Positions 1 through 45,508 of a stretch of 45,508 bases of DNA are shown here, one piece after another (position 1 is the stretch's first letter; each line of letters opens with the position of its first letter). The notes under the pieces are model-generated. The model was given only the letters and a program-made list of their open reading frames with translations. It had not been told where the DNA came from and did no database searches. The position numbers were made by a program, and so were the translations under genes. This DNA comes from a virus: the IMG/VR virus record IMGVR_UViG_3300010373_000066, positions 1 through 45,508 of that record; one strand, given 5' to 3'.

Positions 1-93
1 AAGGACAAGAGCTTGAGTATTGCTCTGTATAAAGATGTAGAGGAATTTATAGATAGGGTCGTTGATCTTATGAGTAATAAAGAGAACGCCTAA
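1..93 (+). CDS. C-terminal fragment of small phage protein (partial, cut by window start)
   Basis: An open frame runs from base 1 to a TAA at 91-93 and encodes the last 30 residues, ending in SNKENA. It is identical to the C-terminus of the complete 63-residue gene at 44529-44720. It is therefore the same gene seen again at the other end of the window and not a pseudogene. Function unknown. Confidence 0.85.
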   Translation, partial: KDKSLSIALYKDVEEFIDRVVDLMSNKENA

Positions 94-103
94 TTACAAT
101 AGT
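1..103. repeat. Shared left block, copy 1 (identical to 44628-44730)
   Basis: The first 103 bases are identical to 44628-44730, and the two copies then diverge at base 104 versus 44731. The block carries the end of a small gene and the start of the next spacer. This looks like the same genomic position read twice in a circular assembly rather than two loci. Confidence 0.9.
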
Positions 104-126
104 TAGTCGAAGCGAAAGGAGGTAAT

Positions 127-306
127 ATGAAAGTTAAAATTATCGAAGAAACACAACCGAAAAACTTGGAAAACGAAATTAACGATTTCCTTAGTGGGCT
201 TGAAGGAGAGGTTATTGATATTAAATATGCAATGACAGACTGGGTTTATCCAGGCAGCAGTGAAGATTCATGCTCTCTTTATTCAGCAATGATTATGTAT
301 AAATAA
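127..306 (+). CDS. Cse60-like small protein (cassette A)
   Basis: The 59-residue product starts MKVKIIEE and ends in a YSAMIMY segment, the pattern I associate with the Cse60 family of small proteins from Firmicutes and their phages; its biochemical role is not known to me. Unlike most neighbours it has a strong Shine-Dalgarno site, AAAGGAGG at 115-122, four bases before ATG. It is the first gene of the cassette that is absent from the other end of the window. The family assignment is from memory of the sequence pattern. Confidence 0.7.
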   Translation: MKVKIIEETQPKNLENEINDFLSGLEGEVIDIKYAMTDWVYPGSSEDSCSLYSAMIMYK

Positions 307-318
307 AGAAAGGGGAAT

Positions 319-504
319 ATGTCAAAGAAATTAATTGACCGATATGAGGAATTAGTACCTGGAACAAAAGACAGGCTTAGTAAAACGGATGAAGAAAGAG
401 CCGAAGTGATAGAGAGGTTTTTTAAGACTAAAGCTATAAAATGCAAAGGTAATCTTGAGATTATGTACGGAATGCAAGTAATGGAAGATAAATTTAAGGA
501 ATAG
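319..504 (+). CDS. Small charged hypothetical protein (cassette A)
   Basis: A 61-residue, highly charged and probably helical protein with no recognised domain. A purine-rich stretch (AAGAAAGGGG) lies a few bases before the ATG. One base separates its stop from the next start, so the two are probably co-translated. Function unknown. Confidence 0.7.
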   Translation: MSKKLIDRYEELVPGTKDRLSKTDEERAEVIERFFKTKAIKCKGNLEIMYGMQVMEDKFKE

Positions 505-505
505 T

Positions 506-757
506 ATGAAAACACCAACAATAATGAAATCAAAAGAGTGGAAACGTTTAATAACTAAGAAGCCTAAGTTTAGAGTTACGCCATTCAAGCAAACAAAAGA
601 GGAAAAGGAACAAGCGAAACTGATGGAGAAGTTTATGGACTATCAGTGGGAGCAGGTAGAACCAATCTATCGCCAATTCTGGAAGGACATTATGTTTTAT
701 AAAGATCCAAACGAAGGGAAGATTAAAACATTTTGGGACAAAGATAAGGCTGAATAA
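506..757 (+). CDS. Small basic hypothetical protein (cassette A)
   Basis: An 83-residue Lys-rich protein with several Trp and Tyr residues in its second half (YQWEQVEPIYRQFW). The N-terminal third is strongly basic, which could fit nucleic-acid binding, but no fold is recognised. It starts one base after the preceding stop without a clear ribosome site. Confidence 0.7.
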   Translation: MKTPTIMKSKEWKRLITKKPKFRVTPFKQTKEEKEQAKLMEKFMDYQWEQVEPIYRQFWKDIMFYKDPNEGKIKTFWDKDKAE

Positions 758-768
758 CGTATAGAAGT

Positions 769-1044
769 ATGAGTGATAAAGAAATATTAACAAGAGGACT
801 TGAAAAAGTAATTAACGCAGGATATAGAGGTTTTCAGGACAATTTAGATGAAGGAGTCGAAAATTACCTGGAAGATAATAAATATTTTGCCATCATTTTT
901 CATAAAAGCTTTGCAATAGGAATTTGGGGTCGAGAACCAATAGGCGAAGGATGCAATGACTCTGAATTACCAGAATGGAAATATCGGTTGATGGAAATGG
1001 TTATTCAAGATGACCCTTTAAGATATTTAGGGAATTATGTGTAA
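769..1044 (+). CDS. Hypothetical phage protein with HKSFAIGIWG motif (cassette A)
   Basis: The 91-residue protein has a central IIFHKSFAIGIWG segment and ends with a W-x-x-L-x-x-M, DPLRYL pattern. I recall similar patterns in small uncharacterised proteins of phages and environmental bacteria, with no known activity. It is the last gene of the first-end cassette. The start is the ATGAG form common here, without a Shine-Dalgarno site. Confidence 0.7.
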   Translation: MSDKEILTRGLEKVINAGYRGFQDNLDEGVENYLEDNKYFAIIFHKSFAIGIWGREPIGEGCNDSELPEWKYRLMEMVIQDDPLRYLGNYV

Positions 1045-1127
1045 AAATGGAGGTTCTTTGAAGTAATATGAGTTTATTAGACAAAGCTAAACAAATTGAA
1101 GTAAACAACACAACGGGTGTCTATGAG
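1045..1127. repeat. Shared right block, copy 1 (identical to 45426-45508)
   Basis: These 83 bases equal the last 83 bases of the window. They hold the upstream region and the first 20 codons of the gene at 1068. The match runs to the very end of the window, as expected if the sequence re-enters the circle here after the alternative cassette. Confidence 0.9.
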
Positions 1128-1295
1128 ATTACCGATGAGGACATAGAATTAGTTATCGCTTATTTTAATGGCGAAATTAATACAGTTCAGTTGCGTAAAG
1201 TTACAAACCGTGAAGGCGTACAGGTTTATTCCTATATGGTCAGGTGCTTGAGAAGCGCATGGCAAAAAAGAATGATCGGTAAGTTGAGCGCATAA
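1068..1295 (+). CDS. Small hypothetical protein downstream of the variable cassette
   Basis: A 75-residue protein starting MSLLDKAKQIEV and ending with basic residues. Its start region recurs at the window end, so it follows both cassettes. The upstream GGAGG (1049-1053) is about 14 bases from the ATG, too far for a standard site. No domain recognised. Confidence 0.75.
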   Translation: MSLLDKAKQIEVNNTTGVYEITDEDIELVIAYFNGEINTVQLRKVTNREGVQVYSYMVRCLRSAWQKRMIGKLSA

Positions 1296-1314
1296 AAGAC
1301 GACCTTATTGAGAT

Positions 1315-1548
1315 ATGAATAAAAAATTTGGAAAATGGTTCAAGGAGAATATAATTAGAATATTTGTTGTAATTACTTTTTTGTTAGTAATTTATATCGT
1401 TATCACACTCCCTTTTACGTACGGAGAGTACAAAACATTTGATGATAAAGGTAATCTTTTATATTGCAAGGGTGACTGGAAATATTGTACTGCACCAGAG
1501 GAATTATCAGATTGTAAAACAGTATATAGAAATATAAAAAATAAATAG
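1315..1548 (+). CDS. Single-span small membrane protein
   Basis: The 77-residue product has a basic N-terminus followed by one long hydrophobic segment (about residues 13-34) and a polar C-terminal part with three Cys residues. This suggests an N-in membrane anchor with an outside domain that could form a disulphide. No family recognised. The spacer before the ATG lacks a ribosome site. Confidence 0.7.
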   Translation: MNKKFGKWFKENIIRIFVVITFLLVIYIVITLPFTYGEYKTFDDKGNLLYCKGDWKYCTAPEELSDCKTVYRNIKNK

Positions 1549-1569
1549 AGCCTAATTACATTGATTAGT

Positions 1570-2247
1570 ATGAGTGAAAAGATAGAATTTCGATACGAAA
1601 TTACAAACATAAAAGAAATAAAACACTGGACAAGTAGAGGTAAAAAGCATACTGAAATTGAAATGGAATCGGCTGGTGGTTTTGCTTTACCCGTTCATTT
1701 TAAGGCACAGGTAGGCGATGAAATCGAGGTCTACATGTGGGGAAGCAGAATAGTAGGTCTATTTGTAAAAAAGGTATGTGTTTATTTTCAAAGCAAAAAA
1801 GCATTAGATGAAGAAAATAAGGCATATTCAGAAAAAAGGGAAAAGGAACAAAATGAAGATTTTGCTAAAAATAAAGACAAATATGATAAATGGTTTTCTG
1901 AAATGCCGGAAGTTTTCCAAAGACGTATTCAAGTATTTAGAGATAATGGGAAAAATTGGCGAGTTGAGTGGGAAGGCTACGAAATGTCTTCATGTAGAGA
2001 AGCTATCAATATCGCAAAACATTATCCGACTAAAGAACTACTTGAAAAGTTCCGCAAAGAAGATAGCGAGAGTTATGGAAAAACAGATTATAAACCTTTG
2101 GATGACGGACATTCAGGGAATACGTGGGGTATGGCTAAGCGATTGGCATGGTGGTATGTAACCGAACCTGAAAACGTATTCAAAGAGCATGGAGCAGCAA
2201 CACCGTTAGTAGGATGCGAGGAGTATGGTTGCATACATCCACGCTGA
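1570..2247 (+). CDS. Hypothetical protein with beta-rich N-terminus and coiled middle
   Basis: A 225-residue protein. The first 75 residues alternate hydrophobic and polar positions like a small beta-barrel. A charged helical stretch follows (about 80-115), and the C-terminal half has a WRVEWEGYEMSS segment and a final Cys pair. The ATGAG start at 1570 is preferred over an upstream TTG because it matches neighbouring genes. Function unknown. Confidence 0.75.
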   Translation: MSEKIEFRYEITNIKEIKHWTSRGKKHTEIEMESAGGFALPVHFKAQVGDEIEVYMWGSRIVGLFVKKVCVYFQSKKALDEENKAYSEKREKEQNEDFAKNKDKYDKWFSEMPEVFQRRIQVFRDNGKNWRVEWEGYEMSSCREAINIAKHYPTKELLEKFRKEDSESYGKTDYKPLDDGHSGNTWGMAKRLAWWYVTEPENVFKEHGAATPLVGCEEYGCIHPR

Positions 2248-2262
2248 ATAAGAATCACTTTT

Positions 2263-2466
2263 ATGAGCGAAACAGTACATAAATATATATTTTTTATAAC
2301 AGGATATATGGGGATAATTGCAGCAATATTTTGTGTGCCGTCATTTATTATTGCAATTTTTACTAATCAATTAAGCAGTGCGTTTGTTCCTGAATGGACA
2401 ATAGTTGGTTTAGTGTTAGGAGCAATTATCGGAACATTTATGGCTAATAGGCGTAAAAATAAGTGA
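2263..2466 (+). CDS. Two-span small membrane protein
   Basis: A 67-residue protein with hydrophobic segments at about residues 7-32 and 43-60, a short loop between them and a basic RRKNK tail. This is a helical hairpin inserted in the membrane. A holin-like role is possible but unsupported, because holin candidates sit with the endolysin elsewhere. Confidence 0.7.
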   Translation: MSETVHKYIFFITGYMGIIAAIFCVPSFIIAIFTNQLSSAFVPEWTIVGLVLGAIIGTFMANRRKNK

Positions 2467-2474
2467 TTTTAAGT

Positions 2475-2636
2475 ATGGATTGGAAAATGATAGCATCAAT
2501 TTCATTAGGTTTTGCGATAGGCTTATATATGGGTGGAGTTATTGCAGATTTTTTGAATAAAAAGGTTTACGAAGCAAATATCAGATTGATTGCTGAATTG
2601 AAAAGGAAAATAGAACTTTTGGAACAAGCCGAATAA
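2475..2636 (+). CDS. Small membrane-anchored coiled-coil protein
   Basis: The 53-residue product has one hydrophobic segment (about residues 5-26) followed by a heptad-like charged helix ending ELKRKIELLEQAE. The layout is a single anchor plus short coiled coil. It starts nine bases after the previous stop without a Shine-Dalgarno site. Confidence 0.6.
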   Translation: MDWKMIASISLGFAIGLYMGGVIADFLNKKVYEANIRLIAELKRKIELLEQAE

Positions 2637-2651
2637 TGTGGCATTTTAAAC

Positions 2652-2834
2652 ATGGAAATTAGAATAGATATTAAAGGATATGTAGATAAACGAGCTAAAG
2701 AATTGGCTGAGGAATGGAGTAAAAAACCTATTGGTTCTACAGCGAGGTCTTATGAATCGTTTCGCACAGATGCTTTAATTGAATATCTAGAGAAAGTCGA
2801 GCGTAATAATCGAACATTTTATGGACGGAGGTGA
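2652..2834 (+). CDS. Small hypothetical protein
   Basis: A 60-residue charged protein, probably helical, with no recognised motif. The end of the gene contains the GGAGG that serves as ribosome site for the next gene, so the pair is likely translationally linked. Confidence 0.65.
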   Translation: MEIRIDIKGYVDKRAKELAEEWSKKPIGSTARSYESFRTDALIEYLEKVERNNRTFYGRR

Positions 2835-2837
2835 ATT

Positions 2838-2996
2838 ATGAGTTCTAGTCGAAGTAATAATTTAAAAGAAATGATAATAAATAATCCTAAAGCCCAGGAG
2901 CGTATACAGATGAAGCGAATAGATCACGATGTCAAAAAAGAGATGAAAGGTTTCTGTAGCGATCCGTTTTGTTGGTATTGCGAACGTAAAATATGA
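2838..2996 (+). CDS. Small Cys-containing hypothetical protein
   Basis: A 52-residue product ending FCSDPFCWYCERKI. The three closely spaced Cys residues could form part of a metal site. A good ribosome site (GGAGGTGA) precedes the ATG. Its TGA overlaps the next ATG as ATGA, a coupling arrangement. Confidence 0.6.
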   Translation: MSSSRSNNLKEMIINNPKAQERIQMKRIDHDVKKEMKGFCSDPFCWYCERKI

Positions 2997-3109
2997 CAAC
3001 GGCAGAAAAAATAGTAAAAGAACAATTACAAGAGCTTAGAGATAATACCGAAAGGATTAAGGAGTTAGCTCAGGAAATCAAAAAAGAGTGTAAAAATAGA
3101 AGTAATTGA
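2993..3109 (+). CDS. Short helical hypothetical protein
   Basis: A 38-residue open frame that starts on an ATGA overlap with the previous gene. It encodes one amphipathic Glu/Lys-rich helix with regularly spaced Leu and Ile. It may be a small coiled-coil partner. It is the last gene before the structured non-coding element. Confidence 0.5.
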   Translation: MTTAEKIVKEQLQELRDNTERIKELAQEIKKECKNRSN

Positions 3110-3116
3110 GCATTGA

Positions 3117-3208
3117 TGGCCGCAGCTGACACAGCTTATGTGGTAAGACTCTAACTCATGTCAGCGGGAAGGAGTCGAGTTGTTAGCATAAGTTAGCAGC
3201 GGCGACCA
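3117..3208 (+). ncRNA. Candidate structured RNA with possible pseudoknot
   Basis: This gene-free stretch is GC-richer than its surroundings and folds by hand into nested stems. P1 pairs 3119-3127 with 3195-3203 (GCCGC/GCGGC plus GCT/AGC around an A-A mismatch). P2 pairs 3135-3140 with 3187-3192 (CTTATG/CATAAG). P3 pairs 3147-3157 with 3172-3181. The apical loop contains TGTCAGC (3159-3165), a perfect complement of GCTGACA at 3125-3131, so a pseudoknot or an alternative fold is possible. The 3' end reads GACCA. No tRNA T-loop is present and I recognise no known family. Confidence 0.45.
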
Positions 3209-3237
3209 TGAGTGCGTAATTACTCAGAAACTTAAGC

Positions 3238-3366
3238 ATGAAGAAAGATAAATCTAAAAAACAAAAGAGGATAAAATGTGATTGGTGCGAGTGGTTCCGT
3301 GAAACAAACCCTTATGGAGTATGTCCGATACATGCTAGTAAAAATCATGAAGCTAAACGTGCCTAA
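3238..3366 (+). CDS. Small basic zinc-finger-like protein
   Basis: The 42-residue product has a strongly basic first third, then CDWC and CPIH pairs followed by another His. This spacing could bind one zinc ion. A short TGAGT/ACTCA hairpin lies just upstream at 3209-3227. Function unknown; nucleic-acid binding is a reasonable guess. Confidence 0.6.
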   Translation: MKKDKSKKQKRIKCDWCEWFRETNPYGVCPIHASKNHEAKRA

Positions 3367-3380
3367 GTACAAACGATTTT

Positions 3381-3545
3381 ATGAGTAAATGTAAACATAT
3401 TTGGATTCAGAAAATTGAAACGAATGGTCATGCAGCCTACAACATGTATCATGGCTTTGAGTTTTATTGTCAGAAATGTTTAATTGCAATATTCAAATAC
3501 TTAGATAAATATGAGAAAGAAGAGTTTAAAAACGAGGTTGAATAA
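3381..3545 (+). CDS. Small CxxC/CxH hypothetical protein
   Basis: The 54-residue protein begins MSKCKH and has a central YCQKC pair, followed by a hydrophobic and a charged helical tail. The C-x-H plus C-x-x-C set is a likely zinc site. The start is the ATGAG form without a ribosome site. Confidence 0.6.
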   Translation: MSKCKHIWIQKIETNGHAAYNMYHGFEFYCQKCLIAIFKYLDKYEKEEFKNEVE

Positions 3546-3557
3546 CCAAACGTTATT

Positions 3558-3737
3558 ATGACAAAAGAAGTATTTGATAATTACAGATTTTCAGTTAATA
3601 CAGAAGTCTATCTTGATGGATGGATTCGTGTAACAGAAGTAGATTTTGAGAAAGGAAAGATTGGTGTTACACGAGGATATTATCTTCATTATAGCGAATA
3701 TGGAGATATTCGAGAAAAAACTAAGAATGTCTACTAA
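3558..3737 (+). CDS. Small beta-rich hypothetical protein
   Basis: A 59-residue protein rich in alternating Val, Tyr and charged residues, suggesting a small beta-sheet fold. The spacer upstream forms a perfect six-base hairpin (AATAAC/GTTATT, 3541-3557) whose right arm ends directly at the ATG. No family recognised. Confidence 0.6.
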   Translation: MTKEVFDNYRFSVNTEVYLDGWIRVTEVDFEKGKIGVTRGYYLHYSEYGDIREKTKNVY

Positions 3738-3748
3738 CCAATATCATT

Positions 3749-4069
3749 ATGAGTGATGAGATTTGTAAACATTGTGGAGTACCTATAAAGATTGGAGCAA
3801 ATAATAAGATTTGTGACCATCTTTATTATCCCGATAATTGTTCTGTTTGTAGTAAGGTAACTGTACGAGATGATCGTACAATTGTAGTTTCACCAATGGA
3901 GACTATAAGAGAGACAGCAGCGATTAAGCTGTTTGGGGAAAATCTTTACCAAGATTTTGAGAAAGGCATTACAGAGAAAAATGTTTATTTTTTGGAAGCT
4001 ATGCTTGGAGTACCAAGAAAATTTTGGTTAAATTTACAGAATAATTATGACGAACTTAAAAAAGTATGA
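3749..4069 (+). CDS. Zinc-ribbon-like hypothetical protein
   Basis: The 106-residue product has CKHC near residue 6, then C-D-H and a CSVC pair, giving a probable zinc ribbon in the first 40 residues. A mainly helical part follows. Its end overlaps the next gene by four bases. Such small zinc proteins are frequent in this genome. Confidence 0.7.
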   Translation: MSDEICKHCGVPIKIGANNKICDHLYYPDNCSVCSKVTVRDDRTIVVSPMETIRETAAIKLFGENLYQDFEKGITEKNVYFLEAMLGVPRKFWLNLQNNYDELKKV

Positions 4070-4323
4070 AAGATTTATTTTATCGTTTTAAATATTTATT
4101 TCAAGGAAACTTCTGGGCGTTCTGGCATTATGAGAGATTAGGCTTTACAGAACTTCGTTATCGTGGTAAGCCAATTATCTTAAGAGATGATATGCCCAAA
4201 GACGAATTTCTAATCCATCAAAAGGATGGCACATGGAAATTGTTTAATTTAAAAACTAGACGAGTTGGCAAGTTAAAGCCAGTCCATAAAATGATTATAA
4301 AGACTGAGGCTATGCGAGGCTAA
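4066..4323 (+). CDS. Small basic hypothetical protein
   Basis: An 85-residue basic protein with aromatic residues near the N-terminus and no recognised motif. It overlaps the previous gene as ATGA, so translation is probably coupled. Confidence 0.65.
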   Translation: MKDLFYRFKYLFQGNFWAFWHYERLGFTELRYRGKPIILRDDMPKDEFLIHQKDGTWKLFNLKTRRVGKLKPVHKMIIKTEAMRG

Positions 4324-4341
4324 CGCTGAATAATGTGGGTA

Positions 4342-4353
4342 ATTCGGATGTGA
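4342..4353 (+). repeat. 12-bp inverted repeat, left arm
   Basis: ATTCGGATGTGA here is the exact reverse complement of TCACATCCGAAT at 4778-4789. The two arms bracket two complete small genes, 4357-4515 and 4517-4765. Confidence 0.7.
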
Positions 4354-4356
4354 AAT

Positions 4357-4515
4357 ATGAAATTTAAACTTTTAGATCATAATTATTCAGACATAGGAGA
4401 GCGTGAGATCAACACGTTAGAAGATTTGGAGAAATTACAAGAAGAATATGATAACGAGTTAATCGTTAATTTCAAAGAAAAGTCTATTCTTATTTATGAC
4501 GGGTATATAGAGTAA
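4357..4515 (+). CDS. Small acidic hypothetical protein inside inverted repeats
   Basis: A 52-residue acidic protein with an EDLEKLQEEYDNEL helix followed by a short beta-like tail. It begins four bases after the left inverted-repeat arm and ends one base before the next ATG. Function unknown. Confidence 0.6.
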   Translation: MKFKLLDHNYSDIGEREINTLEDLEKLQEEYDNELIVNFKEKSILIYDGYIE

Positions 4516-4516
4516 T

Positions 4517-4765
4517 ATGTATAAATTTACAAAAGAAACAAAAAGAGCAGGGATGAGTAAATGTCCAAAATGTCCTATTGCGGTTTGGCCTACTCAAAAT
4601 TATTGCGAGGGATGCGGATATAATCTAAAAAAGATAACTGAAGAAGACATTAAAGTTATTCTTGATAATCTCCATAAAGATTTCAACATAACTGAAATTG
4701 AAGTTGACGGAGTAGCTTATCGTTGGCCTATGAATATACATGACGAGAATTGCAGGTCTAACTGA
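4517..4765 (+). CDS. Zinc-ribbon hypothetical protein inside inverted repeats
   Basis: The 82-residue product has a CPKC pair and a CEGCGY pair about 16 residues later, the classic spacing of a treble-clef or zinc-ribbon domain. The rest is mixed and acidic. It lies inside the 12-bp inverted repeats. Confidence 0.65.
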   Translation: MYKFTKETKRAGMSKCPKCPIAVWPTQNYCEGCGYNLKKITEEDIKVILDNLHKDFNITEIEVDGVAYRWPMNIHDENCRSN

Positions 4766-4777
4766 GACTGTTTAGCC

Positions 4778-4789
4778 TCACATCCGAAT
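4778..4789 (-). repeat. 12-bp inverted repeat, right arm
   Basis: TCACATCCGAAT pairs perfectly with the arm at 4342-4353. It sits in the spacer before the next small gene, beside a second short dyad (AATAA/TTATT) that ends at the next ATG. Confidence 0.7.
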
Positions 4790-4802
4790 AAGTAGGATTA
4801 TT

Positions 4803-4901
4803 ATGGATTACGGAGGAAATGAAAACCCCATTATAGGGTTAATGATAGTAAGTACACTGATAATTTCAGGATTATCATTTGTGTATTTTATGACAAGATA
4901 G
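4803..4901 (+). CDS. Very small membrane protein
   Basis: A 32-residue product, nearly all of it one hydrophobic segment after a short acidic N-terminus. The upstream spacer has a five-base hairpin ending directly at the ATG. Single-span micropeptide; function unknown. Confidence 0.5.
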   Translation: MDYGGNENPIIGLMIVSTLIISGLSFVYFMTR

Positions 4902-4910
4902 TATATAAAT

Positions 4911-5114
4911 ATGAGAAAGCTGGATGAGGCCATGTCTGAACTAGAATGTGATGGTTGTTTAGAAAGTTTGCGAAATGGTGATAAAACCAAGTTTATCAAC
5001 TGGCCTTCTGAAAGGCCACCAACAATAGGGATTTATCATGATAAGTGTTATAGAAAAATCAGAGAATTTATAAAAACATTGCATGAAGCAAACAACAACC
5101 GAACTTATCAATGA
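4911..5114 (+). CDS. Small Cys-containing hypothetical protein
   Basis: A 67-residue protein with CDGC near residue 14 and a distal His/Cys pair (YHDKC), a plausible zinc-binding set. It overlaps the next gene by 32 bases. Confidence 0.65.
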   Translation: MRKLDEAMSELECDGCLESLRNGDKTKFINWPSERPPTIGIYHDKCYRKIREFIKTLHEANNNRTYQ

Positions 5115-5376
5115 ACGTGCAACCGTTCGTCTTTGTTTTCTGTTATGGAAGAAATATAAAGGGTATGGACAAGAATTTCCTCATGTGGGACATTATCTTG
5201 AGTTTATTGATGCTTTTAGCACTAATCATAAGGTGGAGATGTCAGATGGTAGATTTTTCTCTCACCTGCTCTTAAATAATGAATCAAGCATTGCATGGGA
5301 AGGGCAAGAGCTGATAGACATCCTTCATTATGAGGCATGTGATATTATTAAGAAACGCTTGACTCGTCATCGATAA
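5083..5376 (+). CDS. Hypothetical protein
   Basis: A 97-residue protein of mixed helical character with no recognised motif. Its ATG lies inside the preceding gene. No in-frame start nearer that gene's end was seen, so the 32-base overlap is accepted. Confidence 0.65.
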   Translation: MKQTTTELINERATVRLCFLLWKKYKGYGQEFPHVGHYLEFIDAFSTNHKVEMSDGRFFSHLLLNNESSIAWEGQELIDILHYEACDIIKKRLTRHR

Positions 5377-5418
5377 GTCATGTATATTTAGCTTATTGGA
5401 AGGATGTGATGATTTTTT

Positions 5419-5679
5419 ATGTTCACTAATAGAGCAAAAATATTACTCGGGACAATTATAGCTGTTATCGTTGTGGGAGGTCTTTCTTATTCTCAATATA
5501 CGACTGACAAACAAGTCGCAATTCTTACAGCGCACCAAGAACCAGTCGTTGTTACTAAGACAGTTATTGTGACACCAACTAGTGTACCGACTGCAACACC
5601 AGCAGCCACAGTTAAGAAAACTGTTACTATTATCCCAACAAGAACAAGTTCAGCATCTGTCACGAAAGGAGTGAAATAA
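5419..5679 (+). CDS. Secreted or anchored Thr/Pro-rich protein
   Basis: The 86-residue product has a basic start, one hydrophobic segment (about residues 7-24) and then a low-complexity tail of Val, Thr, Pro and Ser. The tail resembles a cell-wall-spanning or stalk-like linker outside the membrane. A ribosome site (AAAGGAG) for the next gene lies near its end, and its stop overlaps the next ATG as TAATG. Confidence 0.65.
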   Translation: MFTNRAKILLGTIIAVIVVGGLSYSQYTTDKQVAILTAHQEPVVVTKTVIVTPTSVPTATPAATVKKTVTIIPTRTSSASVTKGVK

Positions 5680-6215
5680 TGGATAAGGTTATTCAAATAA
5701 AATGTAAAGGAGCTACTGAAGTATCCTTAGATGAACTTGTTGTTTTGCAGGGAAATCTAAAAGAACTGTCAGAAGAAAACTATACAAAGCTTCATGATCT
5801 TATTGTCTCAAAAGGTTTTGATAGTCCCATTCAGATCTGGGAAGATCCTAATGGAATAAAACAAATTCTTGATGGTACACAACGAGTCCGAGTACTGCTT
5901 AAGCTTAGAGAAGAAGGATATACTATTCCCCTTATTCCTGCTGATATTATTTATGCAGAAAATAAAAAGGATGCTAAAGAACGACTTCTTACTAAGGTTT
6001 CTCAGTATGGTGAAGTGACAGAAGAAGGATTGTATGAATTTACCAATGAAGAGGATAGTATCATCGAGCCAGACTTTTCAGAACTCTTAGATATTCCAGG
6101 TATGGACTTCAATAAAGATGATGTAGAAGTAAAAGCAGATACCTTGAATGCACCAAGCGAGCCAAAACAAATAACCTGTCCGAATTGCCAGCATACATTT
6201 ATCCCTGAGAAATAA
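5679..6215 (+). CDS. ParB/Srx-fold nuclease-like protein with C-terminal zinc ribbon
   Basis: A 178-residue protein. The first 120 residues resemble the ParB N-terminal (sulfiredoxin-like) domain: a pocket-forming strand, then LDGTQRVRVLLKL, equivalent to the G-x-x-R signature of ParB boxes, and a helical KERLLTKVSQYGEV stretch. The last 20 residues carry CPNC followed by a final His, a probable half zinc site. In phages such stand-alone domains often precede the small terminase, as here, and may act in DNA binding, CTP binding or nicking. I cannot tell which. Confidence 0.7.
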   Translation: MDKVIQIKCKGATEVSLDELVVLQGNLKELSEENYTKLHDLIVSKGFDSPIQIWEDPNGIKQILDGTQRVRVLLKLREEGYTIPLIPADIIYAENKKDAKERLLTKVSQYGEVTEEGLYEFTNEEDSIIEPDFSELLDIPGMDFNKDDVEVKADTLNAPSEPKQITCPNCQHTFIPEK

Positions 6216-6216
6216 T

Positions 6217-6324
6217 ATGAAGTGGTTATTTACTCTCTTTAAGAAAGAAAAGAAATACAATAAACATGTATATTTTGCATTAAGTAATCAGCTATATCAA
6301 CAAAGCATATGGACGAGCAGATAG
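6217..6324 (+). CDS. Possible 35-residue basic peptide
   Basis: A short open frame starts two bases after the ParB-like gene and overlaps the start of the small terminase by 16 bases. It encodes a basic, aromatic peptide (MKWLFTLFKKEKK at its start). It fills an otherwise empty gap and has the local ATGA-type start, but no other support. Confidence 0.4.
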   Translation: MKWLFTLFKKEKKYNKHVYFALSNQLYQQSIWTSR

Positions 6325-6998
6325 AACAATCATCAACAACAAGTGACAGTGAAACTGTTCAGATAACTATTGATCCATCAATGGTAAATACACCACAGAC
6401 TAAACTAAATCCCCCACCTACTACTTCATCTATCACGTGTCAGACTGATGGATGTAATCAATTATTTACTGATCTGAATATTTTTCAAGAACATGTAAAG
6501 TCAAAGCACGGAGATATACAACGTAATGAAAAAGGACAATTTGCAGAGGGCAATAAAGAAAGTGTAGGGAATGATGGAGGAAGACCATGTGAATTTTGCA
6601 AGAGGAAAGAAGAAATACTTAAGGCAACGAAGGAATATCTTGATCCATTTTTGAAAACGATTGAAAGTGAAAAACCCAGAGAACCTTTAAAGGAAATCCT
6701 TGCATTAAAGATTGGTGTTTCGGATAGAACTATTGAGCGTTGGATTGAGAAAGACACAACCGATAGTGATGAGGATCATTCCGAGTTCTGTCATCTGATC
6801 TCTTTACTCATGACTTGTGCGAAAGCATATAATTTGAGAAAGCTTAATGGCCGATATAATGCACGAGGTGCAGAGTTTAAATTAGCAAGAATGCACGGCT
6901 TGATTGAAACATCTAAGACAGTTCACGCAGGAGATATTAATGAGCCATTACAGATAATTATCACTGAGGAAGAGGATAAGAAAAAAGATGGAGAATGA
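6309..6998 (+). CDS. terS: Terminase small subunit with C2H2 zinc finger
   Basis: A 229-residue protein directly in the packaging region. The GQFAEGNKESVGNDGGRP segment matches the GQF-x-x-GN...GGRP signature common near the start of small terminases. It is followed by a CEFCKRK pair, a DNA-binding helix pair (SDRTIERWIEK) and a C-terminal KLARMHGLIE part. Residues about 44-66 form a canonical C-X4-C-X12-H-X4-H finger with the usual Phe and hydrophobic positions, which is not a usual part of this family. The role would be recognition of the phage DNA for packaging. Confidence 0.75.
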   Translation: MDEQIEQSSTTSDSETVQITIDPSMVNTPQTKLNPPPTTSSITCQTDGCNQLFTDLNIFQEHVKSKHGDIQRNEKGQFAEGNKESVGNDGGRPCEFCKRKEEILKATKEYLDPFLKTIESEKPREPLKEILALKIGVSDRTIERWIEKDTTDSDEDHSEFCHLISLLMTCAKAYNLRKLNGRYNARGAEFKLARMHGLIETSKTVHAGDINEPLQIIITEEEDKKKDGE

Positions 6999-7251
6999 AC
7001 CCCAACTCGTTATTTGCCCTAACTGCACCAAGAATAAACCAAACGCATTTCTTGGCTCTCTGAATGTAGATGGTTATTTTATTGTGAGACGAGGGCATTT
7101 CAGAGAGAATAGAAACGCTACATATAAAGCTTCAAATCAGATCATGATAGCAGCAGAAGATTATTCAATTGTCTGTGAATGTGGGTATTATATCCATGTG
7201 AAATCTGGTAGAATAGTGACTGATGCGTATAAATCCATGATTAATGGCTAA
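6988..7251 (+). CDS. Small zinc-ribbon protein
   Basis: An 87-residue product with CPNC near residue 9 and CECGYYIHV near residue 63, two Cys pairs that would make one zinc site in a beta-rich ribbon. It overlaps the gene before it (11 bases) and after it (8 bases). It could be a DNA-binding accessory of packaging, but this is only by position. Confidence 0.7.
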   Translation: MENEPQLVICPNCTKNKPNAFLGSLNVDGYFIVRRGHFRENRNATYKASNQIMIAAEDYSIVCECGYYIHVKSGRIVTDAYKSMING

Positions 7252-8125
7252 AAAGGCAGTTATTACAGGAGCAAACGGATTTTTAGGCAAACACCTGTGG
7301 GATACACTCTCAGACCGTGGTATTGAGCCAGTTGCCATTGACAGACATGATCTTTATATAGATGTCCCCGATCTTACACGAATTCTCTTTCATCACAAGC
7401 CTGATTATATCTTTCATTTAGCTGCATATGGCAATCATTCTCACCAGACTGATTCAACGAAAGCTATCATGGCGAATTATTTTGCCATATATAATTTACT
7501 TAAGGCATCAGAGTTTTTAGACTTTACAGCGTTTATTAATGTAGCAACAAGTTCAATGTATGGAAGGCAAATGACAATGATGTCTGAGAACACTACCGTA
7601 CTTGAGCCTGATACCTTTTATGCAGCAACAAAAGCAGGTGGAGTTCATCTAGCACGAGCGTTTGCAAAACAATATAATCTTCCAATTTGTTCTGTAGTTC
7701 CCTTTAGTGTGTATGGGGAGGGAGAAGCAGACTTTAGATTTATTCCAACACTTGTACGTCACTTAATGACCGAAGAGAAGATGCCTGTTGTTTTAAAACC
7801 ACAACATGATTGGATTTGTGTTGATGACTTTATGAATGGTGTTATGAGTGTTGTTGATAATATTGATAAAGTGCAAGGTGAAACAATAAATATTGGGACA
7901 GGGATCGCAACACGTAATAAGGAAGTGATTAGTCAGTTAGAGAAAATATCTGGTAGGAAACTTCGGATGGAGAAGACATATAAAGAGCAACCTCATCATT
8001 CATCTGTATGGTATGCAGATAATACAAAACTTAAATCATTAGGTTGGCAACAGAAGACATCTCTTCATGAGGGACTGAAACGGTGTTGGGAGTATTATTC
8101 AAAGAAATATGGCACAGAACGTTAA
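7244..8125 (+). CDS. NAD-dependent epimerase/dehydratase (extended SDR)
   Basis: The 293-residue protein has a Rossmann start with GANGFLG at residues 9-15, an acidic loop after strand two, Ser103/Ser104 and the catalytic Tyr126-x-x-x-Lys130 (YAATK). This is the full active-site set of extended short-chain dehydrogenases acting on nucleotide sugars, such as UDP-glucose 4-epimerase or GDP/dTDP-sugar reductases. The exact substrate cannot be read. The two transketolase halves follow downstream and glycosyltransferases lie further on, so it probably helps make an activated sugar for virion or cell-surface glycans. Confidence 0.85.
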   Translation: MAKKAVITGANGFLGKHLWDTLSDRGIEPVAIDRHDLYIDVPDLTRILFHHKPDYIFHLAAYGNHSHQTDSTKAIMANYFAIYNLLKASEFLDFTAFINVATSSMYGRQMTMMSENTTVLEPDTFYAATKAGGVHLARAFAKQYNLPICSVVPFSVYGEGEADFRFIPTLVRHLMTEEKMPVVLKPQHDWICVDDFMNGVMSVVDNIDKVQGETINIGTGIATRNKEVISQLEKISGRKLRMEKTYKEQPHHSSVWYADNTKLKSLGWQQKTSLHEGLKRCWEYYSKKYGTER

Positions 8126-8459
8126 TGAATTACATAAGGCGACCTTAAGTAAACGAGATAGTTTTGTGATTTGGATAACAGATCGTGTAGGAACATTTGA
8201 GTGTGCCGTATTATTTGCAGGGATTGGTATTGCAAGTATCACAGGTATTTTAACTGGGAACTATATCTTAGGGACTGCCGTGGGGGCGTTTTCATCCTAC
8301 TTCCTACAGTTAGTGATGTTGCCTTTAATTAGTATTAGACAGAAATTAGATCAGAGACATGCTGAATTACTGGCTGATGAGACACATAGAAATGTTATGC
8401 GTAGTGAGTATGAGATAGAAGAAATACATAAGAAGCTGGATCAGTTGTTAATAAAATGA
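8109..8459 (+). CDS. DUF1003-like membrane protein
   Basis: A 116-residue protein with two hydrophobic segments (about residues 31-50 and 55-78) and a charged helical tail ending in a heptad-like LDQLLIK. The ITDRVGTFECAVLF entry to the first span and the RHAELLADETHRN region resemble the DUF1003 family of inner-membrane proteins of unknown role. It lies inside the sugar-enzyme cluster with overlaps on both sides. A holin role is less likely by position. Confidence 0.6.
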   Translation: MAQNVNELHKATLSKRDSFVIWITDRVGTFECAVLFAGIGIASITGILTGNYILGTAVGAFSSYFLQLVMLPLISIRQKLDQRHAELLADETHRNVMRSEYEIEEIHKKLDQLLIK

Positions 8460-9100
8460 AGAATCAGGATTTAAAGCGTAGAATCATAGATATTAGTTAT
8501 AAATTAAAACTAGGACATATCGGCAGTTGTCTGGTGGCTGTTGATAAGATAGCTGAGATTTATGATAAAAAAGAACCTGATGAGAGATTTGTTTTATCAA
8601 GTGGTCATGCACACTTGGCACATCTGGTGGTTAAAGATAAAGATGAGAATCTTTCTAAGCAGTACGGAATTGATTTTGCCATGGAAATGGTTAAGGACTA
8701 TGGCATTCACTGTGATCGTCAGGCGGGTTGTGATGTATCAACAGGCTCACTAGGACATGGTATAGGGATTGCCCTTGGTATGGCGTTAGCAGATCGGACG
8801 AAGAATGTGTATTGTATAATCTCTGATGGAGAAACATCTGAAGGCTCAGTTTGGGAGGCATTGCGGATTCAGAAAGAACAGTATGTAACCAACCTTCTTG
8901 TGTATTGTGTCATAAATGGATGGGGTGCGTATAAAGAGATTAACTCAATAGAATTATCAAATAAGCTAGAATATTATTCATGGTGTACTCCTATCCATGT
9001 CAATATGGGGATGTATCCTAAATGGTTACAGAGCCAAGAGGGACATTATGGTGTACTGGATAAAAAACGATATGATGAGGTAATGGAGATATTACAATGA
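8456..9100 (+). CDS. Transketolase, N-terminal (thiamine diphosphate-binding) subunit
   Basis: A 214-residue protein equal to the first domain of transketolase. It has GHIGS (20-24), LSSGHAH (48-53), GSLGHG (97-102) and the thiamine diphosphate motif SDGE (123-126) with the partner Asn at 154, 30 residues after the Asp. These sites bind cofactor diphosphate and metal. The catalytic glutamate domain is encoded separately at 9552, so the enzyme would be a two-subunit assembly. It could move two-carbon units in the pentose phosphate pathway or in building an unusual sugar; the neighbours favour the second. Confidence 0.85.
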   Translation: MKNQDLKRRIIDISYKLKLGHIGSCLVAVDKIAEIYDKKEPDERFVLSSGHAHLAHLVVKDKDENLSKQYGIDFAMEMVKDYGIHCDRQAGCDVSTGSLGHGIGIALGMALADRTKNVYCIISDGETSEGSVWEALRIQKEQYVTNLLVYCVINGWGAYKEINSIELSNKLEYYSWCTPIHVNMGMYPKWLQSQEGHYGVLDKKRYDEVMEILQ

Positions 9101-9279
9101 TTAGACAAATAGCAATTAAACTAGGCTTATGGGAAGAGGTAGAGTATGTGACTGAAATTACTCAAGAGGAGAAAGAGTTCTTACTTAAAGCGCTTAAACA
9201 TTACTGTGATCCTTGCAAGAGGTGGTTTGCTGATACACGAGGTAAATTGATGCATGATAGACATAGACATAAAGAATGA
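9097..9279 (+). CDS. C2H2 zinc-finger microprotein
   Basis: A 60-residue product whose last 25 residues form C-X2-C-X12-H-X4-H with Phe and Leu in the canonical core positions, like a eukaryotic-type classical finger. The N-terminal half is an acidic helix. It overlaps its neighbours by four bases on both sides and sits between the two transketolase subunits. DNA or RNA binding is a reasonable guess. Confidence 0.65.
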   Translation: MIRQIAIKLGLWEEVEYVTEITQEEKEFLLKALKHYCDPCKRWFADTRGKLMHDRHRHKE

Positions 9280-9506
9280 GAAAAGGTTGTCCCATGTGTG
9301 GGAAATTTACATCTGAAGTATGGCGCATAGCATATATAACATGGGTTTGTAATAGATGTTTAAAAGATATAGAAAAATTTAAAAACAAGCTTAAGAAAAT
9401 AAATGCTGAAATAAAATATCTTAATGAGCCACGAAGTACTATCGAGAGATTGAAGGAAGAATGTTTTGAGAAATATGGAGCTAAATTTATACGAGAGAAT
9501 AAATAA
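9276..9506 (+). CDS. Zinc-ribbon plus coiled-coil protein
   Basis: A 76-residue protein with CPMC at the start and CNRC about 20 residues later (one zinc ribbon), followed by a basic helix and a mixed tail. It is the second small zinc protein between the transketolase subunits and ends just before a hairpin-rich spacer. Confidence 0.65.
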   Translation: MRKGCPMCGKFTSEVWRIAYITWVCNRCLKDIEKFKNKLKKINAEIKYLNEPRSTIERLKEECFEKYGAKFIRENK

Positions 9507-9508
9507 CA

Positions 9509-9553
9509 GTTAACGACATAAGGGGGGGGAATTTCGTTAACGCCTCCCCTTAT
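9509..9553 (+). promoter_or_regulatory. Interlocked inverted repeats and G8 tract ending at the next start codon
   Basis: The spacer holds two overlapping dyads. GTTAACG at 9509-9515 pairs with CGTTAAC at 9535-9541. ATAAGGGG at 9518-9525 pairs with CCCCTTAT at 9546-9553, which includes the first two bases of the ATG. The order is a-b-a'-b', so the two hairpins exclude each other in full form and could act as a translational switch. A run of eight G (9522-9529) lies inside and could slip. Confidence 0.5.
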
Positions 9554-10028
9554 GAGAAAAGAATTTGCATCTCATCTACATAAGCTGATGTCAGAAAATG
9601 ACGACATCTGGCTTATTACTGCTGATCTTGGATTTGGTCTCTTTGATAAAATCCGTCAAGATTTCCCTGATAGATTTATTAACACAGGTGCAGCGGAACA
9701 AGCAGCCTCAGACATCTGCGTTGGTCTTGCATTAGTTGGCAAGATACCCGTCATGTATTCTATAACCCCATTCCTTCTCTATCGTTGTTTTGAAACCTGG
9801 AGAACCTATGTCAATCACGAAAAAATAAAGGTTATCTTAGTTGGAAGTGGGAGAAATGATGATTATAAACATGATGGATTTAGTCATGATGCAAGTGATG
9901 ATAGTAGTTTCATGGTAAGCTTGCCTAATTTTATTTCCACATGGCCTAAGAATTCTAAGTTTGCAATTAAAGCTCTTGAGACCGCTATTAATGATACTAG
10001 CCCTTGGTATATCAATCTAACCCGATGA
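9552..10028 (+). CDS. Transketolase, C-terminal (pyrimidine-binding) subunit
   Basis: A 158-residue protein equal to the central Pyr domain of transketolase. It has the catalytic Glu49 in NTGAAEQ, the ITADLG start, the SITPFLLYRCFE stretch that packs on the cofactor ring and a DGFSHDASDD loop like the DGPTHQ loop of the family. The third domain of full-length enzymes is missing, as in many split forms. It pairs with the subunit at 8456. Its stop overlaps the large terminase start as ATGA. The hairpin spacer upstream suggests translational control. Confidence 0.85.
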   Translation: MRKEFASHLHKLMSENDDIWLITADLGFGLFDKIRQDFPDRFINTGAAEQAASDICVGLALVGKIPVMYSITPFLLYRCFETWRTYVNHEKIKVILVGSGRNDDYKHDGFSHDASDDSSFMVSLPNFISTWPKNSKFAIKALETAINDTSPWYINLTR

Positions 10029-11356
10029 GTACAATTACCCTGCCTATTAAAAACTTTGCTGCACAGCAAAAGGTTTTTGATTCAAAAGCCCGGTATGTCG
10101 TTGTTCCAAAAGGACGACGGTTCGGTCTCACAACTGGTGCAAAGAATGATCTTATTAAAGGTGCTCTCAGACGTGAGTATACAAGTGCTCTTTGGGGTGA
10201 TGTGGTGAACTCAAACATTGAGAAATATATTCAACGGCTCTTCTTGCCAACTCTTCAGAAGCTTCCATCACATGTTTGGTCATGGACGAAAGATCCACAT
10301 ACGATCCAGATCTATGACTCGTACATTGATTTCAGGTCAGCAGAACGTCCAATGAGTTGGGAGGGATTTAAATATGACTATGTGTTCTTAAATGAAGCAG
10401 GTATTATTCTTCTTAATCAATATCTTTGGGAGAATGCTGTACGTCCTATGATGTGGGATAATCCTAAATCTCGTGCTATCTTTGGTGGCACACCTAAGCT
10501 TGGATGTGTGGTATTTAAAGAACTGTATGATAGAGCACTTGATCCGGGGCAACCTGATTATGAAGGCTTTAAATTCTCCTCTTTCGATAATCCCTACATG
10601 CCACGACAGCTTATTATGGATGATATTAAATCTATGCCACAGCGAGTGGTACAACAAGAGATCTATGGTGATTTCTTGGATGATGATGGTGTGGTATTTC
10701 GGGGTGTCGATCACGTGGCAATTCTTGATCCGAATAAGACTCCTGAGCCAAATTATGGACATAATTATGTCATGGGTGCAGATATTGCAAAGCTTGTCGA
10801 CTGGACGGTTCTCACAGTCTATGACCGAACAGATAATAGACAAGTCGCACAACTTAGATTTAATGGGCTTGAATATCCAGCAATCAGAGCAAGAATCAAG
10901 CATTTATCTGATAAATATAACCGTGCACTTGTGATGCTTGATAGTACAGGAGTTGGAGAACCAACATATGATGATTTAGTGCAAGAAGGCGTGCCAGTAC
11001 AGCATATTCACTTGACAAATGAGTTGAAAAAGCAGATTATTGAAAAGCTCAGTAGTTGGATAGAACTTAAGCGTATTTATATGCTTAACCTTGATGAAAC
11101 CAAGCGGGAACTGAAGCAGTTTACGTATGACATCTCGGAGAAAACTAAACGAGTTATCTATGGAGCACCTATTGGATTTCATGACGATATTGTCATCTCA
11201 CATGGTTTAGCTATCTGGGGAATGCAGCCGGTTATCATGGAGAAACTGTTTGAGGAGATGACAGTGATTCAGCAAGATCTTGCCATGAAGCGAGGTCAAG
11301 GGCCACAGGATGACTGGCAAGAAGTAGAGGATATACAATATGGAGGATACGAATAA
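10025..11356 (+). CDS. terL: Terminase large subunit
   Basis: A 443-residue packaging motor. The N-terminal ATPase shows a Walker A-like KGRRFGLTTG (29-38), a Walker B-like YDYVFLNEAG and the coupling motif FGGTPKLG. The C-terminal RNase H-fold nuclease shows three acidic positions: MGADIAKLVDW, VMLDSTGVG and GFHDDIV. It cuts concatemers and drives DNA into the prohead with the portal. The start at 10025 gives the ATGAG form and an ATGA overlap with the previous gene. An upstream in-frame start would add seven residues and is not favoured. Confidence 0.92.
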   Translation: MSTITLPIKNFAAQQKVFDSKARYVVVPKGRRFGLTTGAKNDLIKGALRREYTSALWGDVVNSNIEKYIQRLFLPTLQKLPSHVWSWTKDPHTIQIYDSYIDFRSAERPMSWEGFKYDYVFLNEAGIILLNQYLWENAVRPMMWDNPKSRAIFGGTPKLGCVVFKELYDRALDPGQPDYEGFKFSSFDNPYMPRQLIMDDIKSMPQRVVQQEIYGDFLDDDGVVFRGVDHVAILDPNKTPEPNYGHNYVMGADIAKLVDWTVLTVYDRTDNRQVAQLRFNGLEYPAIRARIKHLSDKYNRALVMLDSTGVGEPTYDDLVQEGVPVQHIHLTNELKKQIIEKLSSWIELKRIYMLNLDETKRELKQFTYDISEKTKRVIYGAPIGFHDDIVISHGLAIWGMQPVIMEKLFEEMTVIQQDLAMKRGQGPQDDWQEVEDIQYGGYE

Positions 11357-11834
11357 CACAATAAATCTTGAACCATTTAAATATGCTGAGGAGGCAAAAA
11401 AGGCTGTAGAGCCAGATCCTGTTGATCTCGGTCATGATGTCTTACTTCCTGTTTTATATTTCATCTGGGATGCCTTCAATCGTGCTGCTATGGATTTCTT
11501 TGCTGTTAGACAAACTGCTAAAGCAATTATAGGGAAGGATCAGTTATCAGGTGATTCTATAGAAATTGGTATTAGACGTAATGAATGGATTAGTGATAAT
11601 AAGGATCTGTTTGACATCTTCATGGAGAATGAGGGCATACTTCCAGAGAATGAAACACCTGAGGGAGTAACGTATATGAAGAATGGAGTTGCAATTAACT
11701 TGCATGTGTATGAGGATAATCCTTGTGTAACCAACCTCGTACCTGTGCAATATGAGTATGAGAAGTTTAATGTGCCGAATAGGTTTGATAGATTTTGTGC
11801 AGAGTTTGATAATCAGCAACAACAGACCGATTAA
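11340..11834 (+). CDS. Hypothetical protein between terminase and tRNA
   Basis: A 164-residue protein overlapping the terminase end by 17 bases. It has an aromatic helical segment, then a SGDSIEIGIRRNEW stretch and a C-terminal NLHVYEDNP part. The middle faintly recalls nucleotidyltransferase-like folds, but the G-S signature is not evident and I do not assign it. Confidence 0.7.
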   Translation: MEDTNNTINLEPFKYAEEAKKAVEPDPVDLGHDVLLPVLYFIWDAFNRAAMDFFAVRQTAKAIIGKDQLSGDSIEIGIRRNEWISDNKDLFDIFMENEGILPENETPEGVTYMKNGVAINLHVYEDNPCVTNLVPVQYEYEKFNVPNRFDRFCAEFDNQQQQTD

Positions 11835-11837
11835 CGA

Positions 11838-11909
11838 TTTGGTGTAGTCTAATCGGTAGGATATAGGGTTTTGACCCCTAGGATTGAAGTTCGAATCTTT
11901 ACACCAAAA
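11838..11909 (+). tRNA. tRNA-Gln (anticodon TTG)
   Basis: A 72-nt cloverleaf folds by hand. The acceptor is TTTGGTG (11838-11844) with CACCAAA (11902-11908) and discriminator A. T8 and A9 are present and the D arm is GTCT/GGAT. The anticodon stem is TAGGG/CCCTA around TTTTGAC, which puts TTG at positions 34-36. The T arm is TGAAG/CTTTA around TTCGAAT. CCA is not encoded. It would read CAA and CAG. Several virion proteins downstream are very Gln-rich, so it may support their translation. Confidence 0.9.
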
Positions 11910-11916
11910 CAGCTCT

Positions 11917-12222
11917 ATGAGTGATCTCTTAAGTGATTACAAACTAAAATGCCAAAATCACATTAATATTTTAGATAGAGAAATAACAGATTTAGGTGGC
12001 ATGAGAAGTTATGGATTAGTTGGAGAAGCGCTATCTTGGTTGGTATCGTTTCCTAAACGATTATGGCATCAGGTTCTTTGTCCTGATAATCCACATTGGG
12101 AATATGTAGAAAAGTGGCAACTAATGATTTATGGCAAAACAGGCGAACAACAAAATCAGTATCAAATTCAATTACGAGAAATGCAACAACTTACTAAAAA
12201 GAAAGAAGAAATTATTATTTAA
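11917..12222 (+). CDS. Hypothetical protein after tRNA-Gln
   Basis: A 101-residue protein with a helical, Gln/Lys-rich C-terminus and a Trp-rich centre. The open frame extends back into the tRNA gene, so the ATGAG at 11917, eight bases after the tRNA, is taken as the start. Its stop overlaps the next ATG. Confidence 0.65.
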   Translation: MSDLLSDYKLKCQNHINILDREITDLGGMRSYGLVGEALSWLVSFPKRLWHQVLCPDNPHWEYVEKWQLMIYGKTGEQQNQYQIQLREMQQLTKKKEEIII

Positions 12223-12539
12223 TGGATAGCATTTTATTCTTCATCATTGGTGGCCTCTTTATTGTTATCATTGTTGAGTTCTTTTTCATGCAGTGGTTTA
12301 TTGATAATGTTCAAAAAGAGAAGAAAACTCTACTTGAGGATAATTCACGGCTTGTGAAGGCAATCATGGCAAAGAACGCTCATGATTATGTTATGACAAC
12401 CAGTATTGATAAGGTACAACCTGAACAGGTTATTGAGAAAGATCCTGAGATAGTACCGGAAGAAGCAATATCAGATGATGATTTCTTTAAAGCAATACAA
12501 GAAGAGAATAAGAAGAGTAGAAATCAAAATAACAACTAA
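12222..12539 (+). CDS. Membrane-anchored coiled-coil protein
   Basis: The 105-residue product has a hydrophobic N-terminal segment (about residues 4-24), a charged helical region and an acidic tail with many Gln and Asn. The arrangement is one anchor plus a soluble tail. It could be a spanin-like or regulatory protein; position before the portal gives no firm clue. Confidence 0.65.
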   Translation: MDSILFFIIGGLFIVIIVEFFFMQWFIDNVQKEKKTLLEDNSRLVKAIMAKNAHDYVMTTSIDKVQPEQVIEKDPEIVPEEAISDDDFFKAIQEENKKSRNQNNN

Positions 12540-12595
12540 TCTAATGAACAACTATTTAAATCAATAAGCCTCAACGATAACAAAAGTTAATCATA

Positions 12596-12625
12596 TTTAC
12601 AAAATGGATACTTTACGTGTACACT
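12596..12625 (+). promoter_or_regulatory. Promoter for portal gene (TTTACA-18-TACACT)
   Basis: TTTACA at 12596-12601 and TACACT at 12620-12625 are separated by 18 bases. The portal ATG begins six bases after the -10 box, so transcription would start at or very near the ATG. The spacing and -10 match three other promoters in the window. Confidence 0.65.
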
Positions 12626-12631
12626 TGGTAC

Positions 12632-14938
12632 ATGAGCGATAATCGTATCAACTCAGCCATTCTTCATTCTCCTAATTCTACACACGTTGGACGACTCATT
12701 GAAGATATGTCCTTCCAGGCAATCATGAGACGAAGGTCTTGGGAACGCCGGTGGTACAACACCAACTGGTTTGATGATGGACTCCACTTTAGAATGGTCA
12801 ATAATCGTACAGGACAAATTATTGATCATGTACAACGCTTTGCTGGATATATTGAACGTGCTATTCCTAGAGCAAGTAAACAAGTACGTGGTATCGGTGC
12901 ATTACTTTTAACTCCTAACTATTATCCCGTTGTGTATCCAGAACGAGTAACAATGGAAGACTTCAGAGACAAAATGTCTGGTCAAATAGACATGCTTCGG
13001 TATCGTATGGCTATGGAGAAAGCCAAGGAGAGCGCCCGAAAACAAGGCATCTTCTTAACAACTACTTGGGAGGATGAACTGGAGCTTGAGACAAAACTCA
13101 TGGATATGATCCTTCTGACTGCAAAAAATGGCATATCTTATCTTCAGATCTATACTGATCCGATCACCAAACGCATTAAAGGTGATGTATTGGACGCCTT
13201 TGATCTTATCTGTTATGGAGATGTCAGAGAGCTTGATGATCTACCATTCATTACTAAAACTGCCTCATGGGACTTTAATGAAGTCATGTCTAGTGAGTTA
13301 TTTGATGAGGATAAAAAGAAAGATTTATCACCTGACAATCTCTATGCCACCAGTGAAATTAAAGAAGCATACATGCGAGCTCGGTATGGCATGAAGCTTA
13401 ATGCTCAGAATTTAAATTCAATCATTGTTAAGGAGACCTTTATGAAGGAATATCTTTCAGATGATAATTGGGATCAAGCAGTTAAGCTTGGCTCTGATAC
13501 AGGTGCAATGGAAGGAAAGAGTAAGGGCGATATGATTATGCGCCATCCCTTCTCAGCAGGTGGAGTATGTTTGAAAGATGAATATATCCCCTATGATGAA
13601 TATCCTTTTGCAGAGCTTCGGTTTGAGTCAGGCTATCTTTATCAAGTGCCCCTCATGGAGAGATTTATTCCGTTAAACAAATCCCAAGATATTGTGGTCA
13701 CTCGTATTGAGAAATGGATTAATACTATGGTGACTGGTATTTATATGACCAGAAAGGGAGAGAATCTCCAGATTGCAAATATTCCAGGAGGACAACAAGT
13801 GAAATATGAACAAGCGCCACCAGAGCAGATGAATATCTCTAGTGTTGGTTCAACGCCATTTCAGTTTATGGAAATGACAGATAAATATATTGAGGAGCAA
13901 GGTATTTCCAGTAATAACATTAGTCAATTGCCAAATAATATTGCAAACAATACTATTGAGAATATTCAACAGCAGGAGTATACAAACATGCGCTTTGCTA
14001 CAGCACGGCTTAAGAAGTGTGTGACTCGTGTGGGAGAGCTTATCTTAGAGCGTGCGGATAAAGATTATGTCAGACCAGTTGAAATCTCATACAAGGAAGA
14101 TAAAGAAGTGAAATATTTCTCTGTTATTGGTTCAAGAGGTCATAAAGCACACAAACGAATTGGAGCAAAACTTCCTGATGATATTGTGACTCTTAATCAT
14201 AAACTCAAGATCAGAGTTGAAGCAGACCAAGGATTTGGTTTGACCCAAGACGGGAGACGACAAGCGCTTGATGTTCTTATGAAGAATATGACCGTACTCT
14301 ATCAGGAAGGGTTCTTATCTGCTGATGCAATGGCTATGCTTGTCAAGCGGTTTGTTGAGGAATATGGTTACGGTGCAACAGAGGAGTTCATGGAAGCTGT
14401 AGAAAATGGAGTAACCCAAGGACAGATGAGTAATAACCAGATACAACAGCTCAAGATTGCCGTCTTACAAGTTCTTAAGGATCTGAAGATGACACCTGAC
14501 GGACTTGAGGGACTCCTTACTAAACATAATGATGCGAACTTGCAAACAACTAAGCTTGGTGTACTTCAGACAATGAAAGAAGTTGGATTATTAGATCAGT
14601 TAAACCAAGAAGGTAAAACAAATATTGAGGTTGATGATTTAGTTAAACTCTATAAAGATGCACCAGATGATGTTAGAAGACAAATTGAACAGCTTCTTGG
14701 CATGAAACCATCAAGTGCAGAACCAATTAGTCCATCACAAGCGGATAGTGCTCATAAATTACATGAGGTTGTTAAAGGACAGCATGAAATGTCTCAAACT
14801 GAAAAACAAACTGAACTAGCAGAGCGTCAACAGGAACATGCTGAGAGTCAATCAGAAGCAGAAAATCAAAATACCCAACAAGAGCTAGAGATTAAGAAAC
14901 AGGCAGCAAGTAGACCGACACCAACAGCGAGTCAGTAG
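12632..14938 (+). CDS. Portal protein
   Basis: A 768-residue protein, the size of podovirus-type portals, placed between terminase and scaffold as usual. It has a mixed N-terminal half with many aromatic residues, a long central helical part around NIANNTIENIQQQEY typical of the portal stem region, and a Gln/Glu-rich C-terminal tail from about residue 700. As a dodecamer it would form the DNA gate and bind terminase and adaptor. ATGAG at 12632 is chosen over the upstream GTG because the promoter -10 box lies between them. Confidence 0.85.
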   Translation: MSDNRINSAILHSPNSTHVGRLIEDMSFQAIMRRRSWERRWYNTNWFDDGLHFRMVNNRTGQIIDHVQRFAGYIERAIPRASKQVRGIGALLLTPNYYPVVYPERVTMEDFRDKMSGQIDMLRYRMAMEKAKESARKQGIFLTTTWEDELELETKLMDMILLTAKNGISYLQIYTDPITKRIKGDVLDAFDLICYGDVRELDDLPFITKTASWDFNEVMSSELFDEDKKKDLSPDNLYATSEIKEAYMRARYGMKLNAQNLNSIIVKETFMKEYLSDDNWDQAVKLGSDTGAMEGKSKGDMIMRHPFSAGGVCLKDEYIPYDEYPFAELRFESGYLYQVPLMERFIPLNKSQDIVVTRIEKWINTMVTGIYMTRKGENLQIANIPGGQQVKYEQAPPEQMNISSVGSTPFQFMEMTDKYIEEQGISSNNISQLPNNIANNTIENIQQQEYTNMRFATARLKKCVTRVGELILERADKDYVRPVEISYKEDKEVKYFSVIGSRGHKAHKRIGAKLPDDIVTLNHKLKIRVEADQGFGLTQDGRRQALDVLMKNMTVLYQEGFLSADAMAMLVKRFVEEYGYGATEEFMEAVENGVTQGQMSNNQIQQLKIAVLQVLKDLKMTPDGLEGLLTKHNDANLQTTKLGVLQTMKEVGLLDQLNQEGKTNIEVDDLVKLYKDAPDDVRRQIEQLLGMKPSSAEPISPSQADSAHKLHEVVKGQHEMSQTEKQTELAERQQEHAESQSEAENQNTQQELEIKKQAASRPTPTASQ

Positions 14939-14950
14939 TATACTTTTATT

Positions 14951-15130
14951 ATGGCAGTTTTAGACCAGGCACAACGAGAACAATCAGCAACTATCGGTAA
15001 AGACCGATATCCGATCCCTGATAAGAATCACGCAAAGGTAGCTCTTGCTCTTATTAATAAGGGAGGACTCTCAGAAGACCAGAAAATGATTGTTATGAGA
15101 AAAGCTCATGCAATGTTGAATAAGAAATAA
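14951..15130 (+). CDS. Small conserved phage protein (YPIPDKNHA type)
   Basis: A 59-residue protein with DRYPIPDKNHAKVALALI followed by GGLSEDQK and a KAHAML end. I recall this pattern from short uncharacterised phage and bacterial proteins in which a Pro-x-Pro-Asp-x-x-His-Ala stretch precedes two helices. It lies between portal and scaffold and may be a minor head protein. Confidence 0.65.
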   Translation: MAVLDQAQREQSATIGKDRYPIPDKNHAKVALALINKGGLSEDQKMIVMRKAHAMLNKK

Positions 15131-15169
15131 CCTCACCTTTTTGTGTACATTTAGCCTCAATTTTGGTGC

Positions 15170-15199
15170 TTGACATGAATACATTTTATACTCTACACT
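15170..15199 (+). promoter_or_regulatory. Promoter (TTGACA-18-TACACT) before the capsid operon
   Basis: TTGACA at 15170-15175 and TACACT at 15194-15199 are 18 bases apart, the same geometry as at 33994. Transcription would begin near 15206 and meet an intrinsic terminator ending at 15321 before reaching the scaffold gene. Confidence 0.75.
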
Positions 15200-15234
15200 A
15201 GTTCTAATGTTAGATTTTTGAAAGGAATCTCAGC

Positions 15235-15264
15235 AGAAATTAGTACGCATCTAGCGAACTGATC
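15235..15264 (+). repeat. Conserved pre-terminator module, copy 1
   Basis: AGAAATTAGTACGCA followed after a few bases by AGCGAACTGATC matches 27187-27215, where the corresponding parts read AGAAATTGGTACGCA and AGCGAACCGATC. In both copies the second part is the left arm of an intrinsic terminator. Confidence 0.7.
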
Positions 15265-15321
15265 TTGAAAGATAAGAAGCTCTTCGGAGGTTTTTATTCC
15301 GATTGACCAGTTCGTTTTTTT
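15255..15321 (+). terminator. Intrinsic terminator with nested TTCG hairpin
   Basis: CGAACTG (15255-15261) pairs with CAGTTCG (15308-15314), followed by seven T. It lies only 48 bases before the scaffold start, so scaffold expression needs read-through or a promoter between the T run and the ATG. Confidence 0.8.
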
Positions 15322-15337
15322 GTTTACAAGCATACGG

Positions 15338-15369
15338 CTCTAGCAATAGAAACCGATGAGACTAGACAT
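15338..15369 (+). promoter_or_regulatory. Start-proximal element shared with 31544-31572
   Basis: CTCTAGCAATA (15338-15348) and GACTAGACAT directly before the ATG match CTCTTAGCAATA and GACTAGATAT before the fibre gene at 31573. In each case an nAnACT hexamer sits six bases before the ATG, like the -10 boxes of the leaderless promoters. No good -35 is seen, so an activator or phage factor may be needed. Confidence 0.5.
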
Positions 15370-16077
15370 ATGAGCGATACAGCACCTTTAGAAGTTATTA
15401 CAATCAATGGTCAGGAGATTTCTCTTGAGGACGCAGGTAGATATATTGAACTCGGAAGAGGGAGAGAAAAAATCGAAAGCGACCTGAACACATCCCTTGA
15501 TAAGGTGTATCCAGAATTCACTAGGACAGCTCAGGAAAAAAAGGACTTAGCCGAAAAGTTGGCAGCTAAAGAAGCAGAGCTTGAGGAATTAAAAAAGCCA
15601 AAAGTAACCGTCCAAGAACCTGAGGATGCAAAAACAATCGTTGAGAATGCTCGTAAATACGGCATTACAACTGAGAGTTATCTAAAAGAACAAGGATACA
15701 TGACCAAAGCGGAAGTTGATGAATATTTCAATCAGCGCTTGACACAAGATAAATTGGCAGAACGAATCTTACAGCAATGCGATGAGTATGAAACAAAAAT
15801 CGATGGAAGTGATGGACGAGTACCTTTTGATAAACAAGCGGTTCTTGCATATGCGAATACGTTTTCAATAAACGATCCGCTAGAAGCATATAACCAAATG
15901 AATAAAAAAGGAAATGCAAAATGGGAAGCTGCACAATTAGCAGCAGCAGAAAGACCAGGATTAACGACTTTGCGACAAGGTGGCAAAAAAGTTCCCCAAG
16001 CTCCAAAGATCACAAGTGATAACTTAAAAGATCAATTAGGCGGCTGGCTTGATGAGGCGGGACTAGGACAAGAGTAA
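15370..16077 (+). CDS. Head scaffolding protein
   Basis: A 235-residue acidic protein placed directly before the major capsid protein. Residues about 50-75 form a Lys/Glu-rich coiled coil, the middle is helical and charged, and a conserved-looking GGWLDEAGLG end could be the capsid-binding tail. These are the usual traits of phage scaffolds, which are assigned by position and composition rather than sequence. It would guide prohead assembly and then leave. Confidence 0.75.
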   Translation: MSDTAPLEVITINGQEISLEDAGRYIELGRGREKIESDLNTSLDKVYPEFTRTAQEKKDLAEKLAAKEAELEELKKPKVTVQEPEDAKTIVENARKYGITTESYLKEQGYMTKAEVDEYFNQRLTQDKLAERILQQCDEYETKIDGSDGRVPFDKQAVLAYANTFSINDPLEAYNQMNKKGNAKWEAAQLAAAERPGLTTLRQGGKKVPQAPKITSDNLKDQLGGWLDEAGLGQE

Positions 16078-16088
16078 TTATTTAACGT

Positions 16089-17381
16089 ATGGCAACAACA
16101 GCACAAGGCATAGGAGATTATTCAGCAGGGTTTGAGAAAATCATCCAACCCTTTATTCAGGATAATGTCCCAGAACAAACAAAGCTTCTTAAAATCCTGA
16201 AGACCAATGATAACGTTCAGGAAATGAACAACAACTTCTTTGTCACTATCCGTTCAGGCCGACACGGTGGAGTACAAACAATCGCAAACGATAAATCCAA
16301 ACTTAACACAGGTGGTGCTCCTGTTACTCAGGGAACACTTTCTCCAACCTATCAAGCAGCAGTTTTTGACATCTCAGATGTCGTTATGAAAGCCTCACGA
16401 ACTCGTAAACAAGCTCTTATGAATGATCTTGACTTCCAAGCAAAAGCACTTGTTAAAGACTTCTCAAAACAAATTAACCGTCAAATGTTCTCTGATGGTG
16501 TAGGGATTATAGCTATGGTTCCTGAATCAGGTGGATCATTGTCAGGATCTTCTCTTCAGATTCAATATCCAAATGGTGATATGACAACAGATGGAAGAGC
16601 AACCGCATACTACGGTACAACTTCAGGTGGTATTAATGGTGATATCTTGCCATGGCAGAAATATTTCGCTCCAGGAAACATCATTGGTATCGGATCAGCA
16701 GGTACTTCAGTTGGAACCATTTCTGCAACTGGTATTTCAGGTGGAACAGCATTAGGAACACTTGTTTTAACAGGTAATACATCAGGCGGAATTCCTGCAT
16801 CAGCACCTATTTATATTCTTGATGGGGATGCTGACGCAGCAGGTACAACTGAAATTCAAGGATTCAGAGCTGCACTTTCAGAAGGAACAAGTAACTACAT
16901 GGGTCTTGCAAGATCAACGCTTACTTGGCAACCACAAATCTATGGTACAGCAGCAAACCAGTCAATTAGTATCCCTGCTATGGAACAAGTCTTCCATTCA
17001 GCATACGAGTTTGCAAGTCCTGAAGATCGATACTGCTGGTTTGTTAACAAGTCCTTGTATACAAGAATTGGTGATCTATTAACAGCACTTCGTAAAACAG
17101 TTAATAAAACAGAGCTTATCTCTGGATGGAGTGGGTACTCATTTGAAGCAGGGGAAGGAAACGTTGCAATCTATAAAGATTATGATTGTCCTGATGGTGA
17201 AGCTGTGCTTGTTAACCTTGACACATGGACTGTATGTGAGATTGCACCAATGGGATTTGTTCAAGATAATCTGTTAAGACGTGCTGACTTTATTACTTTC
17301 CAAAAAGTATTTAGTTGGTACATGAACTTAGCATGTAGAGCACCTGCTGCAAACGGGCGCATGGTTCGACAAACTCGATAA
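16089..17381 (+). CDS. Major capsid protein
   Basis: A 430-residue protein right after the scaffold. The first 120 residues have the extended arm and long helix expected of an HK97-type fold. A Gly/Ser/Thr-rich insertion follows in the middle (about residues 150-250). The C-terminal part contains EAGEGNVAIYKDYDCPDGEAVLVNLDTW, like the final beta domain of capsid proteins. The start is supported by the previous stop 11 bases away. Assignment rests mainly on position, size and composition. Confidence 0.82.
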   Translation: MATTAQGIGDYSAGFEKIIQPFIQDNVPEQTKLLKILKTNDNVQEMNNNFFVTIRSGRHGGVQTIANDKSKLNTGGAPVTQGTLSPTYQAAVFDISDVVMKASRTRKQALMNDLDFQAKALVKDFSKQINRQMFSDGVGIIAMVPESGGSLSGSSLQIQYPNGDMTTDGRATAYYGTTSGGINGDILPWQKYFAPGNIIGIGSAGTSVGTISATGISGGTALGTLVLTGNTSGGIPASAPIYILDGDADAAGTTEIQGFRAALSEGTSNYMGLARSTLTWQPQIYGTAANQSISIPAMEQVFHSAYEFASPEDRYCWFVNKSLYTRIGDLLTALRKTVNKTELISGWSGYSFEAGEGNVAIYKDYDCPDGEAVLVNLDTWTVCEIAPMGFVQDNLLRRADFITFQKVFSWYMNLACRAPAANGRMVRQTR

Positions 17382-17482
17382 TGAACCGTATCGGCAGGAA
17401 TAAGAACGAAGATTATCGGGAGTGAGTATACCTGCCTGTAACCCATTCCACAGAAATTTTGGTTTTTATCACTCTACCCTAT

Positions 17483-17884
17483 ATGAGTTATTTAACAGAT
17501 AAACATTATCAGTTAGGAGATTTCAATCCGATTAACAGAAAAGCGTATGTTGAAGTGCCGGATCGAAATTTTTCAGCAGCTCGTAATTATCAGATTATTA
17601 ATGAGACATTAGCTGAGACTGAGAAGTTTGAGAATAGATTATCAGAGAAAACAGAGAAGGCAGCAGGAAATATCGCTGATGTTCTTGCCTCTTATGGATG
17701 TTACCGTTTAGGAGGAGGAGGAACTAAAACCATAGATCAATATTTAGGCAATGAACTGATGAAAAAGCTCTATGGGGATAAGTTAGTTGATAAGCTAGGG
17801 CGTATAGAAGAAATGAGGCAGAAGAACTTACGAAACGGTAACACATTATATGGAGGGTATAGTTATATGCCCGGAAAGGATTAA
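17483..17884 (+). CDS. Hypothetical head-region protein
   Basis: A 133-residue protein with a charged helical middle and a GGGGTKT turn. ATGAG at 17483 is preferred over upstream in-frame starts. The spacer 17382-17482 contains a GGCAGG/CCTGCC inverted repeat (17393-17398 with 17431-17436) but no T run and no gene. It could be a head completion protein; this is by position only. Confidence 0.7.
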   Translation: MSYLTDKHYQLGDFNPINRKAYVEVPDRNFSAARNYQIINETLAETEKFENRLSEKTEKAAGNIADVLASYGCYRLGGGGTKTIDQYLGNELMKKLYGDKLVDKLGRIEEMRQKNLRNGNTLYGGYSYMPGKD

Positions 17885-17886
17885 TT

Positions 17887-18549
17887 ATGAGTGGATTTGG
17901 AGAAATGGGACATGAGTATGCAGCAAATGTAAATGCATATCAGATTTCCCAAAAAGACATGGATCAGTATTATATAGTTCAGGTGCAGAATCCTGCCATC
18001 TCTTCATCATGGTTTGGTGCTGGAACTTCAACTGGTACAACAGTACAACCCATTGTTCTTGCGAGTCAGTATGCTGATTGGCCTCGTACTGCTGCTTATT
18101 GTTTTACTGGTGGAACTGCTGGTGGAACTATTACTGCTAACTGGCTAGATCAGTTTGGATCACCCGTTACAGAGACTGTTGCTTTAGGATCTGTTGCAGG
18201 AGGCGGAACAACCTATGGAACAGCAATCGTTGCAAAGTTTGTTTCAGGGACAGTTAATCCAAACACATCTACTACCGGAACATACACCATAGGATATGGG
18301 ACAGTTGGAACATCTAATTGGTTTGGGTTATTAACAAAAGTTGGTGGGACAAGTGATCTTGTTAATATTAGATGGATTAATAATGGTACACCAACAGTGT
18401 TAAATAAGGGAACAGCGCTTGGGACACTTATTGATACAACCCGTCATGCATTCCAAGGAACCTCAGGTATTGCATTAACTGATGTATATGACGTGATACT
18501 TACTCCAACGTTCAATAATGTTGGTAAAGGTACAATGTGTGCCTTATAG
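17887..18549 (+). CDS. Gly/Thr-rich virion protein, probable head decoration or fibre
   Basis: A 220-residue protein dominated by short Thr, Gly and Ser beta-strand segments, with TVALGSVAGGGTTYG and FNNVGKGTMCAL parts. The alternating composition matches other surface proteins of this genome (21375-23704). It starts two bases after the previous stop. A decoration or fibre role is inferred from composition and position. Confidence 0.65.
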   Translation: MSGFGEMGHEYAANVNAYQISQKDMDQYYIVQVQNPAISSSWFGAGTSTGTTVQPIVLASQYADWPRTAAYCFTGGTAGGTITANWLDQFGSPVTETVALGSVAGGGTTYGTAIVAKFVSGTVNPNTSTTGTYTIGYGTVGTSNWFGLLTKVGGTSDLVNIRWINNGTPTVLNKGTALGTLIDTTRHAFQGTSGIALTDVYDVILTPTFNNVGKGTMCAL

Positions 18550-18550
18550 C

Positions 18551-18579
18551 TTGACAACCTCTTTTATATTTAGTATTCT
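18551..18579 (+). promoter_or_regulatory. Promoter before glycan-modification genes
   Basis: TTGACA (18551-18556) and TATTCT (18574-18579) are 17 bases apart, starting just after the previous gene's stop. The next ATG is at 18603. This would let the methyltransferase and glycosyltransferases be expressed separately from the head genes. Confidence 0.65.
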
Positions 18580-18602
18580 TCTTCCTGCGTACCTCATGAT
18601 TA

Positions 18603-19253
18603 ATGCCTGATACACAAGCACTATTCTTTAAAGACTTCGAAAATGCGCATATCCCCGAGATCATGGAAGAGATCTATCTTCAGAGTATTTATGCACCTTA
18701 TCTTATTGGTAAAAGAGATTTAATTGTCGTTGATGTGGGACAGAATATTGGACTCTTTTCTTATTATGTTCATGATCATGCTAAACGTGTAATAGGTCTA
18801 GAACCTTCTACGATGCATCAGGACACACTCAAACAGATGATTAAGTTCAATAAGCTAACGAATGTTGAAACACTTCCCTATGGTCTTTCTAATGAGAATG
18901 GGGAGAAGACGTTTTATCTTACAAAAAATACTACTGCATTTTCTCTTATGCAACTTGATCCAAACGTTCAGACTGAAACAATTCAGGTAATAGATGTAGA
19001 TAAGTTATTTGAGCTTGCAAAAATTGATCATATAGATCTCCTAAAACTTGATCCTGAAGGAGAGGAGTCAAAGATCATTACTTCAGATGCTTTTAAAAGA
19101 CATACTAAAGATATCCCACTTGTCATTGGAGAATGGCATAATTGGTCTGCTATGTCACAGATTCAGTTTAAACAAGCATTTGAAAAACTAGGGTATACAT
19201 TCCATTGGATAGGAGGAACACGTGCTGCATGTTATGTGGCACAACAAGTATGA
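18603..19253 (+). CDS. FkbM-family methyltransferase
   Basis: A 216-residue SAM-dependent enzyme. Motif I is VVDVGQNIGLFSYY, motif II carries the acidic GLEPS, and the later IDLLKLDPEGEESKI is the hallmark FkbM block, followed by VIGEW. FkbM enzymes usually O-methylate sugars or antibiotics. The two glycosyltransferases that follow suggest that it caps a glycan on the virion or the host surface. Its stop overlaps the next small gene as ATGA. Confidence 0.85.
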   Translation: MPDTQALFFKDFENAHIPEIMEEIYLQSIYAPYLIGKRDLIVVDVGQNIGLFSYYVHDHAKRVIGLEPSTMHQDTLKQMIKFNKLTNVETLPYGLSNENGEKTFYLTKNTTAFSLMQLDPNVQTETIQVIDVDKLFELAKIDHIDLLKLDPEGEESKIITSDAFKRHTKDIPLVIGEWHNWSAMSQIQFKQAFEKLGYTFHWIGGTRAACYVAQQV

Positions 19254-19306
19254 CATGTATTCATGGTGGTGATCCAGCATTCTGTAAAAAGTGTAATAAA
19301 AGATGA
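19250..19306 (+). CDS. 18-residue Cys-rich microprotein
   Basis: The product is MTCIHGGDPAFCKKCNKR. Three Cys and one His are spaced C-x-H...C-x-x-C, enough for one zinc ion. It uses ATGA overlaps with both neighbours, which is hard to explain if it is not translated. Function unknown. Confidence 0.55.
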   Translation: MTCIHGGDPAFCKKCNKR

Positions 19307-20166
19307 AAAATGTCGTCCAAACTCAACAACAAGAAAAGGTTTGCTTCTTTGCGGTAGCAGATGTCAATAACTTCAAGTATGGGGTGACTTTTTGGAAATC
19401 TATGGTTAAATTCCATGATCCACAGGAGATAACCATGCTTTTCTATACAAACATGCAGGATAAAACTGAGCTTGCCAAGCTTCCTAAAGAGGTTCAAGTA
19501 GTCGATCTTACACCATATCTTGAAGATTCAATGTTCTTTTATCGACAGAGGCCTATTCTTATGGAGGAACTCTTAAAGGACTATGACCTCGTTGTTGGCT
19601 TTGATGTTGATCAATTAGTCCTTGCACCGCTTGAGGATATATTGAAGGTAAAGACTTATGATATAGGAACTGTTATTAATTGGAACAGACACGATGAGAA
19701 GTTCTACCCAGTTGTTGAAATAGCACGAGTTGGCATCTGGCCGATTGAATATTTTAACTGTGGAATGGTTGCCGTGCGATCAAGAGATTTTGTTCATAAA
19801 TGGAAAGTCTGGTGTTTCACCGAGCAGTTTAATCGAAGCCAATATAAAGAACAAGACGGGCTAAACCTCTTATGTTACGTAGGTAATTACAATGTGTGGT
19901 GCTTTGATAATCCTGCCTCAAAGGATGCAGATATGCACTGGTATGGAATTATCTCAAAAGGCGAGCTTGCACGGTCTGAGATTAAAGAGGGTAAGGTATT
20001 TATTCCAAAGGGTTTAGGTGATACCCCATTTCCTGCGGCAGATGTATGGGTTCACTTGGTACATATGGGTGGGGGATCAGGAGCACTCAAAGATAATTGG
20101 AGTGCATTTTTCCCTGAAAATGTAATGCATTATATTAATAATGATATCTTAGGAATATTAAAATGA
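19303..20166 (+). CDS. GT-A fold glycosyltransferase (GT8-like)
   Basis: A 287-residue protein. It starts with a nucleotide-binding strand (VCFFAVADVNNF) and has the metal-binding DVD at residues 101-103 in VVGFDVDQLVL, a YFNCGMVAV acceptor-side motif and a QDGLNLL stretch. These fit family 8-like or related retaining enzymes that use nucleotide sugars. It overlaps the next gene by four bases. Glycosylation of capsid, tail or host envelope is the likely role. Confidence 0.8.
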   Translation: MKNVVQTQQQEKVCFFAVADVNNFKYGVTFWKSMVKFHDPQEITMLFYTNMQDKTELAKLPKEVQVVDLTPYLEDSMFFYRQRPILMEELLKDYDLVVGFDVDQLVLAPLEDILKVKTYDIGTVINWNRHDEKFYPVVEIARVGIWPIEYFNCGMVAVRSRDFVHKWKVWCFTEQFNRSQYKEQDGLNLLCYVGNYNVWCFDNPASKDADMHWYGIISKGELARSEIKEGKVFIPKGLGDTPFPAADVWVHLVHMGGGSGALKDNWSAFFPENVMHYINNDILGILK

Positions 20167-21365
20167 ATAGAAAATTAAAAATCATGTGGACTTCCAATCA
20201 CTGGAAGGCTTCGAGTGGTTACGCTCAACAGAGTGCTGATATCAGACGGAAGCTTCTTGAGTCAGGGTGGGATAAGACAAATCTTGCATTTGTAAATAAT
20301 TTTGGTCAGATTGGCTATGTTACTCATGATGAAGATGGATTAACAAATTATCCCTCCATGGATCACATATCAGGCTCAGATGCAATGTTATGGCATGGAA
20401 GACATTTTGGAGCAGATGTAACATTTGGACTCTTTGATCTCTGGATACAAAACCCGCAAGACCTGGCACAACTTACCCGATTTATTCCATGGTGTCCTAT
20501 TGATTATGATCCTGTCCCTCCACCAATTCTTCAGAATCTGAGGTTTGCCAATCGTATTGTTGCCATGAGTAAATTTGGTCAAAAGAAGCTACAGGAGGCA
20601 GGATTTTCATCAACGTATATTCCACATCACGTTGATACAAAAATCTTTTATCCACTAAGTAAAGAGGAGAGAATGCAAAGGCGAGTTGCAGCAGGTATTG
20701 ATCCGAATGCGTTTATCTTTGGGATGGTAGCCATGAATAAGGATATGTTAACCCGCAAGTCATTTGGTCAAGTAATCGATGCTTTTGCCGAGTTTGTGAA
20801 GAAGCATCCTAATAGCTTTTTATATATTCATACTAATCCTGATATGGCAAATGCGTATCCTATCAAAACTCATGCTATGCAAAAGGGTGTCTTGCAACGG
20901 ATTATCTTTCCTGATCAATACAAACGAGAGTATCTCTGTACGAAACAAGATATGAATTATATTTATAATACCTTTGATGTTTATCTGATGCCAAGTTCAA
21001 CTGAAGGCTTTGGAATAACTGCTATCGAAGCACAAGCGTGTGGCATACCTGTTATCACGAATAACTATACTTCAATGCCTGAACTTATCATTCCTGAAGT
21101 TACTGGTTACTTAACAGAAGTGGGTTGTCAGCATTTTATTCAAGTTGGATCATACATGAAATATCCATCAATTGAGAGTTTATATAAACAGATGATACGC
21201 ATGAAGGGCATGAAGCTTGATCTCATGGGAGAAAAAGCACGAAAACATATTGAGAAAACCTATGCGCTTGATAAGGTATGGAGCGAGAAATGGATACCCT
21301 ATTTGAACAATCTAGAGAAAGAAATGTACCCAGACTCCTTGACAACGCCTCAACTGTCAGCGTAA
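20163..21365 (+). CDS. GT-B fold glycosyltransferase (GT4-like)
   Basis: A 400-residue protein with an N-terminal SGYAQQSADI region, the linker around FGMVAMNKDMLTRKSF and the C-terminal donor site SSTEGFGITAIEAQACGIPVI, the E-x7-E signature of family 4. It would transfer a sugar from a nucleotide donor. Together with the FkbM enzyme and the GT-A enzyme it makes a three-enzyme glycan module between head and tail genes. Confidence 0.88.
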   Translation: MNRKLKIMWTSNHWKASSGYAQQSADIRRKLLESGWDKTNLAFVNNFGQIGYVTHDEDGLTNYPSMDHISGSDAMLWHGRHFGADVTFGLFDLWIQNPQDLAQLTRFIPWCPIDYDPVPPPILQNLRFANRIVAMSKFGQKKLQEAGFSSTYIPHHVDTKIFYPLSKEERMQRRVAAGIDPNAFIFGMVAMNKDMLTRKSFGQVIDAFAEFVKKHPNSFLYIHTNPDMANAYPIKTHAMQKGVLQRIIFPDQYKREYLCTKQDMNYIYNTFDVYLMPSSTEGFGITAIEAQACGIPVITNNYTSMPELIIPEVTGYLTEVGCQHFIQVGSYMKYPSIESLYKQMIRMKGMKLDLMGEKARKHIEKTYALDKVWSEKWIPYLNNLEKEMYPDSLTTPQLSA

Positions 21366-21374
21366 ACTTAAATT

Positions 21375-21770
21375 ATGGCAAATGAGTTTGGAGTACCAGA
21401 TTTTCCACAACCAACAAAACAACCTACAATTCCTTATGATCCAGCAATCTTACGAGGAAGTATTAACGGACAAGGATCTGTATCAACAACCTTTGATCTT
21501 TCAGGGTGGACTAATTTCGCTCTTAAAGTTGATCCAAATGGAACCGTGACGGGAGGAACAACATGGACGGTATGGACTGCTCCTGATAAAAGTTCAAACT
21601 TTGTACCATATATAGGAACAACAGGAACTACAGCACAGACGATACAAATAGGCTCAACAGGAACACAGGTATATGGCCCGATTACTTTTCTTACGCCTCT
21701 TCGGTTTGTACAATTTGTTGCGGCAGGAACACAAATTGGTACACCTCTCTTGACCCTCTTTGCTAAATAA
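21375..21770 (+). CDS. Small beta-rich virion protein
   Basis: A 131-residue Thr/Gly-rich protein with LSGWTNFALKVDPNGTVTGGTTWTVWTA, resembling a small beta-sandwich. It heads a run of four surface-type proteins before the adaptor. Probably a virion appendage or decoration protein. Confidence 0.65.
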   Translation: MANEFGVPDFPQPTKQPTIPYDPAILRGSINGQGSVSTTFDLSGWTNFALKVDPNGTVTGGTTWTVWTAPDKSSNFVPYIGTTGTTAQTIQIGSTGTQVYGPITFLTPLRFVQFVAAGTQIGTPLLTLFAK

Positions 21771-21785
21771 TACATACTAGAGGTA

Positions 21786-22073
21786 ATGGCAAACAATATT
21801 TATACAGATAGGCCTATTCTTACTGGTGGTACAACAAATGCACAGGTTGAAAATCAGGGATTTACCTATGACCAGGCAGGGTTTTCATTTAATCAAGCTG
21901 GGTGGATGTATGGAGGTATGTATAATGTTGATCAAGATAGTGCTCCACTGATTTCTTTAGCAGAGAATATTTCTCCAACAATTGCTGGATATTATGATAT
22001 TTATACATTAAAACCTGCTCCAAACCATCAACAAATAGTTGGTCCGGGTTGGTTTTTATATGTTAGTCAATAA
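21786..22073 (+). CDS. Small aromatic-rich virion protein
   Basis: A 95-residue protein with repeated F-x-Y/F-DQAGFSFNQAGW units near residues 27-41 and a Pro/Tyr-rich end. Position in the appendage cluster is the only clue to role. Confidence 0.6.
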   Translation: MANNIYTDRPILTGGTTNAQVENQGFTYDQAGFSFNQAGWMYGGMYNVDQDSAPLISLAENISPTIAGYYDIYTLKPAPNHQQIVGPGWFLYVSQ

Positions 22074-22075
22074 CT

Positions 22076-23035
22076 ATGGCAGTTAATTCATTTACAAGTA
22101 ATCAGGGAACCCAGAGCGCATTACTTACGGATAACACCGGTGGAGCAGCAGGAACACTTATTCCTGTAATGAAGATAAGCACTGATGCTCAAGGAACATT
22201 CACGAACGGTGGTATCTGGTCAGGTGGGGTAAATGGAACTATTCAAAACGGAACAATTACTAATGTTGGGACAGTAGTTGGTATAGGATCAGTAAGTGGT
22301 CTTTCAAACCTTCCAGGAGGAAGTATTGCTGTAACAGCAGGGACTATTGCTTCGGTCGGAACAATAGGCACATTAGGACTGGGAACAATAACAGGGAACC
22401 TTGGTACAATTGGTACTCTTGGACTGGGTACGATTACAGGGAATTTAGGAACCATAGGTACACTAGGGACAATTTCAGGACTTGGAACATTGCCAGGAGT
22501 TGGAATTGTTACAGCAGTTGGCACGATTGGGACGCTTGGCCTTGGGACAATTACTGGAAACCTAGGGACAATAGGAACACTTGGGACTCTTCAAAATCAA
22601 GGTTCTTTAACGAATGTAGGGCAAGTATATAATGCAGGTACGCTTCAAGCAGGAACAATTAACACAGGAACGTTTAGACAAGATGCCCGTACGACGCAAA
22701 ATCAAATAGGCTTTGCAACTAATATTGGATTTTCTGCTGCGGGTTCAGGAACAATTATTGGGTCAGCGTCAGTTGGAGCAGGAACCTCTCTATGGATGAA
22801 TCGAATTGTGATTGATAATCCGAATGGGACTGTTCTTTGCGTATTGGGATTTGGGACGGCACAACAAGGAACAAATGTTTACTTTAGAGGAGTATTAGGG
22901 ACACAAACAGTAGGTGGAGTAGTTATTCCATTTCCACGGGCTGAGAATCTTGGTATGACAAATCAGGATCTAGTCTTCACATTAGGAGCAGCAGGAACAG
23001 TTGATCTTTCAATAGGCTACTTTATTTCAGCATAG
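22076..23035 (+). CDS. Gly/Thr repeat fibre protein
   Basis: A 319-residue protein. Residues about 60-190 consist of short strand-turn units such as GTIGTLGLGTITGNL, which suggests a beta-solenoid or triple-stranded shaft. The last 100 residues look globular, with TTQNQIGFATNIGFSAAG and a VVIPFPRAENLG end. This is a typical fibre plan: short N-terminal anchor, repetitive shaft and C-terminal head. Confidence 0.7.
   Translation: MAVNSFTSNQGTQSALLTDNTGGAAGTLIPVMKISTDAQGTFTNGGIWSGGVNGTIQNGTITNVGTVVGIGSVSGLSNLPGGSIAVTAGTIASVGTIGTLGLGTITGNLGTIGTLGLGTITGNLGTIGTLGTISGLGTLPGVGIVTAVGTIGTLGLGTITGNLGTIGTLGTLQNQGSLTNVGQVYNAGTLQAGTINTGTFRQDARTTQNQIGFATNIGFSAAGSGTIIGSASVGAGTSLWMNRIVIDNPNGTVLCVLGFGTAQQGTNVYFRGVLGTQTVGGVVIPFPRAENLGMTNQDLVFTLGAAGTVDLSIGYFISA
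22358..22590 (+). repeat. 45-base coding repeats with shuffled synonymous codons
   Basis: Three units encode the same 15 residues, GTIGTLGLGTITGNL, starting near 22358, 22403 and 22520, with a variant unit between and a shorter one after. Codons for the same Gly, Thr and Leu differ between units, so the protein repeats are closer than the DNA repeats. Confidence 0.75.
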
Positions 23036-23038
23036 TTT

Positions 23039-23704
23039 ATGGCAGTACCTACATATGATGCATCAGGAACTCTAAATAATGGTGTTGGTTCAGTACTTTC
23101 CTGGACTCATACTGTTGGTGCGGGAGTAACAAGCGGTATTATTCAAGCATATGTTTTTGATGGAGGGACAGCAACTCCTAATAACATGAGCTATAACGGG
23201 ACTGCTATGACGCTTCTTAAATCAGGAACGCAAACAGGTGATCCCATTAGTGCACAATTTTGGTATTTTTTAAATCCTCCAACAGGTCTTGGGACAATTA
23301 AAGGAACGTATTCTGGTACTCCTTCAGGGGGAGAATATGACGCATTATCAGTCTCTTATTCAGGTGTTAATCAAACAACACCTTTTGCCGGATCACAGGT
23401 CTTTATTGGGACGAATAATTCAACTGGTGGATCAGTTGCGTTTACTTCCCTTCCTGCCAATGCCATAACTGTTGCTTTTGTTGCGTATGATAATAATACG
23501 GGATCAGTTGCAATTGGAACACAACGGGGAACTGCTGGGAATGGTGCTATGGTGTTGGGTGCTGATTCATCAGGTGGAACAGTGAGATTTACTAATACAA
23601 ATAACCTTTCAAATCTTGTTGTTATTGGTGCAGAACTTCAGGGAACTGTTGCTGCCACAACTCGGAAGCCAAATGTCTTAATGATGACAGGAATGGGTAG
23701 CTAA
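23039..23704 (+). CDS. Beta-sandwich appendage protein (SGVNQTTPF type)
   Basis: A 221-residue Thr/Gly-rich protein with LSWTHTVGAGV near the start, an SYSGVNQTTPF motif and a SLPANAITVAFVAYD stretch. I recall the SGV-x-QTTPF pattern from surface and phage appendage domains with a jelly-roll or concanavalin-like fold. It may bind glycans. Confidence 0.65.
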   Translation: MAVPTYDASGTLNNGVGSVLSWTHTVGAGVTSGIIQAYVFDGGTATPNNMSYNGTAMTLLKSGTQTGDPISAQFWYFLNPPTGLGTIKGTYSGTPSGGEYDALSVSYSGVNQTTPFAGSQVFIGTNNSTGGSVAFTSLPANAITVAFVAYDNNTGSVAIGTQRGTAGNGAMVLGADSSGGTVRFTNTNNLSNLVVIGAELQGTVAATTRKPNVLMMTGMGS

Positions 23705-23713
23705 GAGTATACT
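23684..23713 (+). promoter_or_regulatory. Promoter for adaptor gene (ATGACA-18-TATACT)
   Basis: ATGACA (23684-23689) and TATACT (23708-23713) are 18 bases apart. ATG follows six bases after the -10 box, the same layout as at the portal, predicting a leaderless message. Confidence 0.65.
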
Positions 23714-23719
23714 AACTAT

Positions 23720-24901
23720 ATGATCTTAAATGTACAAAATTCTTTAACACAACAACAAGGTATACAACAAACTTACTTAGGATCAGTTATTGTCCCTGGT
23801 AACACCTCAGCGCTTGTAAGAAATCCTGCTGGGTTTAATGGGTCATGGATGGTTCAGTTTGGACAAACTGGTGAAGAGACAGCAGAAATACTTCCTATAA
23901 CAACGATTTCAGGAACTACCATGAACTTTGGGACATCGGCATCAAACCCAGGTGGAACGTTTCTGTATAACCATGATTTAGATACACCCATCTATCAGAT
24001 TCATTATGATCAAATTGTTATTAATCGCTCAACCTCTGGAACTGGAGGGCCATTCACAGCTCTTGCGACAGTAAATATCACTCCTGATTCACAATATACC
24101 CAATATAATGACTCGACTGGTGCAGTAGGCTATGCATATGCAGTGCAGTTCTACAACTCACTCAATGGAGATCTGAGTGGCTCATCAAGTGTTTTTATTC
24201 CAGGAGGTCCAACATTTTATTCACTACAGGCACTTAGACAACGTATAAAAGACAAGCTTTACTCTGCTGGATATATTCGTGACGATACGCTTATTACTTC
24301 ATGGATTAATGAAGCCTACGAAATGATGCAAAATGCTGCAATAAAAGTTAATCAAGGCTACATGCTTGGTACTGCTGCCTACGGTTTTGGCACAAATGGT
24401 CTGGGAACGGTAACTGACTCATATTTCAAGCAAGCGGTTAAAGTTGAAATAACGTATGATCAAGGTGTTACCTATTCGTTGAGTCGTGAAATTCCTGTTA
24501 ATGAATTTATTGAGATGGATTATTATTCAGCATTTACTCCACGCCATTCGTGGATTGGTGAAACAACCTTTGAAATACTTCCTCATCAACAGGCAGGATC
24601 AGCAAAGATTACCTATGCTCAACGCTTCACGCCTCTAGTTAACGATTCAGATGAATTGACTTTAACGCTTAAAGCATATACTACGGCATTTGTTGAATAT
24701 TGTTTGGGTGTTGCATATGGACTAGACCAAAAGGACGCAGAATCCCAACAGCATATGCAAATATATTTAGCACTTAAGAATGACTTCATCGCAGAAGTGA
24801 CACCAAGGGATCAAAGCGGCATAAAAATGATTCAGATGGCAGAATCATTAAGCGGAGGCGAGGATGATCTTGAAGGAGATCTCTCCTACTGGACTTGGTA
24901 A
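23720..24901 (+). CDS. Head-tail adaptor protein
   Basis: A 393-residue protein. The first 170 residues look like beta domains, with a fibronectin-like IYQIHYDQIVINRS...YAYAVQFYNS part. Residues about 170-390 match the phage adaptor pattern: LRQRIKDKL, TLITSWINEAYEMMQ, and a helical C-terminal half with KAYTTAFVEYCLGVAYGLDQKD. Such proteins form the ring below the portal. The position before the tail protein agrees. Confidence 0.75.
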   Translation: MILNVQNSLTQQQGIQQTYLGSVIVPGNTSALVRNPAGFNGSWMVQFGQTGEETAEILPITTISGTTMNFGTSASNPGGTFLYNHDLDTPIYQIHYDQIVINRSTSGTGGPFTALATVNITPDSQYTQYNDSTGAVGYAYAVQFYNSLNGDLSGSSSVFIPGGPTFYSLQALRQRIKDKLYSAGYIRDDTLITSWINEAYEMMQNAAIKVNQGYMLGTAAYGFGTNGLGTVTDSYFKQAVKVEITYDQGVTYSLSREIPVNEFIEMDYYSAFTPRHSWIGETTFEILPHQQAGSAKITYAQRFTPLVNDSDELTLTLKAYTTAFVEYCLGVAYGLDQKDAESQQHMQIYLALKNDFIAEVTPRDQSGIKMIQMAESLSGGEDDLEGDLSYWTW

Positions 24902-24902
24902 T

Positions 24903-26444
24903 ATGGCACTCGATTACTCAAACATTCAATCGGTAGACACGTATCACAACCCACTGCAAGGCCCCTCAGATGGTCAGTTGATCCATGCACTTAATACTAT
25001 TTCTTTTCCTAATGGTGGTATTTCAAAGCGTGGTGGATATCGGACATTTCTTAATAAACCAGATAGTGCTCAGGTGAATGCGTTGTTTGCTTTTCCCTTT
25101 CAACAAGGCACACAAATAAATCTCTATCGTGCCGCAGGATCGTTACTATATTATTCTCTCCAAGGTACGGCAAATTGGGTACTTGCTCAAGGCTCAACAG
25201 GAACAGATGCGGGAGGAACTATTGTAAATAATGCCTATGTTGATTCAGCAGTTCTTAACGGCACGATGATCATTGCTGATGGAGGCACACCAAGACACAC
25301 CATTAATGGAACCACATTTAGTAATACTGTAGGAGCACCACTTGGCGCACAATATATGACAAACTATCATCAACGCATTTATGCCTCAGATGGGACAAGT
25401 AGTAATTTTACTTACTCTTCCTATGGCTCTGCTGATAATTGGAATATTGCTTTACCTGCGGATTCATCATCGTTTACTATTCCAGGGCCAGGGGCAGTAA
25501 CAAAGTCATTTGTGGCGGGAGATAGACTCCTTATCCCTAAGAATAAAGGGGCACTTTTTAACTGGGATGATATAACACTTGTTGATACTTCAACAACATT
25601 TGGCCCAACAAGTCCTAAATCAATTACACAAATTGATGACTACTGGTTTTATATTCATCAGCTTGGAATGTTTGGTCATGATGGAGCAAATAAACAACTC
25701 ATTTCAGCACCCATTCAACGAATGTTTTATAACAAACTAGGCGTTGCCGTATCAGGAGTAAATCTCATTAATTCAGGGAATGCGCTTGGTGCAACTCTCT
25801 ATTGGGATTATTTGGCAGTTGTCGGGAATATCAATGATGACTTTACAGGAAAGATTATTAATAATGCGATTATCAAATATGACTACCAAAAGAATACATT
25901 CACTTATTGGCAGATGAGTGATTTTCCAACGGCAATAACGTCATATTATGATCAAAATGGTCATCAACAAATGATTTTTGGTAATGCCACAGGAGATGTA
26001 TTTCAATATGATCCAGGAGCAACCAGTGATAATACCGCAGCGATACCTTCTGAGATGATCTTTATGTTTACATATGCATCCCAAGGATCGTCATTCACAC
26101 CAACGAGCGCATCATCTGTCACTGGCTCATCATGGCAAAAGAGATGGAAATATTACCGTGCATTTTTTACCCCAGGGTGTGAGATGAATGTACAATTTGC
26201 ATTTAGTGATTCCATGGACCCACAACGGTTACGTTGGTCTGAGGCATTTAATACCAGGCAGGTTGCAGGGCCAAATGATTATTGGCAGTTTTCAGATGGA
26301 ACACTTGAGATCAGATTTCCGAATGACTCAAATAACCTCCCACGTTCACGATTTCTTTTTATCAGACTCTATGAATCATCTGATAGCTCACAGTGGACAC
26401 TTTTTTCTCAACAGGTAGATGCTGAACCACAACTAATTGGATAA
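24903..26444 (+). CDS. Tail tubular/nozzle protein (beta-propeller-like)
   Basis: A 513-residue protein with NGGISKRGGYRTFLN near residue 40, then repeated four-strand sheets such as NWVLAQGSTG, SAVLNGTMIIADGG and HQRIYASDG. This is typical of the propeller-containing nozzle proteins of short-tailed phages. ATG at 24903, one base after the adaptor stop, is preferred over an upstream in-frame ATG inside the adaptor gene. Its presence next to the adaptor supports a podovirus tail. Confidence 0.75.
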   Translation: MALDYSNIQSVDTYHNPLQGPSDGQLIHALNTISFPNGGISKRGGYRTFLNKPDSAQVNALFAFPFQQGTQINLYRAAGSLLYYSLQGTANWVLAQGSTGTDAGGTIVNNAYVDSAVLNGTMIIADGGTPRHTINGTTFSNTVGAPLGAQYMTNYHQRIYASDGTSSNFTYSSYGSADNWNIALPADSSSFTIPGPGAVTKSFVAGDRLLIPKNKGALFNWDDITLVDTSTTFGPTSPKSITQIDDYWFYIHQLGMFGHDGANKQLISAPIQRMFYNKLGVAVSGVNLINSGNALGATLYWDYLAVVGNINDDFTGKIINNAIIKYDYQKNTFTYWQMSDFPTAITSYYDQNGHQQMIFGNATGDVFQYDPGATSDNTAAIPSEMIFMFTYASQGSSFTPTSASSVTGSSWQKRWKYYRAFFTPGCEMNVQFAFSDSMDPQRLRWSEAFNTRQVAGPNDYWQFSDGTLEIRFPNDSNNLPRSRFLFIRLYESSDSSQWTLFSQQVDAEPQLIG

Positions 26445-26446
26445 CT

Positions 26447-26962
26447 ATGGATAATAACGCAATTAATAATAATGCACCTCCCATCAATAATGTGCCTATT
26501 CCGCAATCCCAAGTCCCTTGGAAGTTTGGAATAAATCAACGATTACAAGTAAAACAAGCAAAATTTTCTAAAATTAATATTAAGAGTCCTGGGACGATAT
26601 CAAATTCTGCAACACTTACAGGAACCATTGGAGCAGGATCAACACAGTTTATAACTGATACGCTTACTCCTCAGTCTCCTCATGGAACAGAGATGAATTT
26701 TGCTATACCCTATCTTGCTGTTTATGAGGGAACTGCTGCAATACCTAATAGACAGATTTACCCAACATTGGGAGGGTCACAAAGTTATGGATCATATTCA
26801 TTTATGTGTGATAACGATTGGAATACCTTCTCAACTGCCACAATCGGTTCTGTTATTTCTGCATTTACCATGACGATTCATAATAATATGGCATCTCCTG
26901 GAACGTATTATTTTGTCTCACAGTATAAATATCTTAATCTTAATAGTGGAACAGTAACATAA
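26447..26962 (+). CDS. Beta-rich tail-associated protein
   Basis: A 171-residue protein starting with an Asn/Pro-rich segment and continuing with short strands such as ISNSATLTGTIGAGSTQF. It begins two bases after the nozzle gene and is probably a minor tail component. No domain recognised. Confidence 0.65.
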   Translation: MDNNAINNNAPPINNVPIPQSQVPWKFGINQRLQVKQAKFSKINIKSPGTISNSATLTGTIGAGSTQFITDTLTPQSPHGTEMNFAIPYLAVYEGTAAIPNRQIYPTLGGSQSYGSYSFMCDNDWNTFSTATIGSVISAFTMTIHNNMASPGTYYFVSQYKYLNLNSGTVT

Positions 26963-26964
26963 AT

Positions 26965-27174
26965 ATGCCTAAACGACTCGTTATTTTACAAGATGGTAAA
27001 CGATTTGTCTGGACTGATCGATTAACGATTACAGAACATGGAAATCCTATTGTGAAAGAAATTGATTTAACTCATGCTACATGGCATGAAATGGAACATC
27101 TTAAAAGAAATCCTGATGATGAAGTCATGCTTACGACTATACAAAGTCGCAAAAAAGATGTAAAGTTAAGATAA
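26965..27174 (+). CDS. Small hypothetical protein before a terminator
   Basis: A 69-residue basic protein with alternating strands (KRLVILQDGKRFVWTDRLTITEHG) and a His-rich middle. It starts two bases after the previous stop and is the last gene before an intrinsic terminator. Confidence 0.65.
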   Translation: MPKRLVILQDGKRFVWTDRLTITEHGNPIVKEIDLTHATWHEMEHLKRNPDDEVMLTTIQSRKKDVKLR

Positions 27175-27186
27175 TATCGTATAGAT

Positions 27187-27215
27187 AGAAATTGGTACGC
27201 AAAAGCGAACCGATC
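27187..27215 (+). repeat. Conserved pre-terminator module, copy 2
   Basis: AGAAATTGGTACGCA and AGCGAACCGATC correspond to the module at 15235-15264. The CGC-AAAA-GCG part makes a small hairpin in the place of the CGC/GCG hairpin of copy 1. Confidence 0.7.
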
Positions 27216-27249
27216 ATACAGAGAACTGTCTCTGGTGGTCGGTTTTTTT
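27208..27249 (+). terminator. Intrinsic terminator with nested hairpin
   Basis: AACCGATCA (27208-27216) pairs with TGGTCGGTT (27236-27244) with one wobble. Inside, CAGAGA/TCTCTG forms a second hairpin. A run of seven T ends at 27249. It ends the tail operon 19 bases before the next start. Confidence 0.85.
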
Positions 27250-27268
27250 GTGTTTAAGGAGGTAACAT

Positions 27269-28015
27269 CTGAGCTACAACATTGCCCAAATCATAGGTCA
27301 AGCCCAAAAATATGGAATCCAGGGAGTTGATAATCAACAGGCACAAAATCTGATGAATCAATTCGGTGGAGGAAATGAAGGGCAAATTGATAATTATTTT
27401 CAACAACAAGCTGCACAACAAAGTGCAATTAATCAGTATAATCAACAGTCTCAACAAGCTGTTTCTGGTCTTCAACAACAAAAGAGTGGCTTAGCGGATC
27501 AATATGGAAGTCTTCTGCAAACAGTAACAGGACAGTATCAGCCTCTTATCAATCAAACAACAGCAACAACAGGAGAGGCATTAGCAAGACGTGGAATATC
27601 ACCTGATAGTCAGTACTACCAACAACAAACACAAGGGGCATTACAACCTGTATATGGTGCAGAAGCGGCCAACACGCAAGCAATCGGACAAGGATCAATT
27701 AATGACACAAATACGCTTGCCCAAGCGATTGCAGGGATTCAACAGGGAAATGCACAGTTTGGTGCTAACTTGCCTTTGGAGTATGGGAGCTTACAATTGC
27801 AACAAAATCTTTTACCAAGCCAGATTGCTTTAAATCAATCTCAATCTAATTTATACGGTGCTCAAGCAGCTAATTTACCGGCAGCTTTAGCAAATGCTCT
27901 CAAAATTGCACAACTTGGAGTGCAATACCAAAATATTGCTCCAGGGAATACATTATTCAATACTAATTCTCAATCATATTTTAATCCGGCAACCGGACAG
28001 TTTGGGAAAATTTAA
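27269..28015 (+). CDS. Gln-rich internal virion protein, probable CTG start
   Basis: The open frame runs 28 codons upstream of the first ATG, to a TAA at 27263. The codons there read like protein (SYNIAQIIGQAQKYGIQGV). AAGGAGG at 27256-27262 lies six bases before the CTG at 27269, so CTG is the likely start, giving 248 residues. The protein is very rich in Gln, Asn and Ala and is mostly helical. It sits between the tail proteins and a large helical protein, the place of ejection or internal proteins in podoviruses. The phage tRNA-Gln may help its translation. Confidence 0.65.
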   Translation: MSYNIAQIIGQAQKYGIQGVDNQQAQNLMNQFGGGNEGQIDNYFQQQAAQQSAINQYNQQSQQAVSGLQQQKSGLADQYGSLLQTVTGQYQPLINQTTATTGEALARRGISPDSQYYQQQTQGALQPVYGAEAANTQAIGQGSINDTNTLAQAIAGIQQGNAQFGANLPLEYGSLQLQQNLLPSQIALNQSQSNLYGAQAANLPAALANALKIAQLGVQYQNIAPGNTLFNTNSQSYFNPATGQFGKI

Positions 28016-28017
28016 TT

Positions 28018-28512
28018 ATGGATGCAGATCAAATAGTCAATTCTTATTTCTCTCAACAGAAATCTGGTCAACAACAGCCTCATAATCAGGCTGATGTGAT
28101 TGTGGATTCTTTTCTGGGAAGAAAAAATCCTAACCCACATCCGTTAGATGATACATATGTAAAAATGGCGAAGAATGATGCTGGGGATCAGTCTTACAAT
28201 AATTATTGTGAAGCTTTTGCTGAACAAGTAGCGTATGGACATACGAATATGTTCCCTACAGCACAAAATGCATGGGATAACTATCTTCAAGAAGGGAAAG
28301 CCATACCAGGAGATATTAGTAAAGCACCACCTGGAAGCATGATTTATTTTAAAGGAGATGATAGTAATTTTGGAGAAGGTCACGTGGGCTTCCTAGATAA
28401 TCAACAAAATCTTGTATCTGCAACATCTCATGGTGTAGAGACTATTCCACTAAAAACATGGATTGATACAACTCATCAAACACCCTTAGGATATGTTATT
28501 CCAGGACAATAA
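28018..28512 (+). CDS. Tail-associated cysteine peptidase/amidase (CHAP or NlpC/P60-like)
   Basis: A 164-residue protein. A Gln-rich linker of about 45 residues is followed by NNYCEAFAEQ with Cys64, the APPGSMIYF strand and EGHVGFLDN with His122. These are the Cys/His order and spacing of CHAP and NlpC/P60 peptidoglycan hydrolases. Placement among tail and internal proteins suggests local cell-wall opening during DNA entry, separate from the endolysin at 34032. Confidence 0.78.
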   Translation: MDADQIVNSYFSQQKSGQQQPHNQADVIVDSFLGRKNPNPHPLDDTYVKMAKNDAGDQSYNNYCEAFAEQVAYGHTNMFPTAQNAWDNYLQEGKAIPGDISKAPPGSMIYFKGDDSNFGEGHVGFLDNQQNLVSATSHGVETIPLKTWIDTTHQTPLGYVIPGQ

Positions 28513-28513
28513 T

Positions 28514-30565
28514 ATGGCAACCGGTGCAGGATTATTACAAAATTTATTAACTCGGGCTGGCGGAGATATGCAAAATATCGGATCTGATGCTGGTAATTTT
28601 ATGGATACTCTTAGACAAACGGGTGGGACTGATTTTGACGCATTAACTAAAATGTTAAGCCAACCAAAAACACGAACTAAACCAACACAACAAATGCCAC
28701 AGAGACAAAAATTATCTACATTAAATGAGAATGATGCATTAACTCAATCTGCTCCAGGACAATTCTTACAAGGAGCCTTAGGGATGCAATCACATAATGT
28801 AGCTGGTCAACCTGTTACTAATCCTTTAAATTTGACGGCTGATCAAGCATATTCTCCCTATGGTGCAGGCGCATTAGTTTCTTTACTGGGGGGAGAAGCT
28901 GTAAAAGGAGCAGAAGCAGTTCCTCAACTTGCAGAAAAAGGGATACAAACAACGCAAGACGCATTCAATACTGCTAAAGCACAACCTGGAGGCTTAGAAG
29001 CAGGATTTTTAGGACTTGGTAAAAAAGCAGAGAATACTGGTAGTCCTGTTCGTATTAGTCTTAAACCAAGTGTATATGGAGCAGGACGAGAAGCAGATGT
29101 ACAGAAAACCGTTGATACTATAGTTCCAGGAAATACAGCTACAGAAAAATATAATAATCTAGAATCGACAATGAGTAACTTGGGAGATCAAATAACTAAA
29201 ACTATGGCTGACAATCCCAAAACTACTTCGCTAGATCAAATAATGCAAGATTATGATAAAAATTTGCAGAATGAAGGAGTATATCGTACTTCACAGTCAA
29301 CCAGAAAAGACATTCAACAAGCAGCTCAAAAATATGTATCTGATTTGACGAACGAAGCATCTGGAGGAAACGCTTCTCTTAATCCCAAAGAGGTTTCGGA
29401 TCAGAGCTTAATGAAAATAAAACAACAGGTTAATCAAGATGCACAGTCTATCTTTAAGAAGATTGATAATGGTACCAGTTTAAGTGATAAAGACAAAGTA
29501 ATTCTCGCTGCAAGACAAACTTTGGATGACACAATTACAGATCTACATCCGGAGGTAAAAGAGCTTACCACACAACAATCTCATTTATATGATGCTGCTG
29601 ATTCAATAGCAAAAGCTAGAGATGCAGAAATTAAAGCAGCCTCAACTCAACCTGGATTTATGGGAAAATTAGCAAATGCTACTATTAAAAATCCATTCTT
29701 TGATGTTTTACTAGGAGCAACAGGAGCACATGCAGCTGGTGGTGTACTTAGCAATGCTGCTGGATTAGGAGAAGTGGGTGCATCGAATCTATTTGATTTT
29801 CTTAAATCCAAAGTAAATGGCCAATCCAATCCAGAAAGCAACCCAGATAACGGGAGCCAACCAAACAGCAGTAGCATAAATGAACAAGGGCAAATCCATA
29901 ACGGGGGAAGTATATCAAACCAGATCAATAATGTCAACAATAGGTATTCTCTGACTGATCCTATACAAACTGGAGTACTTATGAATACAAGCGATTATGC
30001 AAAGCAAATATCTGCTCTACAACAAAAGATGGGACAAGAAAAACTTGGGAATCCACAGGCATACAATACTGATTCAGGACAACTGCAAGCCTTACAAGCT
30101 AAATATCAAAGTCAGCAACCTTTACGAGATGCATGGATTGGTACCGCAACACAGCCAGGAGTCTCTCAGATCTTAACCGTTGGTAACACTGCATATAAAT
30201 CAATTAAAGATGCAGACCCGAGTTTCTTAAATGCTATTCCTAATGGGTATGATGCTCTTAGTAAAGCAAGTAATGGAAAATATGCTCAAATGTCTAAATA
30301 TTTACAATATCTTTCAAGTGCAACCGGAACAGATTTTACACAATACAAAACGAAAGATGCACTTATGAGTGCATTAGATACAGCAATGTCTACTGTTAAG
30401 AGTCAATGGATACAGCAAGTACAAGGTTATTCCGGTACTCCTGCTAACGCAAATGGGATACCACAGGGACCGGCAGGAAAAAGCGGTGGACAACAACTAC
30501 AGCAAGCATTAGGGATGCCAAAAATGCCTCCATCCAATTTTGACTTCGGGGGTCAGATCCAATAG
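28514..30565 (+). CDS. Large internal/ejection-like virion protein
   Basis: A 683-residue protein, mostly helical and rich in Gln, Ala and Asn. It has several amphipathic Ala/Gly helices (AYSPYGAGALVSLLGGE near residue 115) and a low-complexity Asn/Ser/Pro linker near residue 445. ATG at 28514, one base after the previous stop, is taken as start. In podoviruses such proteins are packed in the head and form a channel during infection. It is too short for a tape measure of a long tail. Confidence 0.65.
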   Translation: MATGAGLLQNLLTRAGGDMQNIGSDAGNFMDTLRQTGGTDFDALTKMLSQPKTRTKPTQQMPQRQKLSTLNENDALTQSAPGQFLQGALGMQSHNVAGQPVTNPLNLTADQAYSPYGAGALVSLLGGEAVKGAEAVPQLAEKGIQTTQDAFNTAKAQPGGLEAGFLGLGKKAENTGSPVRISLKPSVYGAGREADVQKTVDTIVPGNTATEKYNNLESTMSNLGDQITKTMADNPKTTSLDQIMQDYDKNLQNEGVYRTSQSTRKDIQQAAQKYVSDLTNEASGGNASLNPKEVSDQSLMKIKQQVNQDAQSIFKKIDNGTSLSDKDKVILAARQTLDDTITDLHPEVKELTTQQSHLYDAADSIAKARDAEIKAASTQPGFMGKLANATIKNPFFDVLLGATGAHAAGGVLSNAAGLGEVGASNLFDFLKSKVNGQSNPESNPDNGSQPNSSSINEQGQIHNGGSISNQINNVNNRYSLTDPIQTGVLMNTSDYAKQISALQQKMGQEKLGNPQAYNTDSGQLQALQAKYQSQQPLRDAWIGTATQPGVSQILTVGNTAYKSIKDADPSFLNAIPNGYDALSKASNGKYAQMSKYLQYLSSATGTDFTQYKTKDALMSALDTAMSTVKSQWIQQVQGYSGTPANANGIPQGPAGKSGGQQLQQALGMPKMPPSNFDFGGQIQ

Positions 30566-30772
30566 TTACTTATTACATTTCACGATCTGTACTGGGAGAT
30601 CATTTTTCCCCACCGCATGCGCCTCATGAATAGTGATGCATCCATTACCATCTCGATCAACGGAGGTTACCTGATCCATAGGTGCGACAGGAGGGTTAGC
30701 AACCGCCATATCTTTGGGTAATGATAAATAGCCAACTAATAATATAATAAATGCTATAATATAATATCTCAT
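30566..30772 (-). CDS. Secreted EF-hand-type calcium-binding protein
   Basis: A 68-residue leftward gene. The first 25 residues make a hydrophobic signal or anchor. A complete 12-residue EF-hand loop, DRDGNGCITIHE, follows, with Asp, Asp, Asn, Gly, Ile and Glu in the standard ligand positions. One EF-hand with two Cys suggests an exported calcium-binding domain. It is the only leftward gene in the structural region, so it may be an independently expressed moron. A triple TATATCA array lies in its upstream region. Confidence 0.65.
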   Translation of the reverse strand: MRYYIIAFIILLVGYLSLPKDMAVANPPVAPMDQVTSVDRDGNGCITIHEAHAVGKNDLPVQIVKCNK

Positions 30773-30786
30773 AAACTAGCCGATAG

Positions 30787-30824
30787 TATATCACCGATAT
30801 ATCAATCTGTCAATAAATATATCA
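30787..30824. promoter_or_regulatory. Three phased TATATCA repeats
   Basis: TATATCA occurs at 30787-30793, 30798-30804 and 30818-30824. The 11- and 20-base steps place all copies on about the same face of the helix. They lie between the divergent genes at 30772 and 30990 and could be operator sites. Confidence 0.5.
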
Positions 30825-30860
30825 ATATTAATGTGTGCAAATAAAAACCTCATTTGAGTC

Positions 30861-30889
30861 TTGCATTTATAATAAAAATGGTATACATT
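30861..30889 (+). promoter_or_regulatory. Promoter for the 30990 gene
   Basis: TTGCAT (30861-30866) and TACATT (30884-30889) are 17 bases apart, with an overlapping TATACA at 30882. The transcript would carry about 95 bases of leader including the folded element before the ATG. Confidence 0.55.
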
Positions 30890-30923
30890 ATTTATGCGGT
30901 TTATTAAATGAATATAGATCTAT

Positions 30924-30988
30924 AAACGCTTTTAAGTGTGCGGGAAACCGCAAAGGATCTATATCCCCCGCACTTAAGGGCGTTTTTT
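30924..30988 (+). terminator. Three-way-junction leader hairpin with terminator-like T run
   Basis: A 14-base stem pairs 30925-30938 (AACGCTTTTAAGTG) with the segment ending in GCGTT near 30984. It encloses TGCGG-GAAA-CCGCA, a GNRA-type hairpin, and GGAT-CTAT-ATCC. Six T follow at 30983-30988, and the ATG of the next gene is two bases later. CCCGCA can also pair with TGCGGG, giving an alternative fold. It may act as an attenuator or a riboswitch-like element. Confidence 0.6.
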
Positions 30989-30989
30989 A

Positions 30990-31259
30990 ATGACTAACAA
31001 CGAACTGCTCAATAAAATAAAAACGGAAATTCTAGGTATACCTAAATATGGCTTTGAAGATGCCACGGTATGGGGAGATTTCATCGATACATATTTCACT
31101 CGTGAAGGACAAATTGGTGGTGAATCCTATTCTTCTGAATTAAATAAAACATTATCATCCGCAGCCCTTTCTCATACTCTTACTCACATACGCTTCTCTC
31201 TTGATCAAATGATTGAAGAGGAGGGTTCGGGAAGCAGCAACCCACTCATTAAGAGCTAA
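30990..31259 (+). CDS. Hypothetical protein behind a folded leader
   Basis: An 89-residue mixed protein with a Gly/Ser-rich end and no recognised motif. Its ATG follows the T run of the leader terminator within two bases, so it can only be made when transcription passes the hairpin. The region 31260-31393 after it has no gene but has hairpins. Confidence 0.65.
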   Translation: MTNNELLNKIKTEILGIPKYGFEDATVWGDFIDTYFTREGQIGGESYSSELNKTLSSAALSHTLTHIRFSLDQMIEEEGSGSSNPLIKS

Positions 31260-31273
31260 CAATACTGCACTGT

Positions 31274-31359
31274 GAAAACGTATACGGAAAGCGTACCCTT
31301 GTTTTTATAACAGGTATCCTTTGACTCTAAGCAAGATCTTAGAGGGATAAGAAAAGGGA
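31274..31359 (+). other. Gene-free stretch with hairpins between 31260 and 31393
   Basis: No gene is seen in 31260-31393. GTATACGGAAAGCGTAC (about 31279-31295) forms a short hairpin and loosely resembles the CGC/GCG hairpin modules at 15244 and 27194. It is followed by TTGTTTTT. CTCTAAG and CTTAGAG then form a seven-base hairpin near 31325-31343. It may contain a weak terminator and a leader. Confidence 0.4.
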
Positions 31360-31393
31360 TTCGTTAACACTCATATTATTTATAGGAGAAGCG

Positions 31394-31486
31394 TTGACAG
31401 GTTATGAAGGTAAAGTTACGGTTTCCGGTACGGAGGAAACAGGAGGGAGGTTTCTCACTATCTACCTTAAATACCCGCAAGGGTAG
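31394..31486 (+). CDS. Possible 30-residue beta-rich peptide, TTG start
   Basis: AGGAG lies a few bases before TTG at 31394, and an open frame of 30 residues with clear alternating strands follows (TGYEGKVTVSGTEETGG and FLTIYLKYPQG). It is short, and the same DNA also forms hairpins (GTTTCC/GGAAAC and TACCC-GCAA-GGGTA), so it could be RNA structure instead. Confidence 0.4.
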   Translation: MTGYEGKVTVSGTEETGGRFLTIYLKYPQG

Positions 31487-31543
31487 AAAGAGAAGGTTTG
31501 TCGTGTTTATGATGCGTCTTATTGCATAAATTAATTATACAAA

Positions 31544-31572
31544 CTCTTAGCAATATTTGATAGACTAGATAT
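31544..31572 (+). promoter_or_regulatory. Start-proximal element shared with 15338-15369
   Basis: CTCTTAGCAATA and GACTAGATAT precede the fibre ATG and match the scaffold upstream region closely. TAGACT at 31561-31566 sits six bases before the ATG, like the other -10 boxes, but the -35 is poor. Confidence 0.5.
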
Positions 31573-32589
31573 ATGGCATCATTTCCAGGTACAGTTGTTT
31601 CATTAACGAATCCCTCAGGGACAAGTCTTGTTTCAGGACCCATTGATCATGCGCTACTCCATGGATCAGTTAATAATGAGGTTACAGCGATTGAAGGATT
31701 TTTAGGAACAAACTCAGCAACAAACGTATTCGCAGGATACAAATCAGGATGGGTTCCTTTAGCAGTCAATGGAGGAACACTTCAAGGGGTAGTTGCTAAA
31801 GGAACATTTAATAATGGTATTTTGGGAACTCCTTCAATTACTGGTGGGACAGCGAATAGTCAAACACTAAATGGACAAGGAACAAATTCTGGAACGATCA
31901 TTAATGGAGTATATAATAATGCAACTCTTGGAACACCAATAATAAATGTTTGGAATGGGTGGATACAGGCAAATGAAATAGCAACAGTACTTGGGACAAC
32001 CTCAGCGCAAGGCATAAATATAGGAACACTAACAGTACAAGCAACAGCCTCAAATAAATATGATAAAGGAGATAAATTACAATTCACTCAAGGAGGATCG
32101 ACTTTGTGTGCTTACGTGTATTCTGTTCCTTCAGGAACGACTCTTCTTGCAACGGGAGGAACAACGTATGTGATAGGAACAACAGCGATAACGAATTTTC
32201 AGTACTCAAAGAGCACAAATCCTAATGGGTTTCCTGACTGGCTAGATTATACCTCAGGCGTTAATTATACAGGCACAGCACCGACCGGACTCACAACGAC
32301 AACTTCCCAATTTAAGATTGATGGTCATGAAGTCAGATATAGATTTCATGTCTCATATGGAACAGCAGGGACAACAACAGGGGTATTTATTAACCAGCCA
32401 ATCCCATCAAATATAACGGGGAATATTTTTCATGATCCTGCAATGGGATTATTATCCTCGGCTGATGATACGAACGCTCCTAACGGTGTTCCATTTGAAT
32501 GTACTCTTGCAGGGGGAACGACAATCCAGATGCAATACGGTAATAACGCAACAAAGGCTGTCTGGATACAGGGCAATTATGCAATATGA
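31573..32589 (+). CDS. Tail fibre or receptor-binding protein
   Basis: A 338-residue protein starting MASFPGTVVSLTNPSG and containing the DHALLHGSVNNEVTAIEGFLG block, which recalls the N-terminal attachment segment of many phage fibre proteins. A Gly/Thr/Asn-rich shaft with GTPSITGGT-type repeats follows, and a globular C-terminal half (from about residue 200) with aromatic strands could be the receptor-binding head. It overlaps the RelA/SpoT-like gene by four bases. Confidence 0.75.
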   Translation: MASFPGTVVSLTNPSGTSLVSGPIDHALLHGSVNNEVTAIEGFLGTNSATNVFAGYKSGWVPLAVNGGTLQGVVAKGTFNNGILGTPSITGGTANSQTLNGQGTNSGTIINGVYNNATLGTPIINVWNGWIQANEIATVLGTTSAQGINIGTLTVQATASNKYDKGDKLQFTQGGSTLCAYVYSVPSGTTLLATGGTTYVIGTTAITNFQYSKSTNPNGFPDWLDYTSGVNYTGTAPTGLTTTTSQFKIDGHEVRYRFHVSYGTAGTTTGVFINQPIPSNITGNIFHDPAMGLLSSADDTNAPNGVPFECTLAGGTTIQMQYGNNATKAVWIQGNYAI

Positions 32590-33287
32590 GAGGAAGCGTA
32601 CCAGAACAACAAATAACTCCACAACTTGCTGTTAAAGTAGCACCTGATGTGGTTAGCCCACAAGGCCAACAACAGTTACAACTAAAACGTCTAGCAGCAC
32701 AAAAGGTGAAAGACATGCTAGATCAGGCATTTAAGATGGCTGCATCAACTATCCCAGGAGCAACTTTCAATTCACGAATTAAAAACATGGATGTAGCACA
32801 GCGAAAGATTATCCAAAAACGTGTGGAGGGAAGAAAGTATGGTATGGATAATCTTAACGATCTGTACGGTGGAAGATTCACTGTTGAAAAACCAGAAGAT
32901 TTTAAAAAAGTAAAACAAGAACTCTCCCAGATGGAAGATGCAGGACTGTTTAAAATTAAGAAGCAAGAAACTGTGAGAGTAGGTAATTATGAGGCGTATC
33001 ATAGTGATATTGTTGCTCCTGATGGAACGAAAGCAGAGGTACAGATACATCTACCTCAATCAGAATCAGAGTCAGTTAGTAATCACGATCTGCGGGCATT
33101 ATATGGTGAAAAGCCACCAACGCCTATTAGAAAGCTTGTAGACATGCAAGCGGATATAAATGATAAAATGCCAAATGGAAAGGCTCGTGCGATTACTCAA
33201 GCCCTCCAGTTACTTCATAAAATGAATGGTGATAAACCAATTCCTCCTGAGTTGACAGCGAGTATTTTACAACAAGCCCGACAGTGA
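32586..33287 (+). CDS. RelA/SpoT-like nucleotidyltransferase (alarmone synthetase or toxSAS type)
   Basis: A 233-residue protein. After a 60-residue helical lead it shows the synthetase signature in order: SRIK at 63-66 (equivalent of R-x-K-S), DLYGGR at 92-97 (like D-x-x-G-x-R), NYEAYH at 134-139 (like G-Y-x-x-x-H) and EVQIHLP at 151-157 (the E-x-Q-I-R-T position, catalytic Glu151). These residues bind ATP and transfer pyrophosphate in RelA/SpoT enzymes. Family members make (p)ppGpp or, as toxSAS, other products including modified tRNA. There is no HD domain in this protein, but one is encoded at 35619. ATGA overlap with the fibre gene couples translation. Confidence 0.75.
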   Translation: MRGSVPEQQITPQLAVKVAPDVVSPQGQQQLQLKRLAAQKVKDMLDQAFKMAASTIPGATFNSRIKNMDVAQRKIIQKRVEGRKYGMDNLNDLYGGRFTVEKPEDFKKVKQELSQMEDAGLFKIKKQETVRVGNYEAYHSDIVAPDGTKAEVQIHLPQSESESVSNHDLRALYGEKPPTPIRKLVDMQADINDKMPNGKARAITQALQLLHKMNGDKPIPPELTASILQQARQ

Positions 33288-33293
33288 TATACT
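33266..33293 (+). promoter_or_regulatory. Promoter (TTTACA-16-TATACT)
   Basis: TTTACA (33266-33271) and TATACT (33288-33293) are 16 bases apart at the end of the RelA/SpoT-like gene. They would drive the small gene at 33319, which has its own ribosome site. Confidence 0.5.
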
Positions 33294-33318
33294 AATGTGT
33301 ACAAAGGGGGTGATTTGA

Positions 33319-33480
33319 ATGGCGAATGTATCAATTACGAGAAATCCAGATAATAGTTTTCATGTAGTTGTTTCTAAAGTGGTTACACAAGAAGCAAAGG
33401 AAGAATTTAATTTTGGAAGCGTTGAAGAGGTAAATGCAAAGGTGGCAGAAGTTGCTAATGCAGAAGCTCCAACAGCATAA
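33319..33480 (+). CDS. Small acidic protein with strong ribosome site
   Basis: A 53-residue protein with a beta-like first half (MANVSITRNPDNSFHVVVSKV) and a Glu/Ala helix. GGGGGTGA precedes the ATG, one of the few clear Shine-Dalgarno sites. Being small, soluble and just after the alarmone synthetase-like gene, it could be a partner of it, but nothing in the sequence proves that. Confidence 0.6.
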   Translation: MANVSITRNPDNSFHVVVSKVVTQEAKEEFNFGSVEEVNAKVAEVANAEAPTA

Positions 33481-33484
33481 GAAA

Positions 33485-33751
33485 TTATTTAGGTAGATAA
33501 ATGGGACTTTCAGGCATTGTGAGTCCCATTTTGGCAGACTCCGTAGCAATCCGTATAAAACTCTCTTTTTGTAAAAGCTCCATTTGTAACGCATTATTTT
33601 CAATAATTAATTGTTGTATCTCTTGTTTATTTTGTAAATATTGTGGGGTTTGAGAATACAGAGAATCACTCAGGTAAGAATTAATGAAATAAAAGAGAAT
33701 ACATATTATGATCAATAGTGCTAAAACTAGATTTTCTCTGCTCAACATCAT
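33485..33751 (-). CDS. FtsL/DivIC-like septum-type membrane protein
   Basis: An 88-residue leftward gene. A short N-terminus is followed by one transmembrane span (about residues 8-26), then a coiled coil (QNKQEIQQLIIENNALQMEL) and a C-terminal SFIRIATESAKMGLTMPES block. This matches the FtsL/FtsB/DivIC layout, whose hallmark end is an A-R-x-x-x-G-M-x-x-P motif. Such proteins hold the division machine together. A phage copy could disturb or replace host division. The main alternative is an inner-membrane spanin, as the lysis genes are adjacent. Confidence 0.55.
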   Translation of the reverse strand: MMLSRENLVLALLIIICILFYFINSYLSDSLYSQTPQYLQNKQEIQQLIIENNALQMELLQKESFIRIATESAKMGLTMPESPIYLPK

Positions 33752-33805
33752 ATACTAAGATAGGCGAGCTGAATTAGATAGTTTTATTCCTGTCTGAATG
33801 ACTGT

Positions 33806-34000
33806 TTACTTCCTCGTGATGCGCCTCTTGAATTTATTTCTGGAGGCGTTTCTTTTTAATCTGATCATATCCCACCTTTCATATTTCCTAATGTTAAATT
33901 GTGCATCTCCTCGAAACCATGTGACTGAATAAAGAATAAGACATACTGCAAGTAGCCTCCAATCACCAAAATCGTTGTAAATTTGTGACCATATTGACAT
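33806..34000 (-). CDS. Small basic membrane protein
   Basis: A 64-residue leftward protein with one hydrophobic segment (about residues 14-30) and a strongly basic C-terminal tail. Start at ATG 34000 is chosen over TTG 34009. Its 5' end overlaps the -35 of the rightward endolysin promoter, so the two may be expressed exclusively of each other. Confidence is limited by lack of homology. Confidence 0.45.
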   Translation of the reverse strand: MSIWSQIYNDFGDWRLLAVCLILYSVTWFRGDAQFNIRKYERWDMIRLKRNASRNKFKRRITRK

Positions 34001-34023
34001 AGTGAACAATAAAAGTTTACACT
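33994..34023 (+). promoter_or_regulatory. Promoter for endolysin (TTGACA-18-TACACT)
   Basis: TTGACA (33994-33999) and TACACT (34018-34023) are 18 bases apart, matching the 15170 promoter exactly in both boxes and spacing. ATG begins eight bases after the -10 box, so the message would be leaderless or nearly so. Confidence 0.75.
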
Positions 34024-34031
34024 AATGAGGT

Positions 34032-35141
34032 ATGGATGCTAAAGTCCAATCTTTTCTCAATGAGTGGAATGGTAAAATAATCCCCTTTGTTAATGTTCCT
34101 ACTGGCTCTTGTATGGCGGTTGCCCATCAATTTATAAAGGAAATTCTCGGCATTCAAGATCCTCTTGTAATTTATGGAGAGTTTGCATATATGGTATATA
34201 CTAACTTTGCGAATTTACCCGCAGCGAAATATTTCACTTTGGTTGCAAATACTCCAACAAACGTTCCAACAGTTGGAGATATACCAATTTATGGTCAAAC
34301 TGCTGATACCCCTGAAGGACATATATGTGTATTTGTTGATGGAGATGTGAAGTCGTTTCGGAGTATTGATCAAAACTATCCTACTGGCTCCTCTACTCAT
34401 CTACAAACACATACATATGATGGGCTTCTGGGATGGCTTCATTTTAATGACCCAGCACAATCTCAAACAACAAACGTAACCGTCACTGATCAACAAATAA
34501 CAGATCAATTAAATGCACAGATCCAAGCAACAAATGCATGTCAGTCACAACTTAAAGAAGCAACAGCGCAAGCGGCAACGCTTCAGACCCAGTTGACACA
34601 GGCAACAGATCAGATATCATCACTACAGGAGCAATTAAATGAAGCAAACACTAAAATTACTATTCTTCAGACCCAGCTTGGTGGTGAACAAAAAGAAATT
34701 GTCAATCTTAATGAGCAAATTGAGAAGCAAGCTTCATCAAATAAGGACTACGCTCAAGAGATATATACCCTAAGTCATGAAAATACCTCTCTTACAAATT
34801 CTCTTAATAGTATTGTTGATGGCCTCGGTGTATCTCGAACTCAAAAAACACTAGATCAAATAACAAAAGATGCGCTCTCCAAGGAAGACGATTTAGATCT
34901 TATTCTAAAAGCAGCAGGGATCGCAACGGGAATACTTCATAATGTTGCTAAAGAATTAAACCTTGATGACCCCAACGCAACGGATCAACAGATAGGAGAT
35001 CGAATCATACAATATGTTAAAAAGCTCAGTCTTAAAAATTTAATGCCTACAAAATCTGAAGATGGAGTAATTATCACTGGAGTAAGCTTTTGGTCAAAAA
35101 TCAAAGGATGGTTTTGGGAACCGAAAGGGGGTGCTATATGA
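34032..35141 (+). CDS. CHAP-domain endolysin with coiled-coil tail
   Basis: A 369-residue protein. Residues 1-135 form a CHAP amidase/peptidase domain: Cys27 in TGSCMAVAHQF, His97 in EGHICVFVDGD and a RSIDQNYPTGS...GLLGWLHF end. Residues about 145-270 are a Gln/Thr-rich coiled coil. The C-terminus is helical with a final WSKIKGWFWEPKGG. CHAP enzymes cut peptidoglycan cross-bridges or stem peptides. The holin-like genes directly downstream support a lysis role. Confidence 0.82.
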   Translation: MDAKVQSFLNEWNGKIIPFVNVPTGSCMAVAHQFIKEILGIQDPLVIYGEFAYMVYTNFANLPAAKYFTLVANTPTNVPTVGDIPIYGQTADTPEGHICVFVDGDVKSFRSIDQNYPTGSSTHLQTHTYDGLLGWLHFNDPAQSQTTNVTVTDQQITDQLNAQIQATNACQSQLKEATAQAATLQTQLTQATDQISSLQEQLNEANTKITILQTQLGGEQKEIVNLNEQIEKQASSNKDYAQEIYTLSHENTSLTNSLNSIVDGLGVSRTQKTLDQITKDALSKEDDLDLILKAAGIATGILHNVAKELNLDDPNATDQQIGDRIIQYVKKLSLKNLMPTKSEDGVIITGVSFWSKIKGWFWEPKGGAI

Positions 35142-35320
35142 ACATTTCAATCAATGGAACTGTTAGCAGTTTTTTCTTAGCATGTTTAGTATTTTGGTTA
35201 TTTGAGAAGGGGATTGATTTAATTGTTTCTGATCCAGTAACAAATAAATTATTCAAAGTGGTATTATTTATACTCTGTGTCGTTATTGCATTAACGACTC
35301 AAATATTTATTCATTCTTGA
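35138..35320 (+). CDS. Holin candidate, two spans
   Basis: A 60-residue protein with two hydrophobic segments (about residues 8-24 and 35-57), no signal motif and a start supported by AAAGGGGGTG upstream. It overlaps the endolysin stop as ATGA and is followed by another membrane protein. Small size, two spans and position fit a holin or antiholin. Confidence 0.65.
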   Translation: MNISINGTVSSFFLACLVFWLFEKGIDLIVSDPVTNKLFKVVLFILCVVIALTTQIFIHS

Positions 35321-35325
35321 CAGAG

Positions 35326-35619
35326 ATGAAGGAGATTGCTTACACTGTAGTTATGAGTGCTGACTCAAGTTTACTTATCCGATCAATAGTGGGGGTCTTA
35401 GCAGGTCTTCTAATAGCAAGTGGTTATTTGCCATCGGAGACAAAGGATGCTTTTATTAATGATGCTTCAACAGTAGGTGGGATAAGTCTAACAATTATTT
35501 CTCTTGTCTATGCACTTGAACATGCATTACTTAAAGTTAAGAATGATCTTAAAGATCCGTCATCTCCTTCAGTTACTGTAACTTCTACTGTGAATACTCC
35601 TGCTCAACCAACTATATAA
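35326..35619 (+). CDS. Second holin-like membrane protein
   Basis: A 97-residue protein with two hydrophobic stretches (about residues 17-34 and 50-65) separated by an acidic loop, plus a Ser/Thr/Pro-rich end. The ATG at 35326 is preferred; a TTG at 35317 overlapping the previous stop is also possible. It is likely the partner holin. Its stop overlaps the next gene as TAATG. Confidence 0.6.
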   Translation: MKEIAYTVVMSADSSLLIRSIVGVLAGLLIASGYLPSETKDAFINDASTVGGISLTIISLVYALEHALLKVKNDLKDPSSPSVTVTSTVNTPAQPTI

Positions 35620-36077
35620 TGCTCAGTGATAATGAATTAATTAATAAAGCATTCCTTTTTGCTAGTGAGAAACATCAAGGACAAACATATAATGATGGTG
35701 AATATATTCAGCATCCATTACTAACATATGAAATACTCACGAAAATTTCTCCCGAGGATATCAACCTTCGCACGGCAGGACTTCTCCATGATCTCAGTGA
35801 AGATCAAGGTGTCACCAAAGAAACGCTTCAAAAGGAATTTAATGAGGATGTGGCAGACTTGGTTATACAAGTATCAAAAGATGAAAACAAGAATTTCCCT
35901 ATCACCTCCTACAGAGGACTGATCTTAAAAGTTGCTGATAGACTCGCTAATGTCAGTAATTATCAAACTCTCCCACCTGAACGAAGAGCTAAATTATTTA
36001 ATAAATATGCAAACGGCTTCGTGTATGAAGGAAGTAACCTGAAAGTTAGAAATATTGTTACTGAAAAAATCAAATAG
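35619..36077 (+). CDS. Small alarmone hydrolase (RelA/SpoT HD domain, MESH1-like)
   Basis: A 152-residue stand-alone HD hydrolase. It has QHPLLTYEIL with His32, LLHDLSEDQG with His57-Asp58 and Glu61-Asp62, and KVADRLANV with Asp107. This is the metal-binding set of SpoT/RelA hydrolase domains, including the ED pair specific to (p)ppGpp hydrolysis. The length matches single-domain hydrolases. In known toxSAS pairs such hydrolases act as antitoxins; a synthetase-like gene lies 2.3 kb upstream at 32586. Coupling to the holin-like gene suggests late expression. Confidence 0.8.
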   Translation: MLSDNELINKAFLFASEKHQGQTYNDGEYIQHPLLTYEILTKISPEDINLRTAGLLHDLSEDQGVTKETLQKEFNEDVADLVIQVSKDENKNFPITSYRGLILKVADRLANVSNYQTLPPERRAKLFNKYANGFVYEGSNLKVRNIVTEKIK

Positions 36078-36225
36078 GCTTTTGCAGTAAGAAAGCTGAA
36101 ATAACGAGCAATAGCTCCCACTCAAGAATTACCCGTTTCTTCTTAACTTTGACAGTAGGCTTTTTTTCCTCAGGAGTTACCCAATATACTATTAGTAAAG
36201 CGATTGCAACATATATCCAAAACAT
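36070..36225 (-). CDS. Small membrane protein of the leftward module
   Basis: A 51-residue leftward protein with hydrophobic segments at each end (MFWIYVAIALLIVYWV at the start, LLLVISAFLL near the end) and a basic centre. Start at 36225 is chosen because two DnaA-like boxes lie just upstream. A longer version from 36276 is possible but would run through these boxes. Confidence 0.5.
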   Translation of the reverse strand: MFWIYVAIALLIVYWVTPEEKKPTVKVKKKRVILEWELLLVISAFLLQKPI

Positions 36226-36246
36226 ATGATTTATTTGTATCAAAAA

Positions 36247-36350
36247 CTTTTCACAAAGAAAAGAGGCAGTTTTCACAGATAATATAGTAATTTATAAGGA
36301 TGTTACTAATAGACCCAGAGTAAATATTTTATTCACATTGATGTGGATAA
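36247..36350. other. DnaA-box cluster, candidate replication origin
   Basis: Two exact DnaA boxes, TTATTCACA at 36329-36337 and TGTGGATAA (reverse strand) at 36342-36350, stand with two one-mismatch boxes, CTTTTCACA at 36247-36255 and GTTTTCACA at 36269-36277. The stretch between is AT-rich and has no gene. Four boxes in 104 bases is a typical origin arrangement and would let host DnaA start replication. Confidence 0.6.
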
Positions 36351-36355
36351 CTCAT

Positions 36356-36514
36356 TTATTGCTGAGGTTTTTCGGAGGATTCTTTTAACTCATCTTTCAT
36401 GCGATCGGCTTGTCGCCAATAGGAGAGTTCTTTTTTACATTCCTGCAACTTCTTGAATTGATATCCAATAAAGCAAAGCTCAACAATGGTGATTATGATT
36501 AAAAACGTTGTCAT
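36356..36514 (-). CDS. Small membrane-anchored protein coupled to integrase
   Basis: A 52-residue leftward protein with one hydrophobic segment (about residues 3-17) and a charged helix containing ECKKELSYWRQADRMKDEL. Its ATG overlaps the integrase stop as ATGA on the minus strand, so it is probably co-translated with the integrase. Function unknown. Confidence 0.65.
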   Translation of the reverse strand: MTTFLIIITIVELCFIGYQFKKLQECKKELSYWRQADRMKDELKESSEKPQQ

Positions 36515-37506
36515 TCTTCTAATTCATGTACTTGAAAGCTAACATGTTTTTCGCCTTTAAGTGCTTTAATAAAAAACCGTTCTTTATCAATTACACGTTC
36601 TATCACATCTTTACCAGTTTCCATGATAATGTCAAGAGTCTGTTTCTTCTTAAATCGGGGATGATAGGTATGCAGAGTTGTATTTAATTCATCAAGAAGC
36701 ACATGGACGTAGTGACGATATGTAGTCTCGATCCTCTTGTGCCCTGCCATCTTTGAGACCATTTCCAATGATGCGCCATTTCGCAACATAAAATTCACAA
36801 AACTATGACGAATTAAATGACTATAGACCCGACGACTTATACCGATAATCCTACAACGTCGTGTAATGTCTTCTGAGACACTTTCATCCCTGATATGGTG
36901 CCCTAACTCATTTGAAAAAATAAACCCCCCAAAATGCGGTAGAGTGACAATTTCATGGTAGAGTTCGTTATCTATGGGTGAAATTCGATATTCGTAGGTT
37001 TTTGTAGCATTATAGATAACATAGGGAAAGCTTCCCATTTTGATATCGTCCCACCTCAATTCTAGCACTTCATTGATTCTAGCACCAGTAAGAAACAGGA
37101 GCGTTATGATAGATTTATACATCTGGTTTTTTCGTTTGGCATCTGTTCGATAGGGGTAATCAAGGGTAATGATTTTCTCAATTTGCTGAGGAGTCAGGTA
37201 ATCAATAATACTTTCAGGCTTTCGGAAATATGTGTAGTCTTGGATCTCATTGAGTTTATAAAAGCGGTCAATATGTTTTGCAAGCTTTATGAAGTTGTTG
37301 ATGTAGTTATTTGAATATCCTTTCTCTTTTAAGTAGCCAATGAATGCTGTGAAGTTGGCACGGTTAAATTCCCTCTCCCCAAAATAGCGGCACATAATGA
37401 AAAACCGTGATTGATAGACTCCGATATTATGTTTACTTGCTGATAATTTTCGGTCATAAATCAAATATGGTTTTAGTTCTTCAAACAGTTTTGGATCTAG
37501 TGTCAT
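36511..37506 (-). CDS. int: Tyrosine-type integrase
   Basis: A 331-residue leftward recombinase. The N-terminal 100 residues form the SAM-like core-binding domain. The catalytic domain shows Arg143 in TGARINEVLEL, Lys169 in NATKTY, His230-x-x-Arg233 in SHLIRHS, His256 in GHKRIETT and the nucleophile Tyr near 263-266. All catalytic residues are present, so the enzyme is probably active. It would integrate or resolve the circular genome. A tRNA-Glu-like sequence lies about 135 bases upstream of its start. Confidence 0.92.
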   Translation of the reverse strand: MTLDPKLFEELKPYLIYDRKLSASKHNIGVYQSRFFIMCRYFGEREFNRANFTAFIGYLKEKGYSNNYINNFIKLAKHIDRFYKLNEIQDYTYFRKPESIIDYLTPQQIEKIITLDYPYRTDAKRKNQMYKSIITLLFLTGARINEVLELRWDDIKMGSFPYVIYNATKTYEYRISPIDNELYHEIVTLPHFGGFIFSNELGHHIRDESVSEDITRRCRIIGISRRVYSHLIRHSFVNFMLRNGASLEMVSKMAGHKRIETTYRHYVHVLLDELNTTLHTYHPRFKKKQTLDIIMETGKDVIERVIDKERFFIKALKGEKHVSFQVHELEE

Positions 37507-37579
37507 TAGTCCAGTATGAGGATTAGTTAGAGCTCAGTCAAACATTAAAAGATTATCAAGGCCTTTAGTAAATTGCCTA

Positions 37580-37608
37580 TTGACAGAGGGCAGAGTTTAT
37601 GCAATAAT
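37580..37608 (+). promoter_or_regulatory. Rightward promoter (TTGACA-17-AATAAT)
   Basis: TTGACA (37580-37585) and AATAAT (37603-37608) are 17 bases apart in the region between integrase and the rightward genes. It probably drives the small genes from 37699. Confidence 0.55.
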
Positions 37609-37613
37609 GCATG

Positions 37614-37695
37614 AAGATTACTTCTTAATCTTTCGTTAAATCTCACGCCGCTAGACGATGGGGCCTAACGAATTGAGAGTTAAGTAATCACTTAA
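37614..37695. promoter_or_regulatory. Two operator-like dyads
   Basis: AAGATT (37614-37619) and AATCTT (37627-37632) form one dyad. TTAAGT-AATC-ACTTAA (37680-37695) forms another, ending three bases before the ATG of 37699. They flank the tRNA-like sequence and could bind a repressor or excision factor. Confidence 0.45.
37641..37665 (-). other. Candidate attP: tRNA-Glu 5'-end sequence
   Basis: Read on the minus strand, GGCCCCATCGTCTAGCGG (37665 to 37648) equals the acceptor strand plus D-arm start of many bacterial tRNA-Glu genes, as I remember them. The rest of a tRNA is absent. Its place just upstream of an integrase makes it a good attachment-site candidate, although cores in the 5' half of a tRNA are less usual than 3' ones. 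Confidence 0.5.
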
Positions 37696-37698
37696 TCT

Positions 37699-37902
37699 AT
37701 GAGTGATTATACTACAAAACAACAAAAAATTAAACCTGCTGAGGTTTTCCCTGACCTTGTTAAGAAATTGGTACGCATTAAGGTCATGGTTGATGATCTC
37801 TCCAGCGAACTCACAGCACAACAATTGGGAGATGAATTAGGTATCACCCACCAATCCGTTGATGTTCAAGTCCAGAAGTACAAGAGAGGAAAAAAAGCAT
37901 GA
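37699..37902 (+). CDS. Small helix-turn-helix-like protein
   Basis: A 67-residue basic protein. LTAQQLGDELGITHQSVDVQVQKYK has the spacing of a helix-turn-helix recognition unit. It is the first gene after the control region, so it may be the regulator or excisionase-type protein of the lysogeny switch. Start at ATGAG fits the dyad-to-ATG distance. Confidence 0.65.
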   Translation: MSDYTTKQQKIKPAEVFPDLVKKLVRIKVMVDDLSSELTAQQLGDELGITHQSVDVQVQKYKRGKKA

Positions 37903-38099
37903 AAAGCTTTAAAGATTATTTAAGACAAATACACGCTGAACAATACGAAGGCTTAGATGATGAGATGCCTGATGATTTTGACAACTGGTTTTCTAACCTA
38001 GATGCTCAGGAGATGTTTGACTATGCGAATGCGTGGGTTGTTGAACTGCTTGAAGAAATCAAGAAAGATGTGAGAGATATGGGAAATACGTTGAATTAA
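37899..38099 (+). CDS. Small acidic hypothetical protein
   Basis: A 66-residue acidic helical protein with DDEMPDDFDNWFSNLD. It overlaps the helix-turn-helix gene as ATGA and may be its partner. DNA-mimic function is possible from the charge but unproven. Confidence 0.65.
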   Translation: MKSFKDYLRQIHAEQYEGLDDEMPDDFDNWFSNLDAQEMFDYANAWVVELLEEIKKDVRDMGNTLN

Positions 38100-38102
38100 A
38101 AA

Positions 38103-38139
38103 TATAGGCTCTAAGCAAATAAATCACCTAGAGCCTATA
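38103..38139 (-). terminator. Perfect 11-base inverted repeat, leftward terminator candidate
   Basis: TATAGGCTCTA (38103-38113) pairs with TAGAGCCTATA (38129-38139). On the minus strand the stem is followed by TTTTT, so it looks like an intrinsic terminator for leftward transcripts. On the plus strand no T run follows. It may insulate the lysogeny region from the rightward genes. Confidence 0.55.
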
Positions 38140-38149
38140 CGACAAAGTA

Positions 38150-38539
38150 ATGAATATGACAGAGAATACAAAACAATCAACTGAAAGTCAACTACCAGAG
38201 GCAAAGGCATCAGCGACCATTACGGTTAAGACGCCCGCTGGTTTCGAGACACTTATCACAATCAGGGATTATGAGGATAAAGAGTTAACAAAGAAACAAC
38301 TTTCCTATCTCCTCAATCTTGATAAAACGCTGATTGAATTGAAATTCACCCCCGTAGTCAGAGGATATGGCGCTAAAGAAAAAAAGCCCATTGAATATGT
38401 CGAAGACCGAGTTTGTCCCAAAGACGGAGCAAAGATCGTTGTCGGGACCGGTAAGGTAAAAGAACGCTGTGAGCATTACAAGTATGACTTTACGGCAAAG
38501 AAGAATGTCGGAGAATGTGATTATATCGTCTGGAGTTAA
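38150..38539 (+). CDS. Zinc-ribbon hypothetical protein
   Basis: A 129-residue protein. A short beta region (ATITVKTPAGFETLITI) is followed by a helical part. The end has CPKDG, CEHY and CDYIVW, with Cys and His spaced for one zinc ribbon. It could bind single-stranded DNA or protein; there is no direct evidence for either. ATG at 38150 or 38156 may be the start. Confidence 0.65.
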   Translation: MNMTENTKQSTESQLPEAKASATITVKTPAGFETLITIRDYEDKELTKKQLSYLLNLDKTLIELKFTPVVRGYGAKEKKPIEYVEDRVCPKDGAKIVVGTGKVKERCEHYKYDFTAKKNVGECDYIVWS

Positions 38540-38541
38540 TT

Positions 38542-38646
38542 ATGAAAATCATACAAATATTACTAGCTTTACCACTGCTCATACTAGTCTTACCATTCGT
38601 ATTTTTTATCGAACCTATCACACTGAGAAAGGAATGGAAAGCATGA
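38542..38646 (+). CDS. 34-residue membrane peptide
   Basis: One hydrophobic helix (IIQILLALPLLILVLPFVFFI) with a basic end. ATGA overlap with the next gene suggests real translation. Function unknown. Confidence 0.55.
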   Translation: MKIIQILLALPLLILVLPFVFFIEPITLRKEWKA

Positions 38647-38801
38647 CACGAATGATACCAAAGCCAATACATGAACAGGTTATGGAGGAGATTTCTACCT
38701 ATGATCGAGAAGAGAAGTTAAATGAGATCGCAGAGGAGTTATGGAAGGTAAAGCCGAAGGTTGCTCTATGGTTCTGTATTGAATTTCAACTGCCTTACTA
38801 A
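38643..38801 (+). CDS. Small charged hypothetical protein
   Basis: A 52-residue protein with an acidic helix and an aromatic end (WFCIEFQLPY). The in-frame start overlapping the previous stop is chosen; the open frame continues upstream without a better start. Confidence 0.55.
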   Translation: MTRMIPKPIHEQVMEEISTYDREEKLNEIAEELWKVKPKVALWFCIEFQLPY

Positions 38802-38804
38802 ATT

Positions 38805-38927
38805 ATGAAAATTTCACTTGAAACATTAAAAGAGCGTGTAGCCGAGATAGAATATCTTTTGAATAAAGGACAATTCAATCGGGCTAAACAAAGAACTCAG
38901 GATTTACGAAGAGAATTGGAGAAATAA
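38805..38927 (+). CDS. 40-residue coiled-coil peptide
   Basis: A short Leu/Glu/Arg-rich helix (LETLKERVAEIEYLL and TQDLRRELEK). Three bases separate it from the previous gene and one from the next. Possible small partner protein. Confidence 0.5.
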   Translation: MKISLETLKERVAEIEYLLNKGQFNRAKQRTQDLRRELEK

Positions 38928-38928
38928 T

Positions 38929-39087
38929 ATGGCTTTATTTATTAAACGATCGAATGCTTTCAGAATGAGAAATGCAGAATATCGACCTTGGAATATGAGA
39001 GATGTCATTGAAAACTTCGGTGAAGGCAAGACATATGATGAGGTAGTTGAAGAGCAGAGAAAGAAACGGGAAGAAACTAAACGCTAA
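38929..39087 (+). CDS. Small basic hypothetical protein
   Basis: A 52-residue basic protein ending in a Lys/Arg/Glu helix. CGCTAA/TTAGCG (39082-39098) then forms a hairpin across its stop followed by four T, a weak terminator candidate. Confidence 0.5.
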   Translation: MALFIKRSNAFRMRNAEYRPWNMRDVIENFGEGKTYDEVVEEQRKKREETKR

Positions 39088-39111
39088 AAGAATTAGCGGT
39101 TTTGGGACGCT

Positions 39112-39285
39112 ATGGATAAACAAAAAATAAATAATTGGCAAGAAATATTATTAGATTTGATAGAAAATCTAGATTTATTAAGTCCAGAAACTGATGATTC
39201 CGACCTACTCGTTAGTGAAATCTTAAAAGTAAAAAATAAACTAAAAGATTTAGAACATGAGTTATGGCAGGAATCCATGAAATAA
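39112..39285 (+). CDS. Small acidic helical protein
   Basis: A 57-residue acidic, Leu-rich protein with two helices. It overlaps the next gene by 22 bases. No motif recognised. Confidence 0.5.
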   Translation: MDKQKINNWQEILLDLIENLDLLSPETDDSDLLVSEILKVKNKLKDLEHELWQESMK

Positions 39286-39491
39286 AAAAGATACTTGACA
39301 AAATTTTATCCGAGTATGACAAAGAATTTTTATCATTATCAGATGAAGAATATGAAAATCGTTGCAAAAAGTTAATTAACAAATGGCAAAAAGGAAAATC
39401 TAAAATTATTTCTTATTCACCAGTAGAGATAGAGATAATTAAAGAACACTGTTTGCTTGAGAGATGTTATACTAGAGAATTTAAAAAATAA
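39264..39491 (+). CDS. Small charged helical protein
   Basis: A 75-residue Lys/Glu-rich protein with two Cys near the end. No motif recognised. It precedes the replication-type proteins by 16 bases. Confidence 0.55.
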   Translation: MAGIHEIKKILDKILSEYDKEFLSLSDEEYENRCKKLINKWQKGKSKIISYSPVEIEIIKEHCLLERCYTREFKK

Positions 39492-39507
39492 GATATTTTG
39501 GGTATCT

Positions 39508-40269
39508 ATGACAGGATTTTACATAACAATCAAAAATGGGTTACTTGACCCAAAACACATAAAAAAAATGAAAGGAGATGAAGGCTGGGGAACTATATGG
39601 TTGTTCTTATGGCTTTTAGATAAAATGACTATCGTTAATGAAGAAATTGGAGAAGGTAAAGTGCTTGGTGGTAAACCAATAAAATTTGAGGAGATTCATA
39701 AAGATATTGGAATATCACGAGCAACGTATGCACGATATATCGACCTTTTAAGAAGTGAGGGATATATCAAAACGACTAGAACACCCTTTGGTTTAATTAT
39801 CGTTATTTATAAAGCATTTAAGATTTTTGGTCAAAAAACGGATGTGTCACCTAAGACACATCTAATAGACCGTAGCGTGAGACATCACTATACCGACCGT
39901 GAGACATCCAATAAGACAATACAGTATGACAATACAGTAGACATAGAGAAAAAACCCTGTCTCAACTCTTTGACTCCTTGCAAGGATGAGTGTTACTGGA
40001 AGATTGGTATGAAATATGACACGCTTGCTAGGAATGTAAAGTCTATAGCGGAAACCTTAGAGCTTAAATTAACAAATGAGCCTAAAATCAAGAAGAAGTA
40101 TACGTCTTTTCATCTGACGTTGATTCAATGGGTAAAAAATGCTTTTGCCTGGAATCAGATTGAACACATGTCTGAAACCGAGCGAATGGAGATGGAACAT
40201 GATAGTCCTGAAAAAGTGGCAGAGCGTAAAAAGTTACATGAATTGGCAATACAAGGAGGGACACTGTAA
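39508..40269 (+). CDS. Winged-helix replication initiation-like protein
   Basis: A 253-residue protein. The WGTIWLFLWLLDKMT start, the GGKPIKFEEIHKDIGISRATYARYIDLLRSEGYI winged helix (about residues 55-95) and a polar C-terminal half are typical of phage replication or helicase-loader proteins placed before primase and helicase genes. ATG at 39508 is chosen. Its last codons contain AAGGAGG, which would serve the next gene. Confidence 0.72.
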   Translation: MTGFYITIKNGLLDPKHIKKMKGDEGWGTIWLFLWLLDKMTIVNEEIGEGKVLGGKPIKFEEIHKDIGISRATYARYIDLLRSEGYIKTTRTPFGLIIVIYKAFKIFGQKTDVSPKTHLIDRSVRHHYTDRETSNKTIQYDNTVDIEKKPCLNSLTPCKDECYWKIGMKYDTLARNVKSIAETLELKLTNEPKIKKKYTSFHLTLIQWVKNAFAWNQIEHMSETERMEMEHDSPEKVAERKKLHELAIQGGTL

Positions 40270-40844
40270 TTTACCCTCCACGAATAAACCAAGAATTTGA
40301 TATTAGCCCTTTTGCTGACGGCTTACGAGATGTTATACCTGACAAGATTACAAAAATTCTTACTGAAATGGATGAAGTACAGGAACGCTATGATATGTGG
40401 AAAACAGCAGTCAAAAATTGCAAGTTGAAAGGAGAATTAAACGAATATGGAGTTTATTTTTGGCTTGCACTTGCAGAGCTGGAATATAGTGAATATTTTA
40501 TATATCAAAAATGGCTCATTTATTGGATGAATTTATATGAAAAAATACCTGAAATTGTTATGCCTATTCGGGAAAAATATAAAGATTTTATTGATAAAAA
40601 AATGGAAATAGAACGTGCACGAAGGATTCCTATAGAAAATTTTTATGATGGGCAATTACGGGATAACGGTACACGACTTTTAGGAAAATGTCCTTTCCAT
40701 GAAGAGCGTACACCATCATTTTTTATCTTTACCAATAACAATACTTTCCATTGTTTTGGATGTCAGGAAAACGGAGATGTTATTGATTTTATCAGAAAAA
40801 CAAGGAAGCTAGATTTTTTTCAAGCTATGGAGGTTCTTTTATGA
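40269..40844 (+). CDS. CHC2 zinc-finger primase-like protein, probable ATT start
   Basis: The open frame extends 33 codons upstream of the first ATG to the stop of the previous gene, where ATT overlaps that stop as TAATT. AAGGAGG at 40254-40260 is well placed for ATT at 40269, giving 191 residues; the first ATG at 40368 would give 158. The C-terminal half carries CPFH and CFGC with the FFIFTNNNTFHC strand between, a CHC2 zinc finger as in DnaG primases. No TOPRIM domain follows, so it is a primase fragment or accessory. Confidence 0.75.
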   Translation: MYPPRINQEFDISPFADGLRDVIPDKITKILTEMDEVQERYDMWKTAVKNCKLKGELNEYGVYFWLALAELEYSEYFIYQKWLIYWMNLYEKIPEIVMPIREKYKDFIDKKMEIERARRIPIENFYDGQLRDNGTRLLGKCPFHEERTPSFFIFTNNNTFHCFGCQENGDVIDFIRKTRKLDFFQAMEVLL

Positions 40845-41746
40845 ATGATTATTTAATACAAAAAGCATTGGATAGAGCTTATAAAACAGCAGAAGAGATA
40901 AATAAATTAAAACCAATAGCCAAACCTCAGGCTTTAAGTGATATTAAAAAGAAGCGGTTGATTGAAAGAAATTACGAAGCATTAGCACCGAAAACAGGCT
41001 ATTGTGATCTCGATAAGCTTATTAAAGGTTTTATTCCAGGACATCTTTATACCCTCACTGGTGTTGAGAATGTCGGTAAAACAAGTATTGCTTGTAACTT
41101 TGCTGTACGTGTGGCTTTCCAGATGAAAAAAGTCTTATATATTGCGCTTGAGCCTGAAAATACCGTAATTGAATATATTGCTTCAGTTTATCATGATAAG
41201 AGATTTGATGAATTGACAGAAGATGATTTGACACTTGAAGGTTTACCAATTGAGATTTTAGGAAAAGAAGATGTTGCAACAACCGAGGAGTTAGTAAATA
41301 TTATTGATTCACTTGATAGGTATGATTTGGTAGTCGTTGATCATGTGGGATATTTTACAACAAGTGAAAATAACTGGCTTCAACAACAAAGCAATACAGT
41401 CAAGAAAATGGTTGCAGCAGCAAAGAAAAAACAATGTGCGATTTTACTTATTGCTCATTTAAGAAAGCGTGCAAAGAGTGAAAAGAAAAATTATATTCCA
41501 ACAAGTGATGATATAGCAGGTTCAGGAGCATTTAAGCAGGATTCAACTGAGGTAATGATAGTTACACGGGAACCCTTGACTTTAGATAAAGATGAAGTAA
41601 CTTATGCAGATATGGGGAAGCTGTATGTAACAAAAACAAAAACTGGTCCGAATGGAATAATTGGATTGCATTTTTCAGAACGTAAAGCAAATATCATTTC
41701 TGACGGAGAAATGATAGAAAGGCAACGCTATGCAATCAATAGCTGA
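40841..41746 (+). CDS. RecA/DnaB-like ATPase (replicative helicase type)
   Basis: A 301-residue P-loop protein. Walker A is GVENVGKTS (about residues 74-82), Walker B is YDLVVVDHVG, followed by LLIAHLRKR and a DDIAGSGAFKQDSTEVMIV stretch like the sensor and DNA-loop part of DnaB-family helicases. It has the core domain only, with a short N-terminus. With the primase-like gene it would form a small replisome. It overlaps the primase gene as ATGA. Confidence 0.82.
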   Translation: MNDYLIQKALDRAYKTAEEINKLKPIAKPQALSDIKKKRLIERNYEALAPKTGYCDLDKLIKGFIPGHLYTLTGVENVGKTSIACNFAVRVAFQMKKVLYIALEPENTVIEYIASVYHDKRFDELTEDDLTLEGLPIEILGKEDVATTEELVNIIDSLDRYDLVVVDHVGYFTTSENNWLQQQSNTVKKMVAAAKKKQCAILLIAHLRKRAKSEKKNYIPTSDDIAGSGAFKQDSTEVMIVTREPLTLDKDEVTYADMGKLYVTKTKTGPNGIIGLHFSERKANIISDGEMIERQRYAINS

Positions 41747-41804
41747 AATATTACCATTGTGGGTAATTTGGAAAATTAAGCAATGGGAGAAACAAGATGA
41801 ATGA
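41730..41804 (+). CDS. Possible 24-residue peptide
   Basis: A short frame starting inside the helicase end and overlapping the next gene by eight bases. It is Trp-rich (WVIWKIKQWEKQ). Overlap structure is the only support. Confidence 0.3.
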   Translation: MQSIAEILPLWVIWKIKQWEKQDE

Positions 41805-41970
41805 TAATATACGACCATCAGATCAGTTAGTTTCAGTAGAATGTGCAGAAAAATGTGGAAAACCGTTATATGTTAAACAAAAAGATATTAAAACCAAATG
41901 GGGACATAGGTTCAGACATAAAGAATGCTATTTAAAAATGAGAAAGGGATGGAATAGTCCGATAATATGA
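41797..41970 (+). CDS. Small zinc-binding-type protein
   Basis: A 57-residue protein with CAEKC and HKEC pairs, enough for a zinc site, in a basic background. It overlaps the YopX-like gene as ATGA. Confidence 0.55.
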   Translation: MNDNIRPSDQLVSVECAEKCGKPLYVKQKDIKTKWGHRFRHKECYLKMRKGWNSPII

Positions 41971-42365
41971 AGAATAGAGAAATAAAATATAGAGCTTGGC
42001 ATAAGTTAGATAAGAGGATGTACAAGGTTTTAAAAATATCTCTTATTGATGCAGTTGGTAGCGAAGAATTAAAAGTTGATGTTGGAAAAATATCAAGCAT
42101 GAAGACAGTTTTATGGGTAAAAGATATAGAACTTTTGCAATATACCGGACTCAAAGATAAAAACGGAACAGAAATTTACGAAGGAGATATTTTAAGAGTG
42201 GCACATAATGGAGTAGAAGAAAATTTCAAAGTTGTTTTCAATCATGGATCTTTCATGTTGAGATTTATTGGAAGACCAATAGATTATTGTTATTTAGGAA
42301 GTAAAATACATAAAGAAAAGGGTGAAGTTATCGGTAATATTTATGAGAACCCAGGGTTAATATGA
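41967..42365 (+). CDS. YopX-family protein
   Basis: A 132-residue protein with the family start KNREIKYRAWHKLDKRMYKV, the YTGLKDKNGTEIYEGDIL centre and the EVIGNIYENP end. This is a full-length member of the YopX family found in many phages. Its role is unknown. The start and stop overlap neighbours by four bases. Confidence 0.88.
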   Translation: MKNREIKYRAWHKLDKRMYKVLKISLIDAVGSEELKVDVGKISSMKTVLWVKDIELLQYTGLKDKNGTEIYEGDILRVAHNGVEENFKVVFNHGSFMLRFIGRPIDYCYLGSKIHKEKGEVIGNIYENPGLI

Positions 42366-42730
42366 TAAATAAACTGCCTAAAATTAGTGAACATCAAATC
42401 AGAAACGATATCTTAGACATAATGAGATATGCAGGGTGGTTATGTTGGACGAATAATTCAGGAGGAATGACTAATGAATACACAGATAAAAATAACAGAA
42501 CAAAGAAACGATTTACACGGTTTGGGGGATTACCTGGAGCATCAGATATATTCGGAGTTAAAAATGGTTTGTTCTGCGCTTTGGAGGTTAAAGTACCTGA
42601 GAGAAGAAATAAAGCAACACGATCTCAATTGGAATTCATTGAACAAGTCAAAGCACACGGTGGTATTGCGGAGATCGTATGCTCTACCCAAGAGGCTGCT
42701 GCCGTTTTAAATATAAAAGGATTATTTTAG
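42362..42730 (+). CDS. VRR-NUC domain nuclease
   Basis: A 122-residue stand-alone nuclease. It has SEHQIRNDILDIMRYAGW at the start, GLPGASDIFGVKNG (catalytic Asp), ALEVKVPERRNKATRSQLEFIEQVKAHGG (Glu-x-Lys and Gln motif) and STQEAAAVL. These are the PD-(D/E)-x-K elements of VRR-NUC proteins, thought to resolve DNA structures in replication or repair. Confidence 0.85.
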   Translation: MINKLPKISEHQIRNDILDIMRYAGWLCWTNNSGGMTNEYTDKNNRTKKRFTRFGGLPGASDIFGVKNGLFCALEVKVPERRNKATRSQLEFIEQVKAHGGIAEIVCSTQEAAAVLNIKGLF

Positions 42731-42734
42731 ATCT

Positions 42735-42920
42735 ATGCCATTTACTAAAGATAATTCAATAACATTTGGATTTTTAGGACATAAACATACAGATGAAACA
42801 AAAAAGAGAATATCAGTTAATCGAAAGGGTAAGGGGTTAGGTGAAAGACCCGAATGGGTAAAGCAGAAAATTAGCCAAACCCATTTGAGAAAACATGAAC
42901 TTAAAAATGAACATTACTAG
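42735..42920 (+). CDS. NUMOD3-like DNA-binding peptide
   Basis: A 61-residue basic protein with GHKHTDETKKRISVNRKGKG and a second partial WVKQKISQTHL repeat. This matches NUMOD3 repeats, which usually help homing endonucleases bind DNA. No nuclease domain is attached or adjacent, so it may be a remnant of a homing enzyme or an independent DNA-binding protein. Confidence 0.65.
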   Translation: MPFTKDNSITFGFLGHKHTDETKKRISVNRKGKGLGERPEWVKQKISQTHLRKHELKNEHY

Positions 42921-43074
42921 ACAAATTTTACCAGATATAACACTTGAAAAAGGTAACTTGTATGAGGTACTAGATATCATAGAGGATAGTTATGTGGTTG
43001 CATTTCCAATGAAACGTAAAGGAAAATTTAAACGGGTATTGGTTAATGAGGGTGAAGGAGAGTTGGTAGATTAG
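42895..43074 (+). CDS. Small beta-rich (SH3-like) hypothetical protein
   Basis: A 59-residue protein from ATG 42895, or 55 residues from ATG 42907. LEKGNLYEVLDIIEDSYVVAFP and KGKFKRVLVNEGEGELVD alternate like a small SH3 barrel. It overlaps the previous gene by 26 bases. Function unknown. Confidence 0.55.
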   Translation: MNLKMNITRQILPDITLEKGNLYEVLDIIEDSYVVAFPMKRKGKFKRVLVNEGEGELVD

Positions 43075-43076
43075 TT

Positions 43077-43157
43077 GAATTGACACATGCGTGTCGGGTT
43101 ATCTCAATTCCTTCGGCAAACAGTTGTGAGTTCAACTATTAGCTCTTATTACGCATG
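43077..43157 (+). other. Gene-free spacer with competing hairpins
   Basis: GAATTGA (43077-43083) pairs with TCAATTC (43104-43110). GACAC-ATGC-GTGTC (43082-43095) forms an inner hairpin. CATGCGT (43086-43092) can instead pair with ACGCATG (43151-43157). AGTTG/CAACT (43122-43137) makes another stem. The alternative pairings could control the next gene, which has a GGAGG site right after. Confidence 0.45.
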
Positions 43158-43171
43158 AACGGAGGGAAAAT

Positions 43172-43687
43172 ATGCCAAACCATATAAATAACATTTTAAC
43201 AATACACGAATACGAAGAAAACGATTCTGCTGATTTTGAAGAAATTGCGGAAAAAGTTAAAGGGGAAGATCGAGAATTTGATTTTAACAAAATTATTCCT
43301 ATGCCTGATGATATTGAAAGAGGAGATATTACATACGACAAAATGAAAACTACTCCTAATTGGTATAACTGGTCAATTGAGAATTGGGGGACAAAATGGA
43401 ATGCTTATGACATCAGAATAAATAAATACGGCACGATTGTTTTTCAAACAGCATGGGCACATCCATACAAGATTGTTGACGCTTTATCGAAAATGTTTCC
43501 AAAAAACTCAATTACGGTTGGATATGCAGATGAAGACAAAGGTTATAATCTTGGAATTTATAAAATAAAGAACGGGAAATTATTACATCAACTCGATTTA
43601 GATAAAATGTCTCAAGATGATAAAGATTTGTTAGCTGATGTAATTTGGGGAGCTGAAAAGTTCACCCCAATGAAAGAGAACGAGTAA
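43172..43687 (+). CDS. Api92-like/DUF1281-type protein
   Basis: A 171-residue protein with PNHINNILTIHEYEEN, IIPMPDDI, WYNWSIENWGTKWNAYD and FQTAWAHPYKIVDALSKMFP. This is the conserved core of a common phage protein family (Api92-like, ferredoxin-like fold). Role unknown. It has a good GGAGGG ribosome site. Confidence 0.8.
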   Translation: MPNHINNILTIHEYEENDSADFEEIAEKVKGEDREFDFNKIIPMPDDIERGDITYDKMKTTPNWYNWSIENWGTKWNAYDIRINKYGTIVFQTAWAHPYKIVDALSKMFPKNSITVGYADEDKGYNLGIYKIKNGKLLHQLDLDKMSQDDKDLLADVIWGAEKFTPMKENE

Positions 43688-43701
43688 AAAGATAGATTAT
43701 T

Positions 43702-43923
43702 ATGACTAAAACAATAGATTTTTATATGTCAACAGAACTAATAAAGAAGATGCTTCAAGGGCTTGAGATTCAGTTTGTTAGTGATGATGTTAGGGTTATG
43801 ATTCATCCGCCACAGAAAGGGATATTCTTTACACACGAGGAAATTAAAAAGATTGAAAATGCTGATCCTAAATGGGTAAGATCAACTATCAGAGAAATTG
43901 TAGACGAAAAGTTTAGTAGATAA
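43702..43923 (+). CDS. Small hypothetical protein
   Basis: A 73-residue protein of mixed character, with beta strands in the middle (IQFVSDDVRVMIHPPQKGIFF) and a helical end. No family recognised. Confidence 0.6.
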   Translation: MTKTIDFYMSTELIKKMLQGLEIQFVSDDVRVMIHPPQKGIFFTHEEIKKIENADPKWVRSTIREIVDEKFSR

Positions 43924-43925
43924 AT

Positions 43926-44072
43926 ATGAAATGCAAACATAAAGAAAATAAACTAACAGTAGCTTTACCTTGTGACCATGAGTGGATAGATCATTGGTGC
44001 GGGAGAAAGCCAGAAGAGATTTGTGTCTTTTGTGAAGAAATAAGATCAAAAAAAGCTTATTATGAAAGTTAA
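43926..44072 (+). CDS. Small Cys/His-rich protein
   Basis: A 48-residue product with CKH, CDHEW, HWC and CVFC groups, enough for one or two zinc sites. It starts two bases after the previous stop and overlaps the next gene by 11 bases. Confidence 0.55.
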   Translation: MKCKHKENKLTVALPCDHEWIDHWCGRKPEEICVFCEEIRSKKAYYES

Positions 44073-44532
44073 CGCAGCACAGTTAATTAAAAACGCAAAA
44101 GAGATACGACCAAAACATAAGAAATTCTGTAAAGCATGGATGGGATATATTTGTTGTTGTGGATATGAAGATCAGCAAAAAATAAAAGATATGAGTGATA
44201 GAAAGGAATTAACAAATAATATTCGGCAATTAATTAAAGATAATTTTGAAACGATTGCCGATCAAATGAAGGTTTACCAAGTTGTTAGGGAAGCCTTGTT
44301 GCAATTTGAAGATAATGTAATAACTCCTGACCATATAAAAGCTATGCATAAAATGGACGACCAAGTTAAAAATACAACATGTGTTAATTGTGGAGAAAAT
44401 CCATTCTTCAAGGTAAATGAAAAATTAGATGGTGACTGTATTTGTATTCCATTGGATAGCGGTAAATTCCAAGTTTTATCATCTTGCCCAATACATAAGC
44501 CAATATTAAGAATGAGTGCAAAGGAAATATGA
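44062..44532 (+). CDS. Zinc-binding hypothetical protein
   Basis: A 156-residue protein with a CKAWMGYICCCGYED group near residue 23, a helical centre and CVNCGENPFF with CICIP later. Several Cys groups suggest two metal sites. Function unknown. Confidence 0.65.
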   Translation: MKVNAAQLIKNAKEIRPKHKKFCKAWMGYICCCGYEDQQKIKDMSDRKELTNNIRQLIKDNFETIADQMKVYQVVREALLQFEDNVITPDHIKAMHKMDDQVKNTTCVNCGENPFFKVNEKLDGDCICIPLDSGKFQVLSSCPIHKPILRMSAKEI

Positions 44533-44720
44533 CAAAAAGACAGTTAATAAAACAAGCATTTGATGATAGATTTACTATGAGTGCAGTTCAAGCTCCTCAT
44601 GACACAAAAGTTCTTTTCAGAATAAATAAGGACAAGAGCTTGAGTATTGCTCTGTATAAAGATGTAGAGGAATTTATAGATAGGGTCGTTGATCTTATGA
44701 GTAATAAAGAGAACGCCTAA
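44529..44720 (+). CDS. Small hypothetical protein spanning the repeat junction
   Basis: A 63-residue protein starting MTKRQLIKQAF. Its last 30 residues are also encoded at 1-93. It overlaps the previous gene as ATGA. It is the last gene before the variable cassette in both versions. Confidence 0.75.
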   Translation: MTKRQLIKQAFDDRFTMSAVQAPHDTKVLFRINKDKSLSIALYKDVEEFIDRVVDLMSNKENA

Positions 44721-44730
44721 TTACAATAGT
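44628..44730. repeat. Shared left block, copy 2 (identical to 1-103)
   Basis: Identical to window bases 1-103. After 44730 the sequence leaves the copy and enters the alternative cassette. Confidence 0.9.
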
Positions 44731-44734
44731 AATT

Positions 44735-44890
44735 ATGAGTATAAAGTACGGCAAATTTTATATAAGGATAAAAGAGGGAAAGTTCATTATTCGACTTGCT
44801 CCGAGTGTTGGCAGAGCATATAGAAGAGGTTTTAGAGGCGGTTTCTTTATGGTAATTGGCAAAGAATTAGATTGGAATAGGTATTTTTAA
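44735..44890 (+). CDS. Small basic hypothetical protein (cassette B)
   Basis: A 51-residue basic, Gly/Arg-rich protein with LAPSVGRAYRRGFRGGFF. An AATTA/TAATT dyad ends at its ATG. It occupies the place of the Cse60-like gene in the other cassette. Confidence 0.55.
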   Translation: MSIKYGKFYIRIKEGKFIIRLAPSVGRAYRRGFRGGFFMVIGKELDWNRYF

Positions 44891-44891
44891 T

Positions 44892-45173
44892 ATGAGTGAA
44901 AATAAAGTTATCGATATTGACGGAGTAAAAGTAATGGTCTGTGGAGATGACGGGCAAGAATTGCCTGAAAGCGACATAGAGGCATTACGAGAGTTTATTC
45001 AATTTCGGAAAGCTCGTAAGAGAAACGAAACTAGAAAAGCAGAAGTCAGAAAAATTGCTAATAAACTCAACGATTTGGGTTATCCCTGTTGCCGTTGTAT
45101 GGATTGTAAAACTTGTAAAATGGCAGAGGATATTTTTGACGGTAAGATAATGATGCCTGAGAAAAGGGCGTAA
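44892..45173 (+). CDS. Hypothetical protein with C-terminal Cys cluster (cassette B)
   Basis: A 93-residue protein with an acidic N-terminal half, a basic helix and a CCRCMDCKTC cluster of five Cys. The cluster could bind zinc or an iron-sulphur unit. It starts one base after the previous stop. Confidence 0.6.
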   Translation: MSENKVIDIDGVKVMVCGDDGQELPESDIEALREFIQFRKARKRNETRKAEVRKIANKLNDLGYPCCRCMDCKTCKMAEDIFDGKIMMPEKRA

Positions 45174-45191
45174 AATCGTATATTATTACCT

Positions 45192-45419
45192 ATGAAACAA
45201 ATAACAGAAAGCGATATTTTGATAGCATGTTCAGAGGCAATAGAACGAGCAAAGCCTGAGTATCAGGCCGTAGCCATGCGAGATATATTATTAGTCAAAT
45301 TGAAAGAAAAAGAAGAAAATATAGGGAATACTAATCATAATAGCAGTTGTCACGAACCTGAGTTTATTCGAGGGCCAGCAGATTCGTTAATGCCTAATCC
45401 GCATTATTGTAAACATTAG
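45192..45419 (+). CDS. Hypothetical protein (cassette B)
   Basis: A 75-residue protein with a helical first half and an Asn/His/Cys-containing end (HNSSCHEPEF and HYCKH). Last gene of the second cassette. Function unknown. Confidence 0.6.
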   Translation: MKQITESDILIACSEAIERAKPEYQAVAMRDILLVKLKEKEENIGNTNHNSSCHEPEFIRGPADSLMPNPHYCKH

Positions 45420-45425
45420 TTCAAC

Positions 45426-45508
45426 AAATGGAGGTTCTTTGAAGTAATATGAGTTTATTAGACAAAGCTAAACAAATTGAAGTAAACAACACAACGGGTG
45501 TCTATGAG
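45426..45508. repeat. Shared right block, copy 2 (identical to 1045-1127)
   Basis: Identical to 1045-1127 up to the end of the window, marking re-entry into the common backbone. Confidence 0.9.
45449..45508 (+). CDS. N-terminal fragment of the 1068 gene (partial, cut by window end)
   Basis: Twenty codons starting MSLLDKAKQIEV, identical to the start of the gene at 1068-1295. The truncation is due to the window end. Confidence 0.85.
   Translation, partial: MSLLDKAKQIEVNNTTGVYE

Follow-up and report, generated by a model that had tools for sequence, protein, structure and literature searches.

A long orphan RNA hairpin between two small co-directional genes of a phage

What kind of element occupies the longest complete gap in a cluster of closely packed small phage genes? 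The window, by which we mean the whole 45.5 kb stretch analysed, is an IMG/VR virus record that encodes terminase, portal, adaptor, DnaB-like and DnaG-like genes and an integrase, with small + strand genes packed closely across bases 1-9500. The longest complete gap within this cluster lies at 3110-3237 and contains no ORF of at least 30 aa. An earlier note on this DNA proposed a structured RNA with pseudoknot potential at 3117-3208, and rightly described that stretch as gene-free and GC-richer than its surroundings (about 0.51 versus 0.37 for the window). The analyses below identify an orphan RNA-type hairpin that is real and statistically strong and that is likely to have an ordinary role in mRNA processing or insulation.

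Setting, extent and stability of the hairpin

The hairpin fills the gap between two small co-directional + strand ORFs and is itself non-coding (Table 1). No Pfam match was found for the upstream ORF, and none above the cut-off for the downstream ORF. The folded unit spans 124 nt (3101-3224), starting AGTAATTG and ending TAATTACT, and the 92-nt interval originally singled out (3117-3208) is a cropped part of it. Because the fold reaches 3224, the GACCA at 3204-3208 is not a 3' end, as had been thought, but sits within the 3' arm. The nested stems described earlier are present, and the overall shape of the MFE fold is one long coaxial hairpin. An inverted repeat (3101-3128/3197-3224; 28 nt, 79% Watson-Crick complementary) frames the earlier interval and forms the basal stem, in which 24 of the 28 positions are paired with probabilities of 0.98-1.0, in runs of 8, 5, 4, 3 and 4 separated by isolated 1x1 mismatches (A-G, G-G, C-A and A-G). 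A 4/2 internal loop lies between the basal stem and a 9-bp inner stem, and six G-U pairs are held in the + strand fold. At its foot, the 5' arm takes in AGT AAT TGA from the end of the upstream ORF.

The unit folds with an energy of -51.8 kcal/mol, and none of 8,000 dinucleotide shuffles was as stable (mean -32.4, sd 3.4, lowest -47.8 kcal/mol; z about -5.7); 200 shuffles gave a z of -5.6. The earlier interval alone reached only -2.65. The untrimmed gap, chosen without regard to the fold ends, still gave -4.8, so the result is independent of the choice of ends. The basal inverted repeat (score 18) is the best in the window, but a score of 18 is also attained in at least 5 of 30 shuffles of the window; the significance therefore comes from the basal and inner stems combined. 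Measured per base, this is the most structured gap in the window. The - strand folds less well (-39.2 kcal/mol, a difference of 12.6 kcal/mol), a bias that points to an RNA transcribed along the genes; selection on such an RNA would be expected to produce this asymmetry, which is no more than suggestive. Folding statistics and strand asymmetry thus back the earlier proposal of a structured RNA element.

Table 1 Features of the hairpin and its setting in the window
Feature	Coordinates	Strand	Remarks
Upstream ORF, 38 aa	2993..3109	+	last two codons and stop are the first hairpin bases
Basal stem, 5' arm	3101..3128	+	1x1 mismatches at 3109, 3115, 3120, 3124
Pseudoknot strand 1, GCTGACA	3125..3131	+	first four bases in basal stem; not supported
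9-bp inner stem, 5' arm	3133..3141	+	pair probability 0.98
Upper part	3142..3185	+	MFE; less certain than the stems below
Asymmetric 5/4 internal loop	3142-3146 / 3182-3185	+	
5-bp stem	3147-3151/3177-3181	+	
4-bp stem, then weak apical loop	3154-3157/3172-3175	+	
Pseudoknot strand 2, TGTCAGC	3159..3165	+	apical region; not supported
9-bp inner stem, 3' arm	3186..3194	+	MFE fold
Basal stem, 3' arm	3197..3224	+	mismatch partners 3201, 3205, 3210, 3216
Downstream ORF, 42 aa, cysteine-containing	3238..3366	+	start (ATG) 13 nt past the 3' arm
Terminase	10004-11356		
Portal	12617-14938		

Known RNA classes and related phages

The element matches no family in Rfam 15 at the gathering score, and permissive thresholds gave nothing relevant; the suggestion of a novel RNA family is nevertheless unsupported, since no second member was found. 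Similarly, there is no tRNA fold, as previously remarked, and the impression of a tRNA-like appearance fails. The element has the GACCA string and a GGTA stretch but no cloverleaf, and its GACCA is part of a stem arm; ARAGORN (several modes) and the Rfam tRNA model scored it at or below chance, and 84 of 100 shuffles aligned equally well or better to the five tRNAs compared, arguing against both a tRNA and a tRNA relic. The bases past 3224 (CAGAAACTTAAGC) contain no U-run and the locus is absent from the terminator scan; with no T-run after the stem, the hairpin is not an intrinsic terminator. HDV-like, hammerhead and twister candidates were rejected by eye (no P4 or catalytic core) and by an empty Rfam result. 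The HK022 putL/putR RNAs resemble the element as phage early-region RNAs with stems and internal bulges. However, putRNA measures about 70 nt and is made up of two adjacent stem-loops (PMC9378689), whereas the MFE fold of the 124-nt element is a single coaxial hairpin, and a put antitermination RNA was rejected.

Searching IMG/VR with TerL and the transketolase domain yielded about 95 contigs of a wider phage group, the nearest of which (L002) shares 60% TerL identity with the window. A nucleotide-sugar epimerase and a transketolase split over two genes (window 7244-10028; TPP-binding part 8456-9100, pyrimidine-binding part 9552-10028) are retained just upstream of terL across this group. No host was found by searching GTDB, where TerL had distant relatives only and the portal protein had none. 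None of the related contigs searched had a significant sequence or covariance-model match to the element. Exact 16-18-mer scans of IMG/VR recovered no homologue, only chance matches in seemingly unrelated coding sequences; phage and plasmid records gave empty or chance matches; and a one-sequence covariance model, of limited power without a known positive, recovered only the element itself when run on the window, on 45 complete related records and on about 100 loci. With no second member, covariation speaks neither for nor against the fold.

A gap in a comparable place in L002 (2771-2893), some 7 kb before terL, is also well folded (z -4.0 with chosen ends, -3.2 with flanks). Its basal stem is interrupted by single mismatches and starts in the upstream stop codon, the inside is branched, and its distance to the transketolase-domain gene is 6.6 kb, versus 6.3 kb for the window element. 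The two have no alignable sequence and no covariance-model score, and the likeness is a parallel, not homology. Possible counterparts in L009, L014, L017/L111/L114, L084/L089, L087 and L122 were rejected, none aligning with the window element; several structured gaps among these relatives either precede another gene or have a T-run at their end, and the L009 fold is insignificant after trimming (z -0.9). Rfam returned nothing relevant for nine related loci.

A proposed processing or insulating hairpin and its alternatives

The explanation that we tentatively favour is that the hairpin is an intercistronic processing or insulating element of the T7 R1.1/RNase III kind. The analysis shows its position, fold, strand bias and missing terminator U-run; we infer that it is transcribed, cleaved and functional. 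The long hairpin would lie within a polycistronic + strand mRNA of the small-gene cluster, precisely in the interval from one gene's stop codon to the next gene's start codon. There its near-continuous double strand would serve as a substrate for a host RNase III-type enzyme, would protect mRNA ends and insulate, or would do both, giving the two flanking cistrons separate stability and translation. PMC5371410 uses a minimum RNase III target size of about 22 nt of double strand; the 24 paired positions of the basal stem exceed it, if only loosely given the four single mismatches, and the preferences of the host enzyme may differ. In position and shape, the element most resembles the T7 early mRNA processing sites: R1.1, an RNase III site, is a hairpin that lies between two early genes and carries a 4/5 internal loop (PMC6121014). 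The element likewise lies, non-coding, between adjacent co-directional cistrons, has an asymmetric internal loop (5/4, above the 9-bp stem) and lacks a terminator U-run. Unlike T7 R1.1, with which no sequence similarity is known, it has a long mismatch-broken basal stem that starts in the upstream coding sequence, and its cleavage is a prediction; it is also about twice as long, which counts against this reading. As a control, stretches of T7 taken around RNase III sites, at coordinates that are partly presumed, gave z values of -1.5 to -4.5, weaker than that of the element in the same test (-5.5). Two further points count against a processing site: the phage does not make wide use of such hairpins, as the remaining gaps of the small-gene cluster contain nothing comparable, and with no homologue there is no covariation to support it. 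A processing hairpin would show how a packed phage mini-gene operon without obvious terminators may partition its mRNA.

The main rival, which we consider unlikely but credible, is a stand-alone structured non-coding RNA, in which the basal stem would be a processing stem and the inner part (3129-3196) would be a trans-acting RNA with targets in the host or the phage. The strong fold, the elevated GC content, the lack of genes and the well-folded L002 gap are all consistent with such an RNA. Against this, the L002 and window sequences neither align nor score with the covariance model, no promoter-like site lies close upstream, the element has no terminator of its own and Rfam offers no match. 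Were the element a stand-alone RNA, it would point the way to an unknown phage RNA, but a second member is needed first.

We give little credence to a MITE-like relic, left behind by a small palindromic mobile element and now without a role as RNA. A long imperfect inverted repeat filling an intergenic gap fits this reading, but the window has one copy only, neither phage and plasmid records nor 45 related contigs contain a relative, the + strand is the more stable, and no clear target-site duplication was seen.

It is similarly improbable that the element is a switchable, pseudoknotted regulator, in which GCTGACA would alternate between CAGC (basal) and TGTCAGC (apical) and control the downstream gene or the polymerase in a put-like manner. 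The seven-base complement reported earlier is exact, and a comparable 7-bp crossing helix is present in only about 3.5% of shuffles; yet the crossing helix exceeds chance weakly at most and has a stronger stem as competitor, GCTG (3125-3128) pairing with CAGC (3197-3200) in the nested fold with a probability of 0.98. Keeping both strands unpaired costs 6.3 kcal/mol, since nested folding then reaches -45.5 kcal/mol at best, and the pseudoknot helix returns -9.7 kcal/mol before the pseudoknot penalty, which usually uses up such an energy difference. The nested fold is preferred, no Shine-Dalgarno-like sequence of the downstream gene is sequestered, and the single coaxial hairpin departs from the put architecture. 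The pseudoknot may be an alternative state but is not supported.

Chance or neutral secondary structure has an equally low probability: the inverted repeat alone is unexceptional for a 45-kb sequence and conservation evidence is absent, but no shuffle matched the entire unit and no other gap in the window is as structured per base. Less probable still is a new class of phage-encoded structured RNA with two stable states, one a closed hairpin and the other a loop-to-5'-flank pseudoknot, whose fast-evolving counterparts would occupy the corresponding gene-cluster slot in relatives such as L002 (2771-2893).

Further putative structured RNAs in the window and its relatives

A second structured intergenic stretch in the window (31283-31429; z -3.1) has a mismatch-broken basal stem and a branched interior, and sits upstream of gene 31573-32589 and a RelA/SpoT-domain gene. 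The latter (32586-33287; Pfam PF04607) directly follows an unknown 338-aa phage gene, and its product may be either an alarmone synthetase or a toxin with that fold. Window 15131-15369, which leads into the first gene beyond the portal region, comprises a sigma70-like promoter (TTGACA...) followed by a short leader and a T-run terminator, after which comes the gene. A like arrangement is found in L002 (14385-14587), L009 (14080-14380), L011 (9380-9540), L013 (8120-8250) and L014 (18180-18330), and CTAATGTTAGATTnTTGAAAGGA is common to the window and L002. This post-portal arrangement may represent an attenuated leader of the PR'-tR' type or else a small RNA.

Similar structured intergenic RNAs occur in L084 (2135-2303; z -8.9) and L089 (1430-1599; z -6.8); they have no Rfam match, show compensatory stem changes and are followed by a terminator-like hairpin. 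A long-hairpin leader precedes the MANRRMFS replication-type gene in L017 (655-763) and L111/L114 (5380-5487). Between relatives, its apical loop (GTTATGTTCC / GTTATGTTTGA) and the 5' flank complementary to it (GGAACATAAC / TCAAACATAAC) differ by paired changes, and this loop-to-flank pseudoknot is better supported than that of the window element.

What the first reader, a model, noticed from the sequence alone, without database searches (positions are those of the whole stretch)
32586..36077. Phage carries both a RelA/SpoT-like synthetase and a stand-alone alarmone hydrolase around its lysis genes
The sequence shows a synthetase-type protein at 32586-33287 (SRIK, DLYGGR, NYEAYH, EVQIH in family order) and an HD hydrolase at 35619-36077 (His32, His57-Asp58, Glu61-Asp62, Asp107). 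From the known families, these are the two activities of RelA/SpoT, and toxSAS toxins are paired with small alarmone hydrolase antitoxins. Here they are split, 2.3 kb apart, with endolysin and holins between. Inference: the phage tunes host (p)ppGpp, or carries a toxSAS-type defence or shut-off system linked to lysis timing.
Basis: partly seen in the sequence, partly recalled or inferred. Interest (0 to 1): 0.82.

Follow-up and report, generated by a model that had tools for sequence, protein, structure and literature searches.

The report
Phage alarmone synthetase with separate hydrolase
A phage from a lineage that probably infects tiny Patescibacteria carries a divergent enzyme of the type that makes the bacterial stress signal (p)ppGpp, coupled to its tail-protein genes, and a separate enzyme of the type that destroys that signal, resembling but not matching known phage toxin-immunity sets.

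Summary
ORF 32586-33287 is a RelA/SpoT-fold protein (Pfam 6e-8, above cut-off; Foldseek best PDB match RelQ/SAS1) with Arg/Lys, Asp, Arg, His, Glu and Gln active-site positions kept in a 41%-identical relative. ORF 35619-36077 is a SpoT/MESH1-type HD protein. The synthetase overlaps the tail-fibre-like gene (ATGA) and ends the virion gene run. Only three phages, one 100/100 capsid clade, carry it; all three also carry an HD hydrolase, and the 16 surveyed relatives carry neither. The window's hydrolase is not the ortholog of the other two (AU p=0.031): hydrolases were acquired twice, or replaced. Stand-alone HD hydrolases are common in phages without any synthetase, so a functional pair is suggested, not shown. 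A related prophage sits in a Candidatus Roizmanbacteria genome that has no detectable synthetase. Closest known systems are MuF-Apk2/IapK/Aph1 prophage toxin-immunity sets and RelA/SpoT domains of injected polyvalent phage proteins, but this protein has no MuF domain and is not a multidomain fusion. Best reading: a late-made, probably virion-delivered alarmone synthetase with a hydrolase as safeguard. Catalysis, delivery and pairing are untested.

The parts
32586..33287 (+). stand-alone RelA/SpoT-fold synthetase-like protein, 233 aa; conserved N-terminal tail (ITPQ...VSPQG), long helix, SYNTH core ~63-170, C-terminal helices
   Evidence: Pfam RelA_SpoT 6.4e-8; Foldseek RelQ 3.6e-6; 41% identical relative in G001 with R64 K66 D92 R97 H139 E151 Q153 kept
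35619..36077 (+). HD hydrolase of SpoT/MESH1/SAH type, 152 aa; start codon overlaps the stop of the holin-like ORF (TAATG)
   Evidence: Pfam HD_4 4.6e-12; NCBIfam spoT_relA 8e-21; Foldseek MESH1 4e-6
33319..33480 (+). small acidic ORF (53 aa) with Shine-Dalgarno AAAGGGGGTGA, directly downstream of the synthetase; possible immunity or virion protein
   Evidence: a 50-aa ORF with AAAGGAGGTGA holds the same place in G001; sequence similarity not significant
31573..32589 (+). tail-fibre/appendage-like gene; its stop overlaps the synthetase start (ATGA)
   Evidence: homologs directly before the synthetase in G005 and in synthetase-less relatives
34032..35141 (+). endolysin with N-terminal catalytic part and coiled coil
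   Evidence: phrog_635 4e-13, phrog_8781 1e-11
35138..35320 (+). small membrane ORF in the lysis cassette (ORF listed from TTG 35090; ATG at 35138)
   Evidence: no confident family
35317..35619 (+). holin-like membrane ORF
   Evidence: weak Phage_holin_10 match, 21.8 bits, below cut-off
36511..37506 (-). tyrosine integrase: temperate phage
   Evidence: Pfam Phage_integrase 7e-23, phrog_1 1.6e-38
10004..11356 (+). terminase large subunit
   Evidence: phrog_2 3.6e-30
12617..14938 (+). portal protein, 73% identical in G001
   Evidence: phrog_156
16089..17381 (+). major capsid protein used to define the phage family
   Evidence: phrog_14242

Best explanation
The synthetase gene encodes a divergent small alarmone synthetase made late, together with the tail and virion proteins. 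It most likely acts as an effector co-assembled with or ejected from the virion, as proposed for phage polyvalent and MuF-Apk2 proteins. It would transfer pyrophosphate from ATP to a purine nucleotide (motifs lean to GTP/GDP, giving (p)ppGpp) and so slow growth and translation of the infected or competing cell. The HD protein, made with the lysis genes, would degrade the product and keep the producing cell able to finish its burst. Shown: both folds, conserved catalytic residues, overlap with the tail-fibre-like gene, clade-restricted co-occurrence, two separate hydrolase origins. Inferred: enzyme activity, acceptor, virion delivery, functional pairing.
For: Fold and family matches. Catalytic positions conserved at 41% identity. 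Synthetase at the end of the virion genes in G001 and directly behind the tail-fibre-like gene in the window and G005, while its gene is absent from other relatives. Best viral fold neighbours include RelA/SpoT domains in large phage proteins, one annotated ART-PolyVal-like, a class described as injected with phage DNA (PMC5512222). Synthetase and HD co-occur in 3/3 clade members and 0/15 other virus records; hydrolase origins differ, a convergent or replacement pattern. Small ORF behind each complete synthetase, as behind MuF toxins (PMC11699363). RSH-like syn2/syn3 motifs by the signatures of PMC12226406.
Against: No delivery domain is recognised; a virion location is inferred only from gene order. 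The acceptor-binding Tyr (Y135) is not at the same position in G001. The 'IR' of syn4 is IH here and IL in G001. The guanine-contacting Arg region of the hydrolase (RxSGE in Rel) is altered in all three phages. 38 other HD-bearing phage records have no synthetase above cut-off. Genes are not adjacent. The co-occurrence count rests on one clade and was examined after seeing the data.
Confidence: 0.4

Rival explanations
1. The two genes are unrelated in function. The hydrolase is a generic phage accessory gene that removes host alarmones or signals of alarmone-type defence; the synthetase is a separate accessory gene.
For: HD relatives are common in phages: 102 annotated phage records and 104 virus loci, and 38 of 38 checked had no synthetase above cut-off. 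The two genes sit in different gene groups.
Against: In this capsid family HD occurs only in the three synthetase carriers, with two separate origins, on 8-19% of the family's capsid-tree length.
Confidence: 0.3
2. A late intracellular regulator: the synthetase raises (p)ppGpp near the end of infection to shut host functions or set lysis timing, and the hydrolase resets it; nothing is delivered by the virion.
For: Overlap with a late structural gene and hydrolase start overlapping a holin-like ORF.
Against: The hydrolase is not lysis-linked in G001 and G005. The conserved N-terminal tail is unexplained by this view.
Confidence: 0.18
3. A toxSAS toxin-antitoxin or prophage defence module (CapRel/FaRel2/PhRel-like) that blocks competing phages from the lysogen.
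For: Temperate phage (integrase); RelA/SpoT fold; small ORF adjacent.
Against: No PADLOC match at a meaningful level (best E 0.014); no recognised antitoxin domain in the adjacent ORF; gene lies in the virion gene run rather than as an independent cassette; hydrolase not adjacent.
Confidence: 0.07
4. The synthetase has lost catalysis and now serves as a structural virion protein.
For: Position at the end of the virion genes; divergent syn4 and shifted Tyr in G001.
Against: R64, K66, D92, R97, E151 and Q153 kept at only 41% overall identity.
Confidence: 0.05

Closest known systems
MuF-Apk2 / IapK / Aph1 prophage toxin-immunity sets (PMC12226406, PMC11699363)
   Same: Phage-encoded RelA/SpoT-fold synthetase tied to virion genes, small ORF behind it, HD hydrolase in the same phage
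   Different: No MuF domain; not in the head-gene block after the portal; hydrolase not adjacent; syn2/syn3 motifs are RSH-like (GGR, AYH) rather than Apk-like (RYT, GxN)
RelA/SpoT domains of phage polyvalent proteins (Iyer et al. 2017, PMC5512222)
   Same: Among the best viral fold neighbours; phage virion-associated context
   Different: A 233-aa solo protein, not a multidomain fusion
RelQ/RelP small alarmone synthetases
   Same: Fold and most active-site positions; best PDB matches
   Different: Remote sequence similarity (single-sequence search E 0.06-0.2; profile E 1.6e-5 to 2e-4); phage virion gene context; conserved N-terminal tail
toxSAS toxins (FaRel2, CapRel, PhRel2)
   Same: Small synthetase of RSH fold on a mobile element
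   Different: No adjacent recognised antitoxin; not tested for tRNA activity
Small alarmone hydrolases / MESH1 / Aph1
   Same: HD fold with H32, H57-D58, E61-D62, D107, N111
   Different: Base-contacting RxSGE segment altered; substrate unknown

Membership tests
RelA/SpoT synthetase (SYNTH) superfamily | RelA_SpoT domain above curated cut-off and fold | tested here: met
   Pfam 33.3 vs 27 bits; Foldseek E 3.6e-6
RelA/SpoT synthetase (SYNTH) superfamily | ATP- and Mg-site residues (RxK, Asp, Glu) conserved | tested here: met
   R64, K66, D92, E151 invariant with G001 and aligned with 2be3
RelA/SpoT synthetase (SYNTH) superfamily | Acceptor-stacking Tyr in the G-loop | tested here: inconclusive
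   Y135 present in the window; offset by one in G001
RelA/SpoT synthetase (SYNTH) superfamily | Pyrophosphotransferase activity | not testable with these tools
   needs biochemistry
(p)ppApp synthetase Apk | syn2 RYT, syn3 GxN, syn4 YH | tested here: not met
   window GGR/AYH/IH, G001 GSR/AWH/IL, read against the signatures in PMC12226406
Apk2 MuF polymorphic toxin | N-terminal MuF domain | tested here: not met
   no MuF match at E<=1 in Pfam or PHROGs; N-terminus is a ~60-aa tail plus helix
Apk2 MuF polymorphic toxin | HD hydrolase gene adjacent to the toxin | tested here: not met
   2.3 kb apart in the window; about 12 kb in G001
toxSAS toxin-antitoxin | Bicistronic operon with a recognised antitoxin | tested here: inconclusive
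   adjacent 53-aa ORF without Pfam match
toxSAS toxin-antitoxin | Toxicity neutralised by the partner | not testable with these tools
   needs co-expression
Phage polyvalent protein | Multidomain protein with RelA/SpoT among other effector domains | tested here: not met
   233 aa, only one domain found
SpoT/SAH-type HD hydrolase | HD fold with H, HD, ED, D metal and catalytic residues | tested here: met
   H32, H57-D58, E61-D62, D107, N111 invariant in three phages
SpoT/SAH-type HD hydrolase | Guanine-contacting RxSGE segment (HD1) | tested here: not met
   YNDGE here, DDEG in G001 and G005, against RQSGD of Mtb Rel

The most novel reading that the evidence does not exclude
A Patescibacteria phage lineage installs a complete, self-contained alarmone cycle (virion-delivered synthetase plus phage hydrolase) in hosts that have themselves lost the RelA/SpoT synthetase, so the signal is used purely as a phage weapon or control.
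Probability: 0.15. Interest if true: 0.78.

Novelty: new variant of a known kind. Interest (0 to 1): 0.5.

Why it matters
Phage alarmone synthetases are known mainly as MuF or polyvalent fusions. A solo version overlapping a tail-fibre-like gene, kept together with hydrolases of two different origins, in a phage lineage linked to reduced-genome Patescibacteria, would widen the known use of alarmones as phage effectors. It would also make testable whether phages deliver alarmone enzymes into hosts that lack the pathway: about 71% of the sampled class genomes, many probably incomplete, and the one known host of a relative showed no synthetase.

Tried and rejected
Single-sequence scans for P0001 in annotated phages, plasmids, viral contigs and genome contigs found no relatives; relatives came only through the phage family. 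Profile scans of viral contigs gave only G001 and G005. A Patescibacteria sample of 380 genomes gave only weak matches, mostly inside long open frames that look like RSHs. 'HD is an ortholog that moved' was rejected by tree and AU test. Homology of the two small ORFs behind the synthetases was not significant, p about 0.13-0.16. The N-terminal tail as a shared delivery module: not found in any other protein of the fetched loci. Promoter and terminator scans were at chance level. No RNA element apart from the tRNA. PADLOC and toxSAS assignment unsupported.

Full report
OBSERVATION. The window is an IMG/VR virus record of 45,508 bases with terminase, portal, capsid, integrase, DnaD-like, primase and DnaB-like genes: a temperate tailed phage. 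Both reported ORFs exist. P0001 (32586-33287) hits Pfam RelA_SpoT above cut-off (6.4e-8) and P0002 (35619-36077) hits HD_4 (4.6e-12). AlphaFold models (P0001 pLDDT 70, core blocks mostly 75-93; P0002 75.5) match RelQ/SAS1, Rel and the exported synthetase 8vx3, and MESH1, Rel HD and the (p)ppApp hydrolase 7smg. Model confidence is moderate, because only two sequences were available for each alignment.

RELATIVES. P0001 has no match in annotated phages or plasmids. The phage family was reached through terminase, tail and capsid proteins. G001 (IMGVR_UViG_3300005458_000038; portal 73% identical) encodes a 41% identical synthetase and an HD protein. G005 (IMGVR_UViG_3300046360_000134; capsid 77%) has the first ~68 residues of a synthetase, cut by the contig end, and an HD. 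Fifteen other virus records of the family have neither, nor PF04607; several are fragments. For the genome-borne relative L043 (G018), PF04607, the synthetase profile and the HD profile found nothing in the whole genome. The three carriers form a 100/100 clade in a capsid tree.

SYNTHETASE. Between the window and G001, R64, K66, K74, D92, R97, H139, E151, Q153 and a C-terminal NHDLR...GEK are invariant. The acceptor Tyr aligns with RelQ-type proteins in the window but is offset in G001. By the signatures given in PMC12226406 (Apk: RYT, GxN, YH; RSH: AVR, SxH, IR) the phage motifs are GGR/AYH/IH and GSR/AWH/IL: RSH-like at syn2 and syn3, divergent at syn4. A guanosine acceptor is therefore favoured but not shown. 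The N-terminal tail (ITPQ..VSPQG) is conserved in all three and occurs in no other protein of the fetched loci. The gene starts inside the stop of the tail-fibre-like gene; in G005 it follows that gene's stop by about one base; in G001 it follows a glucosaminidase-like virion gene. A small ORF with a strong Shine-Dalgarno follows directly in the window (53 aa) and in G001 (50 aa), without significant sequence similarity.

HYDROLASE. In G001 and G005 the HD gene lies between two genes related to 19303-20166 and 20163-21365; in the window those genes overlap by four bases and the HD gene follows a holin-like ORF. G001 and G005 HDs are 71% identical to each other and 49-63% identical to several HDs of other phages, but 38-39% to the window's; a tree with the three as one clade is rejected (AU p 0.031). 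So the hydrolase was gained twice, or the ancestral one was replaced. The carrier clade makes up 8% (crown) to 19% (with stem) of the capsid-tree length, so two gains inside it by chance would be unlikely (roughly 0.007-0.03). That estimate was made after seeing the data, rests on one clade, and some relatives are incomplete. Against a dedicated pair: 38 HD-bearing phage records had no synthetase above cut-off.

HOST. A relative (capsid 52%, portal 48%) is integrated in a 487-kb contig named Candidatus Roizmanbacteria, flanked by ordinary bacterial genes and an integrase related to the window's. That genome shows no RelA_SpoT domain; 54 of 187 genomes sampled from its class do, mostly in open frames of 350-600 aa. 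Genome completeness is not known for these. The window's own host is thus probably, not certainly, a Patescibacterium.

MECHANISM AND COMPARISON. The nearest described systems are MuF-Apk2 prophage toxins with IapK and Aph1 and RelA/SpoT domains of injected polyvalent proteins. The best viral fold neighbours include large phage proteins of the latter kind, one annotated ART-PolyVal-like. The present protein works plausibly like them but is a member of neither: it lacks MuF, is not a fusion, and its hydrolase is not adjacent. I therefore favour a late-made, probably virion-delivered synthetase with a hydrolase as safeguard (0.4), with 'two independent accessory genes' as the main rival (0.3).

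SCORE. New variant of a known kind; interest 0.5. The original lysis-timing link is not supported by the relatives.

Noticed in passing
L008:2596-4465 (G001): G001 encodes GroES-like and GroEL proteins (phrog_5725, 1.8e-143) within its virion gene block; virus contig L070 also has a GroES/GroEL-like pair followed by an HD hydrolase and a terminase gene.
   Followed up: partly
window 7244-10028: Nucleotide-sugar epimerase (7244-8125) followed by a transketolase split in two ORFs (8456-9100 N-terminal half, 9552-10028 pyrimidine-binding half), conserved in G001 and in the Roizmanbacteria prophage.
   Followed up: partly
window 18603-21365: FkbM-type methyltransferase and glycosyltransferase genes inside the virion gene block, conserved across the family; possibly capsid glycosylation.
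   Followed up: no
L065-L067 (Candidatus Roizmanbacteria UBA1450, DCTC01000002.1): A prophage of this capsid family integrated beside host uvr genes, which links the family to Patescibacteria.
   Followed up: yes
window 11838-11910: tRNA-Gln (TTG) gene between the terminase and portal genes.
   Followed up: no
window 33485-34009: Two minus-strand ORFs (88 and 67 aa) between synthetase and endolysin, the first with a membrane segment and coiled-coil look; function unknown.
   Followed up: no
L008:10558-11196 (G001): HNH/AP2-type homing-endonuclease-like ORF inserted between two tail genes.
   Followed up: no
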